Assembly (NCBI GenBank): GCA_017550645.1
Contig: JAFZOI010000016.1
Coordinates: 1-64,000 of the forward strand
DNA length: 64,000 nucleotides
Source: Oscillospiraceae bacterium
Lineage (GTDB): Bacteria > Bacillota > Clostridia > Oscillospirales > Oscillospiraceae
Direction of reading: 5' to 3'
The notes beneath the pieces were generated by a model. It worked only from the letters and a program-made list of their open reading frames with translations. It was not told the DNA's origin and ran no database searches. Within the stretch, counting starts at the first letter, position 1. Each line of letters starts with the position of its first letter. Shown in pieces: positions 1-64,000 of this stretch. The translations under genes and the position numbers were made by a program.

Positions 1-432
1 ATCCCGCTCATCGTCGTAAACTGCATCATCATCGGCAGAGCCGAATCCTTCGCCTCGAAAAACGGCGTCGGCGCCTCCGCGCTCGACGGCATATTCCAGG
101 GCCTCGGCTATACGCTCGTGCTGATAGTGATGTGCGTCATCCGCGAATTTCTCGGCAAGGGCACCTTCGGCGGCGGCCTCATCGACGTCGGCGAGGCGGG
201 CGTCCGCTTCGTCACGGACGGCTCCGGCAGCGGGCTGCGCATCTTCCCCGCGCAGTACGGCGCGCTGCTGATGGTCCTGCCCTTCGGCGGCTTCCTCACG
301 CTCGGCACGCTCATTGCGATAGTGCAGGCGATAACCAACCGCAAGCACAATCAGGAGATCCGCGCGGGCAAGCTCAGCGTCATAGCCGCGCTCGACGCGG
401 CGCACGGAGAGGAGGGCGGAACCGATGAGTAA
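1..432 (+). CDS. rnfE: Rnf complex subunit RnfE, 5'-truncated
   Basis: C-terminal 143 residues of an integral membrane subunit of the Rnf ion-pumping ferredoxin:NAD+ oxidoreductase. The frame is open from base 1 (it reads IPLIVVNCIIIGRAESFAS) and ends with TAA at 430-432. The PLIVVNC-IIGRAE-FAS stretch and the following hydrophobic segments are typical of RnfE/RsxE. The start codon lies upstream of the window. The end overlaps the rnfA start by 8 nt, so translation is probably coupled. Canonical order is rnfCDGEAB, so C, D and G are expected just before this window (inference). Confidence 0.93.
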   Translation: MPLIVVNCIIIGRAESFASKNGVGASALDGIFQGLGYTLVLIVMCVIREFLGKGTFGGGLIDVGEAGVRFVTDGSGSGLRIFPAQYGALLMVLPFGGFLTLGTLIAIVQAITNRKHNQEIRAGKLSVIAALDAAHGEEGGTDE

Positions 433-1024
433 CGGTCTCGACTTCACCTCCATCCTCTCGATAGCGCTCGGCGCGATACTCATCGAGAACTTCATCCTCG
501 TCAAGTTCCTCGGAATCTGCCCGTTCATGGGCGTCTCCAAGAAGATGGACACGGCAATAGGCATGGGCTTTGCCGTCATCTTCGTCATGGGGCTGGCCAG
601 CGCGATATGCTGGATAGTCAACAGGTACCTCCTCGTCGCGCTGCATCTGGAATATATGCAGACGCTGGCCTACATCCTCGTCATAGCGGCGCTCGTGCAG
701 TTCGTGGAGATGTTCCTGCGCAAATCCGTCCCGTCGCTATACACCGCGCTCGGGATATATCTGCCGCTCATCACGACCAACTGCGCCGTACTCGGCGTCG
801 CGCTGCTCAACACGCAAAACGGCTACGGCTTCATCGAGTCCGTCGTATACGGCATAACGGGCGGCGTGGGCTTTCTGATGGCGATAGTGCTCTTCGCGAG
901 CGTGCGCGAGCGCAACCAATACGCCGACTATCCCAAGGCGTTCGAGGGCTTCCCCATCGCCCTCATCTCCGCCGGTCTGATAGCGCTCGCATTCATGGGC
1001 TTTTCCGGCCTGAAGGTCTTTTGA
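425..1024 (+). CDS. rnfA: Rnf complex subunit RnfA
   Basis: 199-residue integral membrane protein with about six hydrophobic segments, the usual RnfA/RsxA size. The N-terminal segment contains ENFILVKFLGICPFMGVSKK, a highly conserved RnfA signature, and a later PLITTNCAVLGVAL segment gives the second half of the RnfA/RnfE-type inverted repeat. It starts inside the end of rnfE and is followed by rnfB after 15 nt that carry a GAGGAGG ribosome site. Role: membrane part of the electron path from reduced ferredoxin to NAD+ coupled to Na+ or H+ export (family knowledge). Confidence 0.95.
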   Translation: MSNGLDFTSILSIALGAILIENFILVKFLGICPFMGVSKKMDTAIGMGFAVIFVMGLASAICWIVNRYLLVALHLEYMQTLAYILVIAALVQFVEMFLRKSVPSLYTALGIYLPLITTNCAVLGVALLNTQNGYGFIESVVYGITGGVGFLMAIVLFASVRERNQYADYPKAFEGFPIALISAGLIALAFMGFSGLKVF

Positions 1025-1039
1025 GAGGAGGGCTGAGAA

Positions 1040-1840
1040 ATGAATCCCGGAATAACCAATATCCTCTACGCGCTCGGCGTGCTCGGCGTGCTCGGCGCTC
1101 TCTTCGGACTGCTGCTCGGCATAGCCTCGCGCGTTTTCCACGTCGATGTGGACGAGCGCATCGAAAAGATAACCGAGGCCCTGCCCGGGGCAAACTGCGG
1201 CGGCTGCGGCTACGCGGGCTGCTCGGGCTACGCCGAGGCCATAGTCAAGGACGGCGTCGCGACCAACCTCTGCACCTCCGGCGGCCAGAAGGCCGCGGCG
1301 GCCATCGCGGAGATAATGGGCGTCGAGGCGGCCGAGGTCGTCCCGATGATAGCGTTCGTGCACTGCTCCGGCGGCAACAACGCCGACAAGAAATATCAGT
1401 ACTCGGGCCTGACGGACTGCTTTTCCGTCTCCAACTCGACGGGCGGCGGCCCGCTGACGTGCCAGTACGGCTGCCTAGGCTACGGTTCGTGCGTCGCGGC
1501 CTGCAAGTTTGACGCCATCCACATCGTAAACGGCGTTGCGAAGGTCGACAGGAACAAGTGCACCGGTTGCTCGATGTGTTCCAAGACCTGCCCGAAGCAT
1601 ATTATAGAGATGGTCCCGGTAACGGCGCACATCCTTGTTCCGTGCCGCAATCAGGACAAGGGCGGCGTCATACGCAAGTTCTGCATGTCCGGCTGCATAG
1701 GCTGCCGCGCCTGCGAGCGCAACTGCCCCAACGGCGCGATCACCGTCGTCAACAACGTCGCGCACGTCGATACGGCCAAGTGCAAGCACTGCATGACCTG
1801 CGTGCTCAACTGCCCGCGAAAACTCGTTAAGGACATCTGA
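1040..1840 (+). CDS. rnfB: Rnf complex iron-sulfur subunit RnfB
   Basis: 266 residues. An N-terminal hydrophobic anchor (about residues 7-30) is followed by an NCGGCGYAGCSGYA four-cysteine Fes motif near residue 53, and then by several ferredoxin-type clusters: CTGCSMCSKTCP, CIGCRACERNCP and CKHCMTCVLNCP near the C terminus. This is the standard RnfB architecture, with RnfB taking electrons from ferredoxin. It is the last rnf gene; the next gene begins only 2 nt after the stop. The canonical subunit is of similar size, and no cluster cysteine set is obviously broken. Confidence 0.95.
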   Translation: MNPGITNILYALGVLGVLGALFGLLLGIASRVFHVDVDERIEKITEALPGANCGGCGYAGCSGYAEAIVKDGVATNLCTSGGQKAAAAIAEIMGVEAAEVVPMIAFVHCSGGNNADKKYQYSGLTDCFSVSNSTGGGPLTCQYGCLGYGSCVAACKFDAIHIVNGVAKVDRNKCTGCSMCSKTCPKHIIEMVPVTAHILVPCRNQDKGGVIRKFCMSGCIGCRACERNCPNGAITVVNNVAHVDTAKCKHCMTCVLNCPRKLVKDI

Positions 1841-1842
1841 AA

Positions 1843-2772
1843 ATGATCTGTGACAGCATCCTCGACGCGATAGGCTCGACCCCGCTCGTCAGGCTGAACC
1901 GCCTGACGGGGCCGGACTGCGCCCAGATACTCGTCAAATTCGAGGCGCTCAACGTCGGCGGCTCGGTCAAGACGCGCACGGCGTACGGGATGATACTCGA
2001 CGCGGAAAAGCGCGGCGTGCTCCGGCCCGACAGCGTCATCGTCGAGCCGACGAGCGGCAATCAGGGCGTGGGGCTCGCTCTCATCGCCGCGGTGCGCGGC
2101 TACGAGGCCGTGATAATCATGCCCGACAGCGTCTCCCCCGAAAGGCGCAAGCTCGTCGAGCTCTACGGCGCGCGCGTCGTCCTCGTGCACGACGCGGGCA
2201 ACATAGGCGACGCGATAGACGAATGCCTGCGGACCGCCCTGCGCATGCAGGAAGAAGACCCGAGAGTCTGGATACCGCAGCAGTTCGTGAACCCCGCCAA
2301 TCCCGAGATACAGCGCCGTACGACCGCCCGCGAGATACTCGAGCAGGCGGAGGGACTGCGCATAGACGGCTTCTGCTCCGGCATAGGCACGGGCGGGACG
2401 CTCTCCGGCATAGGCGAGGTGCTCCGCGAGGCCAATCCCGATATCGTGATATGGGCCGTCGAGCCCGAGAGCGCCGCGATCCTCTCCGGCGGGAGCATAG
2501 GCTCCCATCTGCAGATGGGCATAGGCGACGGGCTCATCCCCGGAAACCTCAATACGCGCGTCTATAACGACACATACGTCGTCAGGGACGAGGACGCGAT
2601 CGCCGCGGCGAAGGCTCTCGCGAGGAGCGAGGGGCTCGCCTGCGGGATAACGGGCGGCTCGAACATGGTCGCGGCGCTCGCGCTGGCGAAAAAGCTCGGC
2701 CCGGGGAAGACGGTCGTGACCCTCCTGCCCGACACGGCGGAGCGGTATTATTCGACTCCCCTCTTTGAATGA
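1843..2772 (+). CDS. cysK: PLP-dependent cysteine synthase family protein
   Basis: 309 residues, fold-type II PLP enzyme making cysteine from O-acetylserine and sulfide. The PLP lysine is Lys43 in NVGGSVKTR. Phosphate-binding GTGGT and the EPTSGNQGVGLA substrate loop are present. The lysine context differs from the classical SVKDR of CysK (Thr in place of Asp), as in a clostridial subgroup, so a relaxed or different beta-substrate is possible. It starts 2 nt after rnfB, with its AAGGA ribosome site inside the rnfB end, so it is probably cotranscribed with rnf. A strong terminator follows. Confidence 0.88.
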   Translation: MICDSILDAIGSTPLVRLNRLTGPDCAQILVKFEALNVGGSVKTRTAYGMILDAEKRGVLRPDSVIVEPTSGNQGVGLALIAAVRGYEAVIIMPDSVSPERRKLVELYGARVVLVHDAGNIGDAIDECLRTALRMQEEDPRVWIPQQFVNPANPEIQRRTTAREILEQAEGLRIDGFCSGIGTGGTLSGIGEVLREANPDIVIWAVEPESAAILSGGSIGSHLQMGIGDGLIPGNLNTRVYNDTYVVRDEDAIAAAKALARSEGLACGITGGSNMVAALALAKKLGPGKTVVTLLPDTAERYYSTPLFE

Positions 2773-2776
2773 AATA

Positions 2777-2818
2777 ACGGCCCCTCCTCCGAATTCGGAA
2801 GAGGGGCCGCTTTTTGGC
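2777..2818. terminator. Bidirectional intrinsic terminator
   Basis: GC-rich stem GCCCCTC...GAGGGGC around a short AATTC-containing loop, with A-rich and T-rich flanks. It lies between the convergent cysK and MaoC-like genes and can serve both. Confidence 0.85.
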
Positions 2819-2822
2819 TTTT

Positions 2823-3242
2823 TTACACGATGAATTTGACGGTCGCCTTGCCGTCGAGGACGGTCACGCCGTCCTGATTCTTGCAGTAGGCGTGAAAGTG
2901 CATGTTCTTCTTCTCGTAGTTGATATCCGCTATCTCCATCGTCGCGGTGACGGTGTCGCCGATGTAGACGGGCGCGGCGAAAAAGTACTCGCACTTGACG
3001 AAGATGGAGCCCTGCCCGGTAAACTGCGCGCCGGCGGCGCTCAGCAGGCCGACGCAGATACCGCCGTGGGCGATATTTTTGCCGAACATGGTCGTCTTGG
3101 CGTACTCGTGGTCGAAATGCACGGGGTTCAGGTCGCCTGAAACGGCGCCGAACATGAGGACGTCGGCATCGGTTATCGTCTTGGTGAAGGTCCCCTTCTG
3201 GCCGACTTCGAATTCGGTGATGTACTTGAGCTCGTATGCCAT
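2823..3242 (-). CDS. MaoC-like hot-dog dehydratase, (R)-enoyl-CoA hydratase type
   Basis: 139 residues, single hot-dog domain of the MaoC/PhaJ family. The hydratase-2 motif is visible as SGDLNPVHFD (Asp37 and His42 the expected catalytic pair), followed by the AHGGICVGLLSAA helix. Expected reaction: hydration or dehydration of short acyl-CoA or related thioesters; the physiological substrate cannot be told from the sequence. AGAGG ribosome site 7 nt upstream of the ATG. It lies alone between two terminator-like hairpins, upstream of nothing obviously metabolic, so context does not help. Confidence 0.8.
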   Translation of the reverse strand: MAYELKYITEFEVGQKGTFTKTITDADVLMFGAVSGDLNPVHFDHEYAKTTMFGKNIAHGGICVGLLSAAGAQFTGQGSIFVKCEYFFAAPVYIGDTVTATMEIADINYEKKNMHFHAYCKNQDGVTVLDGKATVKFIV

Positions 3243-3274
3243 ATGTTTACCTCTTTCTTATTTGCTTATTGAAA

Positions 3275-3299
3275 AGGCGGGCCCGCCGGGGCCCGCCCT
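3275..3299 (-). terminator. Intrinsic terminator after murC
   Basis: GGGCGGGCCC...GGGCCCGCC hairpin followed on the minus strand by TTTTC. It separates murC from the downstream MaoC-like gene. Confidence 0.65.
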
Positions 3300-3303
3300 G
3301 ATC

Positions 3304-4671
3304 TTACTCCGCCAGCTTCTCGCCGACTCTGTATACATCGCCCGCGCCGACGGTCAGGATGATGTCGCCGGGGGAGGCTATCTCGCGCAGCTTCTTTTCC
3401 AGCTCGCCGAGGTCGGCGCAGTAGGACGAGCCGGGGAGCCTCGCCTGCAGGTCGCGCGAGCTTATGCCGAAGGTGTTGGTCTCGCGCGCGGCGTATATCT
3501 CCGCGAGCACGAGCACGTCGGGCTTGGAGAGCTGCTTGACGAAGTCCTCCATGAGGAGCTTCGTGCGCGAATACGTGTGCGGCTGGAAGGCGCAGACGAC
3601 GCGCTTGTAGCCCATGCGGTCGACGGCGGCGAAGAGCGCGTCGAGCTCGCCGGGATTGTGGGCGTAGTCGTCGTAAATGTCGGCGCCGTTTATCTTCCCC
3701 TTGAACTGGAGGCGGCGGTCGGCGCCGGAAAAGGCCGTCAGCCCCTCGACGACGGCGGAGGCGGGGATATGTCCGCTTATCGCGACGGCTATGGCGGCGA
3801 GCGCGTTCTTGACGTTGTGAAGGCCCGTCAGGCGGAGCTTCAGGCGGCAGAACTCCACGTCCTTGTATATGACTGTGAAGGAGGTCTCCCTGCCGAGCTC
3901 TATATCGACGGCGCGCACGTCGGCGGTCTCGCTGAGGCCGAAGGTAAAGGTACGGCGGTCTATGCCCTCAAGGGCGGAGACGGTATTGGCGTCGTCGGCG
4001 TTATAAACGACCGTCCCGTCCGGCGGGGTCAGCTCGCAGAATTTGCGGAACGAGCGCTTGATGTCCTCGATGTCCTTGAAGAAATCGAGATGGTCCTCGT
4101 CGACGTTCAAAACGACGGCGACGGTCGGGAAAAAGCTGTGGAAAGAGTTGTAATATTCGCAGGATTCAAGTACAATGGTCTCGCCGTGGCCGACTCTGTA
4201 GCACGAGTGCAGGAGGGGCAGCGTCCCCCCTATCATGACGGTCGGGTCCTTCTGAGCGGCCATGAGGATATGCGTCACCATGCTGGTCGTGGTCGTCTTC
4301 CCGTGCGTGCCGGAGATGCAGATCGCGTTTTTATATTCGCGCATTATCGCGCCCCAAGCCTCGGCCCGCTCGAAAACGGGGACGCCGAGGCGGCGCGCCT
4401 CGGCTATCTCGACGTTGTCGTCGCGGGCGGCGGCCGTCCTGACGATGAACTCGGCGCCGTCTATATTCTCGGGCGCGTGACCTATCTTAACGTCTATACC
4501 CAGCTCCGCGAGATGGCGGGTCGTATCGCTTTCGCGAATATCGGAGCCGGATATCCTGAGCCCGCGGCGGGCGAGCACCTCGGCCAGCGGCGACATGGAT
4601 ACGCCGCCTATGCCGACGAGGTGGCCCCTCGCGCCGGGAGCCATATATTTAACGAAGCCTTCGGAAGACAC
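3304..4671 (-). CDS. murC: UDP-N-acetylmuramate--L-alanine ligase MurC
   Basis: About 455 residues, cytoplasmic Mur ligase adding L-Ala to UDP-MurNAc in peptidoglycan synthesis. Rossmann-type start HLVGIGGVSMSPLAEVL, ATP P-loop SGTHGKTTT, central ESCEY and NVDEDHLDFF segments, and C-terminal YDDYAHNPGEL with FQPHTYSRT, all typical of MurC. The open frame extends to 4692, but a GGGAGG ribosome site lies inside that extension 9 nt upstream of a GTG at 4671, so I choose the GTG. It is divergent from the glycosyltransferase gene with an AT-rich shared promoter region. Confidence 0.93.
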   Translation of the reverse strand: MSSEGFVKYMAPGARGHLVGIGGVSMSPLAEVLARRGLRISGSDIRESDTTRHLAELGIDVKIGHAPENIDGAEFIVRTAAARDDNVEIAEARRLGVPVFERAEAWGAIMREYKNAICISGTHGKTTTTSMVTHILMAAQKDPTVMIGGTLPLLHSCYRVGHGETIVLESCEYYNSFHSFFPTVAVVLNVDEDHLDFFKDIEDIKRSFRKFCELTPPDGTVVYNADDANTVSALEGIDRRTFTFGLSETADVRAVDIELGRETSFTVIYKDVEFCRLKLRLTGLHNVKNALAAIAVAISGHIPASAVVEGLTAFSGADRRLQFKGKINGADIYDDYAHNPGELDALFAAVDRMGYKRVVCAFQPHTYSRTKLLMEDFVKQLSKPDVLVLAEIYAARETNTFGISSRDLQARLPGSSYCADLGELEKKLREIASPGDIILTVGAGDVYRVGEKLAE

Positions 4672-4750
4672 CGTGCGTTCCCTCCCAATCAATTCAAGTT
4701 ATTATATACCATTATAGAGCCCTTTTCAATCTTTTATTCGGAGCTTTTCC

Positions 4751-5860
4751 ATGAATGTGACCATAGTCAGCGCCTCCACGGGCGGCGGACACAATTCAGC
4801 TATGCAGGCCCTTTGCGAGCGCATGGCGGAGCTCGGCGCAGAGACGACCGCAGTCGACCTTTATTCATGCTGCGGGCGCTATGCGCGCCGCTTCGTCGAG
4901 CGGAGCTATCTCTTCGTCTCGCAGCGCATGAGGCGCGGCTACAGCAGGGTCTACCGCATGCTCGAGGAGTACCCCGGCGCGCGGCGAGCGGCCTCGGCGG
5001 CGACGCGGCAATCTTACGTCGCGGACTGCCTCGGGGCGGCCATAGGCGAGACCGACGTCGTCGTCTCGGTGCACCCCTTCGCAGCACATGCGCTCGATAC
5101 GCTCATAAAGCGCGGGGAGCTTTCCGTCCCCGTCGTCGCGCTCGTCACGGACTGGTGCATCCAGCCCTTCATCGAGGACTCCACCTCTCTCTCGGCGATA
5201 TGCTTCCCCTCCCCGCTGCTGCTCGGCGAAGCGGAGGCAAAGGGCGTCAAAAACGCGGTCGCGACTGGCCTTCCCGTCAGGCGGGAATTTCTGAGCTCTC
5301 TGCCTGCCGACGAGGCAAGGCGCGCCCTCGGGCTCGATCCGGAGCGCGATACCGTCCTCGTCATGGGCGGCTCGATGGGCTACGGGAACATGTACGCGAC
5401 CGTCTCGGAGCTTCTCGCCGGAGGTATACAGACGATCTGCGTCTGCGGCAATAACGAAGCGCTGAAAAAGAAGCTCGAGAGGCTCGACGGCCCGCTCCTC
5501 GCCCTCGGCTTTACCGACCGCGTCGCCCTGTGCATGGACGCGGCCGACCTCATCGTGACGAAGGCGGGCGGCCTCACCGTTACGGAGCTCATAGCTAAGC
5601 GCCTGCCCGCCGTCCTCTCGCCCTCCATTCCGGGGCAGGAGGAGCGAAACGGGGACTTTCTCATCGCCCGGGGCGGGGCCTTCCGGCCCGCGGCGGGACT
5701 CGTCGCCGCGGAGGCCGCCGCGCTGCTCGCGGACAAGGCGCGTCTGGCCGCGATGAGCGAAGCTCTCGACAGGCTGTATATGCCCGGCGCGTGCGAGGAG
5801 ATATGCGATCTCGCGCTCACTCTGGCGCGGGCGCGCGGCGGGAGCGCGAAGCCCGTCTGA
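4751..5860 (+). CDS. MGDG synthase/UgtP-type glycosyltransferase (GT28 fold)
   Basis: 369 residues. The N-terminal STGGGHNSA motif is the diglyceride-acceptor signature of MGDG synthase/UgtP enzymes, and the C-terminal TKAGGLTVTELIAKRLP matches the UDP-sugar binding part of the GT28/MurG fold. Probable role: transferring a hexose from UDP-sugar to diacylglycerol for glycolipid or lipoteichoic-acid anchor synthesis on the inner membrane face. No transmembrane helix is evident, as expected for a peripheral enzyme. GGAG lies 7 nt before the ATG. Sugar specificity cannot be read. Confidence 0.8.
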   Translation: MNVTIVSASTGGGHNSAMQALCERMAELGAETTAVDLYSCCGRYARRFVERSYLFVSQRMRRGYSRVYRMLEEYPGARRAASAATRQSYVADCLGAAIGETDVVVSVHPFAAHALDTLIKRGELSVPVVALVTDWCIQPFIEDSTSLSAICFPSPLLLGEAEAKGVKNAVATGLPVRREFLSSLPADEARRALGLDPERDTVLVMGGSMGYGNMYATVSELLAGGIQTICVCGNNEALKKKLERLDGPLLALGFTDRVALCMDAADLIVTKAGGLTVTELIAKRLPAVLSPSIPGQEERNGDFLIARGGAFRPAAGLVAAEAAALLADKARLAAMSEALDRLYMPGACEEICDLALTLARARGGSAKPV

Positions 5861-5886
5861 AGCCCCCGATTTCTCCCAATTTTCTA

Positions 5887-5914
5887 TTGACAATCGCCCG
5901 CGCTATGATAAAAT
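5887..5914 (+). promoter_or_regulatory. Sigma-A promoter of the folate operon
   Basis: TTGACA (5887-5892), 16-nt spacer, TAAAAT (5909-5914). Expected start near 5921 places the riboswitch at the extreme 5' end of the transcript. Confidence 0.8.
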
Positions 5915-5924
5915 TGAATCACAA

Positions 5925-6025
5925 AGTCAGAGTAGGCTTAGCGCATCAAGTGCCGCCGGGATGGGAAGTCGCCCACGGACGAAAAACGCAGATGCGTTTG
6001 TGTTGCTAAGCCGCGTCCGCTGACA
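5925..6025 (+). promoter_or_regulatory. Tetrahydrofolate (THF) riboswitch
   Basis: Reads as a THF riboswitch. Closing stem GTCAG (5926-5930) pairs with CTGAC (6020-6024); the conserved AGAGTAG follows; GGCTTAGC pairs with GCTAAGCC; then come an ATCAAGTG element, GGGAAGTCGCCC and a 3' GCGTCCGCT matching the GCATCCGCT end of known members. It lies about 105 nt upstream of folC with a terminator in between, the arrangement expected for control of folate salvage by reduced folate. Identification is by recalled consensus and base-pairing, not by a covariance search. Confidence 0.9.
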
Positions 6026-6051
6026 CGAACAGGACATGCGCTTTATGGCGT

Positions 6052-6092
6052 CTTTTCCCGTGTCGGCGCGGGGAAAGGCGTCTTTGTTTTTT
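6052..6092 (+). terminator. Riboswitch-controlled terminator
   Basis: CTTTTCCCGTG pairs with CGCGGGGAAAG (11 bp with two wobbles, loop TCGG), followed by a T-rich run at 6081-6092. The 3' arm GCGGGGAAA can instead pair with downstream TTTTTTCCCGC, giving a competing fold that could act as an antiterminator. Confidence 0.7.
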
Positions 6093-6129
6093 CCCGCGGC
6101 TTCGATCAAAAAGAAACGAGGCGTTGAAC

Positions 6130-7422
6130 ATGAACTACGACGAATCCCTGCACTTTATCCTCGACACGCCCAATCCCGGCGCGGTCTGGGAACGCAACGT
6201 CATGGAGAACCTGCTCGCCAAGCTCGGCGATCCGCAGGAGAAGGTCCCGCACTACGTCCACGTCGCGGGCACGAACGGGAAAGGCTCCGCCTCGGCGTTC
6301 ATGGCCTCCGTCCTGCGCAAGGCGGGCTACCGCACGGGGCTCTACACCTCCCCCTTCATCCAGAGGTTCAACGAGCGCATCCAGGTAGACGGCGTGCAGA
6401 TACCCGACGACGAGCTCGCCGAGATAACGACCGAGATCGCCGCCGCGACCGACGAGATCATGGCGATGGGCTTTCGCAGGCCGACGATATTCGAGCTCAT
6501 CACGGCGCTCGGCTTCATGTGGTTCGCCCGCACGGAGTGCGACGTAGTCGTGCTCGAGGTCGGCATGGGCGGCAGGCTCGACGCGACCAACGTCATTAGG
6601 ACGCCCGACGTCGCGCTCATCATGAACATCGGCTTCGATCACATGGAATTTCTCGGCGACACTCTCGAGGCCATCGCCGGAGAGAAGGCCGGGATAATCA
6701 AGCCCGGCGGAGACGTCGTCGTCTACGGGCAGAGCGAGAACGTCGAGAAGGTATTTGAAGATACCTGCCGCGAGAGGGGCTGCCGCATGTTCCTGGCAGA
6801 CTCCTCGCTTGCGAAGATAACCTCCGTCGGCGTCGAGGGCACGCGCTTTGACTATAAGCAGCGCGAGGACCTCTTTATCTCCCTTCTCGGAAAGTATCAG
6901 ATAGGCAACGTCACCGTCGCCATCGAGGCCTGCGACGTCCTGCGCGACAAGGGCTTCCACATAACCGAGGAAAACCTCCGCGACGGCCTGCGCGACGCCT
7001 ACTGGCCCGGCCGCATGGAGCTGCTGCGGAAAGACCCCGTCGTCATCGTCGACGGAGCGCACAATCCGCAGGGCGTCGAGGCGCTCTGCGAGAGCCTTGA
7101 GCAGCTCTTCCCCGGAGAGAAGTTCACGTTCGTGCTCGGCGTTCTCGCCGACAAGGACTATTCCGGCGACATCGCCATCGCCGCGCCGTTTGCAAAGAGC
7201 TTTTACACCGTCACCCCGCCGAGCTACCGCGCTCTCTCGGGCGAGGCGCTCGCGGACGAGATAAGAAAGCACGCCGACGTGCCCGTGACGGCCTGCGCCG
7301 ACATCCCCGGGGCGCTCGACACCGTCCTCGCCGAGGCCGCGCCGGACGACAGGATAGTCATATTCGGCTCGCTCTATCAGGAATGCGTGGTACGCGCATA
7401 TTTCGGGAGGGATACATTTTGA
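6130..7422 (+). CDS. folC: Folylpolyglutamate synthase / dihydrofolate synthase FolC (copy 1)
   Basis: 430 residues, cytoplasmic Mur-ligase-fold enzyme adding glutamate to folates. ATP P-loop VAGTNGKGSASAF, TSPFIQRFNERIQVDG folate loop, EVGMGGRLDATNVI, GFDHMEFLGDT, and the C-terminal VDGAHNPQGVEAL. The start is ATG 6130, with GAGG 8 nt upstream; an in-frame TTG at 6124 is too close to that site. First gene after the THF riboswitch, overlapping the folT start. It keeps the usual GMGGRLDATN residues, unlike copy 2, so it is the better candidate for the housekeeping activity. Confidence 0.93.
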   Translation: MNYDESLHFILDTPNPGAVWERNVMENLLAKLGDPQEKVPHYVHVAGTNGKGSASAFMASVLRKAGYRTGLYTSPFIQRFNERIQVDGVQIPDDELAEITTEIAAATDEIMAMGFRRPTIFELITALGFMWFARTECDVVVLEVGMGGRLDATNVIRTPDVALIMNIGFDHMEFLGDTLEAIAGEKAGIIKPGGDVVVYGQSENVEKVFEDTCRERGCRMFLADSSLAKITSVGVEGTRFDYKQREDLFISLLGKYQIGNVTVAIEACDVLRDKGFHITEENLRDGLRDAYWPGRMELLRKDPVVIVDGAHNPQGVEALCESLEQLFPGEKFTFVLGVLADKDYSGDIAIAAPFAKSFYTVTPPSYRALSGEALADEIRKHADVPVTACADIPGALDTVLAEAAPDDRIVIFGSLYQECVVRAYFGRDTF

Positions 7423-7982
7423 AGAAGCGTACGACCTTCGGCGAGGACATCCGCGTCCTCGGGCGCGTCAAGGTCATAACGATCTGCGCCATGCTGGTCG
7501 CGATGGGCGTCGTCATCGGCATCCTCTGCAAGAACTTTCTCACCTTCGGCATCTACTACCGCTTCACGCTTGAAAACCTGCCCGTCTTCTTCGCGGCGAT
7601 AGCCTTCGGTCCCTTCGCCGGAGCCGCAGTCGGCATCTGCGAGGACGTCGTGAGCTGTCTCTGCTCCACCAATCCCGCCGTCAATCCGTTAATCACGGTC
7701 GGCGCGGCGGCAGTCGGCTTCTTCGCGGGCCTCATAAGCCACCACGTCTCCTTCAAGAGCGACAACTGGCGCATAGCCGCCTCGATCATAGCCGGCCATC
7801 TCATCGGTCAGGTCGCCATCAAGAGCATCGCGAAGATAGTCATGTTCGGCATGCCGTGGTGGGGCGTCTTCATAGGGCTCGGCTTCTCCGCCGTCGCGGG
7901 GACGATAGAGTTCATCGTCCTGCGCATGCTCTTTAAGAATTCCGCCATTCAGCAGGGCCTCAAGGGGATTTATAAGAAATGA
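7419..7982 (+). CDS. folT: Folate ECF transporter substrate-binding subunit FolT
   Basis: About 187 residues, integral membrane S component of an energy-coupling-factor transporter. About five to six hydrophobic segments; YYRFTLENLPVFFAAIAFGP and the following GAAVGICEDVVSC are characteristic of the FolT/ThiT-like family. The longer frame from 7383 lies mostly inside folC; a TTG at 7419 has a GGGAGG site 8-9 nt upstream and overlaps the folC stop by 4 nt, so I take it as the start. No ECF ATPase or EcfT gene is nearby, as expected for a group II system with shared EcfAA'T encoded elsewhere. The THF riboswitch supports folate as substrate. Confidence 0.88.
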   Translation: MKKRTTFGEDIRVLGRVKVITICAMLVAMGVVIGILCKNFLTFGIYYRFTLENLPVFFAAIAFGPFAGAAVGICEDVVSCLCSTNPAVNPLITVGAAAVGFFAGLISHHVSFKSDNWRIAASIIAGHLIGQVAIKSIAKIVMFGMPWWGVFIGLGFSAVAGTIEFIVLRMLFKNSAIQQGLKGIYKK

Positions 7983-9241
7983 CTCCGCTGGAATATATAT
8001 CGCAGGATAAGTTTCAGGGCTTCAAGCCCGGGCTCGAGAGGATGCGCGCCCTGCTCAACGGGCTCGGAGAGCCCGAGAAGAAGTTCCGCTGCATCCACGT
8101 CACCGGCACTAACGGCAAGGGCAGCGTCTCCTCCTGTCTGGCCTCCGTCCTCACCGCCGCCGGGTACAGGACCGGGCTTTACACCTCGCCCTACGTCATT
8201 TGCTGGAACGAGCGCGTGCAGGTCGGCGGAGAGTACATCTCCGACGCCGATCTGGCGGACGCCGTCGAGGCGATACGCCCCGTCGCGGACGCGATGGAGG
8301 ACGCGCCGAGCCAGTTCGAGCTGGAGACGGCGATCGCCTTTTGGCACTTTGCCAAGGTCGGCTGCGAGTTCGCCGTCATCGAGGTCGGCATGGGCGGCGC
8401 GTGGGACGCGACAAACGTCATTCCCGCCCCCGAGGCCGCCGTCATTTGCGCGATGGCTCTCGAGCACACGGCCGTCCTCGGCAAGACGCTGGACGCCATA
8501 GCCCGCGTCAAGGCCGGCATCATAAAGCCCGGCTGCAGCGTCGTGAGTTATGCTAACGAGCCCGAGGCCGAGGCCGTCTTCGAAGAGGTCGCGGCGGGAA
8601 ACGGCTGCAGGGTCAGGCGCCCGGACTTCTCGGCGCTCAACGTGACGTGCTCGGAGCTCGACGGGATCACCTTCGACTTCGGGCCGCGAAAGGACCTCTT
8701 CATCCCGCTCGCCGGCTCATATCAGCCGAAAAACGCCGCTCTCGCCGTCACGACGGTCGACGTCCTGCGTGAGCGCGGGATATACATCTCCGAGGACGCT
8801 CTGCGCGAGGGGCTGAAAAACGTCCGCTGGCCGGGCCGCTTTGAGCTGCTGCGCCGCGATCCGATCTTCATTCTCGACGGGAGCCACAACCCGCAGGGGA
8901 TGCAGGTCACGGTCGAGTCGATTAAGCTCCATTTTCCCGGCAGAAAGCTCTGGTTCCTCGTCGGCGTCATGGCCGACAAGGACGTCGCGGGCATAGCGTC
9001 CCTGCTCGGGCCGATGGCCGCCGGCTTCGCCGCCGTCGAGCCGCCCAACTCCCGCGCAATGAAGCCCGCCGAGCTCGCCGCTCTGCTGACCGAGAGGACG
9101 GGAGTGCCCGCAGTCCCGTTCGATACGATAGCGGACGGGGTGCGGTGGGTCGCGGAAAAGGCCGGTCCCGACGGGGTCTGCGCCGCGCTCGGCTCGCTCT
9201 ACTTCTCCAATCAGGTCCGCACGGCCGTTGCGGAGCTTTAA
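7979..9241 (+). CDS. Second FolC-family ligase (paralogue of the operon's first gene)
   Basis: 420 residues, overlapping folT by 4 nt. It carries the family P-loop HVTGTNGKGSVSSC, a TSPYVICWNERVQVGGEY loop and DGSHNPQGMQ, so it is a Mur-ligase-fold FolC relative. It differs at positions usually conserved: GMGGAWDATNVI in place of GMGGRLDATNVI, and ALEHTAVLG where copy 1 has GFDHMEFLG. Likely roles are splitting dihydrofolate synthase and polyglutamylation duties between copies, or a change in preferred substrate (inference). A terminator hairpin follows directly. Present under the same riboswitch as copy 1. Confidence 0.85.
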   Translation: MTPLEYISQDKFQGFKPGLERMRALLNGLGEPEKKFRCIHVTGTNGKGSVSSCLASVLTAAGYRTGLYTSPYVICWNERVQVGGEYISDADLADAVEAIRPVADAMEDAPSQFELETAIAFWHFAKVGCEFAVIEVGMGGAWDATNVIPAPEAAVICAMALEHTAVLGKTLDAIARVKAGIIKPGCSVVSYANEPEAEAVFEEVAAGNGCRVRRPDFSALNVTCSELDGITFDFGPRKDLFIPLAGSYQPKNAALAVTTVDVLRERGIYISEDALREGLKNVRWPGRFELLRRDPIFILDGSHNPQGMQVTVESIKLHFPGRKLWFLVGVMADKDVAGIASLLGPMAAGFAAVEPPNSRAMKPAELAALLTERTGVPAVPFDTIADGVRWVAEKAGPDGVCAALGSLYFSNQVRTAVAEL

Positions 9242-9255
9242 CGCTCACGGAATAA

Positions 9256-9297
9256 AACTCTTCTCCGCTGTCAATAATGGCAGCGGAGAGTTTTTTA
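9256..9297 (+). terminator. Intrinsic terminator of the folate operon
   Basis: Inverted repeat AACTC...TCCGCTG / CAGCGGAGAGTT followed by TTTTT, 15 nt after the second folC stop. Confidence 0.8.
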
Positions 9298-9317
9298 TGC
9301 AAAAAGGAGCGTTTACG

Positions 9318-10088
9318 ATGAATAACGAAGAAAACAGCAAAAAGCGCCGATTCGGACGCGGCGCGCCCATCATAGCCCTGCTGCTCGGACTCGCGCTGCT
9401 CGCGGGAGTCACGACCCGCATCGTCTCGGCCTCTCTCAAGCGCGCGCAGGAAGAGGCGGAGCCCGTCATGAGCGTCGCCACGGCAAAGCCGACCTCGCCT
9501 CAGCGCCCGACTGCCGTACCGAAGACGACGGCCGAAGTTGCGCCCGTGCCGCCCGTGACCGCGGCGCCATCGGTCAAGCCGACCGCGACGCCCGCGCCTA
9601 CTCCCGCGCCGACTCCGACGCCCGCGCCGACCACGGCTCTATCCGAGGACAAGCCCTCTTCCACGGCGCCGACGGCCTTCGTAAGACCCGTCGCGGGGAC
9701 GCTGGAGACGCCGTTTTCCGTTGAGGCGCTGGTCTACAGCAGGGCGATGGCCGACTGGCGCGTCCACACCGGCGCGGATTACGCGGCGGCGCTGGGAGCG
9801 AAGGTCGTCGCAGTCGCGGACGGAGTCGTGCGCGAGGTGCGCGAGGACGTCATGCTCGGCACGACCGTCGTCATAGACCATGGCGGCGAGCTCACGAGCG
9901 TATACGCCAATCTCGCCGCCCTCCCGACCGTATCCGAGGGCGACGCCGTCACGATGGGTCAGACGATAGGCTCCGTCGGGGCGACCGCGCTCTCCGAAGC
10001 CGCCGACGTCTGCCACCTGCATTTCGAGATGCTCAAAAACGGCGAGCTCATCGACCCGGAGGACCTTTTCTCCGGCCCCGCGAGATGA
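9318..10088 (+). CDS. M23-family peptidoglycan-hydrolase-like protein, SpoIIQ-like
   Basis: 256 residues from the ATG that follows AAGGAG by 8 nt. Short basic N terminus, one transmembrane segment (about residues 14-35), a long Pro/Thr/Ala linker (TPAPTPAPTPTP type), then an M23 domain with WRVHTGADY (H-x3-D zinc ligands) and CHLHFEM (HxH). The VYSRAMADWRVHTGAD context resembles clostridial SpoIIQ, which sits in the forespore membrane and faces SpoIIIAH during engulfment. The zinc ligands look intact, as in clostridial SpoIIQ. A vegetative LytM-type protein is the alternative. Confidence 0.75.
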   Translation: MNNEENSKKRRFGRGAPIIALLLGLALLAGVTTRIVSASLKRAQEEAEPVMSVATAKPTSPQRPTAVPKTTAEVAPVPPVTAAPSVKPTATPAPTPAPTPTPAPTTALSEDKPSSTAPTAFVRPVAGTLETPFSVEALVYSRAMADWRVHTGADYAAALGAKVVAVADGVVREVREDVMLGTTVVIDHGGELTSVYANLAALPTVSEGDAVTMGQTIGSVGATALSEAADVCHLHFEMLKNGELIDPEDLFSGPAR

Positions 10089-10106
10089 GTTCGATCTGTC
10101 CCTTTG

Positions 10107-10152
10107 TGTTTTCAAAACGGGCCCGGGAACATGCCTCCCGGGCCCGTTTTTT
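10107..10152 (+). terminator. Intrinsic terminator after the SpoIIQ-like gene
   Basis: AAAACGGGCCCGGGA / TCCCGGGCCCGTTTT stem followed by TTT. The rest of the gap to 10301 shows no recognisable element. Confidence 0.88.
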
Positions 10153-10301
10153 GTCCGTAAAGGCGCTGCGTCAAATGACCGTTTTGTTATCCGCAGATAA
10201 CCTTTTTGCATTTTTCCCGGAAAATTTTCAAGCCTTTTTCCGCTCATTCGCAAAAGACCGCGGAGCAGCCGGAGCAAGCCGCAACGGGTATGCCGGAAAC
10301 G

Positions 10302-10378
10302 GCGCACTATGTGTGCCATATCGGCACACGCGCCCGGAGCATTCTCTCTTGTTTTCGGTTCCGCGGTCTTCCTATAAT
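10302..10378 (+). promoter_or_regulatory. Operator and promoter of solute-binding gene 1
   Basis: A 19-bp perfect palindrome at 10311-10329 (7-bp arms GTGTGCC/GGCACAC, 5-nt centre) contains half-sites TGCCA (10314-10318) and CGGCA (10322-10326), with a degenerate third half-site GCGCA at 10302. Promoter: TTGTTT (10349-10354), 18 nt, TATAAT (10373-10378). The operator centre is about 53 nt upstream of the -10 box, an activator-like position. Confidence 0.75.
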
Positions 10379-10413
10379 AGAATTATAAAACGATTAAGAA
10401 AGGAGATCGCAAC

Positions 10414-12180
10414 GTGAAAAAGGTATCAATAATCATTCTGGCCGTCATCCTCGTGCTCACTTTATTCTCTGCCTGCGGCACGAACGGCGGCACGACTCCG
10501 ACTCAGGCCCCGACCTCCGCCCCGGACGGCTCACAGACGCCCGGCACTCCCGATTCTCCCGACACCCCGGACGCTCCCGACGTTCCCGAAACGCCCTTCA
10601 AGGTCGACGAAGTCGGGATAGCCATGGAGCCGTACGACTGGCCGCTGCCTCTTACGGACGACCATGACACGCCTCTCACCTATTGGTGGACCACGAGCTC
10701 TCCGCAGTACATCCCGGCCGACAAGGAGTACGGCGACACGGACCTCCCCATCGAGGTCGAAAAACGCACGGGCGTAAAGATCGAATACGTCTACGTTCCC
10801 TCCACGTCGCGCAAGGAGACGTTCTCGATCCTTCTGGCCGCAGACGACCTCTGCGACATGATGACCTACGCGACCGCGTACTATCCCGGCACGGCCCTCC
10901 AGATGGTCGAAGACGGCTACTTCGCCAATATCTACGACTACAGGGAATACATGCCGAACTACCTGTATCAGTCCAAGTGGGCCGACCCTGACGACAGGGC
11001 GACCTACGAATCCGTCTTCTATGAGGACGATCTTATCCCGGTAGCGTGGGTCCTCTGGGAAGGCAGCATCGTTACCGACACGGGCTACTGCGTGCGTCAG
11101 GACTTCCTCGACAAGGTCGGCATGAAGTCCGAGGATCTCAAGACGTGGGACGACTATGTTGAAGCGATGCGCGCCGTCAAATCCGCGATCGACACCGTCG
11201 AATTCCCGCTCTGGATGAGCGCCATGATCGAGACCAATAACTACTGGTACTTCAACTCCTTCGAGAACATCAGCGTCATCACGACGATAGCGATGCCGCC
11301 CGTCTTCTTCCGCGACGGCGAGCTCGTCATGGGCTGCACCTCCGAGGGCGACAGGCAGTTCGCCGAGAAAATCAGCTCCCTCTTTGCCGAGAAGATGGTC
11401 AACCCCGACTGGCAGGGCTACTACTTCGCTCAGGCCTTCGAGGCGCACACCCTCAACAACGAGGTCTTCTGGCAGGGCCACGGCACGACCTTCGAGAAAG
11501 TCAACAAGAACTGCTCCGACCCGAACTGCAACTGGATCCCCGTCGGAAAGCCCCTCGTCACCGCCGATCAGGTAGTCCATGCGGGCACGATAAGGAGCCG
11601 CACGAGCACGGGCAACTGCGCCGTCTCCGTCAAGAACACGAATATCGAGCTCTGCATGAAGTGGATAGACTATCACTACAGCCCGAGCGGCTGGGAGCTC
11701 TTCTCCTACGGTCCGGAAGGTCTGATCGTCTATAAAGACGAGAACGGCGTGCGCCACAACACCGAATGGGCGCTGAGCAATCCCGACGGCATCGAGCTTT
11801 CCGGCCTCGTGTCGATCTACACGGCAAGCCGCTTCCTCGATCCCTGCATCTGCGTGTATGACGTTCAGCTCCTCAATCCGGACGGAGAATCCGCCATCGC
11901 CGCCGTCGAGTTCTGGACCGAGTTCGACAGGCAGCACTATGACCGCGCGGGCGCTCTTCCCATCGGCGTTCGCCTCTCCACGGAGCAGAGCGAGGAAGTC
12001 AACAAATACCGCGCCGACATCATAACCTACGTTGCCGAGACCTTCGCGAGCTTCGTCGACGGCTCGACGCCGATGAGCGAGTGGGGCAACTATCAAAAGA
12101 CCCTCGAGCAGATGGGCCTGAAAGAGATACTCGCGGCCTATCAGGAGGCTTACGACGACTATCTGGCTAAAATAGGCTGA
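10414..12180 (+). CDS. Extracellular solute-binding lipoprotein, array member 1
   Basis: 588 residues from a GTG start with AAGGAG 8 nt upstream. Lipoprotein signal with lipobox LFSAC, then a Thr/Pro/Asp-rich linker (TPDSPDTPDAPDVP type, to about residue 60), then a large type-II periplasmic-binding-like domain ending in the GLKEILAAYQEAYDDY helix seen in LplA-like carbohydrate-binding proteins. It is the first of five tandem paralogues and shares long blocks with them (PGTALQMVEDGYF, FNSFENIS, DRAGALPIGVRLSTEQSEEV). No permease or ATPase gene is adjacent. A sugar or oligosaccharide ligand is likely from the family; its identity cannot be read. Confidence 0.85.
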   Translation: MKKVSIIILAVILVLTLFSACGTNGGTTPTQAPTSAPDGSQTPGTPDSPDTPDAPDVPETPFKVDEVGIAMEPYDWPLPLTDDHDTPLTYWWTTSSPQYIPADKEYGDTDLPIEVEKRTGVKIEYVYVPSTSRKETFSILLAADDLCDMMTYATAYYPGTALQMVEDGYFANIYDYREYMPNYLYQSKWADPDDRATYESVFYEDDLIPVAWVLWEGSIVTDTGYCVRQDFLDKVGMKSEDLKTWDDYVEAMRAVKSAIDTVEFPLWMSAMIETNNYWYFNSFENISVITTIAMPPVFFRDGELVMGCTSEGDRQFAEKISSLFAEKMVNPDWQGYYFAQAFEAHTLNNEVFWQGHGTTFEKVNKNCSDPNCNWIPVGKPLVTADQVVHAGTIRSRTSTGNCAVSVKNTNIELCMKWIDYHYSPSGWELFSYGPEGLIVYKDENGVRHNTEWALSNPDGIELSGLVSIYTASRFLDPCICVYDVQLLNPDGESAIAAVEFWTEFDRQHYDRAGALPIGVRLSTEQSEEVNKYRADIITYVAETFASFVDGSTPMSEWGNYQKTLEQMGLKEILAAYQEAYDDYLAKIG

Positions 12181-12210
12181 TGACCACTGTCATTGACGAC
12201 TGACCCGAAA

Positions 12211-12245
12211 AAAAGGCGCGGCGGAACTTATCCGCCGCGCCTTTT
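12211..12245 (+). terminator. Intrinsic terminator after array member 1
   Basis: 15-bp perfect stem AAAAGGCGCGGCGGA / TCCGCCGCGCCTTTT with a 5-nt loop. It shows member 1 is a separate transcription unit. Confidence 0.85.
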
Positions 12246-12319
12246 GGCATACTATGTGCCAATATGGCACTCTTTTTTGCATCTTGTATCTTGTTTTCTT
12301 TACTTAACAATTCTATAAT
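12245..12319 (+). promoter_or_regulatory. Operator and promoter of solute-binding gene 2
   Basis: Three half-sites TGGCA (12245-12249), TGCCA (12257-12261) and TGGCA (12265-12269) with N7 and N3 spacing; the last two form the perfect palindrome GTGCCA-N3-TGGCAC (12256-12270). Promoter TTGTTT (12291-12296), 17 nt, TATAAT (12314-12319). Confidence 0.78.
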
Positions 12320-12392
12320 ATTTGCGTAGGAAAAAAGACACAGTTCCTGCAAATCTCAAAAAGCAATTCTTTTCGAAAGGAGACTTAACCAA

Positions 12393-14159
12393 GTGAAGAA
12401 AGTTCTTGCACTGGTGCTGGCCGTTCTCTTCGTCCTCGGACTGTTCGCGGCCTGCGGCACCAACTCGAACAATCCGACCCCCGCGAACCCGACCGATCAG
12501 GGAACTCCGGGCACTCCGGATACTCCGGGCACCCCCGACACTCCGGACACCCCGTCCGATTCCGGCCTCCCCTATAAGGTCGACGAGCTGGGGATCCCCA
12601 TGGAGCCCTATGACTACGAGCTCCCGCTGACCACCGAGGACGACGACACCATCCTCTCCTACTGGTGGTGCACCTTCTCCCCGCAGCTGATCCCCGACGG
12701 TCAGGAATACGGCGACACCCCGCTGCCTCAGGAAGTCCTCAAGCGCACCGGCGTGCACGTTGAGTACATCAACGTCCCGTCGACCAGCCGTCAGGATACC
12801 TTCGGCGTCCTCGTCGCCTCCGACGACCTCTGCGACATCATGGCCTGCGCCAACTACTATCCCAAGGGCACTCTTGCGATGATCGAAGACGGCTACTTCG
12901 TCAACATCTACGACCACAAAGAGTGGATGCCCAACTACCTCTACCGCGGCAAGTGGGAGCATCCCGAGGACACGGCCACCTATGAGTCCGTTTACTACAC
13001 CGACACGATGGTTCCTCTGGCTCACGTCATGTGGGACGATCACGTCGTCACAGACTCCGGCTTCTGCGTCCGTCAGGATATGCTCGACAAGGTCGGCCTG
13101 AAGGCCTCTGATCTCCACACCTGGGACGACTTCACCGAAGCGATGAAGGCCGTCAAGAGCGCGATCGACACCGTCGAGTTCCCCCTCTGGCTGGCTGAAA
13201 TGATCGAGATCAACAACTACTGGCAGTTCAACTCCTTCGAGAACGTCTGCCTGCTCTTTACCTCCCTGCCCCCGATCTACTTCAGGGAAGGCAAGCTTGA
13301 GATAGGCTGCACCTCCGAAGGCGACAAGCAGTTCGCCCAGCAGCTGAATTACTACTACAAGGAGAAGCTCCTCAACCAGGATTGGCAGAGCTACTTCTAT
13401 GCTCAGGTCTTCAAGGCCCACTCCCTCAACAACGAGACCTTCTGGCAGAGCGTCGGCGCCACCTCCGTCGTTGACTACAACGTCAACTCCACCGACCCGA
13501 ACTGCAACTGGGTCCCCGTCGACAAGCCCCTCGTGACCGAGGATCAGGTCGTTCACGCCGGCACGATCCGCAGCCGTACCACCACCGGTAACTGCGGCTT
13601 CGCCACCAAGAACAAGAACCTCGAGCTCGCGATGAAGTGGATCGACTACCGCTACAGCCCCTCCGGCTGGGAGCTCTTCGCCTACGGCGCGGACGGCATC
13701 ATCGTTGAGAAAGACGCCAACGGCGTCCGCCACAACACCGAGTGGTCCCTCAGCGAGCCCGACGGCATGGATCTGGCCGCCCTCGTTTCCATCTACACCT
13801 CCAGCCGCATGGTCGAGCCGGGCATCTGCGTGCCCGACGCCGCGCTCCTCAACCCCGCCGGCGAGCCCGCCCTTGCCGCCTGCGATTACTGGACCAAGTT
13901 CGATGAAAAGCACTACGACCGCGCCGGCGCGTTGCCTCTGGGCGTGCGTCTCGACGTCGATCAGTCCGCCGAGGTCGCCAAGTACCGCACCGACCTCGCC
14001 ACCTACATCGCCGAGAACTACGGCAGCTTCATAATCGGCAGCAAGTCCTTCGACGAGTGGCAGAATTACCAGGATACTCTGGATCAGCTCGGACGTCAGG
14101 AAGTCCTCGCTGTCTATCAGGAAGCCTACGACGATTACCTTGCCCGCAAGGCCGGCTAA
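12393..14159 (+). CDS. Extracellular solute-binding lipoprotein, array member 2
   Basis: 588 residues, GTG start, AAAGGAG site. Lipobox LFAAC and a TPGTPDTPGTPDTP linker, then the same binding domain. By eye it is the most divergent member: it has CTFSPQLIPDGQEYGD and ACANYYPKGTLAMIEDGYF where the others have YSPQYIPADKEYGD and ATAYYPGTPLQMVEDGYF, and VCLLFTSLPPIYF in the strand where the others read ISVITTIALP. Those changes lie in the recognisable domain body rather than the linker, so a different ligand is plausible (inference). Codon use is strongly biased to C-ending codons, suggesting high expression. Confidence 0.85.
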   Translation: MKKVLALVLAVLFVLGLFAACGTNSNNPTPANPTDQGTPGTPDTPGTPDTPDTPSDSGLPYKVDELGIPMEPYDYELPLTTEDDDTILSYWWCTFSPQLIPDGQEYGDTPLPQEVLKRTGVHVEYINVPSTSRQDTFGVLVASDDLCDIMACANYYPKGTLAMIEDGYFVNIYDHKEWMPNYLYRGKWEHPEDTATYESVYYTDTMVPLAHVMWDDHVVTDSGFCVRQDMLDKVGLKASDLHTWDDFTEAMKAVKSAIDTVEFPLWLAEMIEINNYWQFNSFENVCLLFTSLPPIYFREGKLEIGCTSEGDKQFAQQLNYYYKEKLLNQDWQSYFYAQVFKAHSLNNETFWQSVGATSVVDYNVNSTDPNCNWVPVDKPLVTEDQVVHAGTIRSRTTTGNCGFATKNKNLELAMKWIDYRYSPSGWELFAYGADGIIVEKDANGVRHNTEWSLSEPDGMDLAALVSIYTSSRMVEPGICVPDAALLNPAGEPALAACDYWTKFDEKHYDRAGALPLGVRLDVDQSAEVAKYRTDLATYIAENYGSFIIGSKSFDEWQNYQDTLDQLGRQEVLAVYQEAYDDYLARKAG

Positions 14160-14170
14160 GCTCCTTTCGG

Positions 14171-14211
14171 GAAAAGGCGCGATGAAAAGTCATCGCGCCT
14201 TTTCTTTTTTT
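14171..14211 (+). terminator. Intrinsic terminator after array member 2
   Basis: 15-bp stem GAAAAGGCGCGATGA / TCATCGCGCCTTTTC with 4-nt loop and a following T run. Nearly the same stem recurs after members 3 and 5, as expected for duplication of whole gene units. Confidence 0.88.
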
Positions 14212-14217
14212 GTCCTC

Positions 14218-14287
14218 TGGCATACTTTGTGCCATATATGCAAATTTTGTAAAATCTATTGCTTATTTTTTGGGCATATCGTATGAT
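14218..14287 (+). promoter_or_regulatory. Operator and promoter of solute-binding gene 3
   Basis: Half-sites TGGCA (14218-14222), TGCCA (14230-14234) and a degenerate ATGCA (14238-14242), again N7 and N3. Promoter TTGCTT (14259-14264), 17 nt, TATGAT (14282-14287). Confidence 0.7.
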
Positions 14288-14297
14288 AATGGTATCA

Positions 14298-14318
14298 TTT
14301 ACGAAACATTTTCGTAAA
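14298..14318 (+). promoter_or_regulatory. Palindrome at the 5' end of the member 3 transcript
   Basis: Perfect 9-bp arms TTTACGAAA/TTTCGTAAA around a 3-nt loop, about 4 nt after the predicted start and just upstream of the ribosome site. The same arms recur before member 4 and a paired variant before member 5. Could be a 5' mRNA hairpin or a second operator. Confidence 0.7.
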
Positions 14319-14339
14319 AAAGGAAGGAGGCATTCCCCA

Positions 14340-16076
14340 GTGAAGAAGATCTTGGCCCTCGTGCTCGCAGTCGTCTTCGTGCTTGCTCTGTTCGCCGCCT
14401 GCGGCAACACCCCGAAGCCGGCGACGCCCGACACTCCGAGCAATCCGAACACCCCGGATACCCCCGACACCCCCGGCTCCTCCGACGGTCCCTACGCCGT
14501 CGACGAAGTCGGGATCGCCAAGGAGCCCTATGAGTGGCCCCTCCCGCTGACCGACGATGACGACAAAGTTCTGACCTACTGGTGGTCAACGTATTCCCCG
14601 CAGTACATACCCGCGGACAAGGAATACGGCGACACCGCGCTTCCCGTCGCCATCAGGGAAATGACGGGCGTCAACGTCGAATGGCAGAACATCCCGTATG
14701 CCACCCGCAAGGACGTCTTCGGCGTTCTGCTCGCGTCCGACGACCTGTCAGACATGATGCACTACGCAACCGCGTACTATCCCGGCACCCCGCTGCAGAT
14801 GGTCGAGGACGGCTACTTCGTCAACATTCTCGACTACAAAGACTGCATGCCCAACTACCTCTATCAGGCTAAATGGAAGTACCCTGACGACAGGGCGACA
14901 TACGAGGGCGTCTTCTATGAGGACAACGTGATTCCCGCTATATGGTCCCTGAGCAAGGATCCGATAGAGACCGACGTCGGCTGGGGCGTCCGCGCCGACA
15001 TGCTTGCCAAGATAGGCAAAAAGCCCGAAGATCTGAAGACATGGGACGATTTTCACGAGGCCCTCAAGGGCATCAAGTCCGCTATCGACACAGTCGAGTT
15101 TCCGATGTGGGTGAGCTCGATGATCGAATCCAACCACTACTGGCAGTTCAACTCCTTCGAGAACATCAGCGTCGTCACCCTGATCGATCTGCCGATGTTC
15201 TATTACAGAGACGGCGAGCTGGTCATGGGCTGCTCCTCCGAGGGCGACAGACAATTTGCCGAGTACATGAGCCAGCTCTTCGCCGAAAAGCTCGTCAACC
15301 CGGACTGGCAGACCTACTTCTTCGCTACCTTCTATGACCGCACCTACAGCAACCAGACCTTCTGGCAGGGCATTCAGCCGACATACAAGGACACCAACGC
15401 CAAGACCGACGACCCTAACTGCGACTGGCAGCCCGTCGGCAAGCCTCTAGTGACCGAAGATCAGGTCGTTCACGCCGGCACCATCCGCAACCGTACCTCC
15501 GCAGGCAACATCTGTGTCGCCGCCAAGAACCACGATGTAGAGCTCTGCCTGAAGTGGTGCGACTTCCGCTTCGCCCCCAACGGCTGGGAGCTCTTCGCCT
15601 ACGGGCCCGAGGGCCTCATCATCGAGAAGCTCCCCGACGGCACGCGCCGCAACACCGACTGGGCGCTCAACAATCCCGACGGGATGGAGCTCCCGGGACT
15701 CATAGCCGTCTATACCTCTTCCCGCATGACCGAAGCTCTGCTGACGGTCCTTGATACGCAGTATCTAAACGAGAACGGCAAGTTTGCCCTCGAGGCCGTC
15801 GAGTTCTGGACCGAATTCGACAGGCAGCACTATGACCGCGCAGGCGCTCTTCCCGTCGGCGTCCGTCTCTCCACGGAGCAGAGCGAGGAAGTCAACAAAT
15901 ACCGCGCCGACATCATCACGTTCGTCGCCGAGCAGTATTCAAGCTTTATCGACGGGTCAAAGCCGATGAGCGAATGGGACAGCTACCAGGCAGCCCTCGA
16001 CCAGATGGGCCGTCAGGAAGTGCTCGCCCTATATCGTGAAGCGGTCGAAGATTACAACGCCAAGAGGGCCGGCTAA
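14340..16076 (+). CDS. Extracellular solute-binding lipoprotein, array member 3
   Basis: 578 residues from GTG 14340, with GGAAGGAGG upstream; the longer open frame from 14259 runs through the promoter region and is rejected. Lipobox LFAAC, the shortest linker of the five, then the common binding domain. Its C-terminal part (EFWTEFDRQHYDRAGALP and the following STEQSEEVNKYRADII) is almost the same as member 1, while its N-terminal signal peptide matches members 4 and 5, so the copy may be a recombinant between lineages (inference). No transport partner gene nearby. Confidence 0.85.
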   Translation: MKKILALVLAVVFVLALFAACGNTPKPATPDTPSNPNTPDTPDTPGSSDGPYAVDEVGIAKEPYEWPLPLTDDDDKVLTYWWSTYSPQYIPADKEYGDTALPVAIREMTGVNVEWQNIPYATRKDVFGVLLASDDLSDMMHYATAYYPGTPLQMVEDGYFVNILDYKDCMPNYLYQAKWKYPDDRATYEGVFYEDNVIPAIWSLSKDPIETDVGWGVRADMLAKIGKKPEDLKTWDDFHEALKGIKSAIDTVEFPMWVSSMIESNHYWQFNSFENISVVTLIDLPMFYYRDGELVMGCSSEGDRQFAEYMSQLFAEKLVNPDWQTYFFATFYDRTYSNQTFWQGIQPTYKDTNAKTDDPNCDWQPVGKPLVTEDQVVHAGTIRNRTSAGNICVAAKNHDVELCLKWCDFRFAPNGWELFAYGPEGLIIEKLPDGTRRNTDWALNNPDGMELPGLIAVYTSSRMTEALLTVLDTQYLNENGKFALEAVEFWTEFDRQHYDRAGALPVGVRLSTEQSEEVNKYRADIITFVAEQYSSFIDGSKPMSEWDSYQAALDQMGRQEVLALYREAVEDYNAKRAG

Positions 16077-16089
16077 TCTCCTTTCGGGA

Positions 16090-16128
16090 AAAAGGCGCGA
16101 TGATTTTCATCGCGCCTTTTCTTTTTTT
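16090..16128 (+). terminator. Intrinsic terminator after array member 3
   Basis: 13-bp stem AAAAGGCGCGATG / CATCGCGCCTTTT and a 7-T run. Confidence 0.88.
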
Positions 16129-16140
16129 GCCATGTTTTTC

Positions 16141-16242
16141 ACGTATTGCCATCCTCTGGCAATACGTGTGCCAAAATGGCATATTTTAAGGTGATTATAA
16201 TATAATATGTCTCTTGCCAAATCTGCCTCGGGATTTTATAAT
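16141..16242 (+). promoter_or_regulatory. Extended operator and promoter of solute-binding gene 4
   Basis: A 27-bp perfect palindrome (16141-16167, 11-bp arms ACGTATTGCCA/TGGCAATACGT) overlaps the shared motif: TGGCA (16157-16161), TGCCA (16169-16173), TGGCA (16177-16181), spacing N7 and N3. Promoter TTGCCA (16214-16219), 17 nt, TATAAT (16237-16242); another TATAAT occurs at 16201. Confidence 0.75.
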
Positions 16243-16251
16243 AAAAATAAA

Positions 16252-16272
16252 TTTACGAAATAATTTCGTAAA
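16252..16272 (+). promoter_or_regulatory. Palindrome at the 5' end of the member 4 transcript
   Basis: Same 9-bp arms as before member 3 (TTTACGAAA/TTTCGTAAA) with loop TAA, beginning about 3 nt after the predicted start. Confidence 0.7.
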
Positions 16273-16295
16273 AATTCGGAAAGGAGACAAACCAA

Positions 16296-18059
16296 GTGAA
16301 GAAGATCTTTGCGCTCGTGCTTGCAGTCGTCTTCGTGCTTGCTCTGTTCGCCGCCTGCGGCAATACCCCGTCTACGCCGTCGACGCCCGACACTCCGAGC
16401 AATCCGTCCACGCCTGATACGCCGAGCAACCCGAGCACTCCGGATACCCCGGACACCCCGGCTACTCCGGAAGGTCCCTTCGCGGTCGATGAGAAGGGCA
16501 TCGCCAAGGAGCCGTATGAGTGGCCCCTGCCCCTCACCGAAGACAACGACACCGTTCTGACGTACTGGTGGTCCACCTATTCCCCGCAGTACATCCCCGC
16601 GGACAAGGAATATCAGGACACCGATCTCCCGCAGGAGATCCTTAAGCGCACCGGCGTCAACGTCGAATGGCAGAACATCCCCAACGGCAGCCGTCAGGAA
16701 ATGTTCGGCGTCCTGCTCGCCTCCGACGACCTGTCAGACATGATGCACTACGCGACCGCGTACTATCCCGGCACCCCGCTGCAGATGGTCGAGGACGGCT
16801 ACTTCGTCAACGTCCTTGACTACAAGGATTGCATGCCCAACTACCTGTACCAGTCCAAGTGGAAGGATCCCTCCGACAAGGCGACCTATGAGTCCGTCTT
16901 CTATGAGGATGATCTCGTTCCCGTTATCTGGTCCCTCTGGAAAGAGCCCATCCAGACCGATACCGGCTGGGGCGTCCGCGCCGACATGCTTGCCAAGATC
17001 GGCAAGAAGCCTTCCGATCTGAACACCTGGGACGATTTCTATGAGGCCCTCAGAGGCATCAAGTCCGCCATCGACACCGTTGAGTTCCCGATGTGGATGA
17101 GCTCCATGATCGAGACCAACCACTACTGGCAGTTCAACTCCTTCGAGAACGTCTCCGTCATCACCACCATCGCCCTCCCGATCATCTATTATCGTGACGG
17201 CGAATTGGTCATGGGCTGCACCTCCGAAGGCGACAGGCAGTTCGCTGAGTTCATGAGCAAGCTCTTCGGTGAGAAGCTCGTCAACCCCGACTGGCAGACC
17301 TACTTCTTCGCCACCTTCACGGCTCAGACCTATGCCAACGAGACCTTCTATCAGGGCATTTCCCCGAACTACAAGGACACCAACGAGAAGACCGACGATC
17401 CGAACTGCGATTGGCAGCCTGTCCATAAGCCCCTCGTGACCGCCGATCAGGTCGTCCACGCCGGTACCGTCCGCAGCCGTACCTCCACCGGTAACATCTG
17501 CGTCGCCGCCAAGAACCACGACGTCGAGCTCTGCCTCAAGTGGATCGACTATCGCTTCGATCCCAACGGTTGGGAACTCTTCGCCTATGGTCCTGATGGC
17601 AAGGTCATCTACAAGGATGCCGACGGCGTCCGCCACAACACCGAGTGGGCGCTCAGCAAGCCCGACGGCATGGAGCTTGCCGCTCTGATGAGCGTCTACA
17701 CCACCTCTCGTCTCACCGAGTGCCTGCTGGCCGTCACCGACGCCCAGTATCTCGGCGAGAACGGCCACTTCGCCATGGAAGCCATCGAGTACTGGACCAA
17801 CTTCGACAAGGAGCACTATGACCGTGCCGGCGCGCTGCCCATGGGCGTCCGCCTGAGCACCGAGCAGTCTGAGGAAGTCGGAAAGTATCGTGCCGACCTC
17901 ATCACCTACGTCGCCGAGAAGTTCTCCGGCTTCGTGGATGGCTCCACCCCGCTGAGTGAGTGGGACAACTATCAGAAGACCCTTGATCAGATGGGCCGTC
18001 AGGAAGTCCTCAAGATCTACGCCGAGGCCGTTGAAGATTACAACGCCAAGCAGGGCTGA
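16296..18059 (+). CDS. Extracellular solute-binding lipoprotein, array member 4
   Basis: 587 residues from a GTG with AAAGGAG upstream. Lipobox LFAAC, then a linker built from a repeated nine-residue unit STPDTPSNP, then the common domain. It is closest to member 5: signal peptide and linker are almost the same at nucleotide level and most of the domain is shared, so the two are probably the youngest duplicates. Differences concentrate in short blocks, for example FATFTAQTYANETF against FGQAFSAHTYNSETF in member 5. Role: surface-anchored receptor for an ABC importer whose membrane parts are not in this window. Confidence 0.85.
   Translation: MKKIFALVLAVVFVLALFAACGNTPSTPSTPDTPSNPSTPDTPSNPSTPDTPDTPATPEGPFAVDEKGIAKEPYEWPLPLTEDNDTVLTYWWSTYSPQYIPADKEYQDTDLPQEILKRTGVNVEWQNIPNGSRQEMFGVLLASDDLSDMMHYATAYYPGTPLQMVEDGYFVNVLDYKDCMPNYLYQSKWKDPSDKATYESVFYEDDLVPVIWSLWKEPIQTDTGWGVRADMLAKIGKKPSDLNTWDDFYEALRGIKSAIDTVEFPMWMSSMIETNHYWQFNSFENVSVITTIALPIIYYRDGELVMGCTSEGDRQFAEFMSKLFGEKLVNPDWQTYFFATFTAQTYANETFYQGISPNYKDTNEKTDDPNCDWQPVHKPLVTADQVVHAGTVRSRTSTGNICVAAKNHDVELCLKWIDYRFDPNGWELFAYGPDGKVIYKDADGVRHNTEWALSKPDGMELAALMSVYTTSRLTECLLAVTDAQYLGENGHFAMEAIEYWTNFDKEHYDRAGALPMGVRLSTEQSEEVGKYRADLITYVAEKFSGFVDGSTPLSEWDNYQKTLDQMGRQEVLKIYAEAVEDYNAKQG
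16368..16487 (+). repeat. 27-bp in-frame repeats in the member 4 linker
   Basis: Codes for two copies of STPDTPSNP followed by STPDTPDTP between the lipobox cysteine and the binding domain. The related stretch in member 5 is 18387-18506. Repeat number and linker length differ among the five genes. Confidence 0.75.
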
Positions 18060-18076
18060 TAATTCGTCATCTTTCC

Positions 18077-18114
18077 GGAAAGGCGCAGTCACATGACTGC
18101 GCCTTTCCCTTTTT
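18077..18114 (+). terminator. First terminator after array member 4
   Basis: 14-bp stem GGAAAGGCGCAGTC / GACTGCGCCTTTCC with a short loop and T run. Confidence 0.85.
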
Positions 18115-18165
18115 AGTCCCTTCCCGCCCTTCAAGCCTCTTCCCGCTCCGGGAAGGGACTTTTTT
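18115..18165 (+). terminator. Second terminator after array member 4
   Basis: 12-bp arms AGTCCCTTCCCG / CGGGAAGGGACT separated by 22 nt and followed by TTTTT. A related hairpin follows member 5. Confidence 0.7.
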
Positions 18166-18189
18166 ATTTGCGTACGTTTTCAGCCGCTC

Positions 18190-18260
18190 CGGCACATTTT
18201 GTGCCAGAGTGGCAAATTGTTTAACTGCCTATTGATTAATATATTAAATAATTTTATAAT
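18190..18260 (+). promoter_or_regulatory. Operator and promoter of solute-binding gene 5
   Basis: Half-sites CGGCA (18190-18194), TGCCA (18202-18206) and TGGCA (18210-18214), spacing N7 and N3. Promoter TTGATT (18232-18237), 17 nt, TATAAT (18255-18260). Confidence 0.75.
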
Positions 18261-18271
18261 GCGATAGTTAA

Positions 18272-18290
18272 TTGCGAAAACATTTCGCAA
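18272..18290 (+). promoter_or_regulatory. Palindrome at the 5' end of the member 5 transcript
   Basis: 8-bp arms TTGCGAAA/TTTCGCAA with loop ACA. Relative to members 3 and 4, A has become G and the partner T has become C, so pairing is kept, which argues that the symmetry is functional. Confidence 0.7.
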
Positions 18291-18314
18291 CAATTTCGAA
18301 AGGAGATAAGACAA

Positions 18315-20081
18315 GTGAAGAAGATCCTCGCGCTCGTGCTTGCAGTCGTCTTCGTGCTTGCTCTGTTCGCCGCCTGCGGCAATACCCCGTCTACGCCGTC
18401 GACGCCCGACACTCCGAGCAATCCGTCCACGCCTGACACGCCGAGCAACCCCGACACTCCGGACACCCCGGATACCCCGGCTACTCCGGAAGGCCCCTTC
18501 GCCGTTGACGACAAGGGCATCTGCAAGGAGCCCTATGAGTGGCCCCTGCCCCTCACCGACGATGAAGAGACCGTTCTGACCTACTGGTGGTCCACCTATT
18601 CCCCGCAGTACATCCCCGCGGACAAGGAATACGGCGACACCGAGCTCCCGCAGGCCATCAAGGCAAAGACCGGAGTCAACGTTGAGTATCAGAACATCCC
18701 CAACGGCAGCCGTCAGGAAATGTTCGGCGTCCTGCTCGCCTCCGACGATCTGTCAGACATGATGCACTACGCGACCGCGTACTATCCCGGCACCCCGCTG
18801 CAGATGGTCGAGGACGGCTATTTCGTCAACGTCCTTGATTACAAGGATTGCATGCCCAACTACCTCTATCAGGCCAAGTGGCGCGATCCCAGCGACAAGG
18901 CCACCTACGAGTCCGTCTTCTATGAGGACGACCTCGTTCCCGTCATCTGGTCCATGTGGGCCGACCCCATCCAGACCGATACCGGCTGGGGCGTCCGCGC
19001 CGACATGCTCGCCAAGATCGGCAAGCAGCCTTCCGACCTGAAGACCTGGGACGACTTCTATGAGGCCCTCAAGGGCATCAAGTCCGCCATCGACTCCGTC
19101 GAGTTCCCGATGTGGATGAGCTCCATGATCGAGACCAACCACTACTGGCAGTTCAACTCCTTCGAGAACATCTCCGTCATCACCACCATCGCTCTCCCGG
19201 TCATATTCTACCGCGACGGCGAGCTGGTCATGGGCTGCACCTCCGAAGGCGACAGACAGTATGCCGAGTACATGAGCAAGCTCTTCTCCGAGAAGCTCGT
19301 CAACCCCGACTGGCAGGCTTACTTCTTCGGTCAGGCTTTCTCCGCTCACACCTATAACAGCGAGACCTTCTATCAGGGCATTTCCCCCACCTACAAGGAC
19401 ACCAACAAGCAGACCACCGACCCGAACTGCGATTGGCAGCCTGTCCAGAAGCCCCTCCAGACTGAGGACCAGGTCGTCCACGCCGGTACCGTCCGCAGCC
19501 GTACCGCCACCGGCAACATCTGCGTCGCCGCCAAGAACCACGACGTCGAGCTCTGCCTCAAGTGGTGCGACTTCCGCTTCGCCCCCAACGGCTGGGAGCT
19601 CTTCGCCTACGGTCCCGAGGGTCTCGTCGTTGAGAAGGACGCCGACGGCGTCCGCCACAACACCGAGTGGGCCCTCAGCAAGCCCGACGGAATGGAGCTT
19701 TCCGCTCTCATGAGCCTTTACACCGCTTCCCGCCTTGTCGAGGCCCTTATGTGCGTCGAGGATTCCCAGTACCTCAATGAGGATGGCCACTTCGCCATGG
19801 AAGCCATCGAGTTCTGGACCAACTTCGACAAGGAGCACTATGACCGTGCCGGCGCTCTGCCTCTCGGCGTCCGCCTGAGCACCGAGCAGTCCGAGGAAGT
19901 CGGCAAGTATCGCGCCGACCTCATCACCTACGTCGCCGAGCAGTTCGCCGGCTTCGTGGACGGCTCCAACCCGATGAGCAACTGGGATAACTACCAGAAG
20001 ACCCTTGATCAGATGGGCCGTCAGGAAGTCCTGGCCATCTATCAGGAAGCCATCGACGATTACAACGCCAAGCAGGGCTGA
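18315..20081 (+). CDS. Extracellular solute-binding lipoprotein, array member 5
   Basis: 588 residues, GTG start with AAAGGAG upstream. Lipobox LFAAC, STPDTPSNP-type linker, then the shared domain with TYWWSTYSPQYIPADKEYGD, FNSFENISVITTIALP and DRAGALPLGVRLSTEQSEEV, ending in the GRQEVLAIYQEAIDDY helix. It is the last member and the sister of member 4. Two terminators follow, so it is not cotranscribed with the zinc-ribbon gene. The family suggests a carbohydrate receptor; no enzyme gene for glycan breakdown lies next to the array to narrow the ligand. Confidence 0.85.
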   Translation: MKKILALVLAVVFVLALFAACGNTPSTPSTPDTPSNPSTPDTPSNPDTPDTPDTPATPEGPFAVDDKGICKEPYEWPLPLTDDEETVLTYWWSTYSPQYIPADKEYGDTELPQAIKAKTGVNVEYQNIPNGSRQEMFGVLLASDDLSDMMHYATAYYPGTPLQMVEDGYFVNVLDYKDCMPNYLYQAKWRDPSDKATYESVFYEDDLVPVIWSMWADPIQTDTGWGVRADMLAKIGKQPSDLKTWDDFYEALKGIKSAIDSVEFPMWMSSMIETNHYWQFNSFENISVITTIALPVIFYRDGELVMGCTSEGDRQYAEYMSKLFSEKLVNPDWQAYFFGQAFSAHTYNSETFYQGISPTYKDTNKQTTDPNCDWQPVQKPLQTEDQVVHAGTVRSRTATGNICVAAKNHDVELCLKWCDFRFAPNGWELFAYGPEGLVVEKDADGVRHNTEWALSKPDGMELSALMSLYTASRLVEALMCVEDSQYLNEDGHFAMEAIEFWTNFDKEHYDRAGALPLGVRLSTEQSEEVGKYRADLITYVAEQFAGFVDGSNPMSNWDNYQKTLDQMGRQEVLAIYQEAIDDYNAKQG

Positions 20082-20105
20082 TAGCCCCCGTCTTCTTTCC
20101 GAACA

Positions 20106-20176
20106 GAAAGGCGCGATGAATTATCATCGCGCCTTTCCTCTTTTAGCCCCTTTCCCGCCCCGGGAAGGGACTTTTT
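20106..20176 (+). terminator. Tandem terminators after array member 5
   Basis: First stem GAAAGGCGCGATGA / TCATCGCGCCTTTC (20106-20137) with T run; second hairpin CCCTTTCCCG / CGGGAAGGG (20148-20169) followed by CTTTTT. Confidence 0.83.
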
Positions 20177-20179
20177 CTC

Positions 20180-20208
20180 TTGCGGGAACGGTCGGGCGAA
20201 GCTATACT
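20180..20208 (+). promoter_or_regulatory. Sigma-A promoter of the zinc-ribbon/TPM operon
   Basis: TTGCGG (20180-20185), 17 nt, TATACT (20203-20208), 35 nt before the start codon. Confidence 0.65.
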
Positions 20209-20242
20209 GTAATAGATATAATGAGCGAAAGGGGGCCTCTTT

Positions 20243-21313
20243 ATGGGCGCCGTTCATGAGCATGAATGCCCTTCCTGCGGAGCCGCGATGAGATTCAGTC
20301 CCGCCTCGGGGCTGCTCGTCTGCGACTACTGCGGGAAGACGATACAGATAGAGCCCGAGCGCAGGTCCGAATTCAACGGCTTTGACTTCGAGCACCTCAG
20401 CAGCCACGCCTACGATCCCTCGTCCGAATCGCTCCCCATCTATAACTGCGTCTCCTGCGGGGCCGAGATCATCGCCGCGAGCGAGCAGATCTCGCTTACG
20501 TGCCCGTACTGCAGGAACAATATCGTTCTGACCGACAAGGTCTCCGGAGGGCTGAGGCCGGACGGCGTCATCCCCTTCCGCATCGCGCCAGAAGCGCTGC
20601 CCGAAGCGCTGCAGAGTTTTTACAAGGGCAAGGTCCTTCTGCCGAAAAATTTCTTCTCCGAGAGCTCGGTCGGCAAGGTCACGGGCGTTTACGTCCCCTT
20701 CTGGGTCTTCAGCGGGCGGCTCTTCGGCAGCCTGACCTTCTACGGCGAAAAAGGCGGAAAATCGCACAGGTCCGGCGACTACATCATCACCGATACGAAT
20801 ATCTACGACCTCAAGCGCGACGTATCCGTCGGCTTTGAGGGGCTCCCCGTCGACGCCAGCGGCAAGATCGACGACGCGCTGATGGACTCGATGGAGCCGT
20901 TCGATCTGACGGACGTACGTCCCTTCGATGCGCGCTACCTCGCGGGCTTCGTGGCGGACCGCTTCGACGTCCCCAAGGAGGACATGGCGGCCCGAGCGGA
21001 GGCGCGTATGCGCAAGACGGCGGACGACTACCTCGACGCCCATGCCGGGCCCGGCTACGCCGCCGTCCGGCGCACGGGCGGGAAGCTGACCGCCGACCTG
21101 CAGGCCAAGTACCTGCTCTTCCCCGTCTATCTCTTCGATATCGCCCACCGCGGCAATACCTATAAGTTCGCCGTCAACGGGCAGACCGGCAAGGTCGTCG
21201 GCTCGCTGCCGACGGACAAGGGCGTCGCGCGAAAGCGCTTCCTCGTGCGGGCGGCGGCCGTCCTCGGCGTCGTGCTCGTCATAGCGCTCGTCCGCTATCT
21301 TCTGGGGAGGTGA
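20243..21313 (+). CDS. Zinc-ribbon membrane protein of unknown function
   Basis: 356 residues. Two CxxC...CxxC zinc ribbons: CPSCGAAM with CDYCGK at the N terminus (about residues 9-36), and CVSCGAE with CPYCRNN (about residues 73-97). A soluble middle region with PFWVFSG (VPFWVF-type segment) follows, and one transmembrane helix lies at the very C terminus (about residues 335-352). This matches the TFIIB-type zinc-ribbon proteins often found next to TPM-domain genes; function is not established. The gene directly after it is a TPM protein whose ribosome site overlaps this gene's end, so they probably act together at the membrane. Confidence 0.75.
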   Translation: MGAVHEHECPSCGAAMRFSPASGLLVCDYCGKTIQIEPERRSEFNGFDFEHLSSHAYDPSSESLPIYNCVSCGAEIIAASEQISLTCPYCRNNIVLTDKVSGGLRPDGVIPFRIAPEALPEALQSFYKGKVLLPKNFFSESSVGKVTGVYVPFWVFSGRLFGSLTFYGEKGGKSHRSGDYIITDTNIYDLKRDVSVGFEGLPVDASGKIDDALMDSMEPFDLTDVRPFDARYLAGFVADRFDVPKEDMAARAEARMRKTADDYLDAHAGPGYAAVRRTGGKLTADLQAKYLLFPVYLFDIAHRGNTYKFAVNGQTGKVVGSLPTDKGVARKRFLVRAAAVLGVVLVIALVRYLLGR

Positions 21314-21318
21314 GCGCC

Positions 21319-23103
21319 ATGAAAAGGATCGCAGCCGCCGCGCTGCTCGCGCTCTTCATTCTCTGCCTGCTCGCGCCCTGCGCGTCTGCCGAAGGCGACT
21401 GGAGCGAGGATTACTACCGCGCCGTCGACCTCACGGGCGAGCTCTCCGACACGGAGGGGGTAAGTCTCGACGAGGACTGCATCGCATTTATAAAGGAGTT
21501 CGGCGTCGACCTCACCATGCTCACGGTCGACAGCTCGCACCGCGAAGGACGCAGCCTCGAGGACATAGCGGGATCTCTGTATGAATACTGCGGCTTCGGC
21601 GTCGGCGAGACGCACGACGGCTACATGATGGTCTACGACGCCGACACGGAGGAGTATGCGCTCGTCTGCTTCGGCGATGCGGAGATCTCCGGCGTGGACC
21701 TCAAGTTCGTCCGGCATACCGCGACCGGCTTCCGCGAGGAATACGGCGTATTCGGCGTCATGTACGGCACGTTCAAGGCTCTCTCGGAGCGCCTCAGGGC
21801 CGCGCCCGACCCCGGCGGCGTCGCGCGCGTCGGCGAGGGCGGGGACCTGCCCACGTGGTACCCTATCGACGTCGCATCTTTTGAGCCGTATCACGACTCC
21901 GACGCGCCGCGCGTCAGGGACGACGCGGACATCTTTTCCGACGAGGACGAGGACTATCTGACCAGGCTGCTGCTCGAGGTGCGCGAGGATACCGGAAAGG
22001 ACGTCGTCGTCTATACGGACATGTCCGACTACGGCCTCGGCCACGACGTCTGCTCGGCGGACTACTTTGAATTCAACGGCTACGGGACCGGCGAACAGCG
22101 CGAGGGCTTCTGCCTCTATATCTGCATGGACCCGGATGATCGCGGCTGGTGGACGGCCGTCCACGGGCTCGATTCGCGCGCGCTTTATACGGAGGAATAC
22201 GCCAACGAGATCGACGACGAGCTCTACGGCTTCATGGCAGGCGGCGACTACTCTTACGGCGTCATGGACTGGGCGGACAACATCCGCACGCTCTGCCTCA
22301 AGGGCATCCCCTTCGCTCCGGAATGGTATCCCGACAGGGGCTACGTCAGAACGCACGACCCCTACGCCTCCCGCGTCGTCGACGAGGCTGGAGTCCTCAC
22401 AGCGTCGGAGCTCGCCGCGCTCGAGGAGAAGGCCTCCGCCCTCTCGGATAAGCTCGGCGTTGACGTCGTCGTGCTCCTATGCGGCAATTCCTACGGCATG
22501 ACCCGCCCGCAGTACGCCGACGCATTTTATAACTACAACGGCTACGGCCTCGGAGAGGACTATGACGGCGTCCTGCTGGCTATGTACAGATATTCCGGCA
22601 GCGCGCTCATAAACGAGTACGGCGCGGGGCTCAAGCATCTGACGAGCGTCAACTTCGACCGGCTCACCTCGCGCTGCGAAAGCAAGCTCGGGCGCGGAGA
22701 CGCCTACGCGGCCGCCGACGAATGGCTCGACCTCGTCGGCAGGATGGAGCGCACGGGCCGCGTCCCGAGGACGGCCGGTTCGTGGTGCGGCACGGGCGTG
22801 TTCGGCGCCCTCCTCGGCTGCATCTTCGGCGCGGTCGACCGCAAGGTCGCGAAGGCCCGCATGAAGACCCCCGCCGTCAGCACAAACGCCAACGCCTATC
22901 TCATCCCCGCCGCCATATCTATCATGAGCCTCGGCGACGTGTTCGTAAAGACGACGAGCTCCTCGCAGTATTCCCCGATACGCACGGATTCGGGCGGGAG
23001 CGGACGAAGCTCCGGCGGCGGCTCCTCGCATTCGAGCTCCTATTCGCATTCATACTCGAGCTCCTCCGGCAGCTCCTATTCCGGCTCCGGAAGAAGATTT
23101 TAA
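21319..23103 (+). CDS. Secreted/membrane protein with three TPM-like modules
   Basis: 594 residues from ATG 21319, 8 nt after GGGGAGG. Sec signal peptide ending near CASAEG. I see three TPM/YgcG-like modules in a row: residues about 30-150 (VDLTGELSDTEG...DCIAFIKEFGVDLTML), about 195-330 (RVRDDADIFSDEDEDYL...GKDVVVYTD, with FNGYG) and about 350-480 (RVVDEAGVLTASELAALEEK...GVDVVVLL, with YNGYG). A transmembrane segment around residue 490 and a Ser/Gly-rich tail ending SGSGRRF follow. The family usually has one TPM module; its biochemical role is unsettled. Cotranscribed with the zinc-ribbon gene. Confidence 0.75.
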   Translation: MKRIAAAALLALFILCLLAPCASAEGDWSEDYYRAVDLTGELSDTEGVSLDEDCIAFIKEFGVDLTMLTVDSSHREGRSLEDIAGSLYEYCGFGVGETHDGYMMVYDADTEEYALVCFGDAEISGVDLKFVRHTATGFREEYGVFGVMYGTFKALSERLRAAPDPGGVARVGEGGDLPTWYPIDVASFEPYHDSDAPRVRDDADIFSDEDEDYLTRLLLEVREDTGKDVVVYTDMSDYGLGHDVCSADYFEFNGYGTGEQREGFCLYICMDPDDRGWWTAVHGLDSRALYTEEYANEIDDELYGFMAGGDYSYGVMDWADNIRTLCLKGIPFAPEWYPDRGYVRTHDPYASRVVDEAGVLTASELAALEEKASALSDKLGVDVVVLLCGNSYGMTRPQYADAFYNYNGYGLGEDYDGVLLAMYRYSGSALINEYGAGLKHLTSVNFDRLTSRCESKLGRGDAYAAADEWLDLVGRMERTGRVPRTAGSWCGTGVFGALLGCIFGAVDRKVAKARMKTPAVSTNANAYLIPAAISIMSLGDVFVKTTSSSQYSPIRTDSGGSGRSSGGGSSHSSSYSHSYSSSSGSSYSGSGRRF

Positions 23104-23108
23104 ACCGT

Positions 23109-23152
23109 CAAAAAAGCCGGGGCCTCCCCTTTTCGGGAGGCCCCGCTTTTTT
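23109..23152. terminator. Bidirectional intrinsic terminator
   Basis: Stem GGGGCCTCCC / GGGAGGCCCC flanked by AAAAAAGC and GCTTTTTT, between the convergent TPM and SASP genes. Confidence 0.88.
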
Positions 23153-23187
23153 CGGCTCGAATACCATGAGCCGCGCCTTACGGACAG

Positions 23188-23382
23188 TTACTTAATGGTC
23201 TTCTCGTAGGAGTCGATCATTTTCTTGACCATCTGGCCGCCGACGGAGCCGGCCTGCCTGCTGGTAAGATCGCCGTTGTAGCCCTTCTTGAGGGAAACGC
23301 CGACCTCGTTGGCAGCCTCCATCTTGAAGCGCTCCATGGCCTCGCGGGATTCGGGATTCATGATGCTGTTGTTGCTGGACAT
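23188..23382 (-). CDS. Alpha/beta-type small acid-soluble spore protein
   Basis: 64 residues. EVGVSLKKGYNGDLTSRQAGSVGGQMVKKMI contains the family hallmarks: the GPR protease region EVG.SL and the DNA-binding GDLTSRQAGSVGG.MVK. It coats and protects DNA in the dormant spore. AAGGGGAAAG ribosome site upstream. A sigma-G-like promoter lies 44-72 nt before the start codon, and a small CGGGC/GCCCG hairpin sits in the leader. It shows that the organism is a spore former. Confidence 0.93.
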   Translation of the reverse strand: MSSNNSIMNPESREAMERFKMEAANEVGVSLKKGYNGDLTSRQAGSVGGQMVKKMIDSYEKTIK

Positions 23383-23425
23383 TTTTCTTTCCCCTTCACT
23401 TAACTTCGGGCTTTTTGCCCGTCGC

Positions 23426-23454
23426 TATTATGGCTCCTTAAGGCCCGCTTATCC
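23426..23454 (-). promoter_or_regulatory. Sigma-G-type forespore promoter of the SASP gene
   Basis: On the minus strand GGATA (23454-23450), 17 nt, CATAATA (23432-23426), matching the sigma-G consensus GNATR-N17/18-CATNNTA. Confidence 0.75.
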
Positions 23455-23580
23455 CGCGTAAATTTTCGCAGTATTTGCTTTTTCAGGCAAAAACACGCCC
23501 GCCGCGCCTTTGTTATATCTTTTTTTGACCCGTTTTGCGCATTTTGTTCATTATTTGTTCATTTTCTCCCGTCTTCGCCC

Positions 23581-23609
23581 TTGTTGTGCGGTCCTTTATA
23601 TAGTATAAT
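23581..23609 (+). promoter_or_regulatory. Sigma-A promoter of the MFS/hydrolase operon
   Basis: TTGTTG (23581-23586), 17 nt, TATAAT (23604-23609). Expected start at about 23616. The stretch between the SASP promoter and this one (23455-23580) shows nothing else recognisable. Confidence 0.7.
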
Positions 23610-23615
23610 GAGCAT

Positions 23616-23708
23616 ATGGAGCGCATAAAAACCGTCATTATTCCGCGGCGATATGCGCTTTTTTTGAAGTCTTCGCCGCGCCGGGCGTCGACGGATCAAT
23701 ACATTTGA
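23616..23708 (+). promoter_or_regulatory. Leader with exclusive hairpins and a small ORF upstream of the MFS gene
   Basis: AGCGCATA (23620-23627) pairs with TATGCGCT (23652-23659), followed by a T run to 23665: a terminator-like fold with a long 24-nt loop. Inside that loop CGCGGCGA (23644-23651) pairs perfectly with TCGCCGCG (23673-23680), which would prevent the first fold. An ATG at 23616, practically at the transcription start, opens a 30-codon frame ending at 23708. Attenuation is inferred; no known riboswitch class was recognised. Confidence 0.5.
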
Positions 23709-23721
23709 ATGGAGGACCTGC

Positions 23722-25053
23722 ATGAACTCACAACCCGACTCTAAGCAGCTAACCAACAGCCGCTTCGGAAAATACGGCTGGAGCATGATCATCTATACGA
23801 TGCTCCTGTACTATTTCTGGGCGGGCCTCTGCGTCGACGGACTGAACATCTACCCCGACGCTTTCGCGGCCAGATACGGCATGGATTCCAACGTGCTACT
23901 CGGCTTTGCGACCCCGGCAGGCATCATAGGCATCATAGGCGGCATCCTCTTCGGGCGCATGGTCATCAAGACCGGCGTCAGGCGGATGTGCTCCTGGGCG
24001 CTGATCGTCACGGGCGTGCTCTACGGCATTTTCGGCATTTGCAAAACGCCCGTCATGTACCTCATCGTCCTGACCGCCTTCACCTTCGTCTCCATGGCTT
24101 TCGGTCTCATCGCAACGGCGACGCTGATGGGCAACTGGTTCCCGCGCAAAAAGGGCATAGCCCTCGGCTGGGCGACGATGGGCGCTCCGCTCTGCACAGC
24201 CACCTTCCCCGCCATCGTCAGCGCCCTCTACGGCACGAAGCTCGGCATACCCGGCGGCTCCGCCGTCATCGGCGCAGTCGTCGTTATCCTCGGCATCGTC
24301 TCCTTCTTCTGGATCAAGAACTATCCCGAGGAGGTCGGCGCGTATCCCGACAACATAGCCGAGTCCTCCGAGCAGATGAAGGCTCAGCTCGCCGAGATGG
24401 CCGAGTACAAGAGCCCCTTCACCATCGGAAAGCTCCTCAAGGATAAGGACATGTGGCTCATCTCCCTCGGCTTCGGCCTGCTCTGGATGGTCACGGTCGG
24501 CATCGTCAGCCAGTTCGTCCCCCGCATGATAAGCGTGATGGTCCCGGCGAACATCGCCGCCGGCATGTCCCCCGAGGCCGCCGCGGGCGCAGCCTCCGGC
24601 GTCGCCCTCAAGATGCTCACGATAGCCGCGATCTGCGGCCTCGTCGGCTCCTACGTCTGGGGCTGGCTCGACCAGAAGATAGGCACGAAGCTCGCCTCCT
24701 GCATCTACGCGATAAGCTACATCGTCGCGCTGCTGCTGCTCATCTTCGCCAAGATCCAGGTCCTGACCTACATAGCGATAGTCTTCGTCGGCTTCGGCAT
24801 CGGCGGCCTGCTCAACCTCATGGCGAGCATGGTCATCGCAGTCTACGGCCGCTACGACTTCACGGCCGCCAACAGTCTCGTATCGCCGATCGCTTCGCTG
24901 ATCCAGAAGGCCGCGTTCGTCATCATGGCGGTCGCGCTCGCCAAGTCCGGCGGCGACTACACCGTTCCCTACCTCATCTTCATCGGCATCGACGTCGTCG
25001 GCATGATCCTCCTGCTCTTCGTCACGAATAAGTGCAAGGGCAGGCAGGAATAA
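23722..25053 (+). CDS. MFS transporter, oxalate/formate-antiporter-like (OFA) family
   Basis: 443 residues, about 12 transmembrane segments, GGAGG 6 nt before the ATG. The loop-2 region GRMVIKTGVRRM and the NWFPRKKGIALGWATMGAPL stretch after TM4 are typical of OFA-type major facilitator proteins. A charged cytoplasmic loop (about residues 200-235) splits the two halves. The substrate cannot be assigned by sequence; organic anions or aromatic acids are common for the group. The next gene, 15 nt on, encodes a DAPG/phloretin-hydrolase-like enzyme, so import of its substrate or export of its product is likely (inference). Confidence 0.82.
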   Translation: MNSQPDSKQLTNSRFGKYGWSMIIYTMLLYYFWAGLCVDGLNIYPDAFAARYGMDSNVLLGFATPAGIIGIIGGILFGRMVIKTGVRRMCSWALIVTGVLYGIFGICKTPVMYLIVLTAFTFVSMAFGLIATATLMGNWFPRKKGIALGWATMGAPLCTATFPAIVSALYGTKLGIPGGSAVIGAVVVILGIVSFFWIKNYPEEVGAYPDNIAESSEQMKAQLAEMAEYKSPFTIGKLLKDKDMWLISLGFGLLWMVTVGIVSQFVPRMISVMVPANIAAGMSPEAAAGAASGVALKMLTIAAICGLVGSYVWGWLDQKIGTKLASCIYAISYIVALLLLIFAKIQVLTYIAIVFVGFGIGGLLNLMASMVIAVYGRYDFTAANSLVSPIASLIQKAAFVIMAVALAKSGGDYTVPYLIFIGIDVVGMILLLFVTNKCKGRQE

Positions 25054-25068
25054 GAAAGGAGCGCGAAA

Positions 25069-25890
25069 ATGGGCTTCAACGTTCCCGTCACGAACGCCGA
25101 CAAGCAGAAAAGCTATTATAAATACTTTCTGCGTGAGATGGCTCCCGGCGACCCGAAAAAATACGAGGCGATAAAGCGCGGCCCCTCGGACAACCGCTTC
25201 GCCCACCGCATCGAGGACCGCAACGACCTCTTCAAGCCCGGATACCTCAATGACGGCAAGAGCGAATTCGGCTACTGGCTCTTTGAGGACGGCACGGCCA
25301 TGACCGCCAACGACACGGCCATGCCCGGCGTCACGGGCGAGATATTCGACTGGTGGTTCGCTTGGCATCCCATCGACAGGCTCCGCTACGCCATCTGGGA
25401 CCACGACGACCACTATGACGTATATCTCGAGGACACGGCGAAGGCGCGCGACCTCTCGCTCAGTATGCGCGAGAGGCACTGGGGCAGCGTCCACCATATC
25501 TGGGAGGACATCGGCCTCGGCAACGGCCCGCTCGTCATCAGCTTCAAGCGCCCGGGCGAGCTCGGCTATGACGAGAGCCTCATCGACACGGAGCACTGCA
25601 ACGCGCTCGTCTGCGCCAACGTCATCATCGTCGGCAGCAGCGACGGGCCGGACGTGCCCGTCGTCATGACGCACTTCCTGCGCCCCGTCGAGGGCGGCAG
25701 CGAGCTGCGCAGCCGCTTCTGGTTCGGCTACCAGATCATTGACGGCGTCCCCGTCAAGTGCATCCCCGACGGCGTGAGCATCCCCGAGATCGCGCCCGTC
25801 AGCCTGCTCAACCACAACGTCAAGGAGTTCACGAACCTCGCCGCCATCCTCCCGGAGGTCTACGCCGAGGAGAGGGACAACTGGTTCTGA
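25069..25890 (+). CDS. DAPG/phloretin hydrolase family protein (PhlG-like)
   Basis: 273 residues, AAAGGAG upstream. TAMPGVTGEIFDWWFAWHPIDR and the following LRYAIWDHDDHYDVYL are the recognisable core of 2,4-diacetylphloroglucinol hydrolase (PhlG) and phloretin hydrolase, zinc enzymes that cleave the C-C bond between an acyl group and a phloroglucinol ring. The C-terminal NHNVKEF gives His249-x3-Glu253, matching the His/Glu zinc pair recalled for PhlG; His142/His143 and Glu175 are candidates for the other two ligands. No signal peptide, so cytoplasmic. Operon with the MFS gene. A role in plant-polyphenol or acylphloroglucinol breakdown is inferred. Confidence 0.75.
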   Translation: MGFNVPVTNADKQKSYYKYFLREMAPGDPKKYEAIKRGPSDNRFAHRIEDRNDLFKPGYLNDGKSEFGYWLFEDGTAMTANDTAMPGVTGEIFDWWFAWHPIDRLRYAIWDHDDHYDVYLEDTAKARDLSLSMRERHWGSVHHIWEDIGLGNGPLVISFKRPGELGYDESLIDTEHCNALVCANVIIVGSSDGPDVPVVMTHFLRPVEGGSELRSRFWFGYQIIDGVPVKCIPDGVSIPEIAPVSLLNHNVKEFTNLAAILPEVYAEERDNWF

Positions 25891-25906
25891 GTCCCGAAAA
25901 GTGCAG

Positions 25907-25944
25907 AAAAAGCCGCTCCGTTCATCCGAACGGAGCGGCTTTTT
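25907..25944. terminator. Bidirectional intrinsic terminator
   Basis: AAAAAGCCGCTCCG / CGGAGCGGCTTTTT, 14-bp stem, between the convergent hydrolase and aspartokinase genes. Confidence 0.9.
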
Positions 25945-25953
25945 ATCTTTCTC

Positions 25954-27162
25954 TTATTCGCCGAAGAATTTCTGGTGGACGGCCTTCATGGCGATATCGC
26001 TGTCGGCCTCGTCGATGAGAACGCTGACCTTTATCTCGCTGGTCGAGATCATGCGGATATTGACCTTCGCGTCGTACAGAGCCTCGAACATCATGGCGGC
26101 GATGCCGGGGCTGTTTATCATGCCGGCGCCGACGATGCTCAGCTTGCAGACCGTGTCGTCCATCGAGAGGTTCTGGAAGCCGATCGCGTCGCGGTTTTCC
26201 ATGAGGGTCTTCATGGCCAGGTCGACGTCGCTTTGGGCGACGGTGAAGCTGATGTCCTTGGTGCTGTCGCGGCCTATCGACTGCAGGATGATGTCGACAT
26301 TGATCTTCGCCTTGGCCATGTCGCGGAATATCTTGAACGCGACGCCCGGCTCGTCCTTGAGGCCGACGAGGGCTATGCGCGCGATGTTGCTGTCCTTCGC
26401 TATGCCGCTGATTTTAGTCTCTTCCATTTTTACGACCTCCTTGACTTTTGTACCGGGTTTGCGCTCGTAGCTCGAGAGCACTTCGAGATTGACGCCGTAG
26501 CGCCTTGCCATCTCGACGCTGCGGTTATGCAGGACCTGCGCGCCGAGCGAGGCGAGCTCGAGCATTTCATCGTAGGTTATCTCCGCCAGCTGGTGCGCCG
26601 TCGGCACGAGGCGCGGATCGGCGGTGAACACGCCGGTCACGTCCGTGTATATCTGGCACAGGTCCGCGTGCAGCTTCGCCGCTATGGCAACGGCCGTCGT
26701 ATCGGAGCCGCCGCGGCCGAGGGTCGTCACGTCGTCAAATTTGTTTACGCCCTGGAAGCCCGCGACGAGGACGACGCGCTTTCTGTCGAGCTCGGCGCGG
26801 ATGCGCTCTGTCGCGACGGATTTGATGCGAGCCGAGCTGTAGCTGCTGTCGGTGCGCATGCCCACCTGCCAGCCTGTCAGCGATACGACGGGGACGTTCA
26901 GCTTCTCGAGCGCCATCGCGCACAGAGCGATCGATATCTGCTCTCCGGTGCTCAGGAGCATATCCATCTCGCGTTTGGACGGCGCGGGGTTTATCTCATG
27001 CGCCTTGTCGATGAGATCGTCCGTCGTATCTCCCTGCGCGGACAGCACGACGATAACGCTGTTGCCCGCATCATAGGTATCCTTGATTATTCCCGCCACT
27101 CTGTTGATCTTCTCGGCGTCCGCGACGGAGGAGCCGCCGAATTTCTGAACGATAAGTGCCAC
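25954..27162 (-). CDS. lysC: Aspartate kinase
   Basis: 402 residues from GTG (MALIVQKFGGSSV), with GGGAG upstream. Catalytic amino-acid-kinase domain with KFGGSSV, STGEQIS and GRGGSDTTAVA motifs, then two ACT domains in the last 150 residues (VGLKDEPGVAFKIF and IVGAGMINSPGIAAMMF), which usually bind lysine and/or threonine for feedback control. First step of the aspartate family (Lys, Thr, Met). It is a monofunctional enzyme. The homoserine dehydrogenase gene lies 25 nt upstream in the same direction, so the two are an operon. Confidence 0.95.
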   Translation of the reverse strand: MALIVQKFGGSSVADAEKINRVAGIIKDTYDAGNSVIVVLSAQGDTTDDLIDKAHEINPAPSKREMDMLLSTGEQISIALCAMALEKLNVPVVSLTGWQVGMRTDSSYSSARIKSVATERIRAELDRKRVVLVAGFQGVNKFDDVTTLGRGGSDTTAVAIAAKLHADLCQIYTDVTGVFTADPRLVPTAHQLAEITYDEMLELASLGAQVLHNRSVEMARRYGVNLEVLSSYERKPGTKVKEVVKMEETKISGIAKDSNIARIALVGLKDEPGVAFKIFRDMAKAKINVDIILQSIGRDSTKDISFTVAQSDVDLAMKTLMENRDAIGFQNLSMDDTVCKLSIVGAGMINSPGIAAMMFEALYDAKVNIRMISTSEIKVSVLIDEADSDIAMKAVHQKFFGE

Positions 27163-27187
27163 TTGCTTACTCCCTCTTTCGGGTTTA

Positions 27188-28354
27188 CTAATCGAGAACG
27201 CGGTACTTCACCGCGCCGGGGCCCGCAAGGGCCTCGATCCCGGCGGCGTCGTACTTTCCGTCGGTTATATATGCGCCGTCGGCGAGCTTCATGGCGCCGG
27301 AAAGTTCCGCGCCGCCGCGGACGTACCAGCGGCTCTCCAGCAGCTCGTGAGGCGTCACGGCGTCTTCTCCGCCGTCACCCCAGTCTACGTACTTTCTCGC
27401 GCGGAAGTGCTTGGCGGCGTCTATAACGTCCGCCACGACGGCGCTGGCCGTCGGCATCTTGCCGGCGCCGCGGCCGTAGAACATCGTGTCGCCGGTGGCG
27501 TTGCCGCGGACGACGATGCCGTTGAATACGTCGCGGACGGTGTTGAGCTGGTTGGTCGGCATGACGACGAAGGGCTCGACGCAGATGGCGGCGGAGTCCT
27601 TCCCCGTCCTCACGGCGCGGCCTATGAGCTTTATGACCGCCCTGACGGGGGCGAGGATGGCGACGTCCTTCGCGTCGACCTCGGTGATGCCGCGGGTCGG
27701 GACCTGCTCGGGGTCTATCTGGCGGCCGAAGGCGAGGTCGGAGAGGATGCATATCTTGCGGCAGGTGTCCCTGCCCTCTATGTCGGCGGCGGGATTGGCC
27801 TCGGCGTAGCCCTTGGCCTGCGCCTCCTTGAGCGCGTCTTCGAACTTCGCGCCGCCCTCGTACATGCGGGTGAGGATATAGTTCGTGGTGCCGTTGAGGA
27901 TGCCGTATATCTCCTCGATCTCATTGGCGGCGAGGCACTGGCTTATCGGGCGGAGGATGGGGATGCCGCCGCCCACGCTTGCCTCGAAAAGATAATTGAG
28001 GTTGCGCTCTCTGGCTATGGCGAGAAACTCATGCCCGTGCGCCGCGACGAGCTCCTTATTGGAGGTCACGACGTTCTTGCCGGCGAGCAGCGCCCTGCGC
28101 GTGAAGTCGAGGGCGACGCCCGTCCCGCCTATGGTCTCCACGACGATGCTCACGTCGGGGTCGTTCTCGATGACGGAGAAGTCATGGATGACGAGATCGG
28201 CAAAGGGGCTGTCGGGGAAATCCCTGACGTCGAGGATGTACTTGACGGAGATCTCGGCGGCGGCGCTGGCGGCTATCTTGTCATGGTTTTTGGCCATGAG
28301 CTCGACGACGCCGGAGCCGACCGTTCCGAAGCCCATAACGGCAACATTTATCAT
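27188..28354 (-). CDS. hom: Homoserine dehydrogenase
   Basis: 388 residues. NAD(P)-binding VAVMGFGTVGSGVVELM at the N terminus, TSNKELVA with its conserved lysine, and ILNGTTNYILTRM followed by AQAKGYAEANPAADIEGRD, the homoserine dehydrogenase signature. It reduces aspartate semialdehyde to homoserine. It is shorter than the common 430-residue form and has no C-terminal ACT domain, so threonine feedback would have to act mainly through the aspartokinase (inference). Upstream gene of the hom-lysC pair. Confidence 0.94.
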   Translation of the reverse strand: MINVAVMGFGTVGSGVVELMAKNHDKIAASAAAEISVKYILDVRDFPDSPFADLVIHDFSVIENDPDVSIVVETIGGTGVALDFTRRALLAGKNVVTSNKELVAAHGHEFLAIARERNLNYLFEASVGGGIPILRPISQCLAANEIEEIYGILNGTTNYILTRMYEGGAKFEDALKEAQAKGYAEANPAADIEGRDTCRKICILSDLAFGRQIDPEQVPTRGITEVDAKDVAILAPVRAVIKLIGRAVRTGKDSAAICVEPFVVMPTNQLNTVRDVFNGIVVRGNATGDTMFYGRGAGKMPTASAVVADVIDAAKHFRARKYVDWGDGGEDAVTPHELLESRWYVRGGAELSGAMKLADGAYITDGKYDAAGIEALAGPGAVKYRVLD

Positions 28355-28453
28355 TTCTTATCCCAACCCTTCGAGGCTATTTTCGTTCGTTTCGATACTT
28401 CAGCCTGATGAATAAATATACTAACACACAATTTGCGTCAACGCAATACCGAA

Positions 28454-29551
28454 TTAAAGTTTTCTCAGCAGCTTTTGCGCCGCCTCCTCGAGGCAGACGC
28501 AGAAATACTCCGCTTCCTCGAGCGTCGTGAACTCGGAAAAGCTCGCGCGGATGCTCCCGTCGACGATCTCGGGAGGCAGGCGCATGGCCTCGAGCACGTG
28601 GCTGCGGCGGCCCTTCGCGCAGGCGCTGCCGCGCGAAACGAACACTTCCCGCTCGCTGAGGTAGTTCATTATCGTCTCCGAGCGAAGCCCCGGAAGCGAC
28701 AGGCAGAGGATATGCGGCGAGCCGCCTCCTATTACGGCTGCCTCCGGAAGCGTACCGGCGAGCCTTTCGACTATATAGGCGCGAATGGCCGGATCGCACC
28801 TGCCCGCGGCCTTGACAGCCGCCGCGAAGCCCGCTATCGCGGGGACGTTCTCCGTCCCGCTGCGAAGGCCCTTCTCCTGCCCTCCGCCGAAAATGAGCGG
28901 CTTTATATTCGTTCCCTTTTTGACGTAGAGCGCGCCGACGCCCTTCGGCCCGTGTATCTTGTGCGAGCTGACGCTTATGAGGTCGGCTCCGAGCGCGGAG
29001 GCGCGCAGCGGCTGCTTCATGAAGGCCTGCACGGCGTCCGTATGCAGCAGGGCGCGCGAGCCCTTTATGAGGCGCGCTATCTCCGCGACGAGGTAGATAT
29101 TGCCCGTCTCGTTGTTGACCGTCATGACGGAGACGAGAGCCGTATCCTCGCGCACGGCGGCGGCGACCTTCTCGGCCGGGATGCTTCCGTCCTTTTCCGG
29201 GGCGACGAGCGTCACTTCCCAGCCCTGCGAGGACATGGCCTTGAGCTTTTCGAGGACGGCCTCGTGCTCGACGGCTGTCGAGACTATATGCCTGCCGCGG
29301 CGCGAATAAGCAGCCGAGAGCGCCCAGTTGTCTGCCTCGGTGCCGCCGGAAACGAAGAATACCTCGCCCGGCTGCGCGCCGAGCGCGGAGGCTATCGCGG
29401 CGCGGGAGGCTTCAACGAGATCGTGCGCGTCGAGGCCGGCAGAGTGGAGCGAGGACGGATTGCCGTAGACCTCCGTCATGGCGCGCACGACGGCCTCGGC
29501 CGCCTCGGGGCGTACCTGCGTCGTCGCGGCGTTGTCGAGATAGGCCTTCAT
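28454..29551 (-). CDS. Cysteine desulfurase, NifS/IscS type
   Basis: 365 residues, PLP enzyme. N-terminal MKAYLDNAATTQVRPEA, HIVSTAVEHEAVLE, Schiff-base lysine in SSHKIHGPKGVGALY, and the catalytic cysteine in SRGSACAKGRRSHVLEAM. It provides persulfide sulfur for Fe-S clusters, thiamin or tRNA thiolation. No iscU, thiI or mnmA gene lies beside it in this window, so the acceptor is unknown. Promoter on the minus strand: TTGACT (29652-29647), 17 nt, TATTAT (29629-29624). Confidence 0.93.
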   Translation of the reverse strand: MKAYLDNAATTQVRPEAAEAVVRAMTEVYGNPSSLHSAGLDAHDLVEASRAAIASALGAQPGEVFFVSGGTEADNWALSAAYSRRGRHIVSTAVEHEAVLEKLKAMSSQGWEVTLVAPEKDGSIPAEKVAAAVREDTALVSVMTVNNETGNIYLVAEIARLIKGSRALLHTDAVQAFMKQPLRASALGADLISVSSHKIHGPKGVGALYVKKGTNIKPLIFGGGQEKGLRSGTENVPAIAGFAAAVKAAGRCDPAIRAYIVERLAGTLPEAAVIGGGSPHILCLSLPGLRSETIMNYLSEREVFVSRGSACAKGRRSHVLEAMRLPPEIVDGSIRASFSEFTTLEEAEYFCVCLEEAAQKLLRKL

Positions 29552-29623
29552 CTTTCGGCGGCTCCCGTCGCTGCGTTATAAAGCATCTTCATTTTCGCCC
29601 CTCCGTTTCGTTTCGTATCTTAT

Positions 29624-29652
29624 ATAATAGTAAAACCGCCCGCGTTAGTCAA
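29624..29652 (-). promoter_or_regulatory. Promoter of the cysteine desulfurase gene
   Basis: TTGACT, 17 nt, TATTAT on the minus strand, 73 nt before the start codon. Confidence 0.7.
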
Positions 29653-29727
29653 CAAACAAACGCCGGGCGATTATATTTTCCCCGCGCTACATACAATAAG
29701 ACTACGAAACGTCTTCGGAGGTGCGTC

Positions 29728-30201
29728 ATGTTCAAGAAAAAAGTTCTGCCGTTTATAGTGTTCATCGCCGTGGCTCTCGCAGCCGGCGGGCTCTCCACCC
29801 TCGTCTCGAAGTCTGGCATGGAGGCCTCAAAGGCCCTGCTGCAGCCCCCGTGGGCTCCGCCAGACTGGCTGTTTTCCGTCGTCTGGCCCATACTCTATAC
29901 GCTGATGGGCGTCTCCGCCGCGCTCGTCTGGCGAAAGAGCGACGGGCCCGCGCGCAGGGGCTCCGTCGCCATTTGGGCCGTCCAGCTCTTCGTTAACGCC
30001 ATGTGGAGCGTCTTTTACTTCGCGCTCGGCATGCGCGGCTTCGCCTTTTTCTGGCTGCTGGCGCTCATCATCCTCGTGCTCGCGATGGTGATCCGCTTCC
30101 GGCGCGTCTCGCTCGCGGCGGCGCTGCTGCAGGTCCCCTATTTCATCTGGATATGCTTCGCGGCGCGCCTCAACCTCGCAGTATGGATGCTCAATCGTTG
30201 A
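29728..30201 (+). CDS. tspO: TspO/MBR family membrane protein
   Basis: 157 residues, five hydrophobic helices. LLQPPWAPPDWLFSVVWPIL followed by YTLMGVSAALVW is the TspO signature (WxPPxxxF...W...YxxMG), and NAMWSVFYFALG continues the family pattern. Homologues bind porphyrins and other hydrophobic ligands in the membrane; the function in Firmicutes is unsettled. GGAGGTGC lies before the ATG. Single gene with its own leader; a separate promoter for the next gene starts at its end. Confidence 0.9.
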   Translation: MFKKKVLPFIVFIAVALAAGGLSTLVSKSGMEASKALLQPPWAPPDWLFSVVWPILYTLMGVSAALVWRKSDGPARRGSVAIWAVQLFVNAMWSVFYFALGMRGFAFFWLLALIILVLAMVIRFRRVSLAAALLQVPYFIWICFAARLNLAVWMLNR

Positions 30202-30225
30202 CAAATCGCGGGCGTATGGTACACT
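30198..30225 (+). promoter_or_regulatory. Promoter of mtaB
   Basis: TTGACA (30198-30203), 16 nt, TACACT (30220-30225), starting inside the last codon and stop of tspO. Confidence 0.65.
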
Positions 30226-30270
30226 GTCCGTATCAGCGGCGGCCCGCCCGCCGCGTACGGGGTGACTTGA

Positions 30271-31542
30271 TTGAGATTTCATTTCGTGACGCTCGGCTGC
30301 AAGGTCAATCAGTTCGAGACCGCCGCGATGACGGAGCTTCTCCGCCGCCGCGACCATGAGCTCTGCGACGATAAGGCCGACGCCGTCATCATAAATACCT
30401 GCGCCGTGACGGCGGAGAGCGTGCGCAAATCGCGTCAGGCCGTGCGCCGCGCCAGAAAGGACTTCCCCGGCGCGGTCATAGCCGTATGCGGATGCGCATC
30501 GCAGGCCGACGCGGACGAGATGGCCGGGCTCGGCGCCGATCTCGTCGGCGGCAGCGGGGACAGGACGGAGTTCGTCGACAAGCTCTGCGAGCTCGCCGAA
30601 AAGCGCCCCGGCGCGCCCTTAAAGGACGCCGGCGACCCGATGAAGCGCCGCGTGTTCGAGCTTCTCCCCGCCAAGGCCGCCGAGGGGCGTACCCGCGCCC
30701 TCCTCAAGGTCGAGGACGGATGCGCCAATTACTGCGCCTACTGCATCATCCCGCATGTGCGCGGGCCGGTGAGGTCGCTCGCGGCGTCCGAGGCCGCCGA
30801 GCAGGCGAAGGGACTCGCCGCCGAGGGCTATAAGGAGATCGTCCTGACCGGCATCGAGCTCGCCTCATGGGGGCGCGATCTGCCCGGCAGGCCGGGCCTC
30901 GAGGCTCTTATCCGCGAGGTCGCGAGCGCCGTCCCCGATGCGCGCATAAGGCTCGGCTCGCTCGAGCCGCGCGTCGTCACGCCGGAGTTCACGGCCGCGC
31001 TCAAGGAGCTCAATAACGTCGCCCCGCACTTTCACCTCTCTCTCCAGTCCGGCTGCGACGCGACGCTTTCGCGCATGCGCCGCCGCTACGACACGGAGAG
31101 GTTCTTCCGTTCCGTCGAGCTGCTGCGCGAAGCCTTCCCGCTCTGCGGTATGACGGCCGACCTCATATGCGGCTTTCCCGGAGAGACGGACGCCGACGCG
31201 GAGGAGACGCTCCGCTTCATAGAGCGCTGCCGCTTTTCGGACATGCATATATTCCCCTTCTCCCCCCGCCCGGGCACGCCGGCCGCGGAGATGGAGGGCC
31301 GCGTCCCGAACGCGGTCAAGGCAGCGCGCTGCGCCGCCGCCTCCGCCGTCGCGGACAGGATGCGCGCGGAGTTTCTCGACTCGCTCGCGGGCACGGAGCA
31401 GGACGTCATTTTCGAGCGCGGCGGCGTCGGACACACGGGCAATTACTGCCTTGTCTCCGTCCCCGGAGCGCAGCCCGGCATGCGCTCCCGAGTCCGCATA
31501 ACGGGCAGAGACGGCGACGTTTTGACGGGCGAGCTGCTTTAA
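30271..31542 (+). CDS. mtaB: tRNA t6A37 methylthiotransferase MtaB
   Basis: 423 residues from a TTG start. N-terminal UPF0004 domain with TLGCKVNQFET, INTCAVT and VCGCASQ (three cysteines for the auxiliary cluster), a radical SAM domain with CANYCAYCIIPHVRGPVRS (CxxxCxxC), and a C-terminal TRAM domain. KVNQFE and the rest of the N-terminal block fit MtaB rather than MiaB or RimO. It methylthiolates t6A at position 37 of ANN-decoding tRNAs, and so works downstream of the TsaD enzyme encoded later in this window. Confidence 0.92.
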   Translation: MRFHFVTLGCKVNQFETAAMTELLRRRDHELCDDKADAVIINTCAVTAESVRKSRQAVRRARKDFPGAVIAVCGCASQADADEMAGLGADLVGGSGDRTEFVDKLCELAEKRPGAPLKDAGDPMKRRVFELLPAKAAEGRTRALLKVEDGCANYCAYCIIPHVRGPVRSLAASEAAEQAKGLAAEGYKEIVLTGIELASWGRDLPGRPGLEALIREVASAVPDARIRLGSLEPRVVTPEFTAALKELNNVAPHFHLSLQSGCDATLSRMRRRYDTERFFRSVELLREAFPLCGMTADLICGFPGETDADAEETLRFIERCRFSDMHIFPFSPRPGTPAAEMEGRVPNAVKAARCAAASAVADRMRAEFLDSLAGTEQDVIFERGGVGHTGNYCLVSVPGAQPGMRSRVRITGRDGDVLTGELL

Positions 31543-31600
31543 TTCATTAAAACGCCGAAATAAAGCCGCTTTTCTTGTTTAATTTGCTGAGCGATAATGT

Positions 31601-31629
31601 TTGACAAGCTAAATCGATGATACTATAAT
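31601..31629 (+). promoter_or_regulatory. Sigma-A promoter of the serine operon
   Basis: TTGACA (31601-31606), 17 nt, TATAAT (31624-31629), 61 nt before serC. Both hexamers match consensus. Confidence 0.85.
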
Positions 31630-31689
31630 ACTGAAATATAAATATTTACTCAAACTACATAGTTAAAAACCTACACGGAGGTCATAAAT

Positions 31690-32772
31690 ATGGAACGCGT
31701 ATACAACTTTTCCGCCGGTCCGTCGATGCTGCCCCTCGAGGTCCTCGAGAAGGCGGGCTCCGAGATAACGAGCTACAAGGGGAGCGGCCAGTCCGTCATG
31801 GAGATGAGCCACCGCAGCAAGATCTATCTCGAGATATTCGAGGAGACGAAGGCCGACTTCAAGCGCCTTTTCAAGGTCCCCGACAACTATGAGATACTCT
31901 TCCTGCAGGGCGGCGCGACGCTCCAGTTCGCGATGACGGCCATGAACCTCATGCCGCGCACGGGCAAGGCCGACTATGCCGTCACGGGCTCGTTCTCCGA
32001 CAAGGCGATGAAGGAGGCCAAGAAATACGGCGAGGTCAATATCGCCGCCTCCAGCGCCGACGCCAACCACACCTACATTCCGCAGCAGGGCGAGCTCAAG
32101 CTCGATCCCGGCGCCTCCTATTTCTATTACTGCGACAATAACACCGTCTACGGCACCGAGTGGAACTACGTCCCCGAGGTCGGCGACGTGCCGCTGGTGT
32201 GCGACATGTCCTCGAACATCATGTCCCGCCCCGTCGACGTCTCCAAGTACGGCATAATAATCGCCGGCGCGCAGAAAAACCTCGCCCCCGCGGGCGTCAC
32301 CGTCGCCATAGTACGCAACGATCTGCCCGGACACGCCTTCCCCTATACGCCGATCATGCTCGACTACGCCGCCATGATAAAGGGCGACTCCATGCATAAC
32401 ACCCCGCCCTGTTACTCGATATACGTCCTCGGCCTCGTCCTCAAGTGGGTCGACAAGCTGGGCGGCGTCCCCGCCATGCAGGAGCGCCGCGAGGAGCGCA
32501 GCAAGCTGCTCTACGACTATCTCGACGAATCCAAGCTCTTCAAGGGCTGCGCCCGCCCCGATTCCCGCAGCAGGATGAACGTGACGTTCGTCACCGGCGA
32601 TCCCGATCTCGACAAGGAGTTCGTCGCCGAGGCCGCCAAGCAGGGCTTCGTCAATATCTCCGGACACCGCTCCGTCGGCGGCATGCGCGCCTCCATCTAT
32701 AACGCGATGCCCATGGAGGGCGTCAAAAAGCTCGTAGACTTCATGGCCGCCTTTGAAAAGGCGCACAAATAA
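31690..32772 (+). CDS. serC: Phosphoserine aminotransferase SerC
   Basis: 360 residues, PLP aminotransferase making phosphoserine from phosphohydroxypyruvate. Starts YNFSAGPSMLPLEVLEKA, then FLQGGATLQFAM, CDMSSNIMSRPVDVSKY, and the PLP lysine in GAQKNLAPAGVTV; ends with GGMRASIYNAMP. All are SerC hallmarks at normal length. GGAGG lies before the ATG. The next gene, 28 nt on, is serA, so the first two serine-synthesis steps are together; serB is not in the window. Confidence 0.96.
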   Translation: MERVYNFSAGPSMLPLEVLEKAGSEITSYKGSGQSVMEMSHRSKIYLEIFEETKADFKRLFKVPDNYEILFLQGGATLQFAMTAMNLMPRTGKADYAVTGSFSDKAMKEAKKYGEVNIAASSADANHTYIPQQGELKLDPGASYFYYCDNNTVYGTEWNYVPEVGDVPLVCDMSSNIMSRPVDVSKYGIIIAGAQKNLAPAGVTVAIVRNDLPGHAFPYTPIMLDYAAMIKGDSMHNTPPCYSIYVLGLVLKWVDKLGGVPAMQERREERSKLLYDYLDESKLFKGCARPDSRSRMNVTFVTGDPDLDKEFVAEAAKQGFVNISGHRSVGGMRASIYNAMPMEGVKKLVDFMAAFEKAHK

Positions 32773-32800
32773 AAGCGCATTTATAAAGAGGTGCAATAAG

Positions 32801-33928
32801 ATGTTTACCGTCAAGACTCTCAACAAGATAGCCGCGATCGGCACGGACAGACTCGACAGGAAATACTTCACCGTCGACGACGCCTGCGAGACGCCCGACG
32901 CGATCATCGTCCGCTCGGCCAAGATGGCGGACTACCCCTTCAATAAGGAGCTCAAGGCCATCGCCCGCGCCGGCGCGGGATACAACAACATCCCCGTCGA
33001 CGTCTGCGCGGAAAAGGGCATCGTCGTCTTCAACACTCCGGGCGCCAACTCCAACGGCGTCAAGGAGCTCGTCATCTGCGCGCTGCTGCTCGCCTCGCGC
33101 GACGTGGTCGGCGGCATCGAGTGGGTCAAGTCCGTCCCCGAGGGAGAGGACGTCGCCGCTCTCGTCGAGAAGGAAAAGAGCCGCTTCACCGGCCCCGAGA
33201 TCCTCGGCAAGACGCTCGGAGTCGTCGGACTCGGCGCAGTCGGCGCGAAGGTCGCCCTCGCGGCGCACGCCATGGGCATGGAGATCGTCGGCTACGACCC
33301 GTTCCTCAGCCCCGTCGTCGCGGATATGCTCAAGGGCTTCGCCCGCTTCGTCGACACCGTCGAGGAGGTCTACGCCGCCTCTGACTACGTGACGCTCCAC
33401 CTGCCCATGAACGACCAGACCAAGGGCTCCGTCAACGCTGCGGCCATCGCGAAGATGAAAGACGGCGTGCGCATCATCAACATCGCCCGCGGCGAGCTCG
33501 TCGACGACGACGATATGGCCGCCGCCATCGCCTCCGGCAAGGTCGCGAGATACGTCACGGACTTCCCCAACGGCAAGACCGCCCGCATGGCCGGTACGGT
33601 CGCCATCCCGCACCTCGGCGCCTCAACGCCCGAGAGCGAGGATAACTGCGCGATAATGGCCGCCGACCAGATAACCGAGTACCTGCTGCGCGGGAATATA
33701 GTCAACTCCGTCAACGTCCCGAACGTCAGCCTCGAGCGCTCCGGCCCCGTCCGCGCGACCGTTATAAGGCGCGCAGGCGACGCGGCGCCTCTGCTCGCCG
33801 CCGCGGGGAAGGTCCTCGCGAGCGCCGACCGCACCCGCGGAGCCTACGCCGCGACGATCATAGACCTCGAGAAGGCCCCCGAGGGGCTTGAAAAGGTCGA
33901 GGGCGTGCTCAGCGTCCATATCAGCTGA
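32801..33928 (+). CDS. serA: D-3-phosphoglycerate dehydrogenase SerA, short form
   Basis: 375 residues from ATG 32801 (AAAGAGGTG ribosome site); a longer upstream frame overlaps serC and is not needed. RAGAGYNNIPVD, VGLGAVGAKVA with the NAD-binding GxGxxG, and NIARGELVDDDDM are dehydrogenase motifs. The C-terminal 60 residues (VIRRAGDAAPLLAAAG ... IDLEKAPEGLEKVEGVLSVHIS) look like a reduced ACT-type domain, as in the short anaerobe form of the enzyme. The TGA stop shares one base with the ATG of mntP. Confidence 0.92.
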   Translation: MFTVKTLNKIAAIGTDRLDRKYFTVDDACETPDAIIVRSAKMADYPFNKELKAIARAGAGYNNIPVDVCAEKGIVVFNTPGANSNGVKELVICALLLASRDVVGGIEWVKSVPEGEDVAALVEKEKSRFTGPEILGKTLGVVGLGAVGAKVALAAHAMGMEIVGYDPFLSPVVADMLKGFARFVDTVEEVYAASDYVTLHLPMNDQTKGSVNAAAIAKMKDGVRIINIARGELVDDDDMAAAIASGKVARYVTDFPNGKTARMAGTVAIPHLGASTPESEDNCAIMAADQITEYLLRGNIVNSVNVPNVSLERSGPVRATVIRRAGDAAPLLAAAGKVLASADRTRGAYAATIIDLEKAPEGLEKVEGVLSVHIS

Positions 33929-34497
33929 TGTCATTTCTCGAGCTTCTGCTCACCGGAGCCGCCCTCGCGATGGACGCGTTCGCCGTCTCGATGTGCAAGG
34001 GGCTCGCGATGAAGAAGCTGAACGTCCGGCGCGGCCTCGTGATAGCGCTGTTTTTCGGCGTTTTTCAGGGCGTCATGCCCGTTATAGGCTGGCTGCTCGG
34101 ACGGCAGTTTGAAAAATACATAACCGCGTTCGACCACTGGATCGCTTTCGCGCTGCTCGCATTTCTCGGGGCGAAGATGCTCTGGGACGTGTTCCGCGGC
34201 GAGAAAGACGACGCGGGAGAGGATAAGCTCGATCTGCGCGAGATGCTGATGCTCTCCGTCGCGACGAGCATTGACGCGCTCGCGGTCGGGATAACCTTCG
34301 CCTTCCTGTCGGTCAGGATAGTTCCCGCGGCGTCGCTCATCGCGGCGGTGACCTTCGTCATCTGCTTCGTCGGCGTCGTCATAGGCAACAGCTTCGGCGT
34401 CCGCTTCAAGGCGCGCGCGCAGATAGCGGGCGGAGTCGTCCTCATCCTTATAGGCGTCAAGATCCTGCTTCAGCACCTCGGCGTGATAAACTTCTGA
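33928..34497 (+). CDS. mntP: Putative manganese efflux pump MntP
   Basis: 189 residues, six transmembrane segments in two repeats. Each half has the family's acidic membrane motif: ALAMDAFAVSMCKG in the first and ATSIDALAVGITFAF in the second, where the aspartates lie within helices and are thought to handle Mn2+. It starts on the last base of the serA stop (TGATG), so translation is coupled to the serine genes. No yybP-ykoY riboswitch could fit, as there is no spacer. A terminator follows. Confidence 0.9.
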   Translation: MSFLELLLTGAALAMDAFAVSMCKGLAMKKLNVRRGLVIALFFGVFQGVMPVIGWLLGRQFEKYITAFDHWIAFALLAFLGAKMLWDVFRGEKDDAGEDKLDLREMLMLSVATSIDALAVGITFAFLSVRIVPAASLIAAVTFVICFVGVVIGNSFGVRFKARAQIAGGVVLILIGVKILLQHLGVINF

Positions 34498-34507
34498 CAC
34501 AGCGGAA

Positions 34508-34540
34508 AGAGCCCCGGGATCCTCCGGGGCTCTCTTTTTC
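34508..34540 (+). terminator. Intrinsic terminator of the serine/mntP operon
   Basis: AGAGCCCCGG / CCGGGGCTCT stem with 6-nt loop and following CTTTTT. Confidence 0.85.
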
Positions 34541-34600
34541 GTCAAATACGGCCAAATTTCCATTATTTATAAGAAAAAACGGCAATAAAAAGCCGAAATC

Positions 34601-34688
34601 GTTATAAAAATGTTGACTTTTTGTGAACGAAACGGCATAATAGTATTACTGTTATAACAGATATAATTATAAAGTATTTGTTATAACC
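34601..34688 (+). promoter_or_regulatory. Promoter and repeated TGTTATAAC operators of the second MFS gene
   Basis: TTGACT (34613-34618), 17 nt, CATAAT (34636-34641). Just after it lies the 12-bp palindrome CTGTTATAACAG (34649-34660), and a second TGTTATAACC at 34679-34688, 29 bp on; GTTATAA also occurs at 34601. Sites at and after the transcription start suggest a repressor; the regulator family is unknown. Confidence 0.65.
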
Positions 34689-34785
34689 TTTCGTTTAAGA
34701 CGCGGATGAGAGATCGTTCCATTCCCGTTCGCGGCTTATCTATCCCCGCAAGTTCCTGCAACAATTCTAAAAAGGAGAAGATTTT

Positions 34786-36261
34786 ATGGAACAAAAAGCT
34801 CGCCTCAGCTTCGGCGGACGCGGCTGGATGCTGATGATCTATCAGATCCTTGCATATGCCGGCTACACCGCGTTCACCAACTTCCCGCAGAACATCCTTA
34901 AGGACTTCTTCGGCGGCCAGACCATGCTCTCGCTGATGAACCTTATAGGCTCTCTGCTCGGCTACGTTATCACGTACTTCATAATCGCCCCCAGGATAGG
35001 CAAGGTCAAGTCGGTCAAGCGCACCGGCCTCATCATCGGCGTCATCGCCCTGATCTTCTGCGCGCTGATCGCCATCATCACCCCCGCCAATCCGCATCTG
35101 TGGCGCATCTGCTTCGTCTGCGTACTTATCAGCACTCAGCTGTGGGGCTGCTTCTTCGTAACGCTCCTCATCGGTAACTGGTTCCCGCGCAGAAAGGGTA
35201 CCGTCATGGGCATCGTCACGATGGCGTTCCCCATCGTCACCGGTATCTGCCTGAGCCTTTTCGCCACCCACTTCTTCGGCAAGTACTACGGTAACGGCGG
35301 CGTTCCCGCGGACGTTCTCCAGGGAATGATGGCTGCCGGCCCGGGCGTTGCTGACGGCGCTCTCGGCGCTCTGAGGAAGGCCAGCATTGCCGCCTTCTCG
35401 CCCTACTGGATCATCTCCATCGTCGGCATGCTCATCTGCGTGTTCTTCCTTAAGGACTTCCCCGAGCAGTGCGGCGCTTATCGCGACAACGACCGTACCT
35501 TCACCCCCGAGATGGCCAACCAGATGCTCGTCGAAGAGCTCAAGGCCCGCGAGAATTCCGTTTGGAAGCGCTCCAAGATCTGGGGCTGCAAGGACTGGTG
35601 GCTCCAGGCTATCCCGAACTCCCTGCTTCTTGCCTGCGCCATGGCGTTCATGGTCCAGATCATGTCCGTCCTCGGCGAGCACTCCGAAGAGCTTTCGGCT
35701 CTTGCCGTTCCCGGCTTCGTGCTGATGGCCGACGGCTCCTCCGCCGTCCTCTTCGGTCTGGCGATCTTCGCCTGCTTCGGCAGCTGGCTGCTCGGCGTCA
35801 TCGACACCAAGTGGGGCGTCCGTACCGCCGTTCTGATCACCTCGATCCTCATGCTCCTCGCCGGCATCCTCGGCATGTTCAACGCCCTGTGGTGCACGGT
35901 CGCCGCGACCTGGCTGCTCGGCCTGTTCATGGGCGCGTCCTCGAACTTCGGCCTCAGCTCCATCGTCCGCTACTGGCGTCATGAGGACTTCCCGTCCGTC
36001 TACTCCGGCGCTCCCCCGCTCGGCACCGTCATCGGCGCCGGCATGCCGTACGTCGTCTCCCTTATCGCTGCCAACATGGGCGGCTACAAGGCTGCGTTCG
36101 CGTTCGTCGGCATCATGGCTATCGTTTGCATCATCTGCAACCGTCTCTTCAATCCGCGCGGCATCATCAAGTATGACAACAAGCTCAGAGAGGCCGCCGG
36201 TCTGCCTCTGGATGACGAGCTCGAGCAGAGACTCATCCGTGAGGGCCACCTCAAGAAGTAA
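34786..36261 (+). CDS. MFS transporter, OFA-like (second copy)
   Basis: 491 residues, 12 predicted membrane segments, AAAGGAG 9 nt before the ATG. It shares with the 23.7-kb transporter the NWFPRRKGTVMGIVTMAFPI segment and the DFPEQCGAYRDN cytoplasmic stretch (NYPEEVGAYPDN in the other), so the two are relatives. A longer loop after TM6 and a charged C-terminal tail (about 35 residues) distinguish it. It is a single-gene unit between terminators. Substrate unknown; the tandem palindromes at its promoter imply ligand-responsive control. Confidence 0.82.
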   Translation: MEQKARLSFGGRGWMLMIYQILAYAGYTAFTNFPQNILKDFFGGQTMLSLMNLIGSLLGYVITYFIIAPRIGKVKSVKRTGLIIGVIALIFCALIAIITPANPHLWRICFVCVLISTQLWGCFFVTLLIGNWFPRRKGTVMGIVTMAFPIVTGICLSLFATHFFGKYYGNGGVPADVLQGMMAAGPGVADGALGALRKASIAAFSPYWIISIVGMLICVFFLKDFPEQCGAYRDNDRTFTPEMANQMLVEELKARENSVWKRSKIWGCKDWWLQAIPNSLLLACAMAFMVQIMSVLGEHSEELSALAVPGFVLMADGSSAVLFGLAIFACFGSWLLGVIDTKWGVRTAVLITSILMLLAGILGMFNALWCTVAATWLLGLFMGASSNFGLSSIVRYWRHEDFPSVYSGAPPLGTVIGAGMPYVVSLIAANMGGYKAAFAFVGIMAIVCIICNRLFNPRGIIKYDNKLREAAGLPLDDELEQRLIREGHLKK

Positions 36262-36278
36262 TCGAATGTTTCGAACCG

Positions 36279-36314
36279 AAAAAGCGGTATGGCGTCTGCC
36301 ATACCGCTTTTTTT
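36279..36314. terminator. Bidirectional intrinsic terminator
   Basis: AAAAGCGGTATGG / CCATACCGCTTTT stem followed by T run, between the convergent MFS and desulfurase genes. Confidence 0.88.
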
Positions 36315-36317
36315 CGT

Positions 36318-37433
36318 CTATATAAGCCGGGCGACCGCCTCGGCAAGTCCCTCCGCGTCGGATAAGGTATTAAACGCCGAGAAGCTCGCCCGCACCGTCC
36401 CCTTCGTGCCCGCGCTCGAATGCGCGAGCGGCGCGCAGTGCAGTCCCCCGCGGACTGCGACGCCCATCTCCCCAAGCCGCACGGCGGAGGTCTGGCTGTC
36501 GAGTCCGTCTATTATAAAGGACAGCACGCCCGTCTGCGCCTCCGGGTCGGGCGAGAGAAAGCATCTGACCCTCCCCGTCGCCTCGAGGAGCCGCGCCGCC
36601 TCGAGGCACAGCTCCCGCTCGTGGGCGAGGATGGCCTCCGTCCCGCGCGAGGATATGAAGCGCAGGCCTTCCGCGAGGCCCGCTATGCCGGGGACGTTGT
36701 GGGTGCCCGCCTCGAGAGCGTCGGGCAGAAAGTCCGGCATTTCGTGCCGGACGGAGACGCTCCCCGTCCCGCCGGCCATGAGCGGCCGGATCGGCGCGTT
36801 CTCGCCGACGAGGAGCAGCCCCGTTCCCTGCGGGCCGCAGAGGCTCTTATGGCCCGGCATTGCTATGAACTCTGCGCCGAGCCTTTTCATATCCAGCCCG
36901 CAGACGCCCGCCGACTGCGAAGCGTCCACGACGAGGGGTATCCCCCGCGCTCGGCAGAGGTCGGCTATATCCTCTATCGGCATGATGAAGCCGAAGACGT
37001 TCGAGACGTGGCAGACGGCGGCGAGCGCCGTATCCGGCGTCAGGGCGCGCTCGAAGGCCCGCAGGTTCGCCTCGCGGTCGAAGAGCGGGCCTAAGGCCGG
37101 GACTATCTCCGCGCCGGCCGCGGCGAGCGGCCGCACGACGGAGTTGTGCTCCCAGCCGGAGACGACGACCCGCCTTCCCGCGAGATCGAAGCTCCGCAGC
37201 GCGATGTTGAGTCCGTGGGTCGCGTTGAAAGTAAAGACGACGCGCTCAGGGCCGCCCGCGTCAAACATCTCATTTGCGAGCTCGCGCGCGGCAAAGACCG
37301 TCTTCGCCGCAAGTTCGCCGGGCCCGTGGGCCCCTCTGCCGACTGACGCGGCCTCGCGCATCGCGCGGGATACGGCGGCCCCGACGGCGTACGGCTTTAT
37401 GAGCGTCGTCGCGGCATTATCAAGATAGATCAT
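36318..37433 (-). CDS. Cysteine desulfurase family aminotransferase (class V)
   Basis: 371 residues. MIYLDNAATTLIKP start, TFNATHGLN, SGWEHNSVVRPL, PLP lysine in PGHKSLCGPQGTG, and the catalytic cysteine in VRGGLHCAPLAH near the C terminus, closer to SufS/CsdA (group II) than to the NifS-type gene at 28.5 kb. It follows and overlaps by 4 nt a DUF3343 gene; that pairing is linked in genome surveys to sulfur or selenium delivery. Exact acceptor unknown. No other selenium gene is in this window. Confidence 0.85.
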   Translation of the reverse strand: MIYLDNAATTLIKPYAVGAAVSRAMREAASVGRGAHGPGELAAKTVFAARELANEMFDAGGPERVVFTFNATHGLNIALRSFDLAGRRVVVSGWEHNSVVRPLAAAGAEIVPALGPLFDREANLRAFERALTPDTALAAVCHVSNVFGFIMPIEDIADLCRARGIPLVVDASQSAGVCGLDMKRLGAEFIAMPGHKSLCGPQGTGLLLVGENAPIRPLMAGGTGSVSVRHEMPDFLPDALEAGTHNVPGIAGLAEGLRFISSRGTEAILAHERELCLEAARLLEATGRVRCFLSPDPEAQTGVLSFIIDGLDSQTSAVRLGEMGVAVRGGLHCAPLAHSSAGTKGTVRASFSAFNTLSDAEGLAEAVARLI

Positions 37434-37684
37434 CCCGGGACCTCTGAAAACCGCCCGCTCCGGTCCGTCATATATATCTTCCCCGACGGCATCCCGGCGT
37501 TTTTGAGCGCGACGAGAGCCCTCGGTAGGTTTTTCTCGGCTATCCTGACCGCGTAAGCGCAGCCTTCGTCCCCCGCCTCCGCGGGCGGACGCGACACGCT
37601 CGCAGGTATCCCCGCGCGTTCAAGGACGCGCGCCGACTTCTGCGCGTAGGTCAGGGAACGGCACATGATGAAATAGTTAAGCAT
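37430..37684 (-). CDS. DUF3343 small protein, putative Se/S carrier
   Basis: 84 residues from the ATG with GAGGTG upstream; a longer open frame to 37834 runs through promoter sequence of the other strand and is rejected. MLNYFIMCRSLTYAQKSARVLERAGI is typical of DUF3343 proteins (N-terminal short strand, then helix carrying a Cys-Arg-Ser), with a second half CAYAVRIAEKNLPRALVALKNAGM. Cys8 and Cys47 are candidate carrier residues. It is translationally coupled to the cysteine desulfurase, so a persulfide or selenide shuttle is likely (inference). Confidence 0.78.
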   Translation of the reverse strand: MLNYFIMCRSLTYAQKSARVLERAGIPASVSRPPAEAGDEGCAYAVRIAEKNLPRALVALKNAGMPSGKIYMTDRSGRFSEVPG

Positions 37685-37738
37685 ACTCACACCTCGGGTC
37701 ATCTTATGCCGAAACGGCGCGGCCCGTTCCGCTCCCTC

Positions 37739-37767
37739 TTGCGCAGGCGCGGGAAGCGTGGTATACT
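37739..37767 (+). promoter_or_regulatory. Sigma-A promoter of the ABC-F leader
   Basis: TTGCGC (37739-37744), 17 nt, TATACT (37762-37767). Expected start about 37775, 230 nt upstream of the ABC-F start codon. Confidence 0.7.
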
Positions 37768-37774
37768 TAATACA

Positions 37775-37985
37775 CTCAAGAAGAAAGGAACGTCCTCCGG
37801 ACGCGGCGGCCTGCGATGTCGATCGGTTGATCATCTTCAGCGAATGTAAAAGCGTTTTGAGCCCTGCCTGAGGCGGGGCGCGCTCTGCGTGCGCTGAAGC
37901 GGGTCATCCGGGATATCGGCGGCGCAAACCTTTTCGCTATATTTCGGAGCCTGCTCGCACGGCGCGAGCGGGCTCCCGTTTTTTT
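37775..37985 (+). promoter_or_regulatory. Structured leader ending in a terminator, upstream of the ABC-F gene
   Basis: About 210 nt. CTTCAGCG pairs with CGCTGAAG, and outside them GATGTC with GATATC; an inner CCCTGCC/GGCGGGG hairpin sits between. It ends in a very strong terminator (37945-37985: 12-13 bp stem, 7 T), only 22 nt before the ABC-F start. GAGCCC near 37860 can pair with GGGCTC in the terminator's 3' arm, a possible antiterminator. A five-codon ATG...TGA lies at 37816-37830 without an obvious ribosome site. Reads as an attenuator; a free-standing RNA is the alternative. Confidence 0.55.
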
Positions 37986-38007
37986 CAGGCCGAACGGAGG
38001 ATAATAT

Positions 38008-39546
38008 ATGATACAGATAAGGAATTTGACCATAACCCATAAAAAGGACCTGCACGTGCTCGTCAGCGGCTTCGACCTCGTGCTCAACGAGGGCGACCGC
38101 GCCGTCATCGTCGGCGAGGAGGGCAACGGCAAGTCCACCCTGCTCAAATGGATATACGACCCGCGCCTCATCGAGGAGTACGCCGAGGCCGAGGGCGAGC
38201 GCGTCACGCAGGGGGAAAAGCTCGCCTACCTGCCGCAGGAGCTGCCCGAAGAGGACAAGGAGCTGAGCGCGTTCGAGTTCGTGAGCGCGGCGGCGGGCGG
38301 CGGCTTCTCCCCGAAAGACGCCTCGCGGCTGGCTTCGCAGCTCGGCATAGACGAGGACATGTTTTATTCCGAGCGGCCGATGCGCTCGTTTTCCGGCGGC
38401 GAGAAGGTCAAGCTGAGGACGGCGGCTCTGCTGCTGGGCGACCCGGACGTCCTTCTGCTCGACGAGCCCTCGAACGACATAGACGTCGAGACGCTCGAAT
38501 GGATGGAGAGCGTCATACTTCGCGCGGGGCGGAGCGTCCTCTTTATATCGCACGACGAGACGCTCATCGAGCGCACGGCAAACCGCGTTATCCTGCTCGA
38601 GCAGCTGCGCAGGAAGACCCTTCCCCGCCAGACCGTCGCTAACGTGCCGTTTCGGCAGTTCATGGCAGAGCGCGAGGCGGCCTTCCAAAAGCAGGCGCGG
38701 GAGGCGGGCAGCGAGAGGCGCGAGGAGAAAAAGGCGATGGAGCGCTTCAGGCGCATACAGCAGCAGGTCGAGCGCGCGCAGGAGAACGTCTCGCGCGGCG
38801 ACCCCTCGACGGGGCGGCTGCTGAAGAAGAAAATGGCCTCCGTCAAGGCGCTCGAAAAGCGCTATTCGCGCGAGCACGAGGACCTGACGGAGTTTCCCGA
38901 GCGCGAGGACCCAATACTGCTCCGGCTCGACAATCAGCTCGCGCTCCCCGCGGGCAAGACCGTCCTCGAGCTCTCCCTGCCGGAGCTGCGGCGGGGCGAC
39001 ACCGTCCTCGCGCGGGACGTTGAGCTCTTCGTGCGCGGGCCGGAGAAGGTCTGCATAACGGGGCGAAACGGCGTCGGCAAGACGACGCTCCTCGTGGTCA
39101 TTCGCGACGCGCTCGCGGGACGCGGCGACCTATGCGTGGGGACGATGCCGCAGGACTACGACGAGGCGCTCCCGCCCGACGAGACGCCGCTCGATTTTCT
39201 TGCCTCGACCGGCGGGAAGGACGCTGTCACCCTCGTGCGGACGCGGCTCGGCTCGCTGCGCTTCACGGCCTCCGAGATGGAACACCCGATACGCGAGCTC
39301 TCCGGCGGGCAGAGGGCGAAGCTTCTCATGCTGAGCCTCAGTCTGAGCGAGGCGAACGTCCTCCTGCTCGACGAGCCGACGCGCAATTTCTCCCCGCTCT
39401 CTGGCCCGCAGATACGCGGCATACTGCGCGATTTCCCCGGCGCGATAATAAGCGTCTCGCACGACCGCAAGTACGTCGCCGAGGTCTGCGACGCGGTCTA
39501 CGAGCTCACGGAGACTGGGCTCAGGCGCGTCTGCGGCGACGGCTGA
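38008..39546 (+). CDS. ABC-F family ATPase (ribosome-associated)
   Basis: 512 residues, two ATPase domains in one chain and no transmembrane segment. First domain: GEEGNGKSTLLKW, SFSGGEKVKLR, LLLDEPSNDID. Second: GRNGVGKTTLLV, ELSGGQRAKLLML, LLLDEPTRNFSPL. A basic, coiled-coil linker with many Arg/Lys/Glu (about residues 210-300) lies between them. ABC-F proteins act on the ribosome E site as translation factors or antibiotic-protection proteins. The attenuator-like leader favours an inducible protection role, though a housekeeping role cannot be excluded. GGAGG site upstream. Confidence 0.85.
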   Translation: MIQIRNLTITHKKDLHVLVSGFDLVLNEGDRAVIVGEEGNGKSTLLKWIYDPRLIEEYAEAEGERVTQGEKLAYLPQELPEEDKELSAFEFVSAAAGGGFSPKDASRLASQLGIDEDMFYSERPMRSFSGGEKVKLRTAALLLGDPDVLLLDEPSNDIDVETLEWMESVILRAGRSVLFISHDETLIERTANRVILLEQLRRKTLPRQTVANVPFRQFMAEREAAFQKQAREAGSERREEKKAMERFRRIQQQVERAQENVSRGDPSTGRLLKKKMASVKALEKRYSREHEDLTEFPEREDPILLRLDNQLALPAGKTVLELSLPELRRGDTVLARDVELFVRGPEKVCITGRNGVGKTTLLVVIRDALAGRGDLCVGTMPQDYDEALPPDETPLDFLASTGGKDAVTLVRTRLGSLRFTASEMEHPIRELSGGQRAKLLMLSLSLSEANVLLLDEPTRNFSPLSGPQIRGILRDFPGAIISVSHDRKYVAEVCDAVYELTETGLRRVCGDG

Positions 39547-39621
39547 GGCGCGGCGCCGCGTTGCAATTTCCCCCGGCGTTTGATATACTAAAGTTTAATA
39601 AAAAGCAAGGCGGTGTTACCG

Positions 39622-42228
39622 ATGAAGCTCATGCTCTTGGACGGCAACAGCATAGTCAACCGCGCGTTTTACGGCGTTCACGACCTCACAAATTCGGCCG
39701 GACTGCACACAAACGGCATCTTCGGCTTCATGAACATACTCAAAAAGCTCCTCGACGACGAGGGACCCGACCACGTATGCGTCGCGTTCGATCTCGCGGC
39801 GCCGACCTTCCGCCACAAGCGCTGGGACGGCTACAAGGCCACGCGAAAGGGCATGCCCGACGAGCTCGCCGAGCAGATGGCTCCGCTCAAGGAGGCGCTC
39901 GACGCGATGGGCATAAAGCGCGCCGAGCTCAAGGGCTACGAGGCCGACGATATCATAGGGACGCTCTCGGCCCGCTGCGAGGCTTCAGGCGGCGACTGCG
40001 TCATCGTCACGGGAGACCGCGACAGCTTCCAGCTCATTTCCGAGCGCACGACCGTCCTGCACGTCAAGACGCGCATGGGGCAGACAGAGAGCATGCGCTA
40101 CGATCCGGCGCTCTTTCGAGAGGAATACGGCTTCGAGCCGCCGCGCATGGTCGACCTCAAGGCGCTCATGGGCGACGCCTCGGACAACATCCCCGGCGTG
40201 CGCGGCGTCGGCGAGAAGACGGCTCTCGACCTCATCCGGCGCTACGGGACGCTCGACGGCGTCTACGCGGCCGAGAGCGAGCAAAAGCCCGCGCTGGAAG
40301 CCAAGCTCGAAGCCGGGCGCGAGAGCGCGTACCTCTCCTATGAGCTCGCGACGATAGACCGCGACGTCCCGCTCGAGGTCTCCCCCGCCGACTGCGCGTA
40401 TAACGGCCCGGACCGCGAGGCGCTGCTCGCGGTGTTCCGCAAACTGGAGTTTTTCAAGCTCATCGACAAATGGGGCCTGCGCGACGCCGCGGCGCCGGAG
40501 GCCGAGCCCGCAAAAGAGACGGCCTGGATCCTCGGCGCGGACGAGACCGTGCTCGAAGCATGGAAGAAAGCCGAGCACGTCGCCGTGCTGGGGCTTTCCG
40601 AGGGCGTCGCCGTCTCCTGCGGCGGCGAAGTCCGCATACTCATGCGCGACGAGCTCGGCGACGGGTACCGCCCGCTCGCGGAAAAGCTCTTTTCCGGCGA
40701 TATCAAGAAGGTCGCGCACGACCTCAAATCGCTCGTGCACCTCCTCGACGCGGACGGGCTGCCGCGCGAGGGCTTCGTATTCGACACGATGCTAGCGGCG
40801 TACCTGCTCTCGCCGACGGATTCGGACTACTCGATAGAAAAGATCGCCGCGCGAAACGGCTTCGAGCTCCCGCCGACCTCGCTCTATACGGCTCCGGAGG
40901 CCTTCGCGCCGCTCGCAGACAGGACGGCGGCATTCTCCGCGTGGGCGACGCACGCCGCGGCGCTGGAGACGCTGTACGAAAAGCTCGCGCCGCGTCTTGA
41001 GGAGGCGGGGATGACTGAGCTGCTGGAAAAGGTCGAGCTACCGCTCGCGCCCGTCCTCGCGGACATGGAGACGGCGGGCTTTCTCATCGACAGAAAAGCG
41101 CTCGGCGCCTTCGGCGAGACGCTCTCGAAGCGCGTGACCGAGCTCGAGGAGCGCATCTACGAGCTCGCGGGCGAGCGCTTCAACATCAATTCCACAAAGC
41201 AGCTCGGCGAAGTGCTCTTCGTCAAGCTGATGCTCCCCTACTCGAAGAAGACCAAGACGGGGTACTCGACGAATATCGACGTCCTCGAAAAGCTGCGCGG
41301 AAAGCACCCCATCATATCGGACATCATCGAATACCGCGCCGTCTCGAAGCTCAAATCGACGTACGCGGACGGGCTGCTGAAGGTCATCGCGCCGGACGGG
41401 CGCATCCACACGAACTTCACTATGACCGTCACGGCGACGGGGCGGCTCTCCTCCACCGAGCCGAACCTGCAGAACATCCCCGTGCGCACGGAACTCGGGC
41501 GCGAGGTGCGGCGCGTCTTCGTCGCGCCGAAGGGCTGCGTCCTCGTCGACGCGGACTACTCGCAGATAGAGCTGCGCCTGCTGGCGCACATCTCCGGCGA
41601 CGAGCGCATGCGCGAAGCCTTCACCTCCGGAGCGGACATCCACAGGCAGACCGCCTCGCAGGTCTTCGGCGTGCCGCCCGAGGAGGTCACCTCCCTCATG
41701 CGAAGCCGCGCCAAGGCCGTCAACTTCGGCATCGTCTACGGCATCTCCGCCTTCTCGCTGGCCGAGGACATAGGCGTCCCCGTCTACGAGGCGAAGGCAT
41801 ATATGGAGAGCTACCTCGAGAATTTCAGCGGCGTGCGCGAATACATGAAGAGCATAGTCGAAAAGGCCCGCGCCGACGGCTTCGTTTCGACCATCATGGG
41901 CCGCCGCCGCGCGATACCGGAGCTCTCGTCGTCTAACCACAATACGCGCTCTTTCGGCGAGCGCGTCGCGCTCAACACGCCCATTCAGGGCAGCGCGGCC
42001 GACGTCATCAAGCTCGCGATGATACGCGTCGCGGAAAGGCTCAGGGCAGAGGGGCTGCGCTCGAGGCTCATCATGCAGGTCCACGACGAGCTCATCGTCG
42101 AGGCGCCCGAGGACGAGGCAGAGCGCGTCGCCGCGCTGCTGACCGAGGAGATGGAGAGCGTCGTCTCCCTCTCGGTGCCGCTGACGGCGGAGGCGAAGTA
42201 CGCCGCGACGTGGTACGACGCGAAATGA
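39622..42228 (+). CDS. polA: DNA polymerase I
   Basis: 868 residues from ATG 39622. N-terminal 5'-3' exonuclease (LLDGNSIVNRAFYGV, KGYEADDIIGTLS, GDRDSFQL), central 3'-5' exonuclease-like domain, and C-terminal family A polymerase with DADYSQIELRLLAHISGD, RSRAKAVNFGIVYG and the metal-binding VHDELIVE. In the central domain the first acidic motif (DxE in proofreading enzymes) reads VLGLSEG, so proofreading is probably lost, as in Bacillus Pol I. The stop overlaps the start of rimI (ATGA). Confidence 0.95.
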   Translation: MKLMLLDGNSIVNRAFYGVHDLTNSAGLHTNGIFGFMNILKKLLDDEGPDHVCVAFDLAAPTFRHKRWDGYKATRKGMPDELAEQMAPLKEALDAMGIKRAELKGYEADDIIGTLSARCEASGGDCVIVTGDRDSFQLISERTTVLHVKTRMGQTESMRYDPALFREEYGFEPPRMVDLKALMGDASDNIPGVRGVGEKTALDLIRRYGTLDGVYAAESEQKPALEAKLEAGRESAYLSYELATIDRDVPLEVSPADCAYNGPDREALLAVFRKLEFFKLIDKWGLRDAAAPEAEPAKETAWILGADETVLEAWKKAEHVAVLGLSEGVAVSCGGEVRILMRDELGDGYRPLAEKLFSGDIKKVAHDLKSLVHLLDADGLPREGFVFDTMLAAYLLSPTDSDYSIEKIAARNGFELPPTSLYTAPEAFAPLADRTAAFSAWATHAAALETLYEKLAPRLEEAGMTELLEKVELPLAPVLADMETAGFLIDRKALGAFGETLSKRVTELEERIYELAGERFNINSTKQLGEVLFVKLMLPYSKKTKTGYSTNIDVLEKLRGKHPIISDIIEYRAVSKLKSTYADGLLKVIAPDGRIHTNFTMTVTATGRLSSTEPNLQNIPVRTELGREVRRVFVAPKGCVLVDADYSQIELRLLAHISGDERMREAFTSGADIHRQTASQVFGVPPEEVTSLMRSRAKAVNFGIVYGISAFSLAEDIGVPVYEAKAYMESYLENFSGVREYMKSIVEKARADGFVSTIMGRRRAIPELSSSNHNTRSFGERVALNTPIQGSAADVIKLAMIRVAERLRAEGLRSRLIMQVHDELIVEAPEDEAERVAALLTEEMESVVSLSVPLTAEAKYAATWYDAK

Positions 42229-42656
42229 CGATACGAAGGCTTACGGAGGCGGACCTTCCGGCCGCCGCGGAGATAGAAAAGGAGTGCTTCTCCGTCCCAT
42301 GGACGGAGGCGATGCTCCTCGGCGAGCTCGCGGAGGGGCTCTACCTCGGCGCGTTCGAGGATGACGCGCTAATAGGCTACTGCGGCATGCGCGCCGTTCT
42401 CGACGAGGGGTATATAAACAACGTCGCCGTCCTGCCGGCGTTCCGCAGACGCGGCGTCGCGTGCTCTCTGCTAACGGAGCTCGAAAAAAGCGCGGAGGGG
42501 CTCTCCTTCCTGACGCTGGAGGTGCGCGAGAGCAACCTGCCCGCGCAGGCGCTCTACCTCTCGCTCGGATACCTCCCGGTCGGGCGCAGGCCGCGCTACT
42601 ACGAGCGCCCCGTCGAGGACGCGATACTGATGACCAAATACTTCACGGGTCGGTGA
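42225..42656 (+). CDS. rimI: Ribosomal protein S18 alanine N-acetyltransferase RimI family
   Basis: 143 residues from the ATG that overlaps the polA stop by 4 nt. Single GNAT domain with acetyl-CoA loop VLPAFRRRGVACSLL and ESNLPAQALYLSLGY near the end. ECFSVPWTEAMLL is typical of RimI proteins encoded beside tsaB/tsaD. It acetylates N-terminal Ala of S18 in E. coli; clostridial versions may have broader N-terminal targets. It lies just before tsaD, a frequent arrangement. Confidence 0.9.
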   Translation: MTIRRLTEADLPAAAEIEKECFSVPWTEAMLLGELAEGLYLGAFEDDALIGYCGMRAVLDEGYINNVAVLPAFRRRGVACSLLTELEKSAEGLSFLTLEVRESNLPAQALYLSLGYLPVGRRPRYYERPVEDAILMTKYFTGR

Positions 42657-42661
42657 AAAAC

Positions 42662-43678
42662 ATGCTCATTCTTTCAGTCGAATCCTCATGCGACGAGACC
42701 GCCGTCGCCGTCACGGAAAACGGCAGGCGCGTCCTCTCGGACGCGATCGACTCGCAGGTCGCGCTCCACGCCGTCTACGGCGGCGTCGTGCCGGAGCTCG
42801 CCTCGCGTCGGCACGCGGAGATCATCGCTCCGCTCGCGGATCGCGCGCTCGCGGACGCGGGCGTCACCCGCGCGGACGTTGACGCGGTCGCCGTCACGGC
42901 GGCGCCGGGGCTTATAGGCGCGCTGCTCGTCGGCGTGAACTTCGCTAAGTCCGTCTCGCTTGCGCTGAATATACCGCTCATCCCCGTACACCACATACGC
43001 GGCCACATCGCCGCGAACTACATCGCACATCCCGACCTTGAGCCGCCCTTCGTCGCGCTCGCAGTCTCGGGCGGCAATACGCTTCTTGCCGAGGTGCGCG
43101 GCTATACGGATATCCGTGTGCTCGGCTCGACGCGCGACGACGCGGCGGGAGAATGCTTCGACAAGACCGCGCGCGTGCTCGGCCTGCCATACCCCGGGGG
43201 CGCGCTGCTCGAAAAGCTGGCCGACGGCGGCGACGCGGAAAAATACCCGCTCCCGCGCGCGCACGTCGCGGGAAATCCGCTCGATATGTCCTTTTCGGGG
43301 CTCAAGACGGCCGTCGTCAACATCGTCCACACGGCGGAACAGCGCGGCGAGGAGATCGACAGGGCCTCGCTGGCCGCCGCAGTCTGCCGCGCCGTCTGCG
43401 ATACGCTCGTCCCGCGCGCTATGGAGGCGCTCGACGCGACCGGACTCAGCACTCTCGCGGTCGGCGGGGGCGTCGCGGCGAACGCACATCTTCGCTCCGC
43501 GCTCGAAAAAGCCTGCGCGAAAAAAGGAGCGAAGCTCTATATCGCGCCGCTCTCCCTCTGCGGCGACAACGCCGCCATGATAGGCTGTCAGGGGTATTAC
43601 GAGTACCTCGCGGGGGTCCGCGCGGACCTCTCTCTCAACGCCTGCGCAACGATGGACGTCGACGCGCTGCGCTTTTAG
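42662..43678 (+). CDS. tsaD: tRNA t6A37 threonylcarbamoyltransferase TsaD
   Basis: 338 residues from ATG 42662. ASKHA-fold ATPase with the metal ligands in HIRGH (VHHIRGHIAANYI), the N-terminal SVESSCDETAVAV, VVPELASRRHAEII, and the SFSGLKTAV and GGGVAANAHLR motifs. It transfers threonylcarbamoyl to A37 of ANN tRNAs with TsaB and TsaE, which are not in this window. The MtaB product further modifies the same base. Downstream lies a gene-free, lower-GC stretch. Confidence 0.95.
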   Translation: MLILSVESSCDETAVAVTENGRRVLSDAIDSQVALHAVYGGVVPELASRRHAEIIAPLADRALADAGVTRADVDAVAVTAAPGLIGALLVGVNFAKSVSLALNIPLIPVHHIRGHIAANYIAHPDLEPPFVALAVSGGNTLLAEVRGYTDIRVLGSTRDDAAGECFDKTARVLGLPYPGGALLEKLADGGDAEKYPLPRAHVAGNPLDMSFSGLKTAVVNIVHTAEQRGEEIDRASLAAAVCRAVCDTLVPRAMEALDATGLSTLAVGGGVAANAHLRSALEKACAKKGAKLYIAPLSLCGDNAAMIGCQGYYEYLAGVRADLSLNACATMDVDALRF

Positions 43679-44120
43679 AGTGCATGTTCATGCGCACGGC
43701 AATTCATTGTAAATATATGGCATTTATTTATGTTGTTATGTATACCGATTACTTATGTTGATTTCTGTCGTTTCAGAACTTGACAGGCCTTCCATTTTCT
43801 GTAAATATCGTCTGTAAGGCTCTGTATATCTCATTTTCTCAGCCGTTGAAAACTCTGTTGATAATGTTAATAACTCGATGTAATGCAATTCCCTTTTTGC
43901 GTTATGTAAATTTCGCTTTTGACCCTTCTCTGCCCGTCTCGCGGGACTTCCGGACCCCTTTACGGGGCGCTTCGCGCAGGGCGGATAAACATAATGTAAG
44001 TTACTTTTAATTATTCGCGGCGGTTTTATTGCAAAAAATGCAGCCGCCCTGAAACCGCTTGACGTTACGTCTACCACGGCATAGTCTGAATACAAATTGT
44101 AATCACAGATTTTCGTCTAC
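43679..44120. other. Gene-free, low-GC stretch between tsaD and tRNA-Thr
   Basis: About 440 bases noticeably richer in A and T than the surroundings. Short frames on both strands (e.g. 43736-44095 minus) lack a ribosome site and recognisable composition. One inverted repeat, GGCGG...CCGCC with a T/A-rich loop, lies at about 44016-44050 and could be a weak terminator. I see no gene, known RNA or repeat element. Confidence 0.6.
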
Positions 44121-44124
44121 GGGC

Positions 44125-44153
44125 TTGACAAACTTGTCCCGCGTGGTTATAAT
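44125..44153 (+). promoter_or_regulatory. Consensus promoter of tRNA-Thr
   Basis: TTGACA (44125-44130), 17 nt, TATAAT (44148-44153): both hexamers perfect, ending 12 nt before the tRNA. Confidence 0.9.
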
Positions 44154-44165
44154 ATGCGTGTTTTT

Positions 44166-44241
44166 GCTGGTGTAGCTCAGTCGGTAGAGCAGCTGATTCG
44201 TAATCAGCAGGTCGGGAGTTCGAGTCTCCCCACCAGCTCCA
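44166..44241 (+). tRNA. tRNA-Thr (anticodon CGT)
   Basis: Acceptor arm GCTGGTG/CACCAGC, D-arm AGCTCAGTCGGTAGAGC, anticodon stem GCTGA/TCAGC around loop TTCGTAA (anticodon CGT, reading ACG), T-arm GGGAG-TTCGAGT-CTCCC. Discriminator T, and CCA is encoded (44239-44241). It is an ANN-decoding tRNA and so a target of the TsaD and MtaB enzymes encoded in this window. Confidence 0.97.
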
Positions 44242-44245
44242 GAAA

Positions 44246-44271
44246 TAAGCACGCGAAAGCGTGCTTTTTTC
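44246..44271 (+). terminator. Intrinsic terminator after tRNA-Thr
   Basis: AAGCACGC-GAAA-GCGTGCTT, a stem with a GAAA tetraloop, followed by TTTT. Confidence 0.9.
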
Positions 44272-44416
44272 TATGCCCTGCCGCGCGCAGGGCCCCGCGC
44301 ATATCGCGCCGCCGAGGACTTTTCCGTTCTCGGCGGCGTTTTGTCATATTTCCCTCCCGAATCCGTCTATCGGGGTGAAGGATCCTTCGGCATTTTCGAG
44401 GAAAGGAGGTCCCGGC

Positions 44417-44977
44417 ATGGAAGATCGCGAGATACTCGCTCTTTTCGAGGCGCGCGACGATGCCGCCCTGCGCGAGCTGGACGCGCGCTACGGCGCTCTC
44501 TGCCGCTCGACGGCGAGGAACATACTCGGCAGCGACGCGGACGCGGAGGAGTGCTTCAACGACGCGCTGCTGCGCGCGTGGAACGCGATACCGCCCGAGA
44601 GTCCTACGTACTTGCGCGCCTATCTGCTCAAGCTCACGCGCGGCGTCGCCATCGACCGGCTCAGGGCCTCCGGCGCGGCCAAGCGCGGAGGCGGCGAGCT
44701 CCCGCTCGTGCTCGACGAGCTGGCCGAATGCGTCCCCGGCGGCCTTGACACGGAGGACGAGGCGCTCGCGAAGGCTCTCGGCGAGGCCGTGAGCCGCTTT
44801 CTCGCGGAGCTGCCGCAGCGCGACAGGACGATCTTCGTCCGGCGCTGCTTCATGGTCGAGCCCCACAGGGACATCGCCCGCAGCCTCGGCATGCGCGAGA
44901 ACACCGTCGCGGTCATCCTGCGGCGGACGCGGCAGAGGCTGAGGGCCTACCTGACGAAGGAGGGTTATCTGCAATGA
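44417..44977 (+). CDS. RNA polymerase sigma-70 family factor, ECF-like
   Basis: 186 residues from ATG with AAAGGAGGT upstream. Region 2 (ALRELDARYGALCRSTARNI ... DAEECFNDALLRAWNAI) and region 4 helix-turn-helix (FLAELPQRDRTIFVRRCF ... DIARSLGMRENTVAVILRRT) are visible, with no region 1 or 3. The DAEEC-ND..L..WN version is the clostridial group usually paired with a membrane partner. The next gene overlaps by 4 nt and encodes a one-helix membrane protein, so the two form a probable sigma/anti-sigma module. The inducing signal is unknown. Confidence 0.88.
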   Translation: MEDREILALFEARDDAALRELDARYGALCRSTARNILGSDADAEECFNDALLRAWNAIPPESPTYLRAYLLKLTRGVAIDRLRASGAAKRGGGELPLVLDELAECVPGGLDTEDEALAKALGEAVSRFLAELPQRDRTIFVRRCFMVEPHRDIARSLGMRENTVAVILRRTRQRLRAYLTKEGYLQ

Positions 44978-46467
44978 AAACGAACGGGCTTTTCGAGAGC
45001 CTTCAATATCTCGACGACAAGCTGCTCGCGGAGGAGACGTCCGCGGCCGCGCCGAAGCGCGCATGGCTCCGCTGGGGAGCCGCGGCGGCCTGCCTCGTCA
45101 TAATAGTCGGCGCGTTCGCACTGCTGCACAAGCCTGCGCCCGCCCCCGAGCCAGCCCCCACCGTCGGCCCTACGGAACTCTCCGGGAGCGGCGACGGACC
45201 GACAGTGCCCGGCGGCGTGCCGGAATACCGTACCGGAACGCCGGCTGCGAAACCGAGCACGCCTCCCGAGCCGGCTCCCACGGTCGACCCGGCGGAGGTC
45301 TACGGGAGCGGCGACGGGCCGATAGTGCCCGGCGGCGTGCCGGGAGACTATATCGGAGTGCCGGGGACGGAACCGGGCGCGGCTCCCGGGGTCACGCCGG
45401 ACGGCCCCATGCCGGACGTGCTTGCATGGAACACTCTGGAATACGCGCCGGTCGCAGACATGGCCTGGGCTGCGGTGAGCGAGCCGCTGACGGAGGAACA
45501 GCTCGCCGATTGTCTGCCGGATATCATGCTTGAATGGATGTCGAACGCCGAGGGATATGCAGTATACTGGCTTCAGGACGGCTCCGGAGGGCTCGCTTAC
45601 GTCGAGCTGCGGCTGACCGACGCCGAGCACGGCTGGACCATCCGGGCGACCCTCATCCCCGAGGACGCCGTCCGCGCGCCGGCTTTCGGGATCGAGCCGG
45701 AGCCGGACGAGCGCGTCAGCGCCTTCGACGGGCACGAATACCGCGCCTACCGCGCGTATTACGACGCCGACGGCGTCAGGCGCGTCTGGATGGGCGCCGA
45801 CTTTGAAAAGGACGGGATAGAGTATACTCTCACGACAGACGTCGTCATTGCCGATCGGGACGAGCTCTTCGCAGCTATCGACCTGAGGGACGTCATGCTC
45901 GCCTACATGACGGGGACGCATTCCGTCCCCGACCTGAGCGGATATCAATACGGCGAATATGTGATGATAGACAGATACGAGACGCTTGCCGAGGCGCGCG
46001 AGGACCCGGACTTCGGCGCGTACGTCCCCGCTTCGAGCCCCGAGGGCTTCGAGGAGGACTTCGCGCGGCGCTACAAGTTCGAGGACACGACCGACTATCT
46101 GCTCGTCTCGTGGATCGGCGGGTCCGGCAACGGGTACGGCGACCTGCAGTGGGTCGCGTCGACGGTCACGGACGAGGCGCTCGGGCGCGTCGTCTCCCCG
46201 GACGAGCGCGAGAAATACGACGTCTCGCTCTACCCGATCCCGTGGTCGACGAGCGTGCCGCGCGAGAACTGGATGACGTTCGAGGAGCCCGTCTTCCGCA
46301 TAGGCGACCTGACGCGCGAGCTCGTCGAAGCGCGGGCGCACGCGAGCGACGACGGCCCCGTGCTGACGCACTTCTCGGTGCTCTACGATACGGGCGTGCT
46401 CGTGCGCGTCGTATCCAAGGGCGTCGATCCCGGCTGGCTGTACGAGACGCTTATAAGCCTCGGCTGA
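44974..46467 (+). CDS. Probable membrane anti-sigma factor with large extracytoplasmic domain
   Basis: 497 residues. Short cytoplasmic N terminus (residues 1-28: MKTNGLFESLQYLDDKLLAEE), one transmembrane helix (about 29-50, WGAAAACLVIIVGAFALL), then a Pro/Gly/Thr-rich segment with two 40-residue repeats (PEPAPTV...SGDGP.VPGGVP), then a 350-residue extracytoplasmic domain I cannot assign. It overlaps the sigma gene by 4 nt. Topology and coupling suggest anti-sigma function, with the outer domain as sensor, but no zinc-binding anti-sigma HxxxCxxC motif is present in the short cytoplasmic part. Confidence 0.65.
   Translation: MKTNGLFESLQYLDDKLLAEETSAAAPKRAWLRWGAAAACLVIIVGAFALLHKPAPAPEPAPTVGPTELSGSGDGPTVPGGVPEYRTGTPAAKPSTPPEPAPTVDPAEVYGSGDGPIVPGGVPGDYIGVPGTEPGAAPGVTPDGPMPDVLAWNTLEYAPVADMAWAAVSEPLTEEQLADCLPDIMLEWMSNAEGYAVYWLQDGSGGLAYVELRLTDAEHGWTIRATLIPEDAVRAPAFGIEPEPDERVSAFDGHEYRAYRAYYDADGVRRVWMGADFEKDGIEYTLTTDVVIADRDELFAAIDLRDVMLAYMTGTHSVPDLSGYQYGEYVMIDRYETLAEAREDPDFGAYVPASSPEGFEEDFARRYKFEDTTDYLLVSWIGGSGNGYGDLQWVASTVTDEALGRVVSPDEREKYDVSLYPIPWSTSVPRENWMTFEEPVFRIGDLTRELVEARAHASDDGPVLTHFSVLYDTGVLVRVVSKGVDPGWLYETLISLG
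45142..45381 (+). repeat. Two 120-bp tandem coding repeats
   Basis: 45142-45261 and 45262-45381 encode diverged 40-residue copies (PEPAPTVGPTELSGSGDGP and PEPAPTVDPAEVYGSGDGP at their starts) in the linker of the anti-sigma-like protein. Confidence 0.8.
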
Positions 46468-46477
46468 AGGCATAACA

Positions 46478-46512
46478 AAAGGGAGTGAGCATTCCGCTCA
46501 CTCCCTTGCTTT
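46478..46512. terminator. Bidirectional intrinsic terminator
   Basis: AAGGGAGTGAGC / GCTCACTCCCTT stem with A- and T-rich flanks between convergent genes. Confidence 0.88.
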
Positions 46513-46521
46513 TTGTTTGGC

Positions 46522-47382
46522 TCAGTTCTCTTCCTCGTCCTGCACGAGGCGGACGGCGATGCGCTCCTCCGGGTCGTCGATGCCGTTCTCGGCGAGGGCC
46601 TTGGAGCAGTTTTCAATGAGATCGTAGAGCACGTTCCAGTAGTTCGGCGTCTCGCACCACGCGCGGACGCTGAATATGTACGTGTCGTCGTCGACGTTCG
46701 TCATGCGCGCAAACGGCTCCGGGTCGGTCAGGACGCCCTCGGTGTCGACGGCGGCCTGAAGCAGGACGCGCTTGACAAAGTCGGCGTCGATGTCGTTGGT
46801 TATCTTGAAATCCTGATCGACGCGGCGCTTGTCGGCGGCGCTGAAGTTGGTCACGTTGGCGTTCATGAGGTCGCCGTTGGGGACGAGTATCTTCTTGTTA
46901 TCGAGAGTCATGATGGTCGTATAGAAGATGCTGATATCTCTGACGTAGCCCTCGGCGCCGGTGGACTCGATATAGTCGCCTATCTTGAAGGGCTTGAAGA
47001 TGATGATCATGAGGCCGCCGGCGAGGTTGCCGAAGGCGCCCTGCAGCGCGAGGCCGATGGCGAGGCCGCAGGAGGCGAGTACGGCGACGACGCTCGACAT
47101 GGAGACGCCGAGTATCTCGACGACGCTGATTATCAGTATCGCGTAGAGCAGGACCTTCACGGCGCTCTTGGCGATGTGCTTTATCATCTCGTCGAGCTTC
47201 ATCTTGTCGATGCCCTTAGAGATGAGCTTGACGAGCAGCCTGATGATAAAATAGCCGACTATGAGCACGGCGAGCGCGAGGACGATCTTGCCCCCGTAGG
47301 TGCCGAGGAGGTCTATCCCCTTTTTCACAAATTCGCTCATGGCATTCACATCTTCTTTCAATCGCCTCAGCTCCGTTTCCAT
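46522..47382 (-). CDS. mscS: Small-conductance mechanosensitive channel, MscS family
   Basis: About 286 residues. Hydrophobic helices at the N terminus (KIVLALAVLIVGYFIIRLL), the pore-lining helix with its Ala/Gly pattern (AVLASCGLAIGLALQGAFGNLAGGLMI), the FKIGDYIE beta-domain entry and PNGDLMNANVTN, all typical of MscS. It releases solutes upon hypo-osmotic shock. The start is uncertain: an ATG at 47382 begins METELRRLKED, and another at 47340 begins MSEFVKKGID; neither has a strong ribosome site, and the open frame extends to 47433. Confidence 0.88.
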   Translation of the reverse strand: METELRRLKEDVNAMSEFVKKGIDLLGTYGGKIVLALAVLIVGYFIIRLLVKLISKGIDKMKLDEMIKHIAKSAVKVLLYAILIISVVEILGVSMSSVVAVLASCGLAIGLALQGAFGNLAGGLMIIIFKPFKIGDYIESTGAEGYVRDISIFYTTIMTLDNKKILVPNGDLMNANVTNFSAADKRRVDQDFKITNDIDADFVKRVLLQAAVDTEGVLTDPEPFARMTNVDDDTYIFSVRAWCETPNYWNVLYDLIENCSKALAENGIDDPEERIAVRLVQDEEEN

Positions 47383-47460
47383 GACTTCGTTCTTATCACA
47401 AGAAAGTATACCATCGGCCGGACGGCTTTGCAACAGTTCGCTTCCCTTTCGGCCGGGGCA

Positions 47461-47500
47461 AAAAAAGCCCGCGCGCGGAATTTTCCGCGCGCGGGATGCT
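47461..47500 (-). terminator. Intrinsic terminator at the end of the peptide-transport operon
   Basis: On the minus strand CCCGCGCGCGGAA / TTCCGCGCGCGGG followed by CTTTTTTT, directly after the 101-residue gene. Confidence 0.85.
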
Positions 47501-47806
47501 TTATCTGTGCTTGAAGACGAGGTACATTATCAGGATGATGAGCCCGAGGCCGACGATGAACGCAAGAGCTATGAGCAGGGCCGCCGAAAGCGCGCCCCAG
47601 ATGGCGCTGCTGCGCTCCTCGCGGGTCGTCTCCTGCGGCGGAGCCTGTTGGGCGGCCTCGGCGCGCTCGGCCTTCTTTGCCTGCCTCCGCGCCGCCTTCT
47701 CGGCCTTGTCGCCGATCCGGTAGTACCCTATCGGAGTGCGGACGAAGAGGTCGCTCATGTCGGCGACCGTGCGCCCGTCATCGTCGTCCCAGGTCTTCTT
47801 TGCCAT
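47501..47806 (-). CDS. Small one-helix membrane protein of unknown function
   Basis: 101 residues: an acidic N terminus ([20 protein letters not shown]), a YYRIGD stretch, an Ala/Lys/Glu-rich probable helix (about residues 33-56), and a C-terminal transmembrane segment (about 68-97, rich in Leu, Ile and Ala) ending FKHR. It shares one base with the oppF stop and is the last gene before a terminator, so it is expressed with the oligopeptide transporter. I do not recognise it. Being at the end of the operon, it may be an accessory to the permease or unrelated. Confidence 0.6.
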   Translation of the reverse strand: MAKKTWDDDDGRTVADMSDLFVRTPIGYYRIGDKAEKAARRQAKKAERAEAAQQAPPQETTREERSSAIWGALSAALLIALAFIVGLGLIILIMYLVFKHR

Positions 47807-48837
47807 CAGTCGTACTTGTGGCAGGCAACGAAGTGGCCCGGCTCTATCTCCTTCTGGACGGGCTCCTCGACCTTGCAGCGCTCCGTGCAGTGCACACAGC
47901 GGGTATGGAACTTGCAGCCTGAGGGCGGGTTCGCGGGAGACGGGATGCTGCCCTCGAGCACGATGCGCTTCATCTTGACCGTCGGGTCGGGCACGGGGAT
48001 GGCGGAGAAGAGGGCCTCCGTATACGGATGGAGCGGATTGCGGAAGATGTCGTCCTTCGCGCCGTACTCGACGAGGTTGCCGAGGTACATGACGCCGACA
48101 GCGTCGGAGATGTGCTCGACGACGGAGAGGTCGTGGGAGATGAAGAGATACGTGAGGTTGTTCTTTTCCTGGAGATCGTTGAGCAGGTTGATTATCTGGG
48201 CCTGGATGGAGACGTCCAGCGCGGAGACCGGCTCGTCGCAGACGATGAACTCGGGCTTGAGGGCGAGCGCGCGGGCGATGCAGATACGCTGGCGCTGGCC
48301 GCCGGAGAACTCGTGCGGATAGCGGTCCTTGTGGAAGGGCTGGAGGCCGCAGTTGTCCATGACCTCGTCGATATAGTCGTTATACTCTTCCTTGGAGACG
48401 ATGTTGTGCTGGCGGACGGCCTCTCCGATTATCTCGCCGACGGGGAGACGGGGCGAGAGCGAGGAGAACGGATCCTGGAAGATGATCTGCATCTTCGGAC
48501 GCATGGCGTTGAGCTCGCGGGAGCTGAGATCGTAGACCTCCTGACCGTTGAATAGCACCTGCCCGGCGGTCTTGTCGGGATAAAGGCGCAGTATCGTGCG
48601 GCCGGTCGTCGTCTTTCCGCAGCCGGACTCGCCGACGAGGCCCATGGTCTGGCCCCTCTTGAGGTTGAAGGTGACGCCGTCGACGGCCTTGACGTAGCCG
48701 ACGGTCTTGGAGATCATGCCGCCCTTGATGGGGAAGTATTTCTTCAGGCCGTTGACCATCAGGATATACTGGGGATCGTACTCGACGGGGGTGACGGCAG
48801 TCTCGGGGAGCTTGGCTTTCTTTTCAGACATGCTCAT
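47806..48837 (-). CDS. oppF: Oligopeptide ABC transporter ATP-binding protein OppF
   Basis: 343 residues. Walker [15 protein letters not shown], signature [15 protein letters not shown], Walker [15 protein letters not shown], and the OppF-type C-terminal extension with four cysteines around [15 protein letters not shown] (putative Fe-S site of the Dpp/Opp ATPases). [14 protein letters not shown] is the usual OppF start. It pairs with OppD to drive peptide import. The first codons overlap the oppD stop by 4 nt. Confidence 0.93.
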
Positions 48838-49976
48838 TCACCCTCCTTTCTGTCGTAATAGCGGTAGCAGCTGACCTCATGCGTGTCGGAGAGCTTCACG
48901 ACGCCGGGATATTCGCCGCTGCACTTGTCGACGCAGAGCTCGCAGCGATCCTTGAAATAGCAGTAGTCGGGCATGTTGATGGGGTTGGGCACCTTGCCCG
49001 GGATGGAATAGAGCTTGTCGACCTTCTTGCCGACGATGGGCTTGGAGTTCATCAGGCCTATCGTATAGGGGTGCGCCGGGTGCTTGAATATCTCCTCGGC
49101 GGTGCCCTTCTCGACGATGCGGCCGGCGTACATGACGACGACGATATCCGCCATCTCGGCGATGACGCCGAGGTCATGGGTTATGAACATGATGGAGGAG
49201 TTTATCTTGTCCTTGAGCTGGCGCAGCAGGTCGAGTATCTGCGCCTGGATCGTGACGTCGAGAGCCGTGGTCGGCTCGTCGGCGATGATGATCTTCGGGT
49301 TGCATGCGAGCGCCATCGCGATAACGACGCGCTGACGCATGCCGCCGGAGAGCTCGTGCGGGAACATCTTGTAGACGCCCTCGGAGTTGGCTATGCCGAC
49401 CATCTCGAGCAGCTCTATCGTGCGCTCGCGCACGGATTCCTCGCTCATGTCCTCGTTATGGAGCTGGAGGACCTCGTTGACCTGCTCGCCGATGCGGAAG
49501 ACGGGGTTGAGCGCGGTCATGGGCTCCTGGAATATCATGGAGATATAGTTGCCGCGGAGCTTCTGCATGACCTCGTTGGGCGCCTTCGTGATCTCATAGG
49601 CCTTGCCGTCGCCCATGTTGAGGCGGATGGAGCCCTCGACGATCTGGCCCTGCGGGCGCTGAAGCAGCTGCATCAGCGAGAGGCTCGTAACGGACTTGCC
49701 GCAGCCGGACTCGCCCACGACGCCTACCGTCTTGCCGATGGGCACGTCGAAGGAGACGCCGTCGACGGCCTTGGACGTTCCGACGTCGGTGAAGAAGTAG
49801 GTGTGCAGATTTTCGAACTCAACGGAGTTGTTCGGGTCCTTCATCTGCGTAAGGTACTCTTTTTCGGGGACGTTCTTGCGCTTATGCTGCTTTTCGAAAA
49901 CCTTCGTTACGCGGCGGTTCTCTCTCGAGATACGCCTCGACTCTCTTGCGGAGAGATATCCATCGTTTTTAGCCAT
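48834..49976 (-). CDS. oppD: Oligopeptide ABC transporter ATP-binding protein OppD
   Basis: 380 residues with an unusual 55-residue basic N-terminal extension (MAKNDGYLSARESRRISREN) before the ATPase domain, which has GESGCGKSVTSLSLM, LSGGMRQRVVIAMAL and IIADEPTTALDVT. The C-terminal cysteine cluster YCYFKDRCELC is the Dpp/Opp type. The leading extension is longer than in typical OppD (about 330-350 residues). Between oppC and oppF in a tight cluster. Confidence 0.93.
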   Translation of the reverse strand: MAKNDGYLSARESRRISRENRRVTKVFEKQHKRKNVPEKEYLTQMKDPNNSVEFENLHTYFFTDVGTSKAVDGVSFDVPIGKTVGVVGESGCGKSVTSLSLMQLLQRPQGQIVEGSIRLNMGDGKAYEITKAPNEVMQKLRGNYISMIFQEPMTALNPVFRIGEQVNEVLQLHNEDMSEESVRERTIELLEMVGIANSEGVYKMFPHELSGGMRQRVVIAMALACNPKIIIADEPTTALDVTIQAQILDLLRQLKDKINSSIMFITHDLGVIAEMADIVVVMYAGRIVEKGTAEEIFKHPAHPYTIGLMNSKPIVGKKVDKLYSIPGKVPNPINMPDYCYFKDRCELCVDKCSGEYPGVVKLSDTHEVSCYRYYDRKEGE

Positions 49977-49992
49977 TTCTTCTCTCCTCCTC

Positions 49993-51648
49993 TCAGCGCT
50001 TCATCTTCGGGTCGAACGCGTCGCGCAGACCGTCGCCGACGAGGTTGAACGCGAGTACCGTCGCGAGGAGCAGGACGCCCGCGGGGATCCATATAAAGAG
50101 GTACGTCGTCAGGACGTGGGTATCGTTGACGTCGTTGATGATGTTGCCCCAGGAGGCGAACGGGAAGCGGACGCCGAGTCCGAGGAAGGACAGGGTCGCC
50201 TCCAGGATTATCGTCGAGCCGAGGCCCATCGTGCAGGAGACGATGAGCTGCGGGATGACGTTCGGGACGAGGTGCTTGAATATCCTGCGCGGGACGCTCA
50301 GGCCGCTGGACTCGGTCGCGGTCATGAACTCCTGCTCACGCAGCGAGAGGATCTGACCTCTGACCAGACGCGCGAGACCCGGCCAGCCGAGGAAGCCGAG
50401 GATGAGCATGAGGTAGATCATCCTGATCTTCGGGTCGAGGTTCATGGCGTCCATCGCGGCGCCGAGGATTATGATTATCGGCATGGACGGGATGCAGTAG
50501 AAGATATCGACGATACGCATGATGAGGTTGTCGACCCACTTGCCGAAGTAGCCGGCGATACCGCCGAGGATGACGCCGATGACCAGCGAGATTATCTCGA
50601 CGATGAAACCGATGACGAGCGAGACACGGCCGCCGTACATCAGGCGGGTCAGCATATCCATACCGTTGCGGTCGGTGCCGAGCCAGTGCTCCTTGCTCGG
50701 AGCGGAATACGTGTCGTAAACGTAGGATGCCGTCTCCTGACGGACGCTCCAGGTGTTCTTTTCGGGGTTGAACTCGATGAGGTACTCGTGGGTCTCGCCG
50801 TTTTCGTCGGTATAGATGAAATCGGGATCCTCGGTCGCAATGGCGGCAGCCGTCGCCTCCTTGAAATCGCGGGTAAGGAAGACGTCGGCCATGGTGCTGT
50901 TGACGACGTAACGGCTGACGAAAGCGACCTCAGCATCGCCCTTGAAGACGACGCCGCCCTCGTCGATGGTGTACTCGTCGGAGCCGCTGGTGAACGAGGA
51001 TTCTCCGTTGACGAAAGCCTTGAGCGCGTCGTACTTGAGCTGGAACGGAATATCCGTTCCCTCGACGCTCGGGCTGACTATGTCCTTATAGGCGATGCCT
51101 ATGACTTTGCCGTCCTTTGAGATGCTGTAGAAATCGGGGCCCTCCTCGGCTATCTCATAGGCGACGTCGCGGTAGGTGAAGGCCGGCTTGCCGCGCTGCA
51201 TGGCGAGGAGCATCTGCGCCTGCAGGGCGGTCGTGAAGTCGGAGCCCTCGGCGGCGTAGCGGAACTCTTCGTTCTCGACGACGCCGGCATATTCCTTATA
51301 GATATAGTCCGTGCGGAAGAAGCGCTGATCCTGCCTGTAGGGCGAGATGAGGCCGCCCAGGAACGAGAACAGGAACATGAATATCAGGACGATGAGGCCG
51401 ACCAGGGCTATCGAGTTGCGGAAGAAGCGCTTTGCGACGAGAGCGCCCGGAGAGAGTATCTTTACTCGTCTGTCGTCGTTGAGGGAATATTCCTCTTCGT
51501 TGTTGTTCTTCTTGGAAGATGCGGTGCTGCTTTTGACGGCGTCCTCCGTTATCTTCTCGGCATGTCGCTTGGCGACCGTTTCGGGCACCGACTGCATCCT
51601 CATGGGAGGACGGTCGTCGGGCTTGACGTTTTTCATATTATCGCTCAT
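49993..51648 (-). CDS. oppC: Oligopeptide ABC transporter permease OppC with large extracytoplasmic insert
   Basis: 551 residues, against about 300 in ordinary OppC. A 75-residue hydrophilic N terminus, TM1 (about residues 80-102, NSIALVGLIVLIFMFLFSFL), then some 210 residues that are soluble-looking, outside the membrane by topology, then the normal permease core starting HWLGTDRNGMDMLTRLMYGG with the EAA loop ESSGLSVPRRIFKHLVPNV. The insert has no motif I recognise. Large OppC inserts occur in some Clostridia and may contact the binding protein. Confidence 0.9.
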   Translation of the reverse strand: MSDNMKNVKPDDRPPMRMQSVPETVAKRHAEKITEDAVKSSTASSKKNNNEEEYSLNDDRRVKILSPGALVAKRFFRNSIALVGLIVLIFMFLFSFLGGLISPYRQDQRFFRTDYIYKEYAGVVENEEFRYAAEGSDFTTALQAQMLLAMQRGKPAFTYRDVAYEIAEEGPDFYSISKDGKVIGIAYKDIVSPSVEGTDIPFQLKYDALKAFVNGESSFTSGSDEYTIDEGGVVFKGDAEVAFVSRYVVNSTMADVFLTRDFKEATAAAIATEDPDFIYTDENGETHEYLIEFNPEKNTWSVRQETASYVYDTYSAPSKEHWLGTDRNGMDMLTRLMYGGRVSLVIGFIVEIISLVIGVILGGIAGYFGKWVDNLIMRIVDIFYCIPSMPIIIILGAAMDAMNLDPKIRMIYLMLILGFLGWPGLARLVRGQILSLREQEFMTATESSGLSVPRRIFKHLVPNVIPQLIVSCTMGLGSTIILEATLSFLGLGVRFPFASWGNIINDVNDTHVLTTYLFIWIPAGVLLLATVLAFNLVGDGLRDAFDPKMKR

Positions 51649-51664
51649 TTTCGTCCCTCCTTCC

Positions 51665-52651
51665 CTAAGCTATGCGTACGCGCGGATCGACCACGGCGTA
51701 CAGGATGTCCGCTATAAGGTTGCCGGCCAATGTCAGCACGGCGAGGAAGGTCAGATAAAACATGGAAAACGGGATATCGCCGCCTACCATGGCGTGAAAG
51801 GAGGTGTATCCGATGCCGGGGATGGAGAAGAGGGTCTCGGTTATCAGAGCGCCGGAGAAGAGGCCGGGCAGCGAACCGCCGACTATCGTGACCAGAGGGA
51901 TGAGCGTGTTGCGGAAGGCGTGGTGATAGATGACCTTGCGCTCGGAAAGGCCCTTGGCGCGGGCCGTGCGGATATAGTCGGAGTTGAGGACTTCGAGCAT
52001 GTTCGTACGGGTATAGCGCATCAGGCCGCCTATGCTTATGACGACTAGCACGACGATGGGCAGGACCAGATGGTTCGCCTTGTCGAGGAACTTGCCCCAC
52101 TCGGTCAGCTGCTCATGGTTGCGCCCGACGAGGCCGAACAGGTCGAACCAGCCGAGCCTGACAGAAAACACGAGCTTCATCAGCGACGCGAAGAAGAACG
52201 TCGGCAGAGAGATGCCGGCAAGCGCTATGACCGTAATGGCATAGTCGGTCTTGGAATACTGCTTCGTCGCGGCGAGGATGCCGAGAGGGATGGCTATGAT
52301 GAGCTCGAGCACCAGAGAGATGGCGCCCATGATGAAGGAAAGCCATATGACCTCGTTGAACTTCTCGATAACAGGGACCGTATAGAACCAGCTGTCGCCG
52401 AAGTCGCCCCTGAAGATGGAGCCCCACCAGGAAATAAAGCCCGGAATGATGCCCTTGTCCATGTTGTACATGGCGGTCAGCTGGGCCATCCATTCCTCAT
52501 AGCTCTTCGAGCCGGGCTGCATCGATTTCTGACGCGCGATACCTTCAATGTATGACGTCGGCAGGCAGCGCATCAGAGTATAGATGATCAGCGTCACGAA
52601 GAACAAGATCACTATAGAGAGCAGAATGCGCTTCAAAATATACTTACGCAC
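51665..52651 (-). CDS. oppB: Oligopeptide ABC transporter permease OppB
   Basis: 328 residues from GTG 52651, which has GGGGGAG 8 nt upstream; the open frame extends further to 52750 but that part is Pro/Lys-rich and has no ribosome site. TM1 RILLSIVILFFVTLIIYTLM, the EAA-type cytoplasmic loop ARAKGLSERKVIYHHAFRN, and about six membrane segments fit OppB. A periplasmic loop of about 60 residues after TM1 is normal for the family. It follows oppA after a stable hairpin. Confidence 0.92.
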   Translation of the reverse strand: MRKYILKRILLSIVILFFVTLIIYTLMRCLPTSYIEGIARQKSMQPGSKSYEEWMAQLTAMYNMDKGIIPGFISWWGSIFRGDFGDSWFYTVPVIEKFNEVIWLSFIMGAISLVLELIIAIPLGILAATKQYSKTDYAITVIALAGISLPTFFFASLMKLVFSVRLGWFDLFGLVGRNHEQLTEWGKFLDKANHLVLPIVVLVVISIGGLMRYTRTNMLEVLNSDYIRTARAKGLSERKVIYHHAFRNTLIPLVTIVGGSLPGLFSGALITETLFSIPGIGYTSFHAMVGGDIPFSMFYLTFLAVLTLAGNLIADILYAVVDPRVRIA

Positions 52652-52786
52652 CGAGAAAACTCCCCCGTTCCTAATCGATTTGGACCTCCGCACCGGCTGT
52701 GCGGCGCCCCCCTTCTGCGTATCAAGCGGCGGCTTTGGCCTTTTTCCCATATGTGGTAAAGCCGCTCCTTGATGCGCAGTTTGCCT

Positions 52787-52815
52787 GCCCCGCGGTCAGA
52801 GACCGCGGGGCAGGC
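52787..52815 (-). promoter_or_regulatory. Stable hairpin between oppA and oppB
   Basis: CTGCCCCGCGGTC / GACCGCGGGGCAG, a 13-bp stem with a 3-nt loop and no following T run. It probably protects the oppA message or partly terminates transcription, giving more binding protein than permease. Confidence 0.7.
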
Positions 52816-52834
52816 GAAAGCTGCTTAAAGAGAC

Positions 52835-55267
52835 TTACTTGAGGAGGGTGTTCTGGATCTCAGCGTTCCAGCCGTAGAACGTGGTGATGTCGGGCGTGAT
52901 GGTATCGAGGTTGACACGCTCGGTGGAGAAGATGATGGCGTTCTGACGCTGGTAGACGGGGATCTCAACGGCCCAGTCAATGATGATGTCGAGGCAGGCC
53001 TTGTACATGACCTTGCGGTAGGCCTGGTCGGTGGAAGCGCGGGCGTCCATGATCAGCTCGTCGAGTTCGGGATCCTGGATGTTGTAGTGGTTGGATCCGG
53101 TGGAGCCGGGCAGGCCGGGAACGTTCGTGCTGTAGTAGATCTGATACATGTCGGGATCGACGGAGGCGCCCCAAGCGGCGCACCACATGTCGACGGAGTC
53201 GGCGTCAAGGCCGTCCCACAGATCGGAGGAGTTGGCGAGGTCCTTAACGATCAGGTCGAAGCCGATGGTCGCGAAAGCGTCATGGGCCTCGGTGGCGATC
53301 ATGAAGGAGGGGTGGTCGCCGGTGCCGTCGCCGGGGATCCAGCACTCGTAAGCGAGCTTGGCTCCCTCGGGGGCAGCGGTCAGCTTGCCGTTCTCAACGG
53401 TGTAGCCGGCAGCCTCGAAGAAGCCCAGAGAGGCCTTGAGAGCGGCGGCGTACTTCTCTTCGGCGGACATGCCGGAGGTGTAGATGGGCTTGCCCTCGAC
53501 GTCGACGGAGAACGCGACCTGATAGCCGTCGTCAGTGGACTGAGGAGCGGCCCAGGAGGTGTTGGAGATCGGGTAGTTGATGACGGAAGCGCGATCGCCG
53601 TAGTAGGAATCGACGCTCAGGTCACGGTACACGGCCATGACGGTCGCGATGGCCTTGCGGAGGTTCTTGGAGGCGTCGGAGGCCTTGTCGCCGCCGACGT
53701 TGACGCGGCTGGCCGCGATGCCGATGTAGCCGTAGCCGAGGTTATCGACGGTGTTGACGGTGACCTTGTCGCCGTTGAGCTCGCCGCCGTTGGCCTTCTT
53801 GATGGCCTCGATGGCGTTGGTGGAGAAGGACGGATCGGTGATATCGATGTTGCCAGTGATGACGCCGTTGAGCTTATCGTCGTCGGCGGTGCACTGCTGG
53901 AAGTTGAGGTACTTGGTCTTCGGGCAGCCCTGGAAGTAGTACTCGTTGGCCTCGAAGTAAACGACGCCGTTCTCGAACTTGATGAACTTGTAGGGGCCGG
54001 CGCCCATGGGCTGGGTGGTCTTCGCGCGGACGGTGCTCAGATCGCCCTTGACGAAGCCGAAGGAGTTGTTGGCGTAGTCATAGAGGGAAGCGTCGCCGTA
54101 GTAGTGCATCGGGGAGACGGCGAAGCCGAGGTGATAGATAGCGGTGGCGTCGACCTTCTCGAGGGTGACGGTGAAGGTGTTCTTGCCGGTGACCTTGAAG
54201 CCCTCGACGTTGGGGGCGGACTCACCGGTCTGCACGCCGGCCTGGAACTCGGGATCGGAAGCGATGGTGAACTGGGCGCGGGTGGAGCCGGCGCTCTCGA
54301 CGGACTCGGCCTGGTCGGCGTCGCCCTCATAAGCCTCGACTATAGCAGCCCAGTAATCGGCGGCGGTGGCGCCCTCAAAGTAAGCGTCGCCGTAGCCCCA
54401 CAGAGCCATGCCGAGCTCGACCTGGTAGTCGGGGTTGGCGATGATCTCAGCCTGGGTGTGGCCGATGTAGGCTTCGCCGTAGGCAGCGGCATAGTTGTCA
54501 ACGCAGTAGTTGATGATCTCCTGGGCGAGATCGGTGCCGGCCTGACCGTTGTAATAATCCCAGAACTTGTTGTACTGCTCCTCGGTGTAGAGGTCATTGG
54601 CCTCATAGCCGTCGGGGCCGGCGGCAAGGATGACGTTGCCGCGGCTGTCCATACCGGAGCGATAGGCTTCCATGCCGACTATGGGCTGACCATAGAGGGT
54701 GGAGGCGCCGTCATAGGTAGGATCGCAGTAGACATAGAAGGAGAACACGACGTCGGCCATCGTGAGGGGCTCGCCATCGGAGAACTTTATGTCGTCGCGG
54801 ATGGTGAAGTTGTAGTCGACGGTGCCGTCGGCCTTTTCGTCGATGTCGAGGTCGGCTATGCTGTAATAAGTATAGTCGGTGCCGTTGTAGTTAACGGTCT
54901 CGCCCTCGATGCCCTTCGTGATGACGCTGCCCATACGGTCGCTGGCGAGCAGGCTGACGGCGGTCATCGCCCAGACGTCCTGGTCATAGGCCGTCTCGGA
55001 GAAGAACGGGCTGAACTTGCTGTTGAACGGAGAGTAACCGACGACCAGCGGAGTGTTGGGGTCGGGTCCGGCGGGCTCGTCCGGAGTGGGCTCCGCGGAC
55101 GGGGCCGGCTCAGCGGTCGGAGCAGTGGTCGGCGCTGTAGTCGGCTGTACGTCGGCGGTCGGCTCGGCGGTCGGGGTGACTGCAGGCTGATTGCCGCAGG
55201 CAGCGAACACGCCGAGGATCATGACGAGAGCCAGCACAAGCGCCAGAAGCTTTGCTGTCTTTTTCAT
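52835..55267 (-). CDS. oppA: Oligopeptide-binding lipoprotein OppA-like (SBP family 5)
   Basis: 810 residues, longer than the usual 540-600. Lipoprotein signal with VFAAC, a Thr/Pro/Glu-rich linker to about residue 70, then a family 5 peptide-binding fold: VVGYSPFNSKFSPFF, IRDDIKFSDGEPLTMADVVFS, GPYKFIKFENG, and a C-terminal IIDWAVEIPVYQRQNA. A region near residues 220-340 with EAYEGDADQAES is extra. Encoded first in the opp cluster, upstream of the permease genes. Peptide ligand inferred from family and the neighbouring peptidases. Confidence 0.88.
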   Translation of the reverse strand: MKKTAKLLALVLALVMILGVFAACGNQPAVTPTAEPTADVQPTTAPTTAPTAEPAPSAEPTPDEPAGPDPNTPLVVGYSPFNSKFSPFFSETAYDQDVWAMTAVSLLASDRMGSVITKGIEGETVNYNGTDYTYYSIADLDIDEKADGTVDYNFTIRDDIKFSDGEPLTMADVVFSFYVYCDPTYDGASTLYGQPIVGMEAYRSGMDSRGNVILAAGPDGYEANDLYTEEQYNKFWDYYNGQAGTDLAQEIINYCVDNYAAAYGEAYIGHTQAEIIANPDYQVELGMALWGYGDAYFEGATAADYWAAIVEAYEGDADQAESVESAGSTRAQFTIASDPEFQAGVQTGESAPNVEGFKVTGKNTFTVTLEKVDATAIYHLGFAVSPMHYYGDASLYDYANNSFGFVKGDLSTVRAKTTQPMGAGPYKFIKFENGVVYFEANEYYFQGCPKTKYLNFQQCTADDDKLNGVITGNIDITDPSFSTNAIEAIKKANGGELNGDKVTVNTVDNLGYGYIGIAASRVNVGGDKASDASKNLRKAIATVMAVYRDLSVDSYYGDRASVINYPISNTSWAAPQSTDDGYQVAFSVDVEGKPIYTSGMSAEEKYAAALKASLGFFEAAGYTVENGKLTAAPEGAKLAYECWIPGDGTGDHPSFMIATEAHDAFATIGFDLIVKDLANSSDLWDGLDADSVDMWCAAWGASVDPDMYQIYYSTNVPGLPGSTGSNHYNIQDPELDELIMDARASTDQAYRKVMYKACLDIIIDWAVEIPVYQRQNAIIFSTERVNLDTITPDITTFYGWNAEIQNTLLK

Positions 55268-55327
55268 CTGTTTGGATATCCTCCCATTTAAAAATTTTTG
55301 AACTTAAAAGGGGGCGTCCCCCCGGGT

Positions 55328-55903
55328 TCACATCATTTGGTCCCCTTCCGGGGCGGGCTTGCCGCTCTTTTCCCATTGCTGGGCCTTGCTGAAGCGGCGG
55401 ACGAGGAGCGCGGCGGCGCAGGCGACGGCGTGCAGCGCTATGAGCGGAAGGCCTTCGGCGCCGTGGATGGCGAAAAACACGGCCTCTCCGACGAAGGCCG
55501 CGGCCGCGAAGGCGGCGGCGAACGCGGATCTGAGCGGCAGGATCGCGGCGGTCGCGCTGTGGACGTACTCGCGCAGCGGCTCGGGATTGGCGCTCAGGCG
55601 GACGAGCGCCCATACGACGCTCACCGCGCAGATCAGCTCGCATAAATAAGGGATGAGCACATAGAGCGAATGGAGCGTTCCCCCCGCCATGCCGGCGACG
55701 GGGATGCATCCGCGCGCGACGGCGGCGGCGATGAGGACGGCCCCCGCGGGCCAGAGCCTCGCAAGATGCTCGCGGCGGGAATACCCTCCGCTACGGGAAT
55801 AATAAGCGCCGGTATATATGTACTCCCCCGAAGCGCTGCGGCGGAAATCGTCGAGATACGCGCGGCGCCCGCGGCTTTTCTTCTTTTCGGGCTTATCTGA
55901 CAC
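55328..55903 (-). CDS. Multi-spanning membrane protein of unknown function
   Basis: 191 residues. Basic hydrophilic N terminus (about 45 residues, with YIYTGAYYSRSGGYSRREHL), then four hydrophobic segments (about 50-68, 78-103, 120-145, 150-168) and a short polar C terminus. I do not recognise a family. It overlaps the M3 peptidase gene by 11 nt and is followed 60 nt on by oppA, so it is cotranscribed with peptide uptake and breakdown genes. No enzyme motif seen. Confidence 0.6.
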   Translation of the reverse strand: MSDKPEKKKSRGRRAYLDDFRRSASGEYIYTGAYYSRSGGYSRREHLARLWPAGAVLIAAAVARGCIPVAGMAGGTLHSLYVLIPYLCELICAVSVVWALVRLSANPEPLREYVHSATAAILPLRSAFAAAFAAAAFVGEAVFFAIHGAEGLPLIALHAVACAAALLVRRFSKAQQWEKSGKPAPEGDQMM

Positions 55904-57596
55904 CGGTCAGATCGAATTTGGAGAGCCACTCGCTCGCGGCGCTGCAGACGCCGGCAAGGCACGCCTCCCCGAACGGGCTCTCAAGCCCGGCGTTGGCCAG
56001 CAGCTCCGTGAAAACGCGGCTGCCGCCCTGGCGGGTATAGGCCATGTAGTGCTTCCAGGCGTCGGGCAGATCCTTCTGTATCATCGCCCAAAACTGCAGC
56101 GACACGGTCTGCGCGAGGCAGTAATCTATATAATAGAAAGGCATCGAATATATGTGGTGCTGACGCTGCCAGCCCTCGCCCTCGGCGTAAAACGGGATGT
56201 CGCCGTCGAGCTTCATCCACGGCATGTATATCCCCAGCAGCTCCTTCCACGCGGCGTGGCGCTCGGCGGGGGTCATGTCGGGCTTTTCGAAAACGATATG
56301 CTGGAAATGGTCGACCATCGTCCCGTACGGGATGAAGGTCAGCGCGCTCGCGAGATGGCTGTAATAGAACTTCTTCGTATCCGCGCCGAAGAAGCCCTCG
56401 GCCCACGGCCACGCGAAAAATTCCATCGACATGGAATGGACCTCGCAGCCCTCCATGCTCGGCCATATATACTCCATCGGGATACGGCTGCGGTTCATCC
56501 AGTCGGCGAAGGCGTGCCCCGCCTCGTGAGTTACGACCTCGACGTCGCCCTGCGTGCCGTTGAAATTGGCGAAAATAAACGGGAGCTCATAGTCGAAGAG
56601 GCTCGTGCAGTAGCCGCCGCCCGCCTTGCCCTCCTTTGAGAGCACGTCGAGCAGCTCGCAGTCGAGCATCGTGCGGAAGAACTCGCTCGTCTCGGGCGAG
56701 AGCTCGTCATAGAACTTCCTGCCCTGCGCGAGGATGTCGTCCGGCGAGCCGCAGGGGCGCGGATTGCCGCTGCGGAACTCGAGCGCGTTGTCGGCAAAGC
56801 TCATGGGATAGGTCTTGCCGAGGCGCTTGGCCTGCTCCTTATATATACTGTCGGCGACGGGGACGAGGTACTTGCGCACGGCGGCGCGGAACTTCTCGAC
56901 GTCGTCCTTGGTGTAGCAGTTGCGGCCCATGCGGTAGTATCCGAGCTGCATGTAGCCGTCGTAGCCGAGCTTGCGGCCCATCTTGTCGCGCAGATGGACG
57001 AGCTTGTCGTACAGCTCGTCGAGCGCGGCCTGATTATCCTTATACCACTGCCCCTCGGCCTTCCACGCGGCGAGACGGCGCGCGTCGTCGGGGTCGGTCT
57101 TGAACGGGGTCATCTGGGAGATCGTATATACGCTGCCGTCAAAGGGTATCTGCGCCGAGGCGAGCAGCTTTTCATATTCTCTGGCGAGCTCGTTTTCCTG
57201 CTGGAGCTCGGGGATTATCTCGGGCGAGAAGGTCTTGAGCGCGATCTCGGCGTTGATGAACATGAGATCGCCGTATTCCTTTTCGAAATCCGGACGGAAC
57301 TTCCCGGCCAGCATCGCGGCCGTCCACGCCTGCTCGTATTCCTCGAGCTCGGGCATGGCGGAATTCCAGAACTTCATCTCCGCGTCGTAAAATTCGTCGC
57401 GCGTGTCGATGCTGTGGCGTATGCTCGCGACGGTCTCGAGCGTCGCGACGTGCTTTCTCGCGGTCTCGTGGTCGAGGAAGGCCCGCTTCGCGGCCTCGTA
57501 ATCGGGGGCGGATGCAAGACGAGCCGTCAGCTCCGTCAAATCGGCCTTGAGCGCCTCGACGTCCGGCCTCGCGTACGGTATCTCCGAAAACTTCAT
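55893..57596 (-). CDS. M3 family oligoendopeptidase (PepF-like)
   Basis: 567 residues, cytoplasmic. The zinc site THEAGHAFADW (HEAGH, near residue 354) with the downstream EVHSMSMEFFAW glutamate is the M3 pattern, and the N-terminal alpha-helical part starts MKFSEIPYARPDVEALK. It cuts short imported peptides. Ribosome site AAAGGAGG before the ATG. It heads the block leading into the membrane protein gene and oppABCDF, tying uptake and hydrolysis together. The 280-base gap before the gene is AT-rich and holds its promoter, not pinned down. Confidence 0.92.
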   Translation of the reverse strand: MKFSEIPYARPDVEALKADLTELTARLASAPDYEAAKRAFLDHETARKHVATLETVASIRHSIDTRDEFYDAEMKFWNSAMPELEEYEQAWTAAMLAGKFRPDFEKEYGDLMFINAEIALKTFSPEIIPELQQENELAREYEKLLASAQIPFDGSVYTISQMTPFKTDPDDARRLAAWKAEGQWYKDNQAALDELYDKLVHLRDKMGRKLGYDGYMQLGYYRMGRNCYTKDDVEKFRAAVRKYLVPVADSIYKEQAKRLGKTYPMSFADNALEFRSGNPRPCGSPDDILAQGRKFYDELSPETSEFFRTMLDCELLDVLSKEGKAGGGYCTSLFDYELPFIFANFNGTQGDVEVVTHEAGHAFADWMNRSRIPMEYIWPSMEGCEVHSMSMEFFAWPWAEGFFGADTKKFYYSHLASALTFIPYGTMVDHFQHIVFEKPDMTPAERHAAWKELLGIYMPWMKLDGDIPFYAEGEGWQRQHHIYSMPFYYIDYCLAQTVSLQFWAMIQKDLPDAWKHYMAYTRQGGSRVFTELLANAGLESPFGEACLAGVCSAASEWLSKFDLTGVR

Positions 57597-57831
57597 CCTG
57601 CAGCCTCCTTTTGGCCCGTTTAGACTTGATTTGATCTTCGCTTTAAATCGAAAGAGAGATTTCCAGATATAAAATCTATCCTACAATTTAGCACAAATCG
57701 AGGGATATTACAATATCATAATCGAAAAGATTAAGCAAGAAAAATGCATATTTTTTGTTAAAAAGTTTCTTTTTCCTCTTTTTAGGCGGTTTTGCTTAAA
57801 TCGCTGTTAATGCATTTAGTGAATAAAAGCG

Positions 57832-57866
57832 GGATCCGGCGTGTCCGGGAAGGACACGCCGGATCC
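57832..57866 (-). terminator. Hairpin terminator after the M32 carboxypeptidase gene
   Basis: 15-bp perfect stem GGATCCGGCGTGTCC / GGACACGCCGGATCC followed on the minus strand by CGCTTTTATT. Confidence 0.8.
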
Positions 57867-57878
57867 TATCGACGGCGC

Positions 57879-59378
57879 TCAAACGCCGTAAACGTCCCTG
57901 ACCTTCGCCTCGAGGTAGTCCAGATAATATTTCGGGTCGAACGGAGCTCCGAGCACGCGCTCGAGCAGCTTGTCGGGAGCGTAGAGGCTGCCGTACTTCC
58001 AGATGTTCTCACGGTTCCACTCGTTGATGGGAGCGAAGTCTCCCCTGCTCAGGCAGGCGTCGACGTCGACCGTCTCGCGCATCTTCGCGAGAAACTGCGC
58101 GCCGTACGCGCTGCCGAGGGCATAGGACGGGAAATAGCCTATGCTGCCGCCGGACCAGTGGCTGTCCTGAAGGACGCCGTTTCTGTCGTCGGGCACGTCC
58201 ACGCCGAGGTATTCCTTATAGAGCCTGTTCCACTCGCCGGGCAGATCGTGGACGTCGAGCTCGCCCGCCATGACGCGCCTTTCGAGCTCGTAGCGTATCA
58301 TCACGTGCAGGCAGTAGGTCACCTCGTCGGCCTCCGTACGGATGAGCGAGGGGCGCACGCGGTTGACGGCGCGGTAGAAGTCCTCCGCGGTGTACTTGCC
58401 GAGTTGCGGGAAGAGCTCGACCAGCTTCGGGAACGCGAGAGCGCAGAAGGCTCGGCTGCGGCCGAGGATGTTCTCGTAAAATCTGCTCTGGCTCTCATGG
58501 ACGCCCATGGATACGCCGCCGTCGAGCACGGTATAGGCGAGCTCGTCCGCGCTTCCCGTATCGTAGAGCGCGTGGCCGCCCTCGTGGATGACGGAGAACA
58601 TGGACATCGAGAAATCTTCCTCGTGGTAGTGCGTCGTGATGCGCTCGTCGAAGTGGGAGCCGAGGCTCGTCGTGAAGGGGTGCTCCGTCGTGGCGAGGCC
58701 GACGTGGTCGAGGTCGAGCCCCATGGTCTTCATGAGCCAGACGGAGAGCTCCTCCTGCTTGGCTGTCGGGAAGCAGCCGTTTATAACGGACTCGTCGACG
58801 GGCGGCGCGGCGACGGCGCGCTCGATGAGGGGCACGAGCCTCTCACGCAGGGCGGCGAAGAACTTGTCGCAGGTCTCCATCGTCAGGCCGTCCTCATATT
58901 CGCCGAGCCAGTAGTCATAGGGCTTCTTCGACGGCTCTATGTAGCCCGCGAATCTGATATTGGTGTCGAATATCTGCTTGAGCAGGGGCTCGAAGAGCGG
59001 GAAATCGCTCTTCTCCTTGGCCTCGTGCCAGACTGCGTCGGCCTCGGCCAGCAGCCTCTGATATGCGACGAACTCGTCCATGGGTATCTTGCGCATGCTG
59101 CGCACGTCCTTGAGCAGCAGATATACCTGCCTGCGCTCGGATTCGTCGAGCTCGTCCTTGTTCGCGTCGAGATACTCAAGCAGTTCGACGGTCTCGTCGC
59201 CGGTCGCGAGCTTGTAGCTCTCCTCGCTGAGGACGGCGAGGGACTGGGCGCGGTTGTCGGCCGTGCCCTTCGGGGCGCCGGTCGCCCCGTCGTAATAGAT
59301 GAGGCCCATGGCGTGCTCGTAGGCGGCCATGCGCGCCTGACGCGCCTTGAGTTCGGCGCGCGCTTCGGTCAATGTCAT
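57879..59378 (-). CDS. M32 family carboxypeptidase (Taq/Pfu type)
   Basis: 499 residues, the normal M32 length. Zinc site VIHEGGHALYDTG (HEGGH, near residue 265), GVHESQSRFYENILGRS after it, and FTTSLGSHFDERITTHYHEEDF before it. It removes C-terminal residues from peptides in the cytoplasm. GGAGGTGC ribosome site. A separate unit next to the PepF/opp block, so it completes the peptide-degradation set. Ends with a strong hairpin. Confidence 0.93.
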   Translation of the reverse strand: MTLTEARAELKARQARMAAYEHAMGLIYYDGATGAPKGTADNRAQSLAVLSEESYKLATGDETVELLEYLDANKDELDESERRQVYLLLKDVRSMRKIPMDEFVAYQRLLAEADAVWHEAKEKSDFPLFEPLLKQIFDTNIRFAGYIEPSKKPYDYWLGEYEDGLTMETCDKFFAALRERLVPLIERAVAAPPVDESVINGCFPTAKQEELSVWLMKTMGLDLDHVGLATTEHPFTTSLGSHFDERITTHYHEEDFSMSMFSVIHEGGHALYDTGSADELAYTVLDGGVSMGVHESQSRFYENILGRSRAFCALAFPKLVELFPQLGKYTAEDFYRAVNRVRPSLIRTEADEVTYCLHVMIRYELERRVMAGELDVHDLPGEWNRLYKEYLGVDVPDDRNGVLQDSHWSGGSIGYFPSYALGSAYGAQFLAKMRETVDVDACLSRGDFAPINEWNRENIWKYGSLYAPDKLLERVLGAPFDPKYYLDYLEAKVRDVYGV

Positions 59379-59502
59379 TTTATCGCACCTCCGTTAGGTT
59401 TTTCGATTCTTTTGTTATTTGACGGCGTTATTCCGTCCTTTGTCTGCGGTCGACCCTTCCGGGTCTTATCAAATTATATCCGATTTGGCGGCCATTGCAA
59501 GA

Positions 59503-59532
59503 AAAACCGCGCCGCGGAACAGCGCGGCGCGG
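59503..59532 (-). terminator. Intrinsic terminator after the radical SAM gene
   Basis: GCGCCGCG / CGCGGCGC stem followed on the minus strand by GGTTTTTC. Confidence 0.75.
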
Positions 59533-59538
59533 AAGCTA

Positions 59539-60453
59539 TTATTTCTTGCGGGTCCTGCGGCGGGGCTTTGGGCGATTCATGAGATGCATGTCGCTCGGCT
59601 CGAAAACGGCCTGCTTATAGGCGTCCAGATCGAGCTTTATCTCCTTGTCCCAGTCGGAGCGGATCTCGCCGGTCTGCTTGACTATGATGTCGTAGAGCAC
59701 GTCGTAGACTTCGCCGTCCGCGCCCGTCTCGGTGATGGTCGAATACGGGAGCGTCTTATGATAGCTGACCTGCCGGCCGTTATAAAGGAACTCATAGTTG
59801 CAGCGGATGCGGCAGCCCGCGAGGGAGACGAACTCGAAGATGCTGTCGAGGTCCCTGAGTATGGCGTCGTCGCTCTCGTCATAGAGGTTCTCGGGCGTCG
59901 TCTTGGTATAGTCCATGCGGAACTGAACGGGAAGGCTGAGCCCGTCGCTGAAGCGGCGGACGAAGTGGAGCAGCTTGCCGGTATCGTGGCCGCCGACGAG
60001 CACGCAGTTGATGCGGGCGGGCACCTCGAGCCTCGTGAAGATATGGTCGTTGCTCTCCTCGACGTAGGGGAAAAGGTGGCGGGAGACGTTGACGCAGGTT
60101 ATCTTGCTCTTGTTGCCGTTAAGGAAGTCGACGACCTGATCTTCGTCGTAGCTGTGAGTCAGAGGAAGGGTCGTGTTGATGAAGATGCGGTGCGTTTCGG
60201 GGACGCAGTCCAGCATCGTCTGCAGGGACTCCAGATTGGCCATCGGCTCGCCGCCGGTGAATACGAAGTCGCAGCGCGGCGTGATGCCGTCCATGACGGC
60301 GATGCTCTCGCAGATGGCTTCCGCGCTGAAGCCCGTCATATCCTCATATTCCTGCTTATTGATGCAGAAGGGGCAGTTGTTGTTGCAGTTATAGGGAACG
60401 AAAACCGAAACAGTCGCGCCGCCCTCTCTTGTTTTATACGGATTATGATACAT
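59539..60453 (-). CDS. Radical SAM protein of unknown function
   Basis: 304 residues. Cluster motif CNNNCPFC (CxxxCxxC) near residue 23-30, FTGGEPMANLESLQ for SAM binding, and a TIM-barrel-like body with VSRHLFPYVEESND. The C-terminal half (residues about 215-304) includes AGCRIRCNYEFLYNGRQVSYHKTL and ends in an Arg/Lys-rich tail RPKPRRRTRKK. Only three further cysteines, so no clear auxiliary cluster. Resembles pyruvate-formate-lyase-activase-like or molybdopterin-MoaA-like proteins in general design, but I cannot assign a substrate. It stands alone, with no peptide or maturation partner beside it. Confidence 0.7.
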   Translation of the reverse strand: MYHNPYKTREGGATVSVFVPYNCNNNCPFCINKQEYEDMTGFSAEAICESIAVMDGITPRCDFVFTGGEPMANLESLQTMLDCVPETHRIFINTTLPLTHSYDEDQVVDFLNGNKSKITCVNVSRHLFPYVEESNDHIFTRLEVPARINCVLVGGHDTGKLLHFVRRFSDGLSLPVQFRMDYTKTTPENLYDESDDAILRDLDSIFEFVSLAGCRIRCNYEFLYNGRQVSYHKTLPYSTITETGADGEVYDVLYDIIVKQTGEIRSDWDKEIKLDLDAYKQAVFEPSDMHLMNRPKPRRRTRKK

Positions 60454-60593
60454 TGTCGGTTCCTTTTTCGTTTAGTCAATCGGAAACGGGAGACGGCCCG
60501 AGGCGCGGAAAACGAGCTTTCCCGCCAAAAGCCGATACTTAAAAAACAATATTACAACTTTTGACCGATGTCAATACCCCGATTCGTCAAAGA

Positions 60594-60630
60594 AGACCGC
60601 GCCGCGGGCTTCTACCCGCGGCGCGGAGCA
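60594..60630 (-). terminator. Intrinsic terminator of the feo operon
   Basis: CTCCGCGCCGCGGG / CCCGCGGCGCGG stem followed by TCTTCTTT on the minus strand. Confidence 0.75.
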
Positions 60631-60798
60631 TTATTTTAGTTTTCGAGGCTTTTTGGAGCAGGCGCCATGGCAGGAGGCGCAGTCGCCCGTGCAGCCGCCG
60701 CTCCCGCAGGAGCAGCCGCCCTTTTTCAGCGCGGCGCGCAGGGCGAGCGCAACGAGGCCGACTATCACTGCTATGACGGAGATATCTATCGGGCTCAT
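60631..60798 (-). CDS. FeoB-associated Cys-rich membrane protein
   Basis: 55 residues. One N-terminal transmembrane helix (ISVIAVIVGLVALALRAAL) and a cysteine-rich tail with GGCSCGSGGCTGDCASCHGACSKK split over six cysteines. Small one-helix Cys-rich proteins of this sort are common after feoB in Clostridia. It overlaps the feoB stop by 4 nt. The cysteines may bind iron at the cytoplasmic mouth of FeoB (inference). A longer upstream frame exists but lies inside feoB. Confidence 0.85.
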   Translation of the reverse strand: MSPIDISVIAVIVGLVALALRAALKKGGCSCGSGGCTGDCASCHGACSKKPRKLK

Positions 60799-62804
60799 GC
60801 GAAAAGACCCCCTATCGTATTGATGAGCAGCGCGACGACCCAGGCAACGCCGCACTGCAGCACGACCACGCCCAGCGTCTTGAGCGCGGAGCCGAGCTCG
60901 CGGCGAATAGTCGCAACGGCGGCGACGCACGGGGTGTAGAGCAGCGTGAAGGCGAGGAATGCCGACGCGGTCAGCGGTGAGAACAGCGTACCCAGCGCGG
61001 CGGGAAGCTCCGCCGTCCCCGTCTCGAGAAGGACGGCCATCGTCGAGACGACGGCCTCCTTGGCCGTGAAGCCCGTCACGAGCGCCGTCACGACGCGCCA
61101 GTCGCCGAAGCCGAGCGGCCTGAATATCGGCGCGACGAAGCGCGCAATTAGCGCGAGCAGGCTCAATGACGAATCCTCGACGACGTTGAGCCGCGTATCG
61201 AACGTGCGCAGGAACCAGATGACGACCGTCGCGATGAAGATGATGGAGAAAGCACGGCGCAGGAAATCCTTGACCTTGTCCCAGAGGAGCAGGCCCGTCG
61301 TCTTGAGGCTCGGGAAGCGGTAGTTCGGGAGCTCCATGACGAAGGGGACGGGCTCGCCGCGGTACGCCGTCTTTTTCAGCACGAGCGCGACGATCACGCC
61401 TATTATTATGCCCGTCAGATAGATGACGATCATCGCTATCGCCGAGCGGCCGCCGAAAAACGCCGCGGCGAAGACGGCGTAGATGGGTATCTTAGCCGAG
61501 CAGCTCATATACGGCGTCAGCAGGATGGTCATCTTGCGGTCGCGGTCGGCAGAGACTGTCCTCGTCGCCATGACGGCGGGGACGGTGCAGCCGAAGCCTA
61601 TGAGCATCGGGACGAAGCTCCGCCCGGAGAGGCCTATCTTGCGCAGGAGCTTATCCATGAAAAACGCGATGCGCGCCATGTAGCCCGTATCTTCGAGCAC
61701 CGAGAGGAAGAAAAACAGCACGACGATCACGGGCAGGAAGCTCAGCACGCTCCCGACGCCGGCGAATATGCCGTCTATTATCAGGCTGTGGACGACGGGG
61801 TTTATCCCGTAGGCCGTCAGCCCCCTGTCCACGACGCCGGCGAGCAGGTCTATGCCCGAGGCGAGCAGGTCCTGCAGCCACGCGCCGACGACGTTGAACG
61901 TCAGGAAAAATATGAGCCCCATGACGATGACGAAGATGGGTATGGCCGTATATTTGCCGGTCAGCACCTTATCTATTTTGACGCTGCGCGCGTGCTCGCG
62001 GCTCTCGCGCGGCTTTCTGACGGAATCCTGCACGACCCCCTCTATGAACGTATAGCGCATGTCGGCGAGGGCGGCGTTCCTGTCCAGCCCCGTCTCGTTT
62101 TCCATCTGCACGATGCAGTGCTCGAGAAGCTCGCGCTCGTTCTCGTCGAGGCCGAGCTCGTCGGCCATGCCGGGATCGCCCTCGATGAGCTTCGCCGTGC
62201 AAAAGCGCGGCGAGACGCCTATGCTCCCGGCATGGTCCTCGATGAGGTGGATGACGGCGTGGATGCATCTGTGGACCTGAGAATCGGCCGAGCAGAAGTC
62301 CGTTACGGCGGGCAGGCGCTTTGCCTTCGCCGTCTCGACGGCGCGGCGGATGAGCTCGGTCACGCCGTCGCCCTTTACGGCGGATATGGGCACGACGGGG
62401 ACTCCCAGCGCCGCGCTCATCTTCTCGACGTCTATCGAGCCGCCGTTGCCCGTGACCTCGTCCATGAAATTGAGCGCAACGACCGTCGGCACGCGCAGCT
62501 CGAGAAGCTGGAGCGTGAGATAGAGGTTGCGCTCGATGTTCGTCCCGTCGACGATGTTGATTATCCCGTCGGGCTTGTTGTTTATGATGAAATCCCGAGC
62601 GACTATCTCCTCCTGCGTATACGGGCGCAGAGAGTAGATGCCCGGCAGGTCGACGACCTGACAGTCCTTCTCCCCTTTTATATCGCCCGCCATGCAGTCG
62701 ACCGTCACGCCGGGGAAGTTGCCGACGTGCCTGTTCGCGCCGGTGAGCGCGTTGAAGAGCGTCGTCTTCCCGCAGTTCTGATTCCCGGCAAGCGCGAATA
62801 TCAT
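60795..62804 (-). CDS. feoB: Ferrous iron transporter FeoB
   Basis: 669 residues. N-terminal G domain with GNQNCGKTTLFNALTG (G1), VGNFPGVTVD (switch I), VDLPGIYSL (G3) and ALNFMDEV (G4, here NFMD in place of NKxD), then a helical spacer and a membrane domain with the GFGCTVPAVMATR and YMSCSAKIPIY motifs. It imports Fe2+. It overlaps feoA by 4 nt and the Cys-rich gene by 4 nt, so the three are one operon under the DtxR-like sites. Confidence 0.95.
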   Translation of the reverse strand: MIFALAGNQNCGKTTLFNALTGANRHVGNFPGVTVDCMAGDIKGEKDCQVVDLPGIYSLRPYTQEEIVARDFIINNKPDGIINIVDGTNIERNLYLTLQLLELRVPTVVALNFMDEVTGNGGSIDVEKMSAALGVPVVPISAVKGDGVTELIRRAVETAKAKRLPAVTDFCSADSQVHRCIHAVIHLIEDHAGSIGVSPRFCTAKLIEGDPGMADELGLDENERELLEHCIVQMENETGLDRNAALADMRYTFIEGVVQDSVRKPRESREHARSVKIDKVLTGKYTAIPIFVIVMGLIFFLTFNVVGAWLQDLLASGIDLLAGVVDRGLTAYGINPVVHSLIIDGIFAGVGSVLSFLPVIVVLFFFLSVLEDTGYMARIAFFMDKLLRKIGLSGRSFVPMLIGFGCTVPAVMATRTVSADRDRKMTILLTPYMSCSAKIPIYAVFAAAFFGGRSAIAMIVIYLTGIIIGVIVALVLKKTAYRGEPVPFVMELPNYRFPSLKTTGLLLWDKVKDFLRRAFSIIFIATVVIWFLRTFDTRLNVVEDSSLSLLALIARFVAPIFRPLGFGDWRVVTALVTGFTAKEAVVSTMAVLLETGTAELPAALGTLFSPLTASAFLAFTLLYTPCVAAVATIRRELGSALKTLGVVVLQCGVAWVVALLINTIGGLFA

Positions 62805-63031
62805 GCTCCCGCCTCCTTCAGAACGATCTTCTTCGCGTCGTCCGCGCGGAGCGTCAGCTCATAGCCGCGTATGCGTATCTGCATGGGGTCGCCCAGCGGC
62901 GCGACCTTTATCTTCTCGACGCGCGTCTTCGGGATAAGCCCCATGTCGAGCAGGCGGCAGCGAAGCGGCCCGTCCCCGTTCACGGCGGAAATCACGCCCT
63001 CCGATCCGACGGGCATTTCATCCAATGTCAT
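62801..63031 (-). CDS. feoA: FeoA-type SH3-like iron transport protein
   Basis: 76 residues, SH3-like beta-barrel. VISAVNGDGPLRCRLLDMGLIPKT is the FeoA core, followed by VAPLGDPMQIRIRGYELTLRADDA. It binds FeoB and helps its activity. First gene of the feo operon, CGGAGG ribosome site. Immediately downstream of paired operator palindromes. Confidence 0.93.
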   Translation of the reverse strand: MTLDEMPVGSEGVISAVNGDGPLRCRLLDMGLIPKTRVEKIKVAPLGDPMQIRIRGYELTLRADDAKKIVLKEAGA

Positions 63032-63048
63032 GGCGCACCTCCGTTCAG

Positions 63049-63106
63049 GTTAGCTCTGGCTAACTTTTTACGACGTCATGTTAGCACCGGCTAACTCATT
63101 TGTCAA
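63049..63106 (-). promoter_or_regulatory. feo promoter with two DtxR-like palindromes
   Basis: Minus-strand promoter TTGACA (63106-63101), 17 nt, TAACAT (63083-63078). Two palindromes GTTAGC-N4-GCTAAC at 63049-63064 and 63080-63095, 31 bp apart; the second overlaps the -10 box and the first lies just after the start. The half-sites resemble DtxR/IdeR-family boxes, so iron-dependent repression is likely. Confidence 0.8.
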
Positions 63107-63222
63107 CACCCGATTTCAAAATACTTCGTTTTTTATCCTTTTTCTCATTGACCGCGCCGGGCAAAGTCGGTATACTCGTCTCGGAAAGCTGCGACGGCGG
63201 CTTTTACGGAAGGAATGATGAT

Positions 63223-64000
63223 ATGAAAAAAAGGATTATAGCCGCTCTTATCGCCCTCGTCCTCATCCTCGCGCTGTGCGCCGGGTGCGGCGCCAAGCCC
63301 GTGAGCACGGGCAAGACGGGCGTCGTCAGGGACGAGGAGTTCGGCAACGTCTATATCGCGCCGACGATAGACGAATTCAACGCGCTCGGCTTCGCCTTCG
63401 GCGACAGCGTCGATATCAAATTCGATAACGGCGTCGTCCTCAGGGATATCCCCTACTACTCAGGCTACTACGTCCCCGTCGGCGAGCTGCTCCTGTGCGG
63501 CTATCCCGGCTATCCTCACCCCGTCGTCGCGAGAAACTACGGCGATCCGACGTGGGAGGAATTCGGCATGAACGAGGCCTCCAAGGTCACGGTCACGCTC
63601 AATGCGAAGGGCAAATACGCCGCGAATCAGGAGTTTTTCGCGCTCAGCTACTCCGACGAAAGGAGCGACTTCGATTCGGATATCAAGTTCGCCAACTTCC
63701 GCGAGGTGCGCGGCGGCGGGCTGAAGGAGGGTCTGCTTTACCGCTCCGCCTCCCCCTGCGACGACCAGCATAACCGCGCCGCTTATGCCGACGCGCTCGC
63801 CGAGGAGGCCGGCGTCGCCTTCGTGCTGAACCTTTCCGACACGGAGAAGACTTACGCCGAGCATGCGTCGGCCGAGGGATTCGGCTCGGAATACTACGAC
63901 GCGCTCTGTAAAGACGGCAAGGTGCTGCTCCTCGGGCTCAACGCCAACTACCGCGCAGACGGCTTTGCAAAGACGATCTCCGGGGCGCTCGCGGTCATGG
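63223..64000 (+). CDS. Tyrosine-phosphatase-like lipoprotein, 3'-truncated
   Basis: 259 complete codons in the window, open at the end. Lipoprotein signal LALCAGC, then about 130 residues with VYIAPTIDEFNALGFAFGDS and YSGYYVPVGELLLCGYPG, then a segment starting FANFREVRGGGLKEGLLYRS, the usual entry of bacterial dual-specificity/tyrosine phosphatases, continuing LAEEAGVAFVLNLSD. The catalytic HCxxGxxR loop would lie past the window end, so activity cannot be judged. AAGGAA-type ribosome site. Divergent from the feo operon. Confidence 0.6.
   Translation, partial: MKKRIIAALIALVLILALCAGCGAKPVSTGKTGVVRDEEFGNVYIAPTIDEFNALGFAFGDSVDIKFDNGVVLRDIPYYSGYYVPVGELLLCGYPGYPHPVVARNYGDPTWEEFGMNEASKVTVTLNAKGKYAANQEFFALSYSDERSDFDSDIKFANFREVRGGGLKEGLLYRSASPCDDQHNRAAYADALAEEAGVAFVLNLSDTEKTYAEHASAEGFGSEYYDALCKDGKVLLLGLNANYRADGFAKTISGALAVM

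Follow-up and report, generated by a model that had tools for sequence, protein, structure and literature searches.

Which transporter, if any, is served by five consecutive solute-binding protein (SBP) genes that adjoin no transporter gene? The question is raised by a 64,000-nucleotide stretch of DNA (hereafter the window) from an Oscillospiraceae bacterium, which encodes the following array:

10414..12180, plus strand: SBP lipoprotein 1 (588 aa, GTG start)
12393..14159, plus strand: SBP lipoprotein 2 (588 aa, GTG start)
14340..16076, plus strand: SBP lipoprotein 3 (578 aa, GTG start)
16296..18059, plus strand: SBP lipoprotein 4 (587 aa, GTG start)
18315..20081, plus strand: SBP lipoprotein 5 (588 aa, GTG start)

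A Shine-Dalgarno sequence lies ahead of the GTG start in all 5 genes; a longer, TTG-initiated reading frame of gene 3 (from 14259) begins on the −35 hexamer of its promoter. The 5 proteins, like a sixth encoded elsewhere in the genome (described below), have a lipobox (LFAAC or LFSAC) ending at Cys21, which in the array is followed directly by a linker of 41–51 residues rich in Pro, Thr, Asp, and Ser. Inspection of the genes beside the array revealed no permease, ATPase, or glycan enzyme, and no sensor gene. An earlier note made from the sequence alone had described five tandem, paralogous, lipobox-bearing SBPs of 578–588 residues with GTG starts and no adjoining transporter genes, and this description held. 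A permease operon with its own SBP is present at 47.8–55.3 kb of the window and is an oligopeptide (Opp/Dpp) system.

Pairwise identities within the array are 57–87%. The closest two are members 4 and 5 (87% identity, dS 0.32), and member 2 stands furthest from the rest (57–64% identity), both as the earlier note had judged by eye; the pairs other than 4–5 are 57–79% identical, with dS of about 0.6–1.0. Pairwise dN/dS is 0.19–0.56, dS spans 0.3–1.0, and every copy is intact and free of stops. Thus the copies are old and have been maintained by selection. Decaying duplicates are ruled out by dN/dS values well below 1 and by the stop-free reading frames.

The array proteins matched Pfam only below threshold (SBP_bac_1/8). 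By contrast with this weak match, a profile of the family retrieved AlgQ2, AlgQ1, Smon0123, and FusA, with hmmsearch aligning AlgQ2 over its whole length at 240 bits. A structure model of the mature part of member 5 (mean pLDDT 95) superimposed on AlgQ2 with a Z score of 26 over 470 residues (Foldseek 1e-19). Profile and fold comparison therefore place the array proteins clearly in the AlgQ/LplA-type SBP class, and the LplA-like kinship proposed earlier held on this basis. The whole-protein fold is shared with the large sugar SBPs, namely AlgQ1 and AlgQ2 (of AlgQ1/AlgQ2-AlgM1M2SS), Smon0123, FusA, and Blon_2347 (Z 23–26), whereas sequence identity to them is just 16–18%. A further difference is that AlgQ2 has an EF-hand-like, calcium-type loop (DPNGNGKxDE), which was found at the aligned place in none of 77 members of the array family.

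The loop is also present in one relative that is not an orphan (L110). Membership of the fold class does not strictly require this loop, which is a trait of AlgQ2.

The genome assembly (1.93 Mb, 41 contigs, 87.5% complete) contains 6 SBPs of this kind, and all 6 are orphans. The sixth, on another contig (C18:67375-69174; 53% identical) and out of reach of the earlier reading, is a lone gene that follows those for a CobC-type phosphatase and cobalamin functions, a position it also has in the same-genus relatives G001 and G002. Member 2 and the sixth copy share 50–64% identity with the others. The genome has 11 permease domains. Judged by inspection of neighboring genes, the OppBC-type, PotBC, UgpAE-type, GlnP-like, SsuC-like, and ModB-like permeases adjoin binding proteins, and the only permease locus apparently without one is an LplB/LplC pair (C18:184115-185951), both proteins of which have a BPD_transp_1 domain and an EAA loop (EAAKIDGAG and EESAQLDGAG). 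The single UgpC/MsmX-type ATPase (C34:26380; 477 bits to NF008653, cut-off 432), which has a MalK-type OB fold, is encoded alone with no permease near it. The earlier note had proposed a search of the genome for an LplB/LplC-type permease lacking a binding protein and for an MsmK-like ATPase; this search was positive, with one pair and one solitary ATPase of the UgpC/MsmX type. The gene set and its orphan state on both the receptor and the permease side are thus shown; the pairing of this ATPase with this permease is inferred.

The two halves occur together in relatives. Among 150 genomes of the family, with LplB counted at ≥56% identity, the SBP family is present in 17 and the LplB clade in 16: both in 16, the SBP only in 1, and LplB only in none (Fisher 1e-20, a value inflated by the shared ancestry of the genomes). 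In G002, whose assembly of ~1.4 Mb is split into some 230 contigs, an SBP is present and lplB was not found. None of 16 close lplBC loci had an SBP nearby (flanks of at most about 8 kb, or less near a contig end); by contrast, among 14 LplB loci of the same family that are more distant, 13 have an SBP within 1.5 kb (Fisher 1e-7, likewise overstated owing to shared ancestry). Relatives that are more than 95% complete also have the orphan lplBC, again without an SBP. In 9 genomes examined further, 7–50 matched SBP stretches per genome stand against one close LplB; some of the stretches counted in G035 belong to one gene, and coverage-filtered counts in the sampled parts of 2 genomes were 27 (G063) and 19 (G109). 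The copies in relatives are dispersed and highly diverse, and 2 of them have another permease gene no more than about 2 kb away.

Within the family, the orphan permeases group into a single clade (support 91/89), the deepest split of which separates G063, G035, and G125 from the rest. G063 and G035 likewise stand apart in the SBP tree, that is to say, the deep splits of the two trees match. In a sister family (f23; G462 and G326), the gene order is lplB-lplC-SBP; the permeases of these operons, at 51–52% identity, are the closest among SBP-adjoining permeases across the order. The SBP of this operon belongs to the family of the array (531 bits to the family model, 172–178 bits to the window model) and was placed near G035 members in the tree with modest support. 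In another family (f7), the permease is again alone in 6 of 6 cases examined. A single clade of all SBP-less LplB proteins across the order was rejected by the AU test (p 0.0002), which leaves two options: repeated origins of the split state, or divergent SBPs that escaped detection in family f3.

As to the origin of the array, its 5 members and a partial copy in G001 form one clade (support 100), and the 3′ end of the array together with the next gene is syntenic in G001 at 85% DNA identity. The array therefore arose by tandem expansion at the level of the genus, and other genera expanded SBP sets of their own.

Each array gene has its own promoter and terminator, and an operator-like site lies ahead of each promoter:

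10303..10326, plus strand: operator-like site of gene 1 (2 mismatches to the pattern)
10349..10378, plus strand: sigma-70-like promoter of gene 1 (TTGTTT-18-TATAAT)
12215..12245, plus strand: terminator-like hairpin after gene 1 (long GC hairpin with just four T; read directly)
12246..12269, plus strand: operator-like site of gene 2 (GGCA-N5-TGTGCC-N4-TGGCA)
12291..12319, plus strand: sigma-70-like promoter of gene 2 (TTGTTT-17-TATAAT)
14169..14206, plus strand: terminator after gene 2 (strong hairpin and T run)
14219..14242, plus strand: operator-like site of gene 3 (2 mismatches to the pattern)
14259..14287, plus strand: sigma-70-like promoter of gene 3 (TTGCTT-17-TATGAT)
16090..16120, plus strand: terminator after gene 3 (strong hairpin and T run)
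16158..16181, plus strand: operator-like site of gene 4 (matches the pattern)
16214..16242, plus strand: sigma-70-like promoter of gene 4 (TTGCCA-17-TATAAT)
18077..18108, plus strand: terminator after gene 4 (strong hairpin and T run)
18191..18214, plus strand: operator-like site of gene 5 (matches the pattern)
18232..18260, plus strand: sigma-70-like promoter of gene 5 (TTGATT-17-TATAAT)
20106..20137, plus strand: terminator after gene 5 (strong hairpin and T run)

A simple promoter scanner detected the −35 and −10 hexamers of members 4 and 5 only. The separate promoters and terminators had been noted earlier and held, with the reservation that the terminator-like hairpin of gene 1 has only a short T run; the operator, like the sixth copy, was absent from the earlier account. 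The 24-base pattern GGCA-N5-TGTGCC-N4-TGGCA, allowing up to 2 mismatches, matches solely the 6 SBP promoters in the 1.93-Mb genome, a seventh match being a reverse overlap of site 5. The pattern was derived from these very sites, so its 4 perfect matches arise by construction; its exclusivity is informative because no further site turned up, though a reversed control pattern matched 8 places. With the pattern used, this exclusivity is shown. The site also precedes the orthologues of the sixth SBP gene in two other species, where the flanks have otherwise diverged. It is partly palindromic and lies 25–41 bases upstream of the −35 hexamer, a position typical for an activator; the activator itself is inferred. 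The site is absent from the lplB promoter, which leaves no obvious co-regulation of the receptors with the channel. No match to the pattern was found ahead of SBP genes in other genera, and this regulation is therefore genus-specific.

A sigma-54 promoter reading of the TGGCA...TGC sites was ruled out by the partial palindrome and by sigma-70-like hexamers 25–41 bases downstream of the central TGTGCC in 6 of 6 SBP genes.

Taken on genomic evidence only, without biochemistry, the 5 array SBPs and the sixth copy likely serve together as the receptors of a split type-I (CUT1-like) ABC importer. Held on the outer face of the membrane by a flexible Pro/Thr/Asp-rich tether, each lipoprotein would capture its own ligand and pass it to one common LplB-LplC channel encoded far off, which would probably be driven by the sole UgpC/MsmX-type ATPase. 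The operator common to the 6 promoters would make the receptors a co-regulated set, most likely under one activator; the array grew through tandem duplication inside the genus; and related Oscillospiraceae show this split design too, with receptor sets that are larger. We favor one transporter with many receptors, an option raised in the earlier note and supported here by genomic evidence, because of the co-occurrence, the lack of adjacency, the matching deep splits, and the ancestral-type operon in the sister family. That all 6 receptors dock on one channel is inferred: identities among members fall to 50%, so not all of them need to do so, and with an assembly completeness of 87.5% a second partner could be missing.

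Several other explanations deserve consideration. The lipoproteins might bind ligands and retain them on the cell surface, or deliver them to sensors, with few or none serving a transporter. The separate transcription units and the long tether are compatible with this role, and a signaling role has been suggested for Bug receptors, which far outnumber their membrane components (PMC5812351). Against it, the receptor-less permease co-occurs almost perfectly with the SBP family, a family member sits in the permease operon of the sister family, and the array has no neighboring sensor gene; this option, also raised in the earlier note, is thus unlikely, being neither excluded nor needed. It is also unlikely that only one or two of the 6 feed LplBC while the others have drifted to roles in dosage, as decoys, or in adhesion. 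Such a mixture would fit the distance of member 2 and of the sixth copy from the other members, but all 6 are intact, under purifying selection, and have the operator in common.

Two further explanations carry still less weight. Amplification of one binding protein for a single ligand could account for the tandem duplication and for the similarity of members 4 and 5, but the divergence of the remaining pairs indicates copies long kept apart, and the copies in relatives are dispersed and diverse; we consider simple dosage very unlikely. The incompleteness of the assembly leaves room for the partner to be some other transporter that is missing from it, which is also very unlikely given that the more complete relatives have the same SBP-less lplBC.

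Textbook accounts of ABC importers usually pair a single receptor with a single channel. The split importer proposed here has precedents in principle. Orphan SBPs are recruited by ABC importers (Thomas 2010, cited in PMC12838199 and PMC3223731), such as Cbc of Pseudomonas (Thomas 2010; Chen 2010, cited in PMC12838199), in which several SBPs are likewise encoded away from one ABC channel. The Cbc core operon reportedly has its own SBP and recruits just a few others, whereas the core operon here has none and the receptors number 6 to about 50. In the LplABC/YtcQP-type importers of B. subtilis (PMC5730181, PMC7658222), the permease type is the same and the ATPase (MsmX) is also encoded apart and probably shared; here the SBP too is encoded apart, in many versions. 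The Bug receptors and TctAB (TTT) systems of Bordetella and Cupriavidus combine many receptors with few membrane components (PMC5812351) and resemble the array family in their tens of orphan binding proteins and lineage-by-lineage expansion. However, TTT is a secondary transporter in which receptors of the TctC fold work with TctA/TctB, whereas the present case involves an AlgQ-type fold, an ABC permease, and Gram-positive-type anaerobes. The family-1 SBP sets of Bifidobacterium infantis for milk oligosaccharides cluster with permeases and glycosidases; the array resembles them in clustering several related SBPs and differs in having neither. We found nothing on SBP expansion in Oscillospiraceae in the literature searched. 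The orphan-SBP and Bug/TTT concepts are thus known, and the scale within an ABC system, the absence of a dedicated receptor, and the spread across related Oscillospiraceae appear to be new. If correct, such a conserved division across a lineage, with one channel serving tens of receptors, would parallel the Bug expansion in an ABC system. It would change genome-based prediction of uptake, for which permease counts would badly underestimate capacity, and would allow a direct study of the features that a channel must recognize in a docked receptor.

The ligands are inferred only; the sugars implied by the earlier note remain unproven, and non-sugar ligands are possible, there being no binding data. 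A glycan-utilization locus was not supported: no glycosidase was among the 25 commonest Pfam families of 83 immediate SBP neighbors in 3 relatives, where rarer ones would not show, and likewise none was among the 25 commonest families of 100 control genes further off in the same stretches. Flavoenzymes were the most frequent neighbor families in the relatives. In this comparison, FAD_binding_2 was over-represented beside the SBPs (11 versus 2, p 0.004, uncorrected for the number of families), and recurring neighbors were URO-D-like proteins, old-yellow-enzyme-type reductases, and LysR regulators. This trend was weaker in 6 further genomes, and the array in the window has none of these neighbors. 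A bolder reading, which we regard as no more than possible, is that the sugar-type ABC importer of this gut and rumen lineage became a general-purpose port, in which a generic channel without a dedicated receptor works with a changing receptor library of up to about fifty. Many of these receptors may bind, in place of sugars, plant-derived aromatics or other small acceptors; flavin reductases, old-yellow-enzyme-type reductases, and methyltransferase-like URO-D proteins encoded nearby would then process them. The flavoenzyme neighbors point to an unexplored nutrient range in rumen bacteria.

No neighbouring solute-binding lipoprotein (SBP) was detectable at several LplB/LplC (LplBC) permease pairs from two other families of the order, namely L235 and L240-L242 in family f3 and L226-L231 in family f7. 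The AU test, applied to the LplB tree across the order, contradicted a single clade of such SBP-less LplBC loci. In genus g72, 2 loci had a single lplB adjoined by a duplicated lplC, in the order lplB-lplC1-lplC2:

L134, about 5848-7710, lplB-lplC1-lplC2
L135, about 7815-9699, lplB-lplC1-lplC2

With both lplC1 and lplC2 present, this lineage could have two channel compositions.

In G109, a relative's genome with many SBPs, URO-D-like proteins flank the SBP genes at L153, L154, L156, L159, and L160, and large proteins near the SBPs of L159 and L160 resemble, by eye, glycyl-radical enzymes. These flanks hint at demethylation or anaerobic aromatic chemistry.

The window encodes the following other genes:

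6124-7422 and 7979-9241, +, two FolC-like paralogues (folylpolyglutamate synthase/Mur-ligase type; family by eye)
7383-7982, small membrane protein between these paralogues, probably ECF-S-like (family by eye)
23722-25890, +, MFS transporter gene, then a 2,4-diacetylphloroglucinol hydrolase (PhlG) family gene
38008-39546, +, ABC-F protein, ribosomal-protection-like (top match under its curated cut-off)
47806-55267, -, Opp/Dpp peptide importer, apparently complete

The PhlG family includes phloretin hydrolase; the MFS and PhlG-family genes suggest ketone cleavage of the phloroglucinol or flavonoid type in the source rumen bacterium. The binding protein of the Opp/Dpp importer is unusually long (810 residues).
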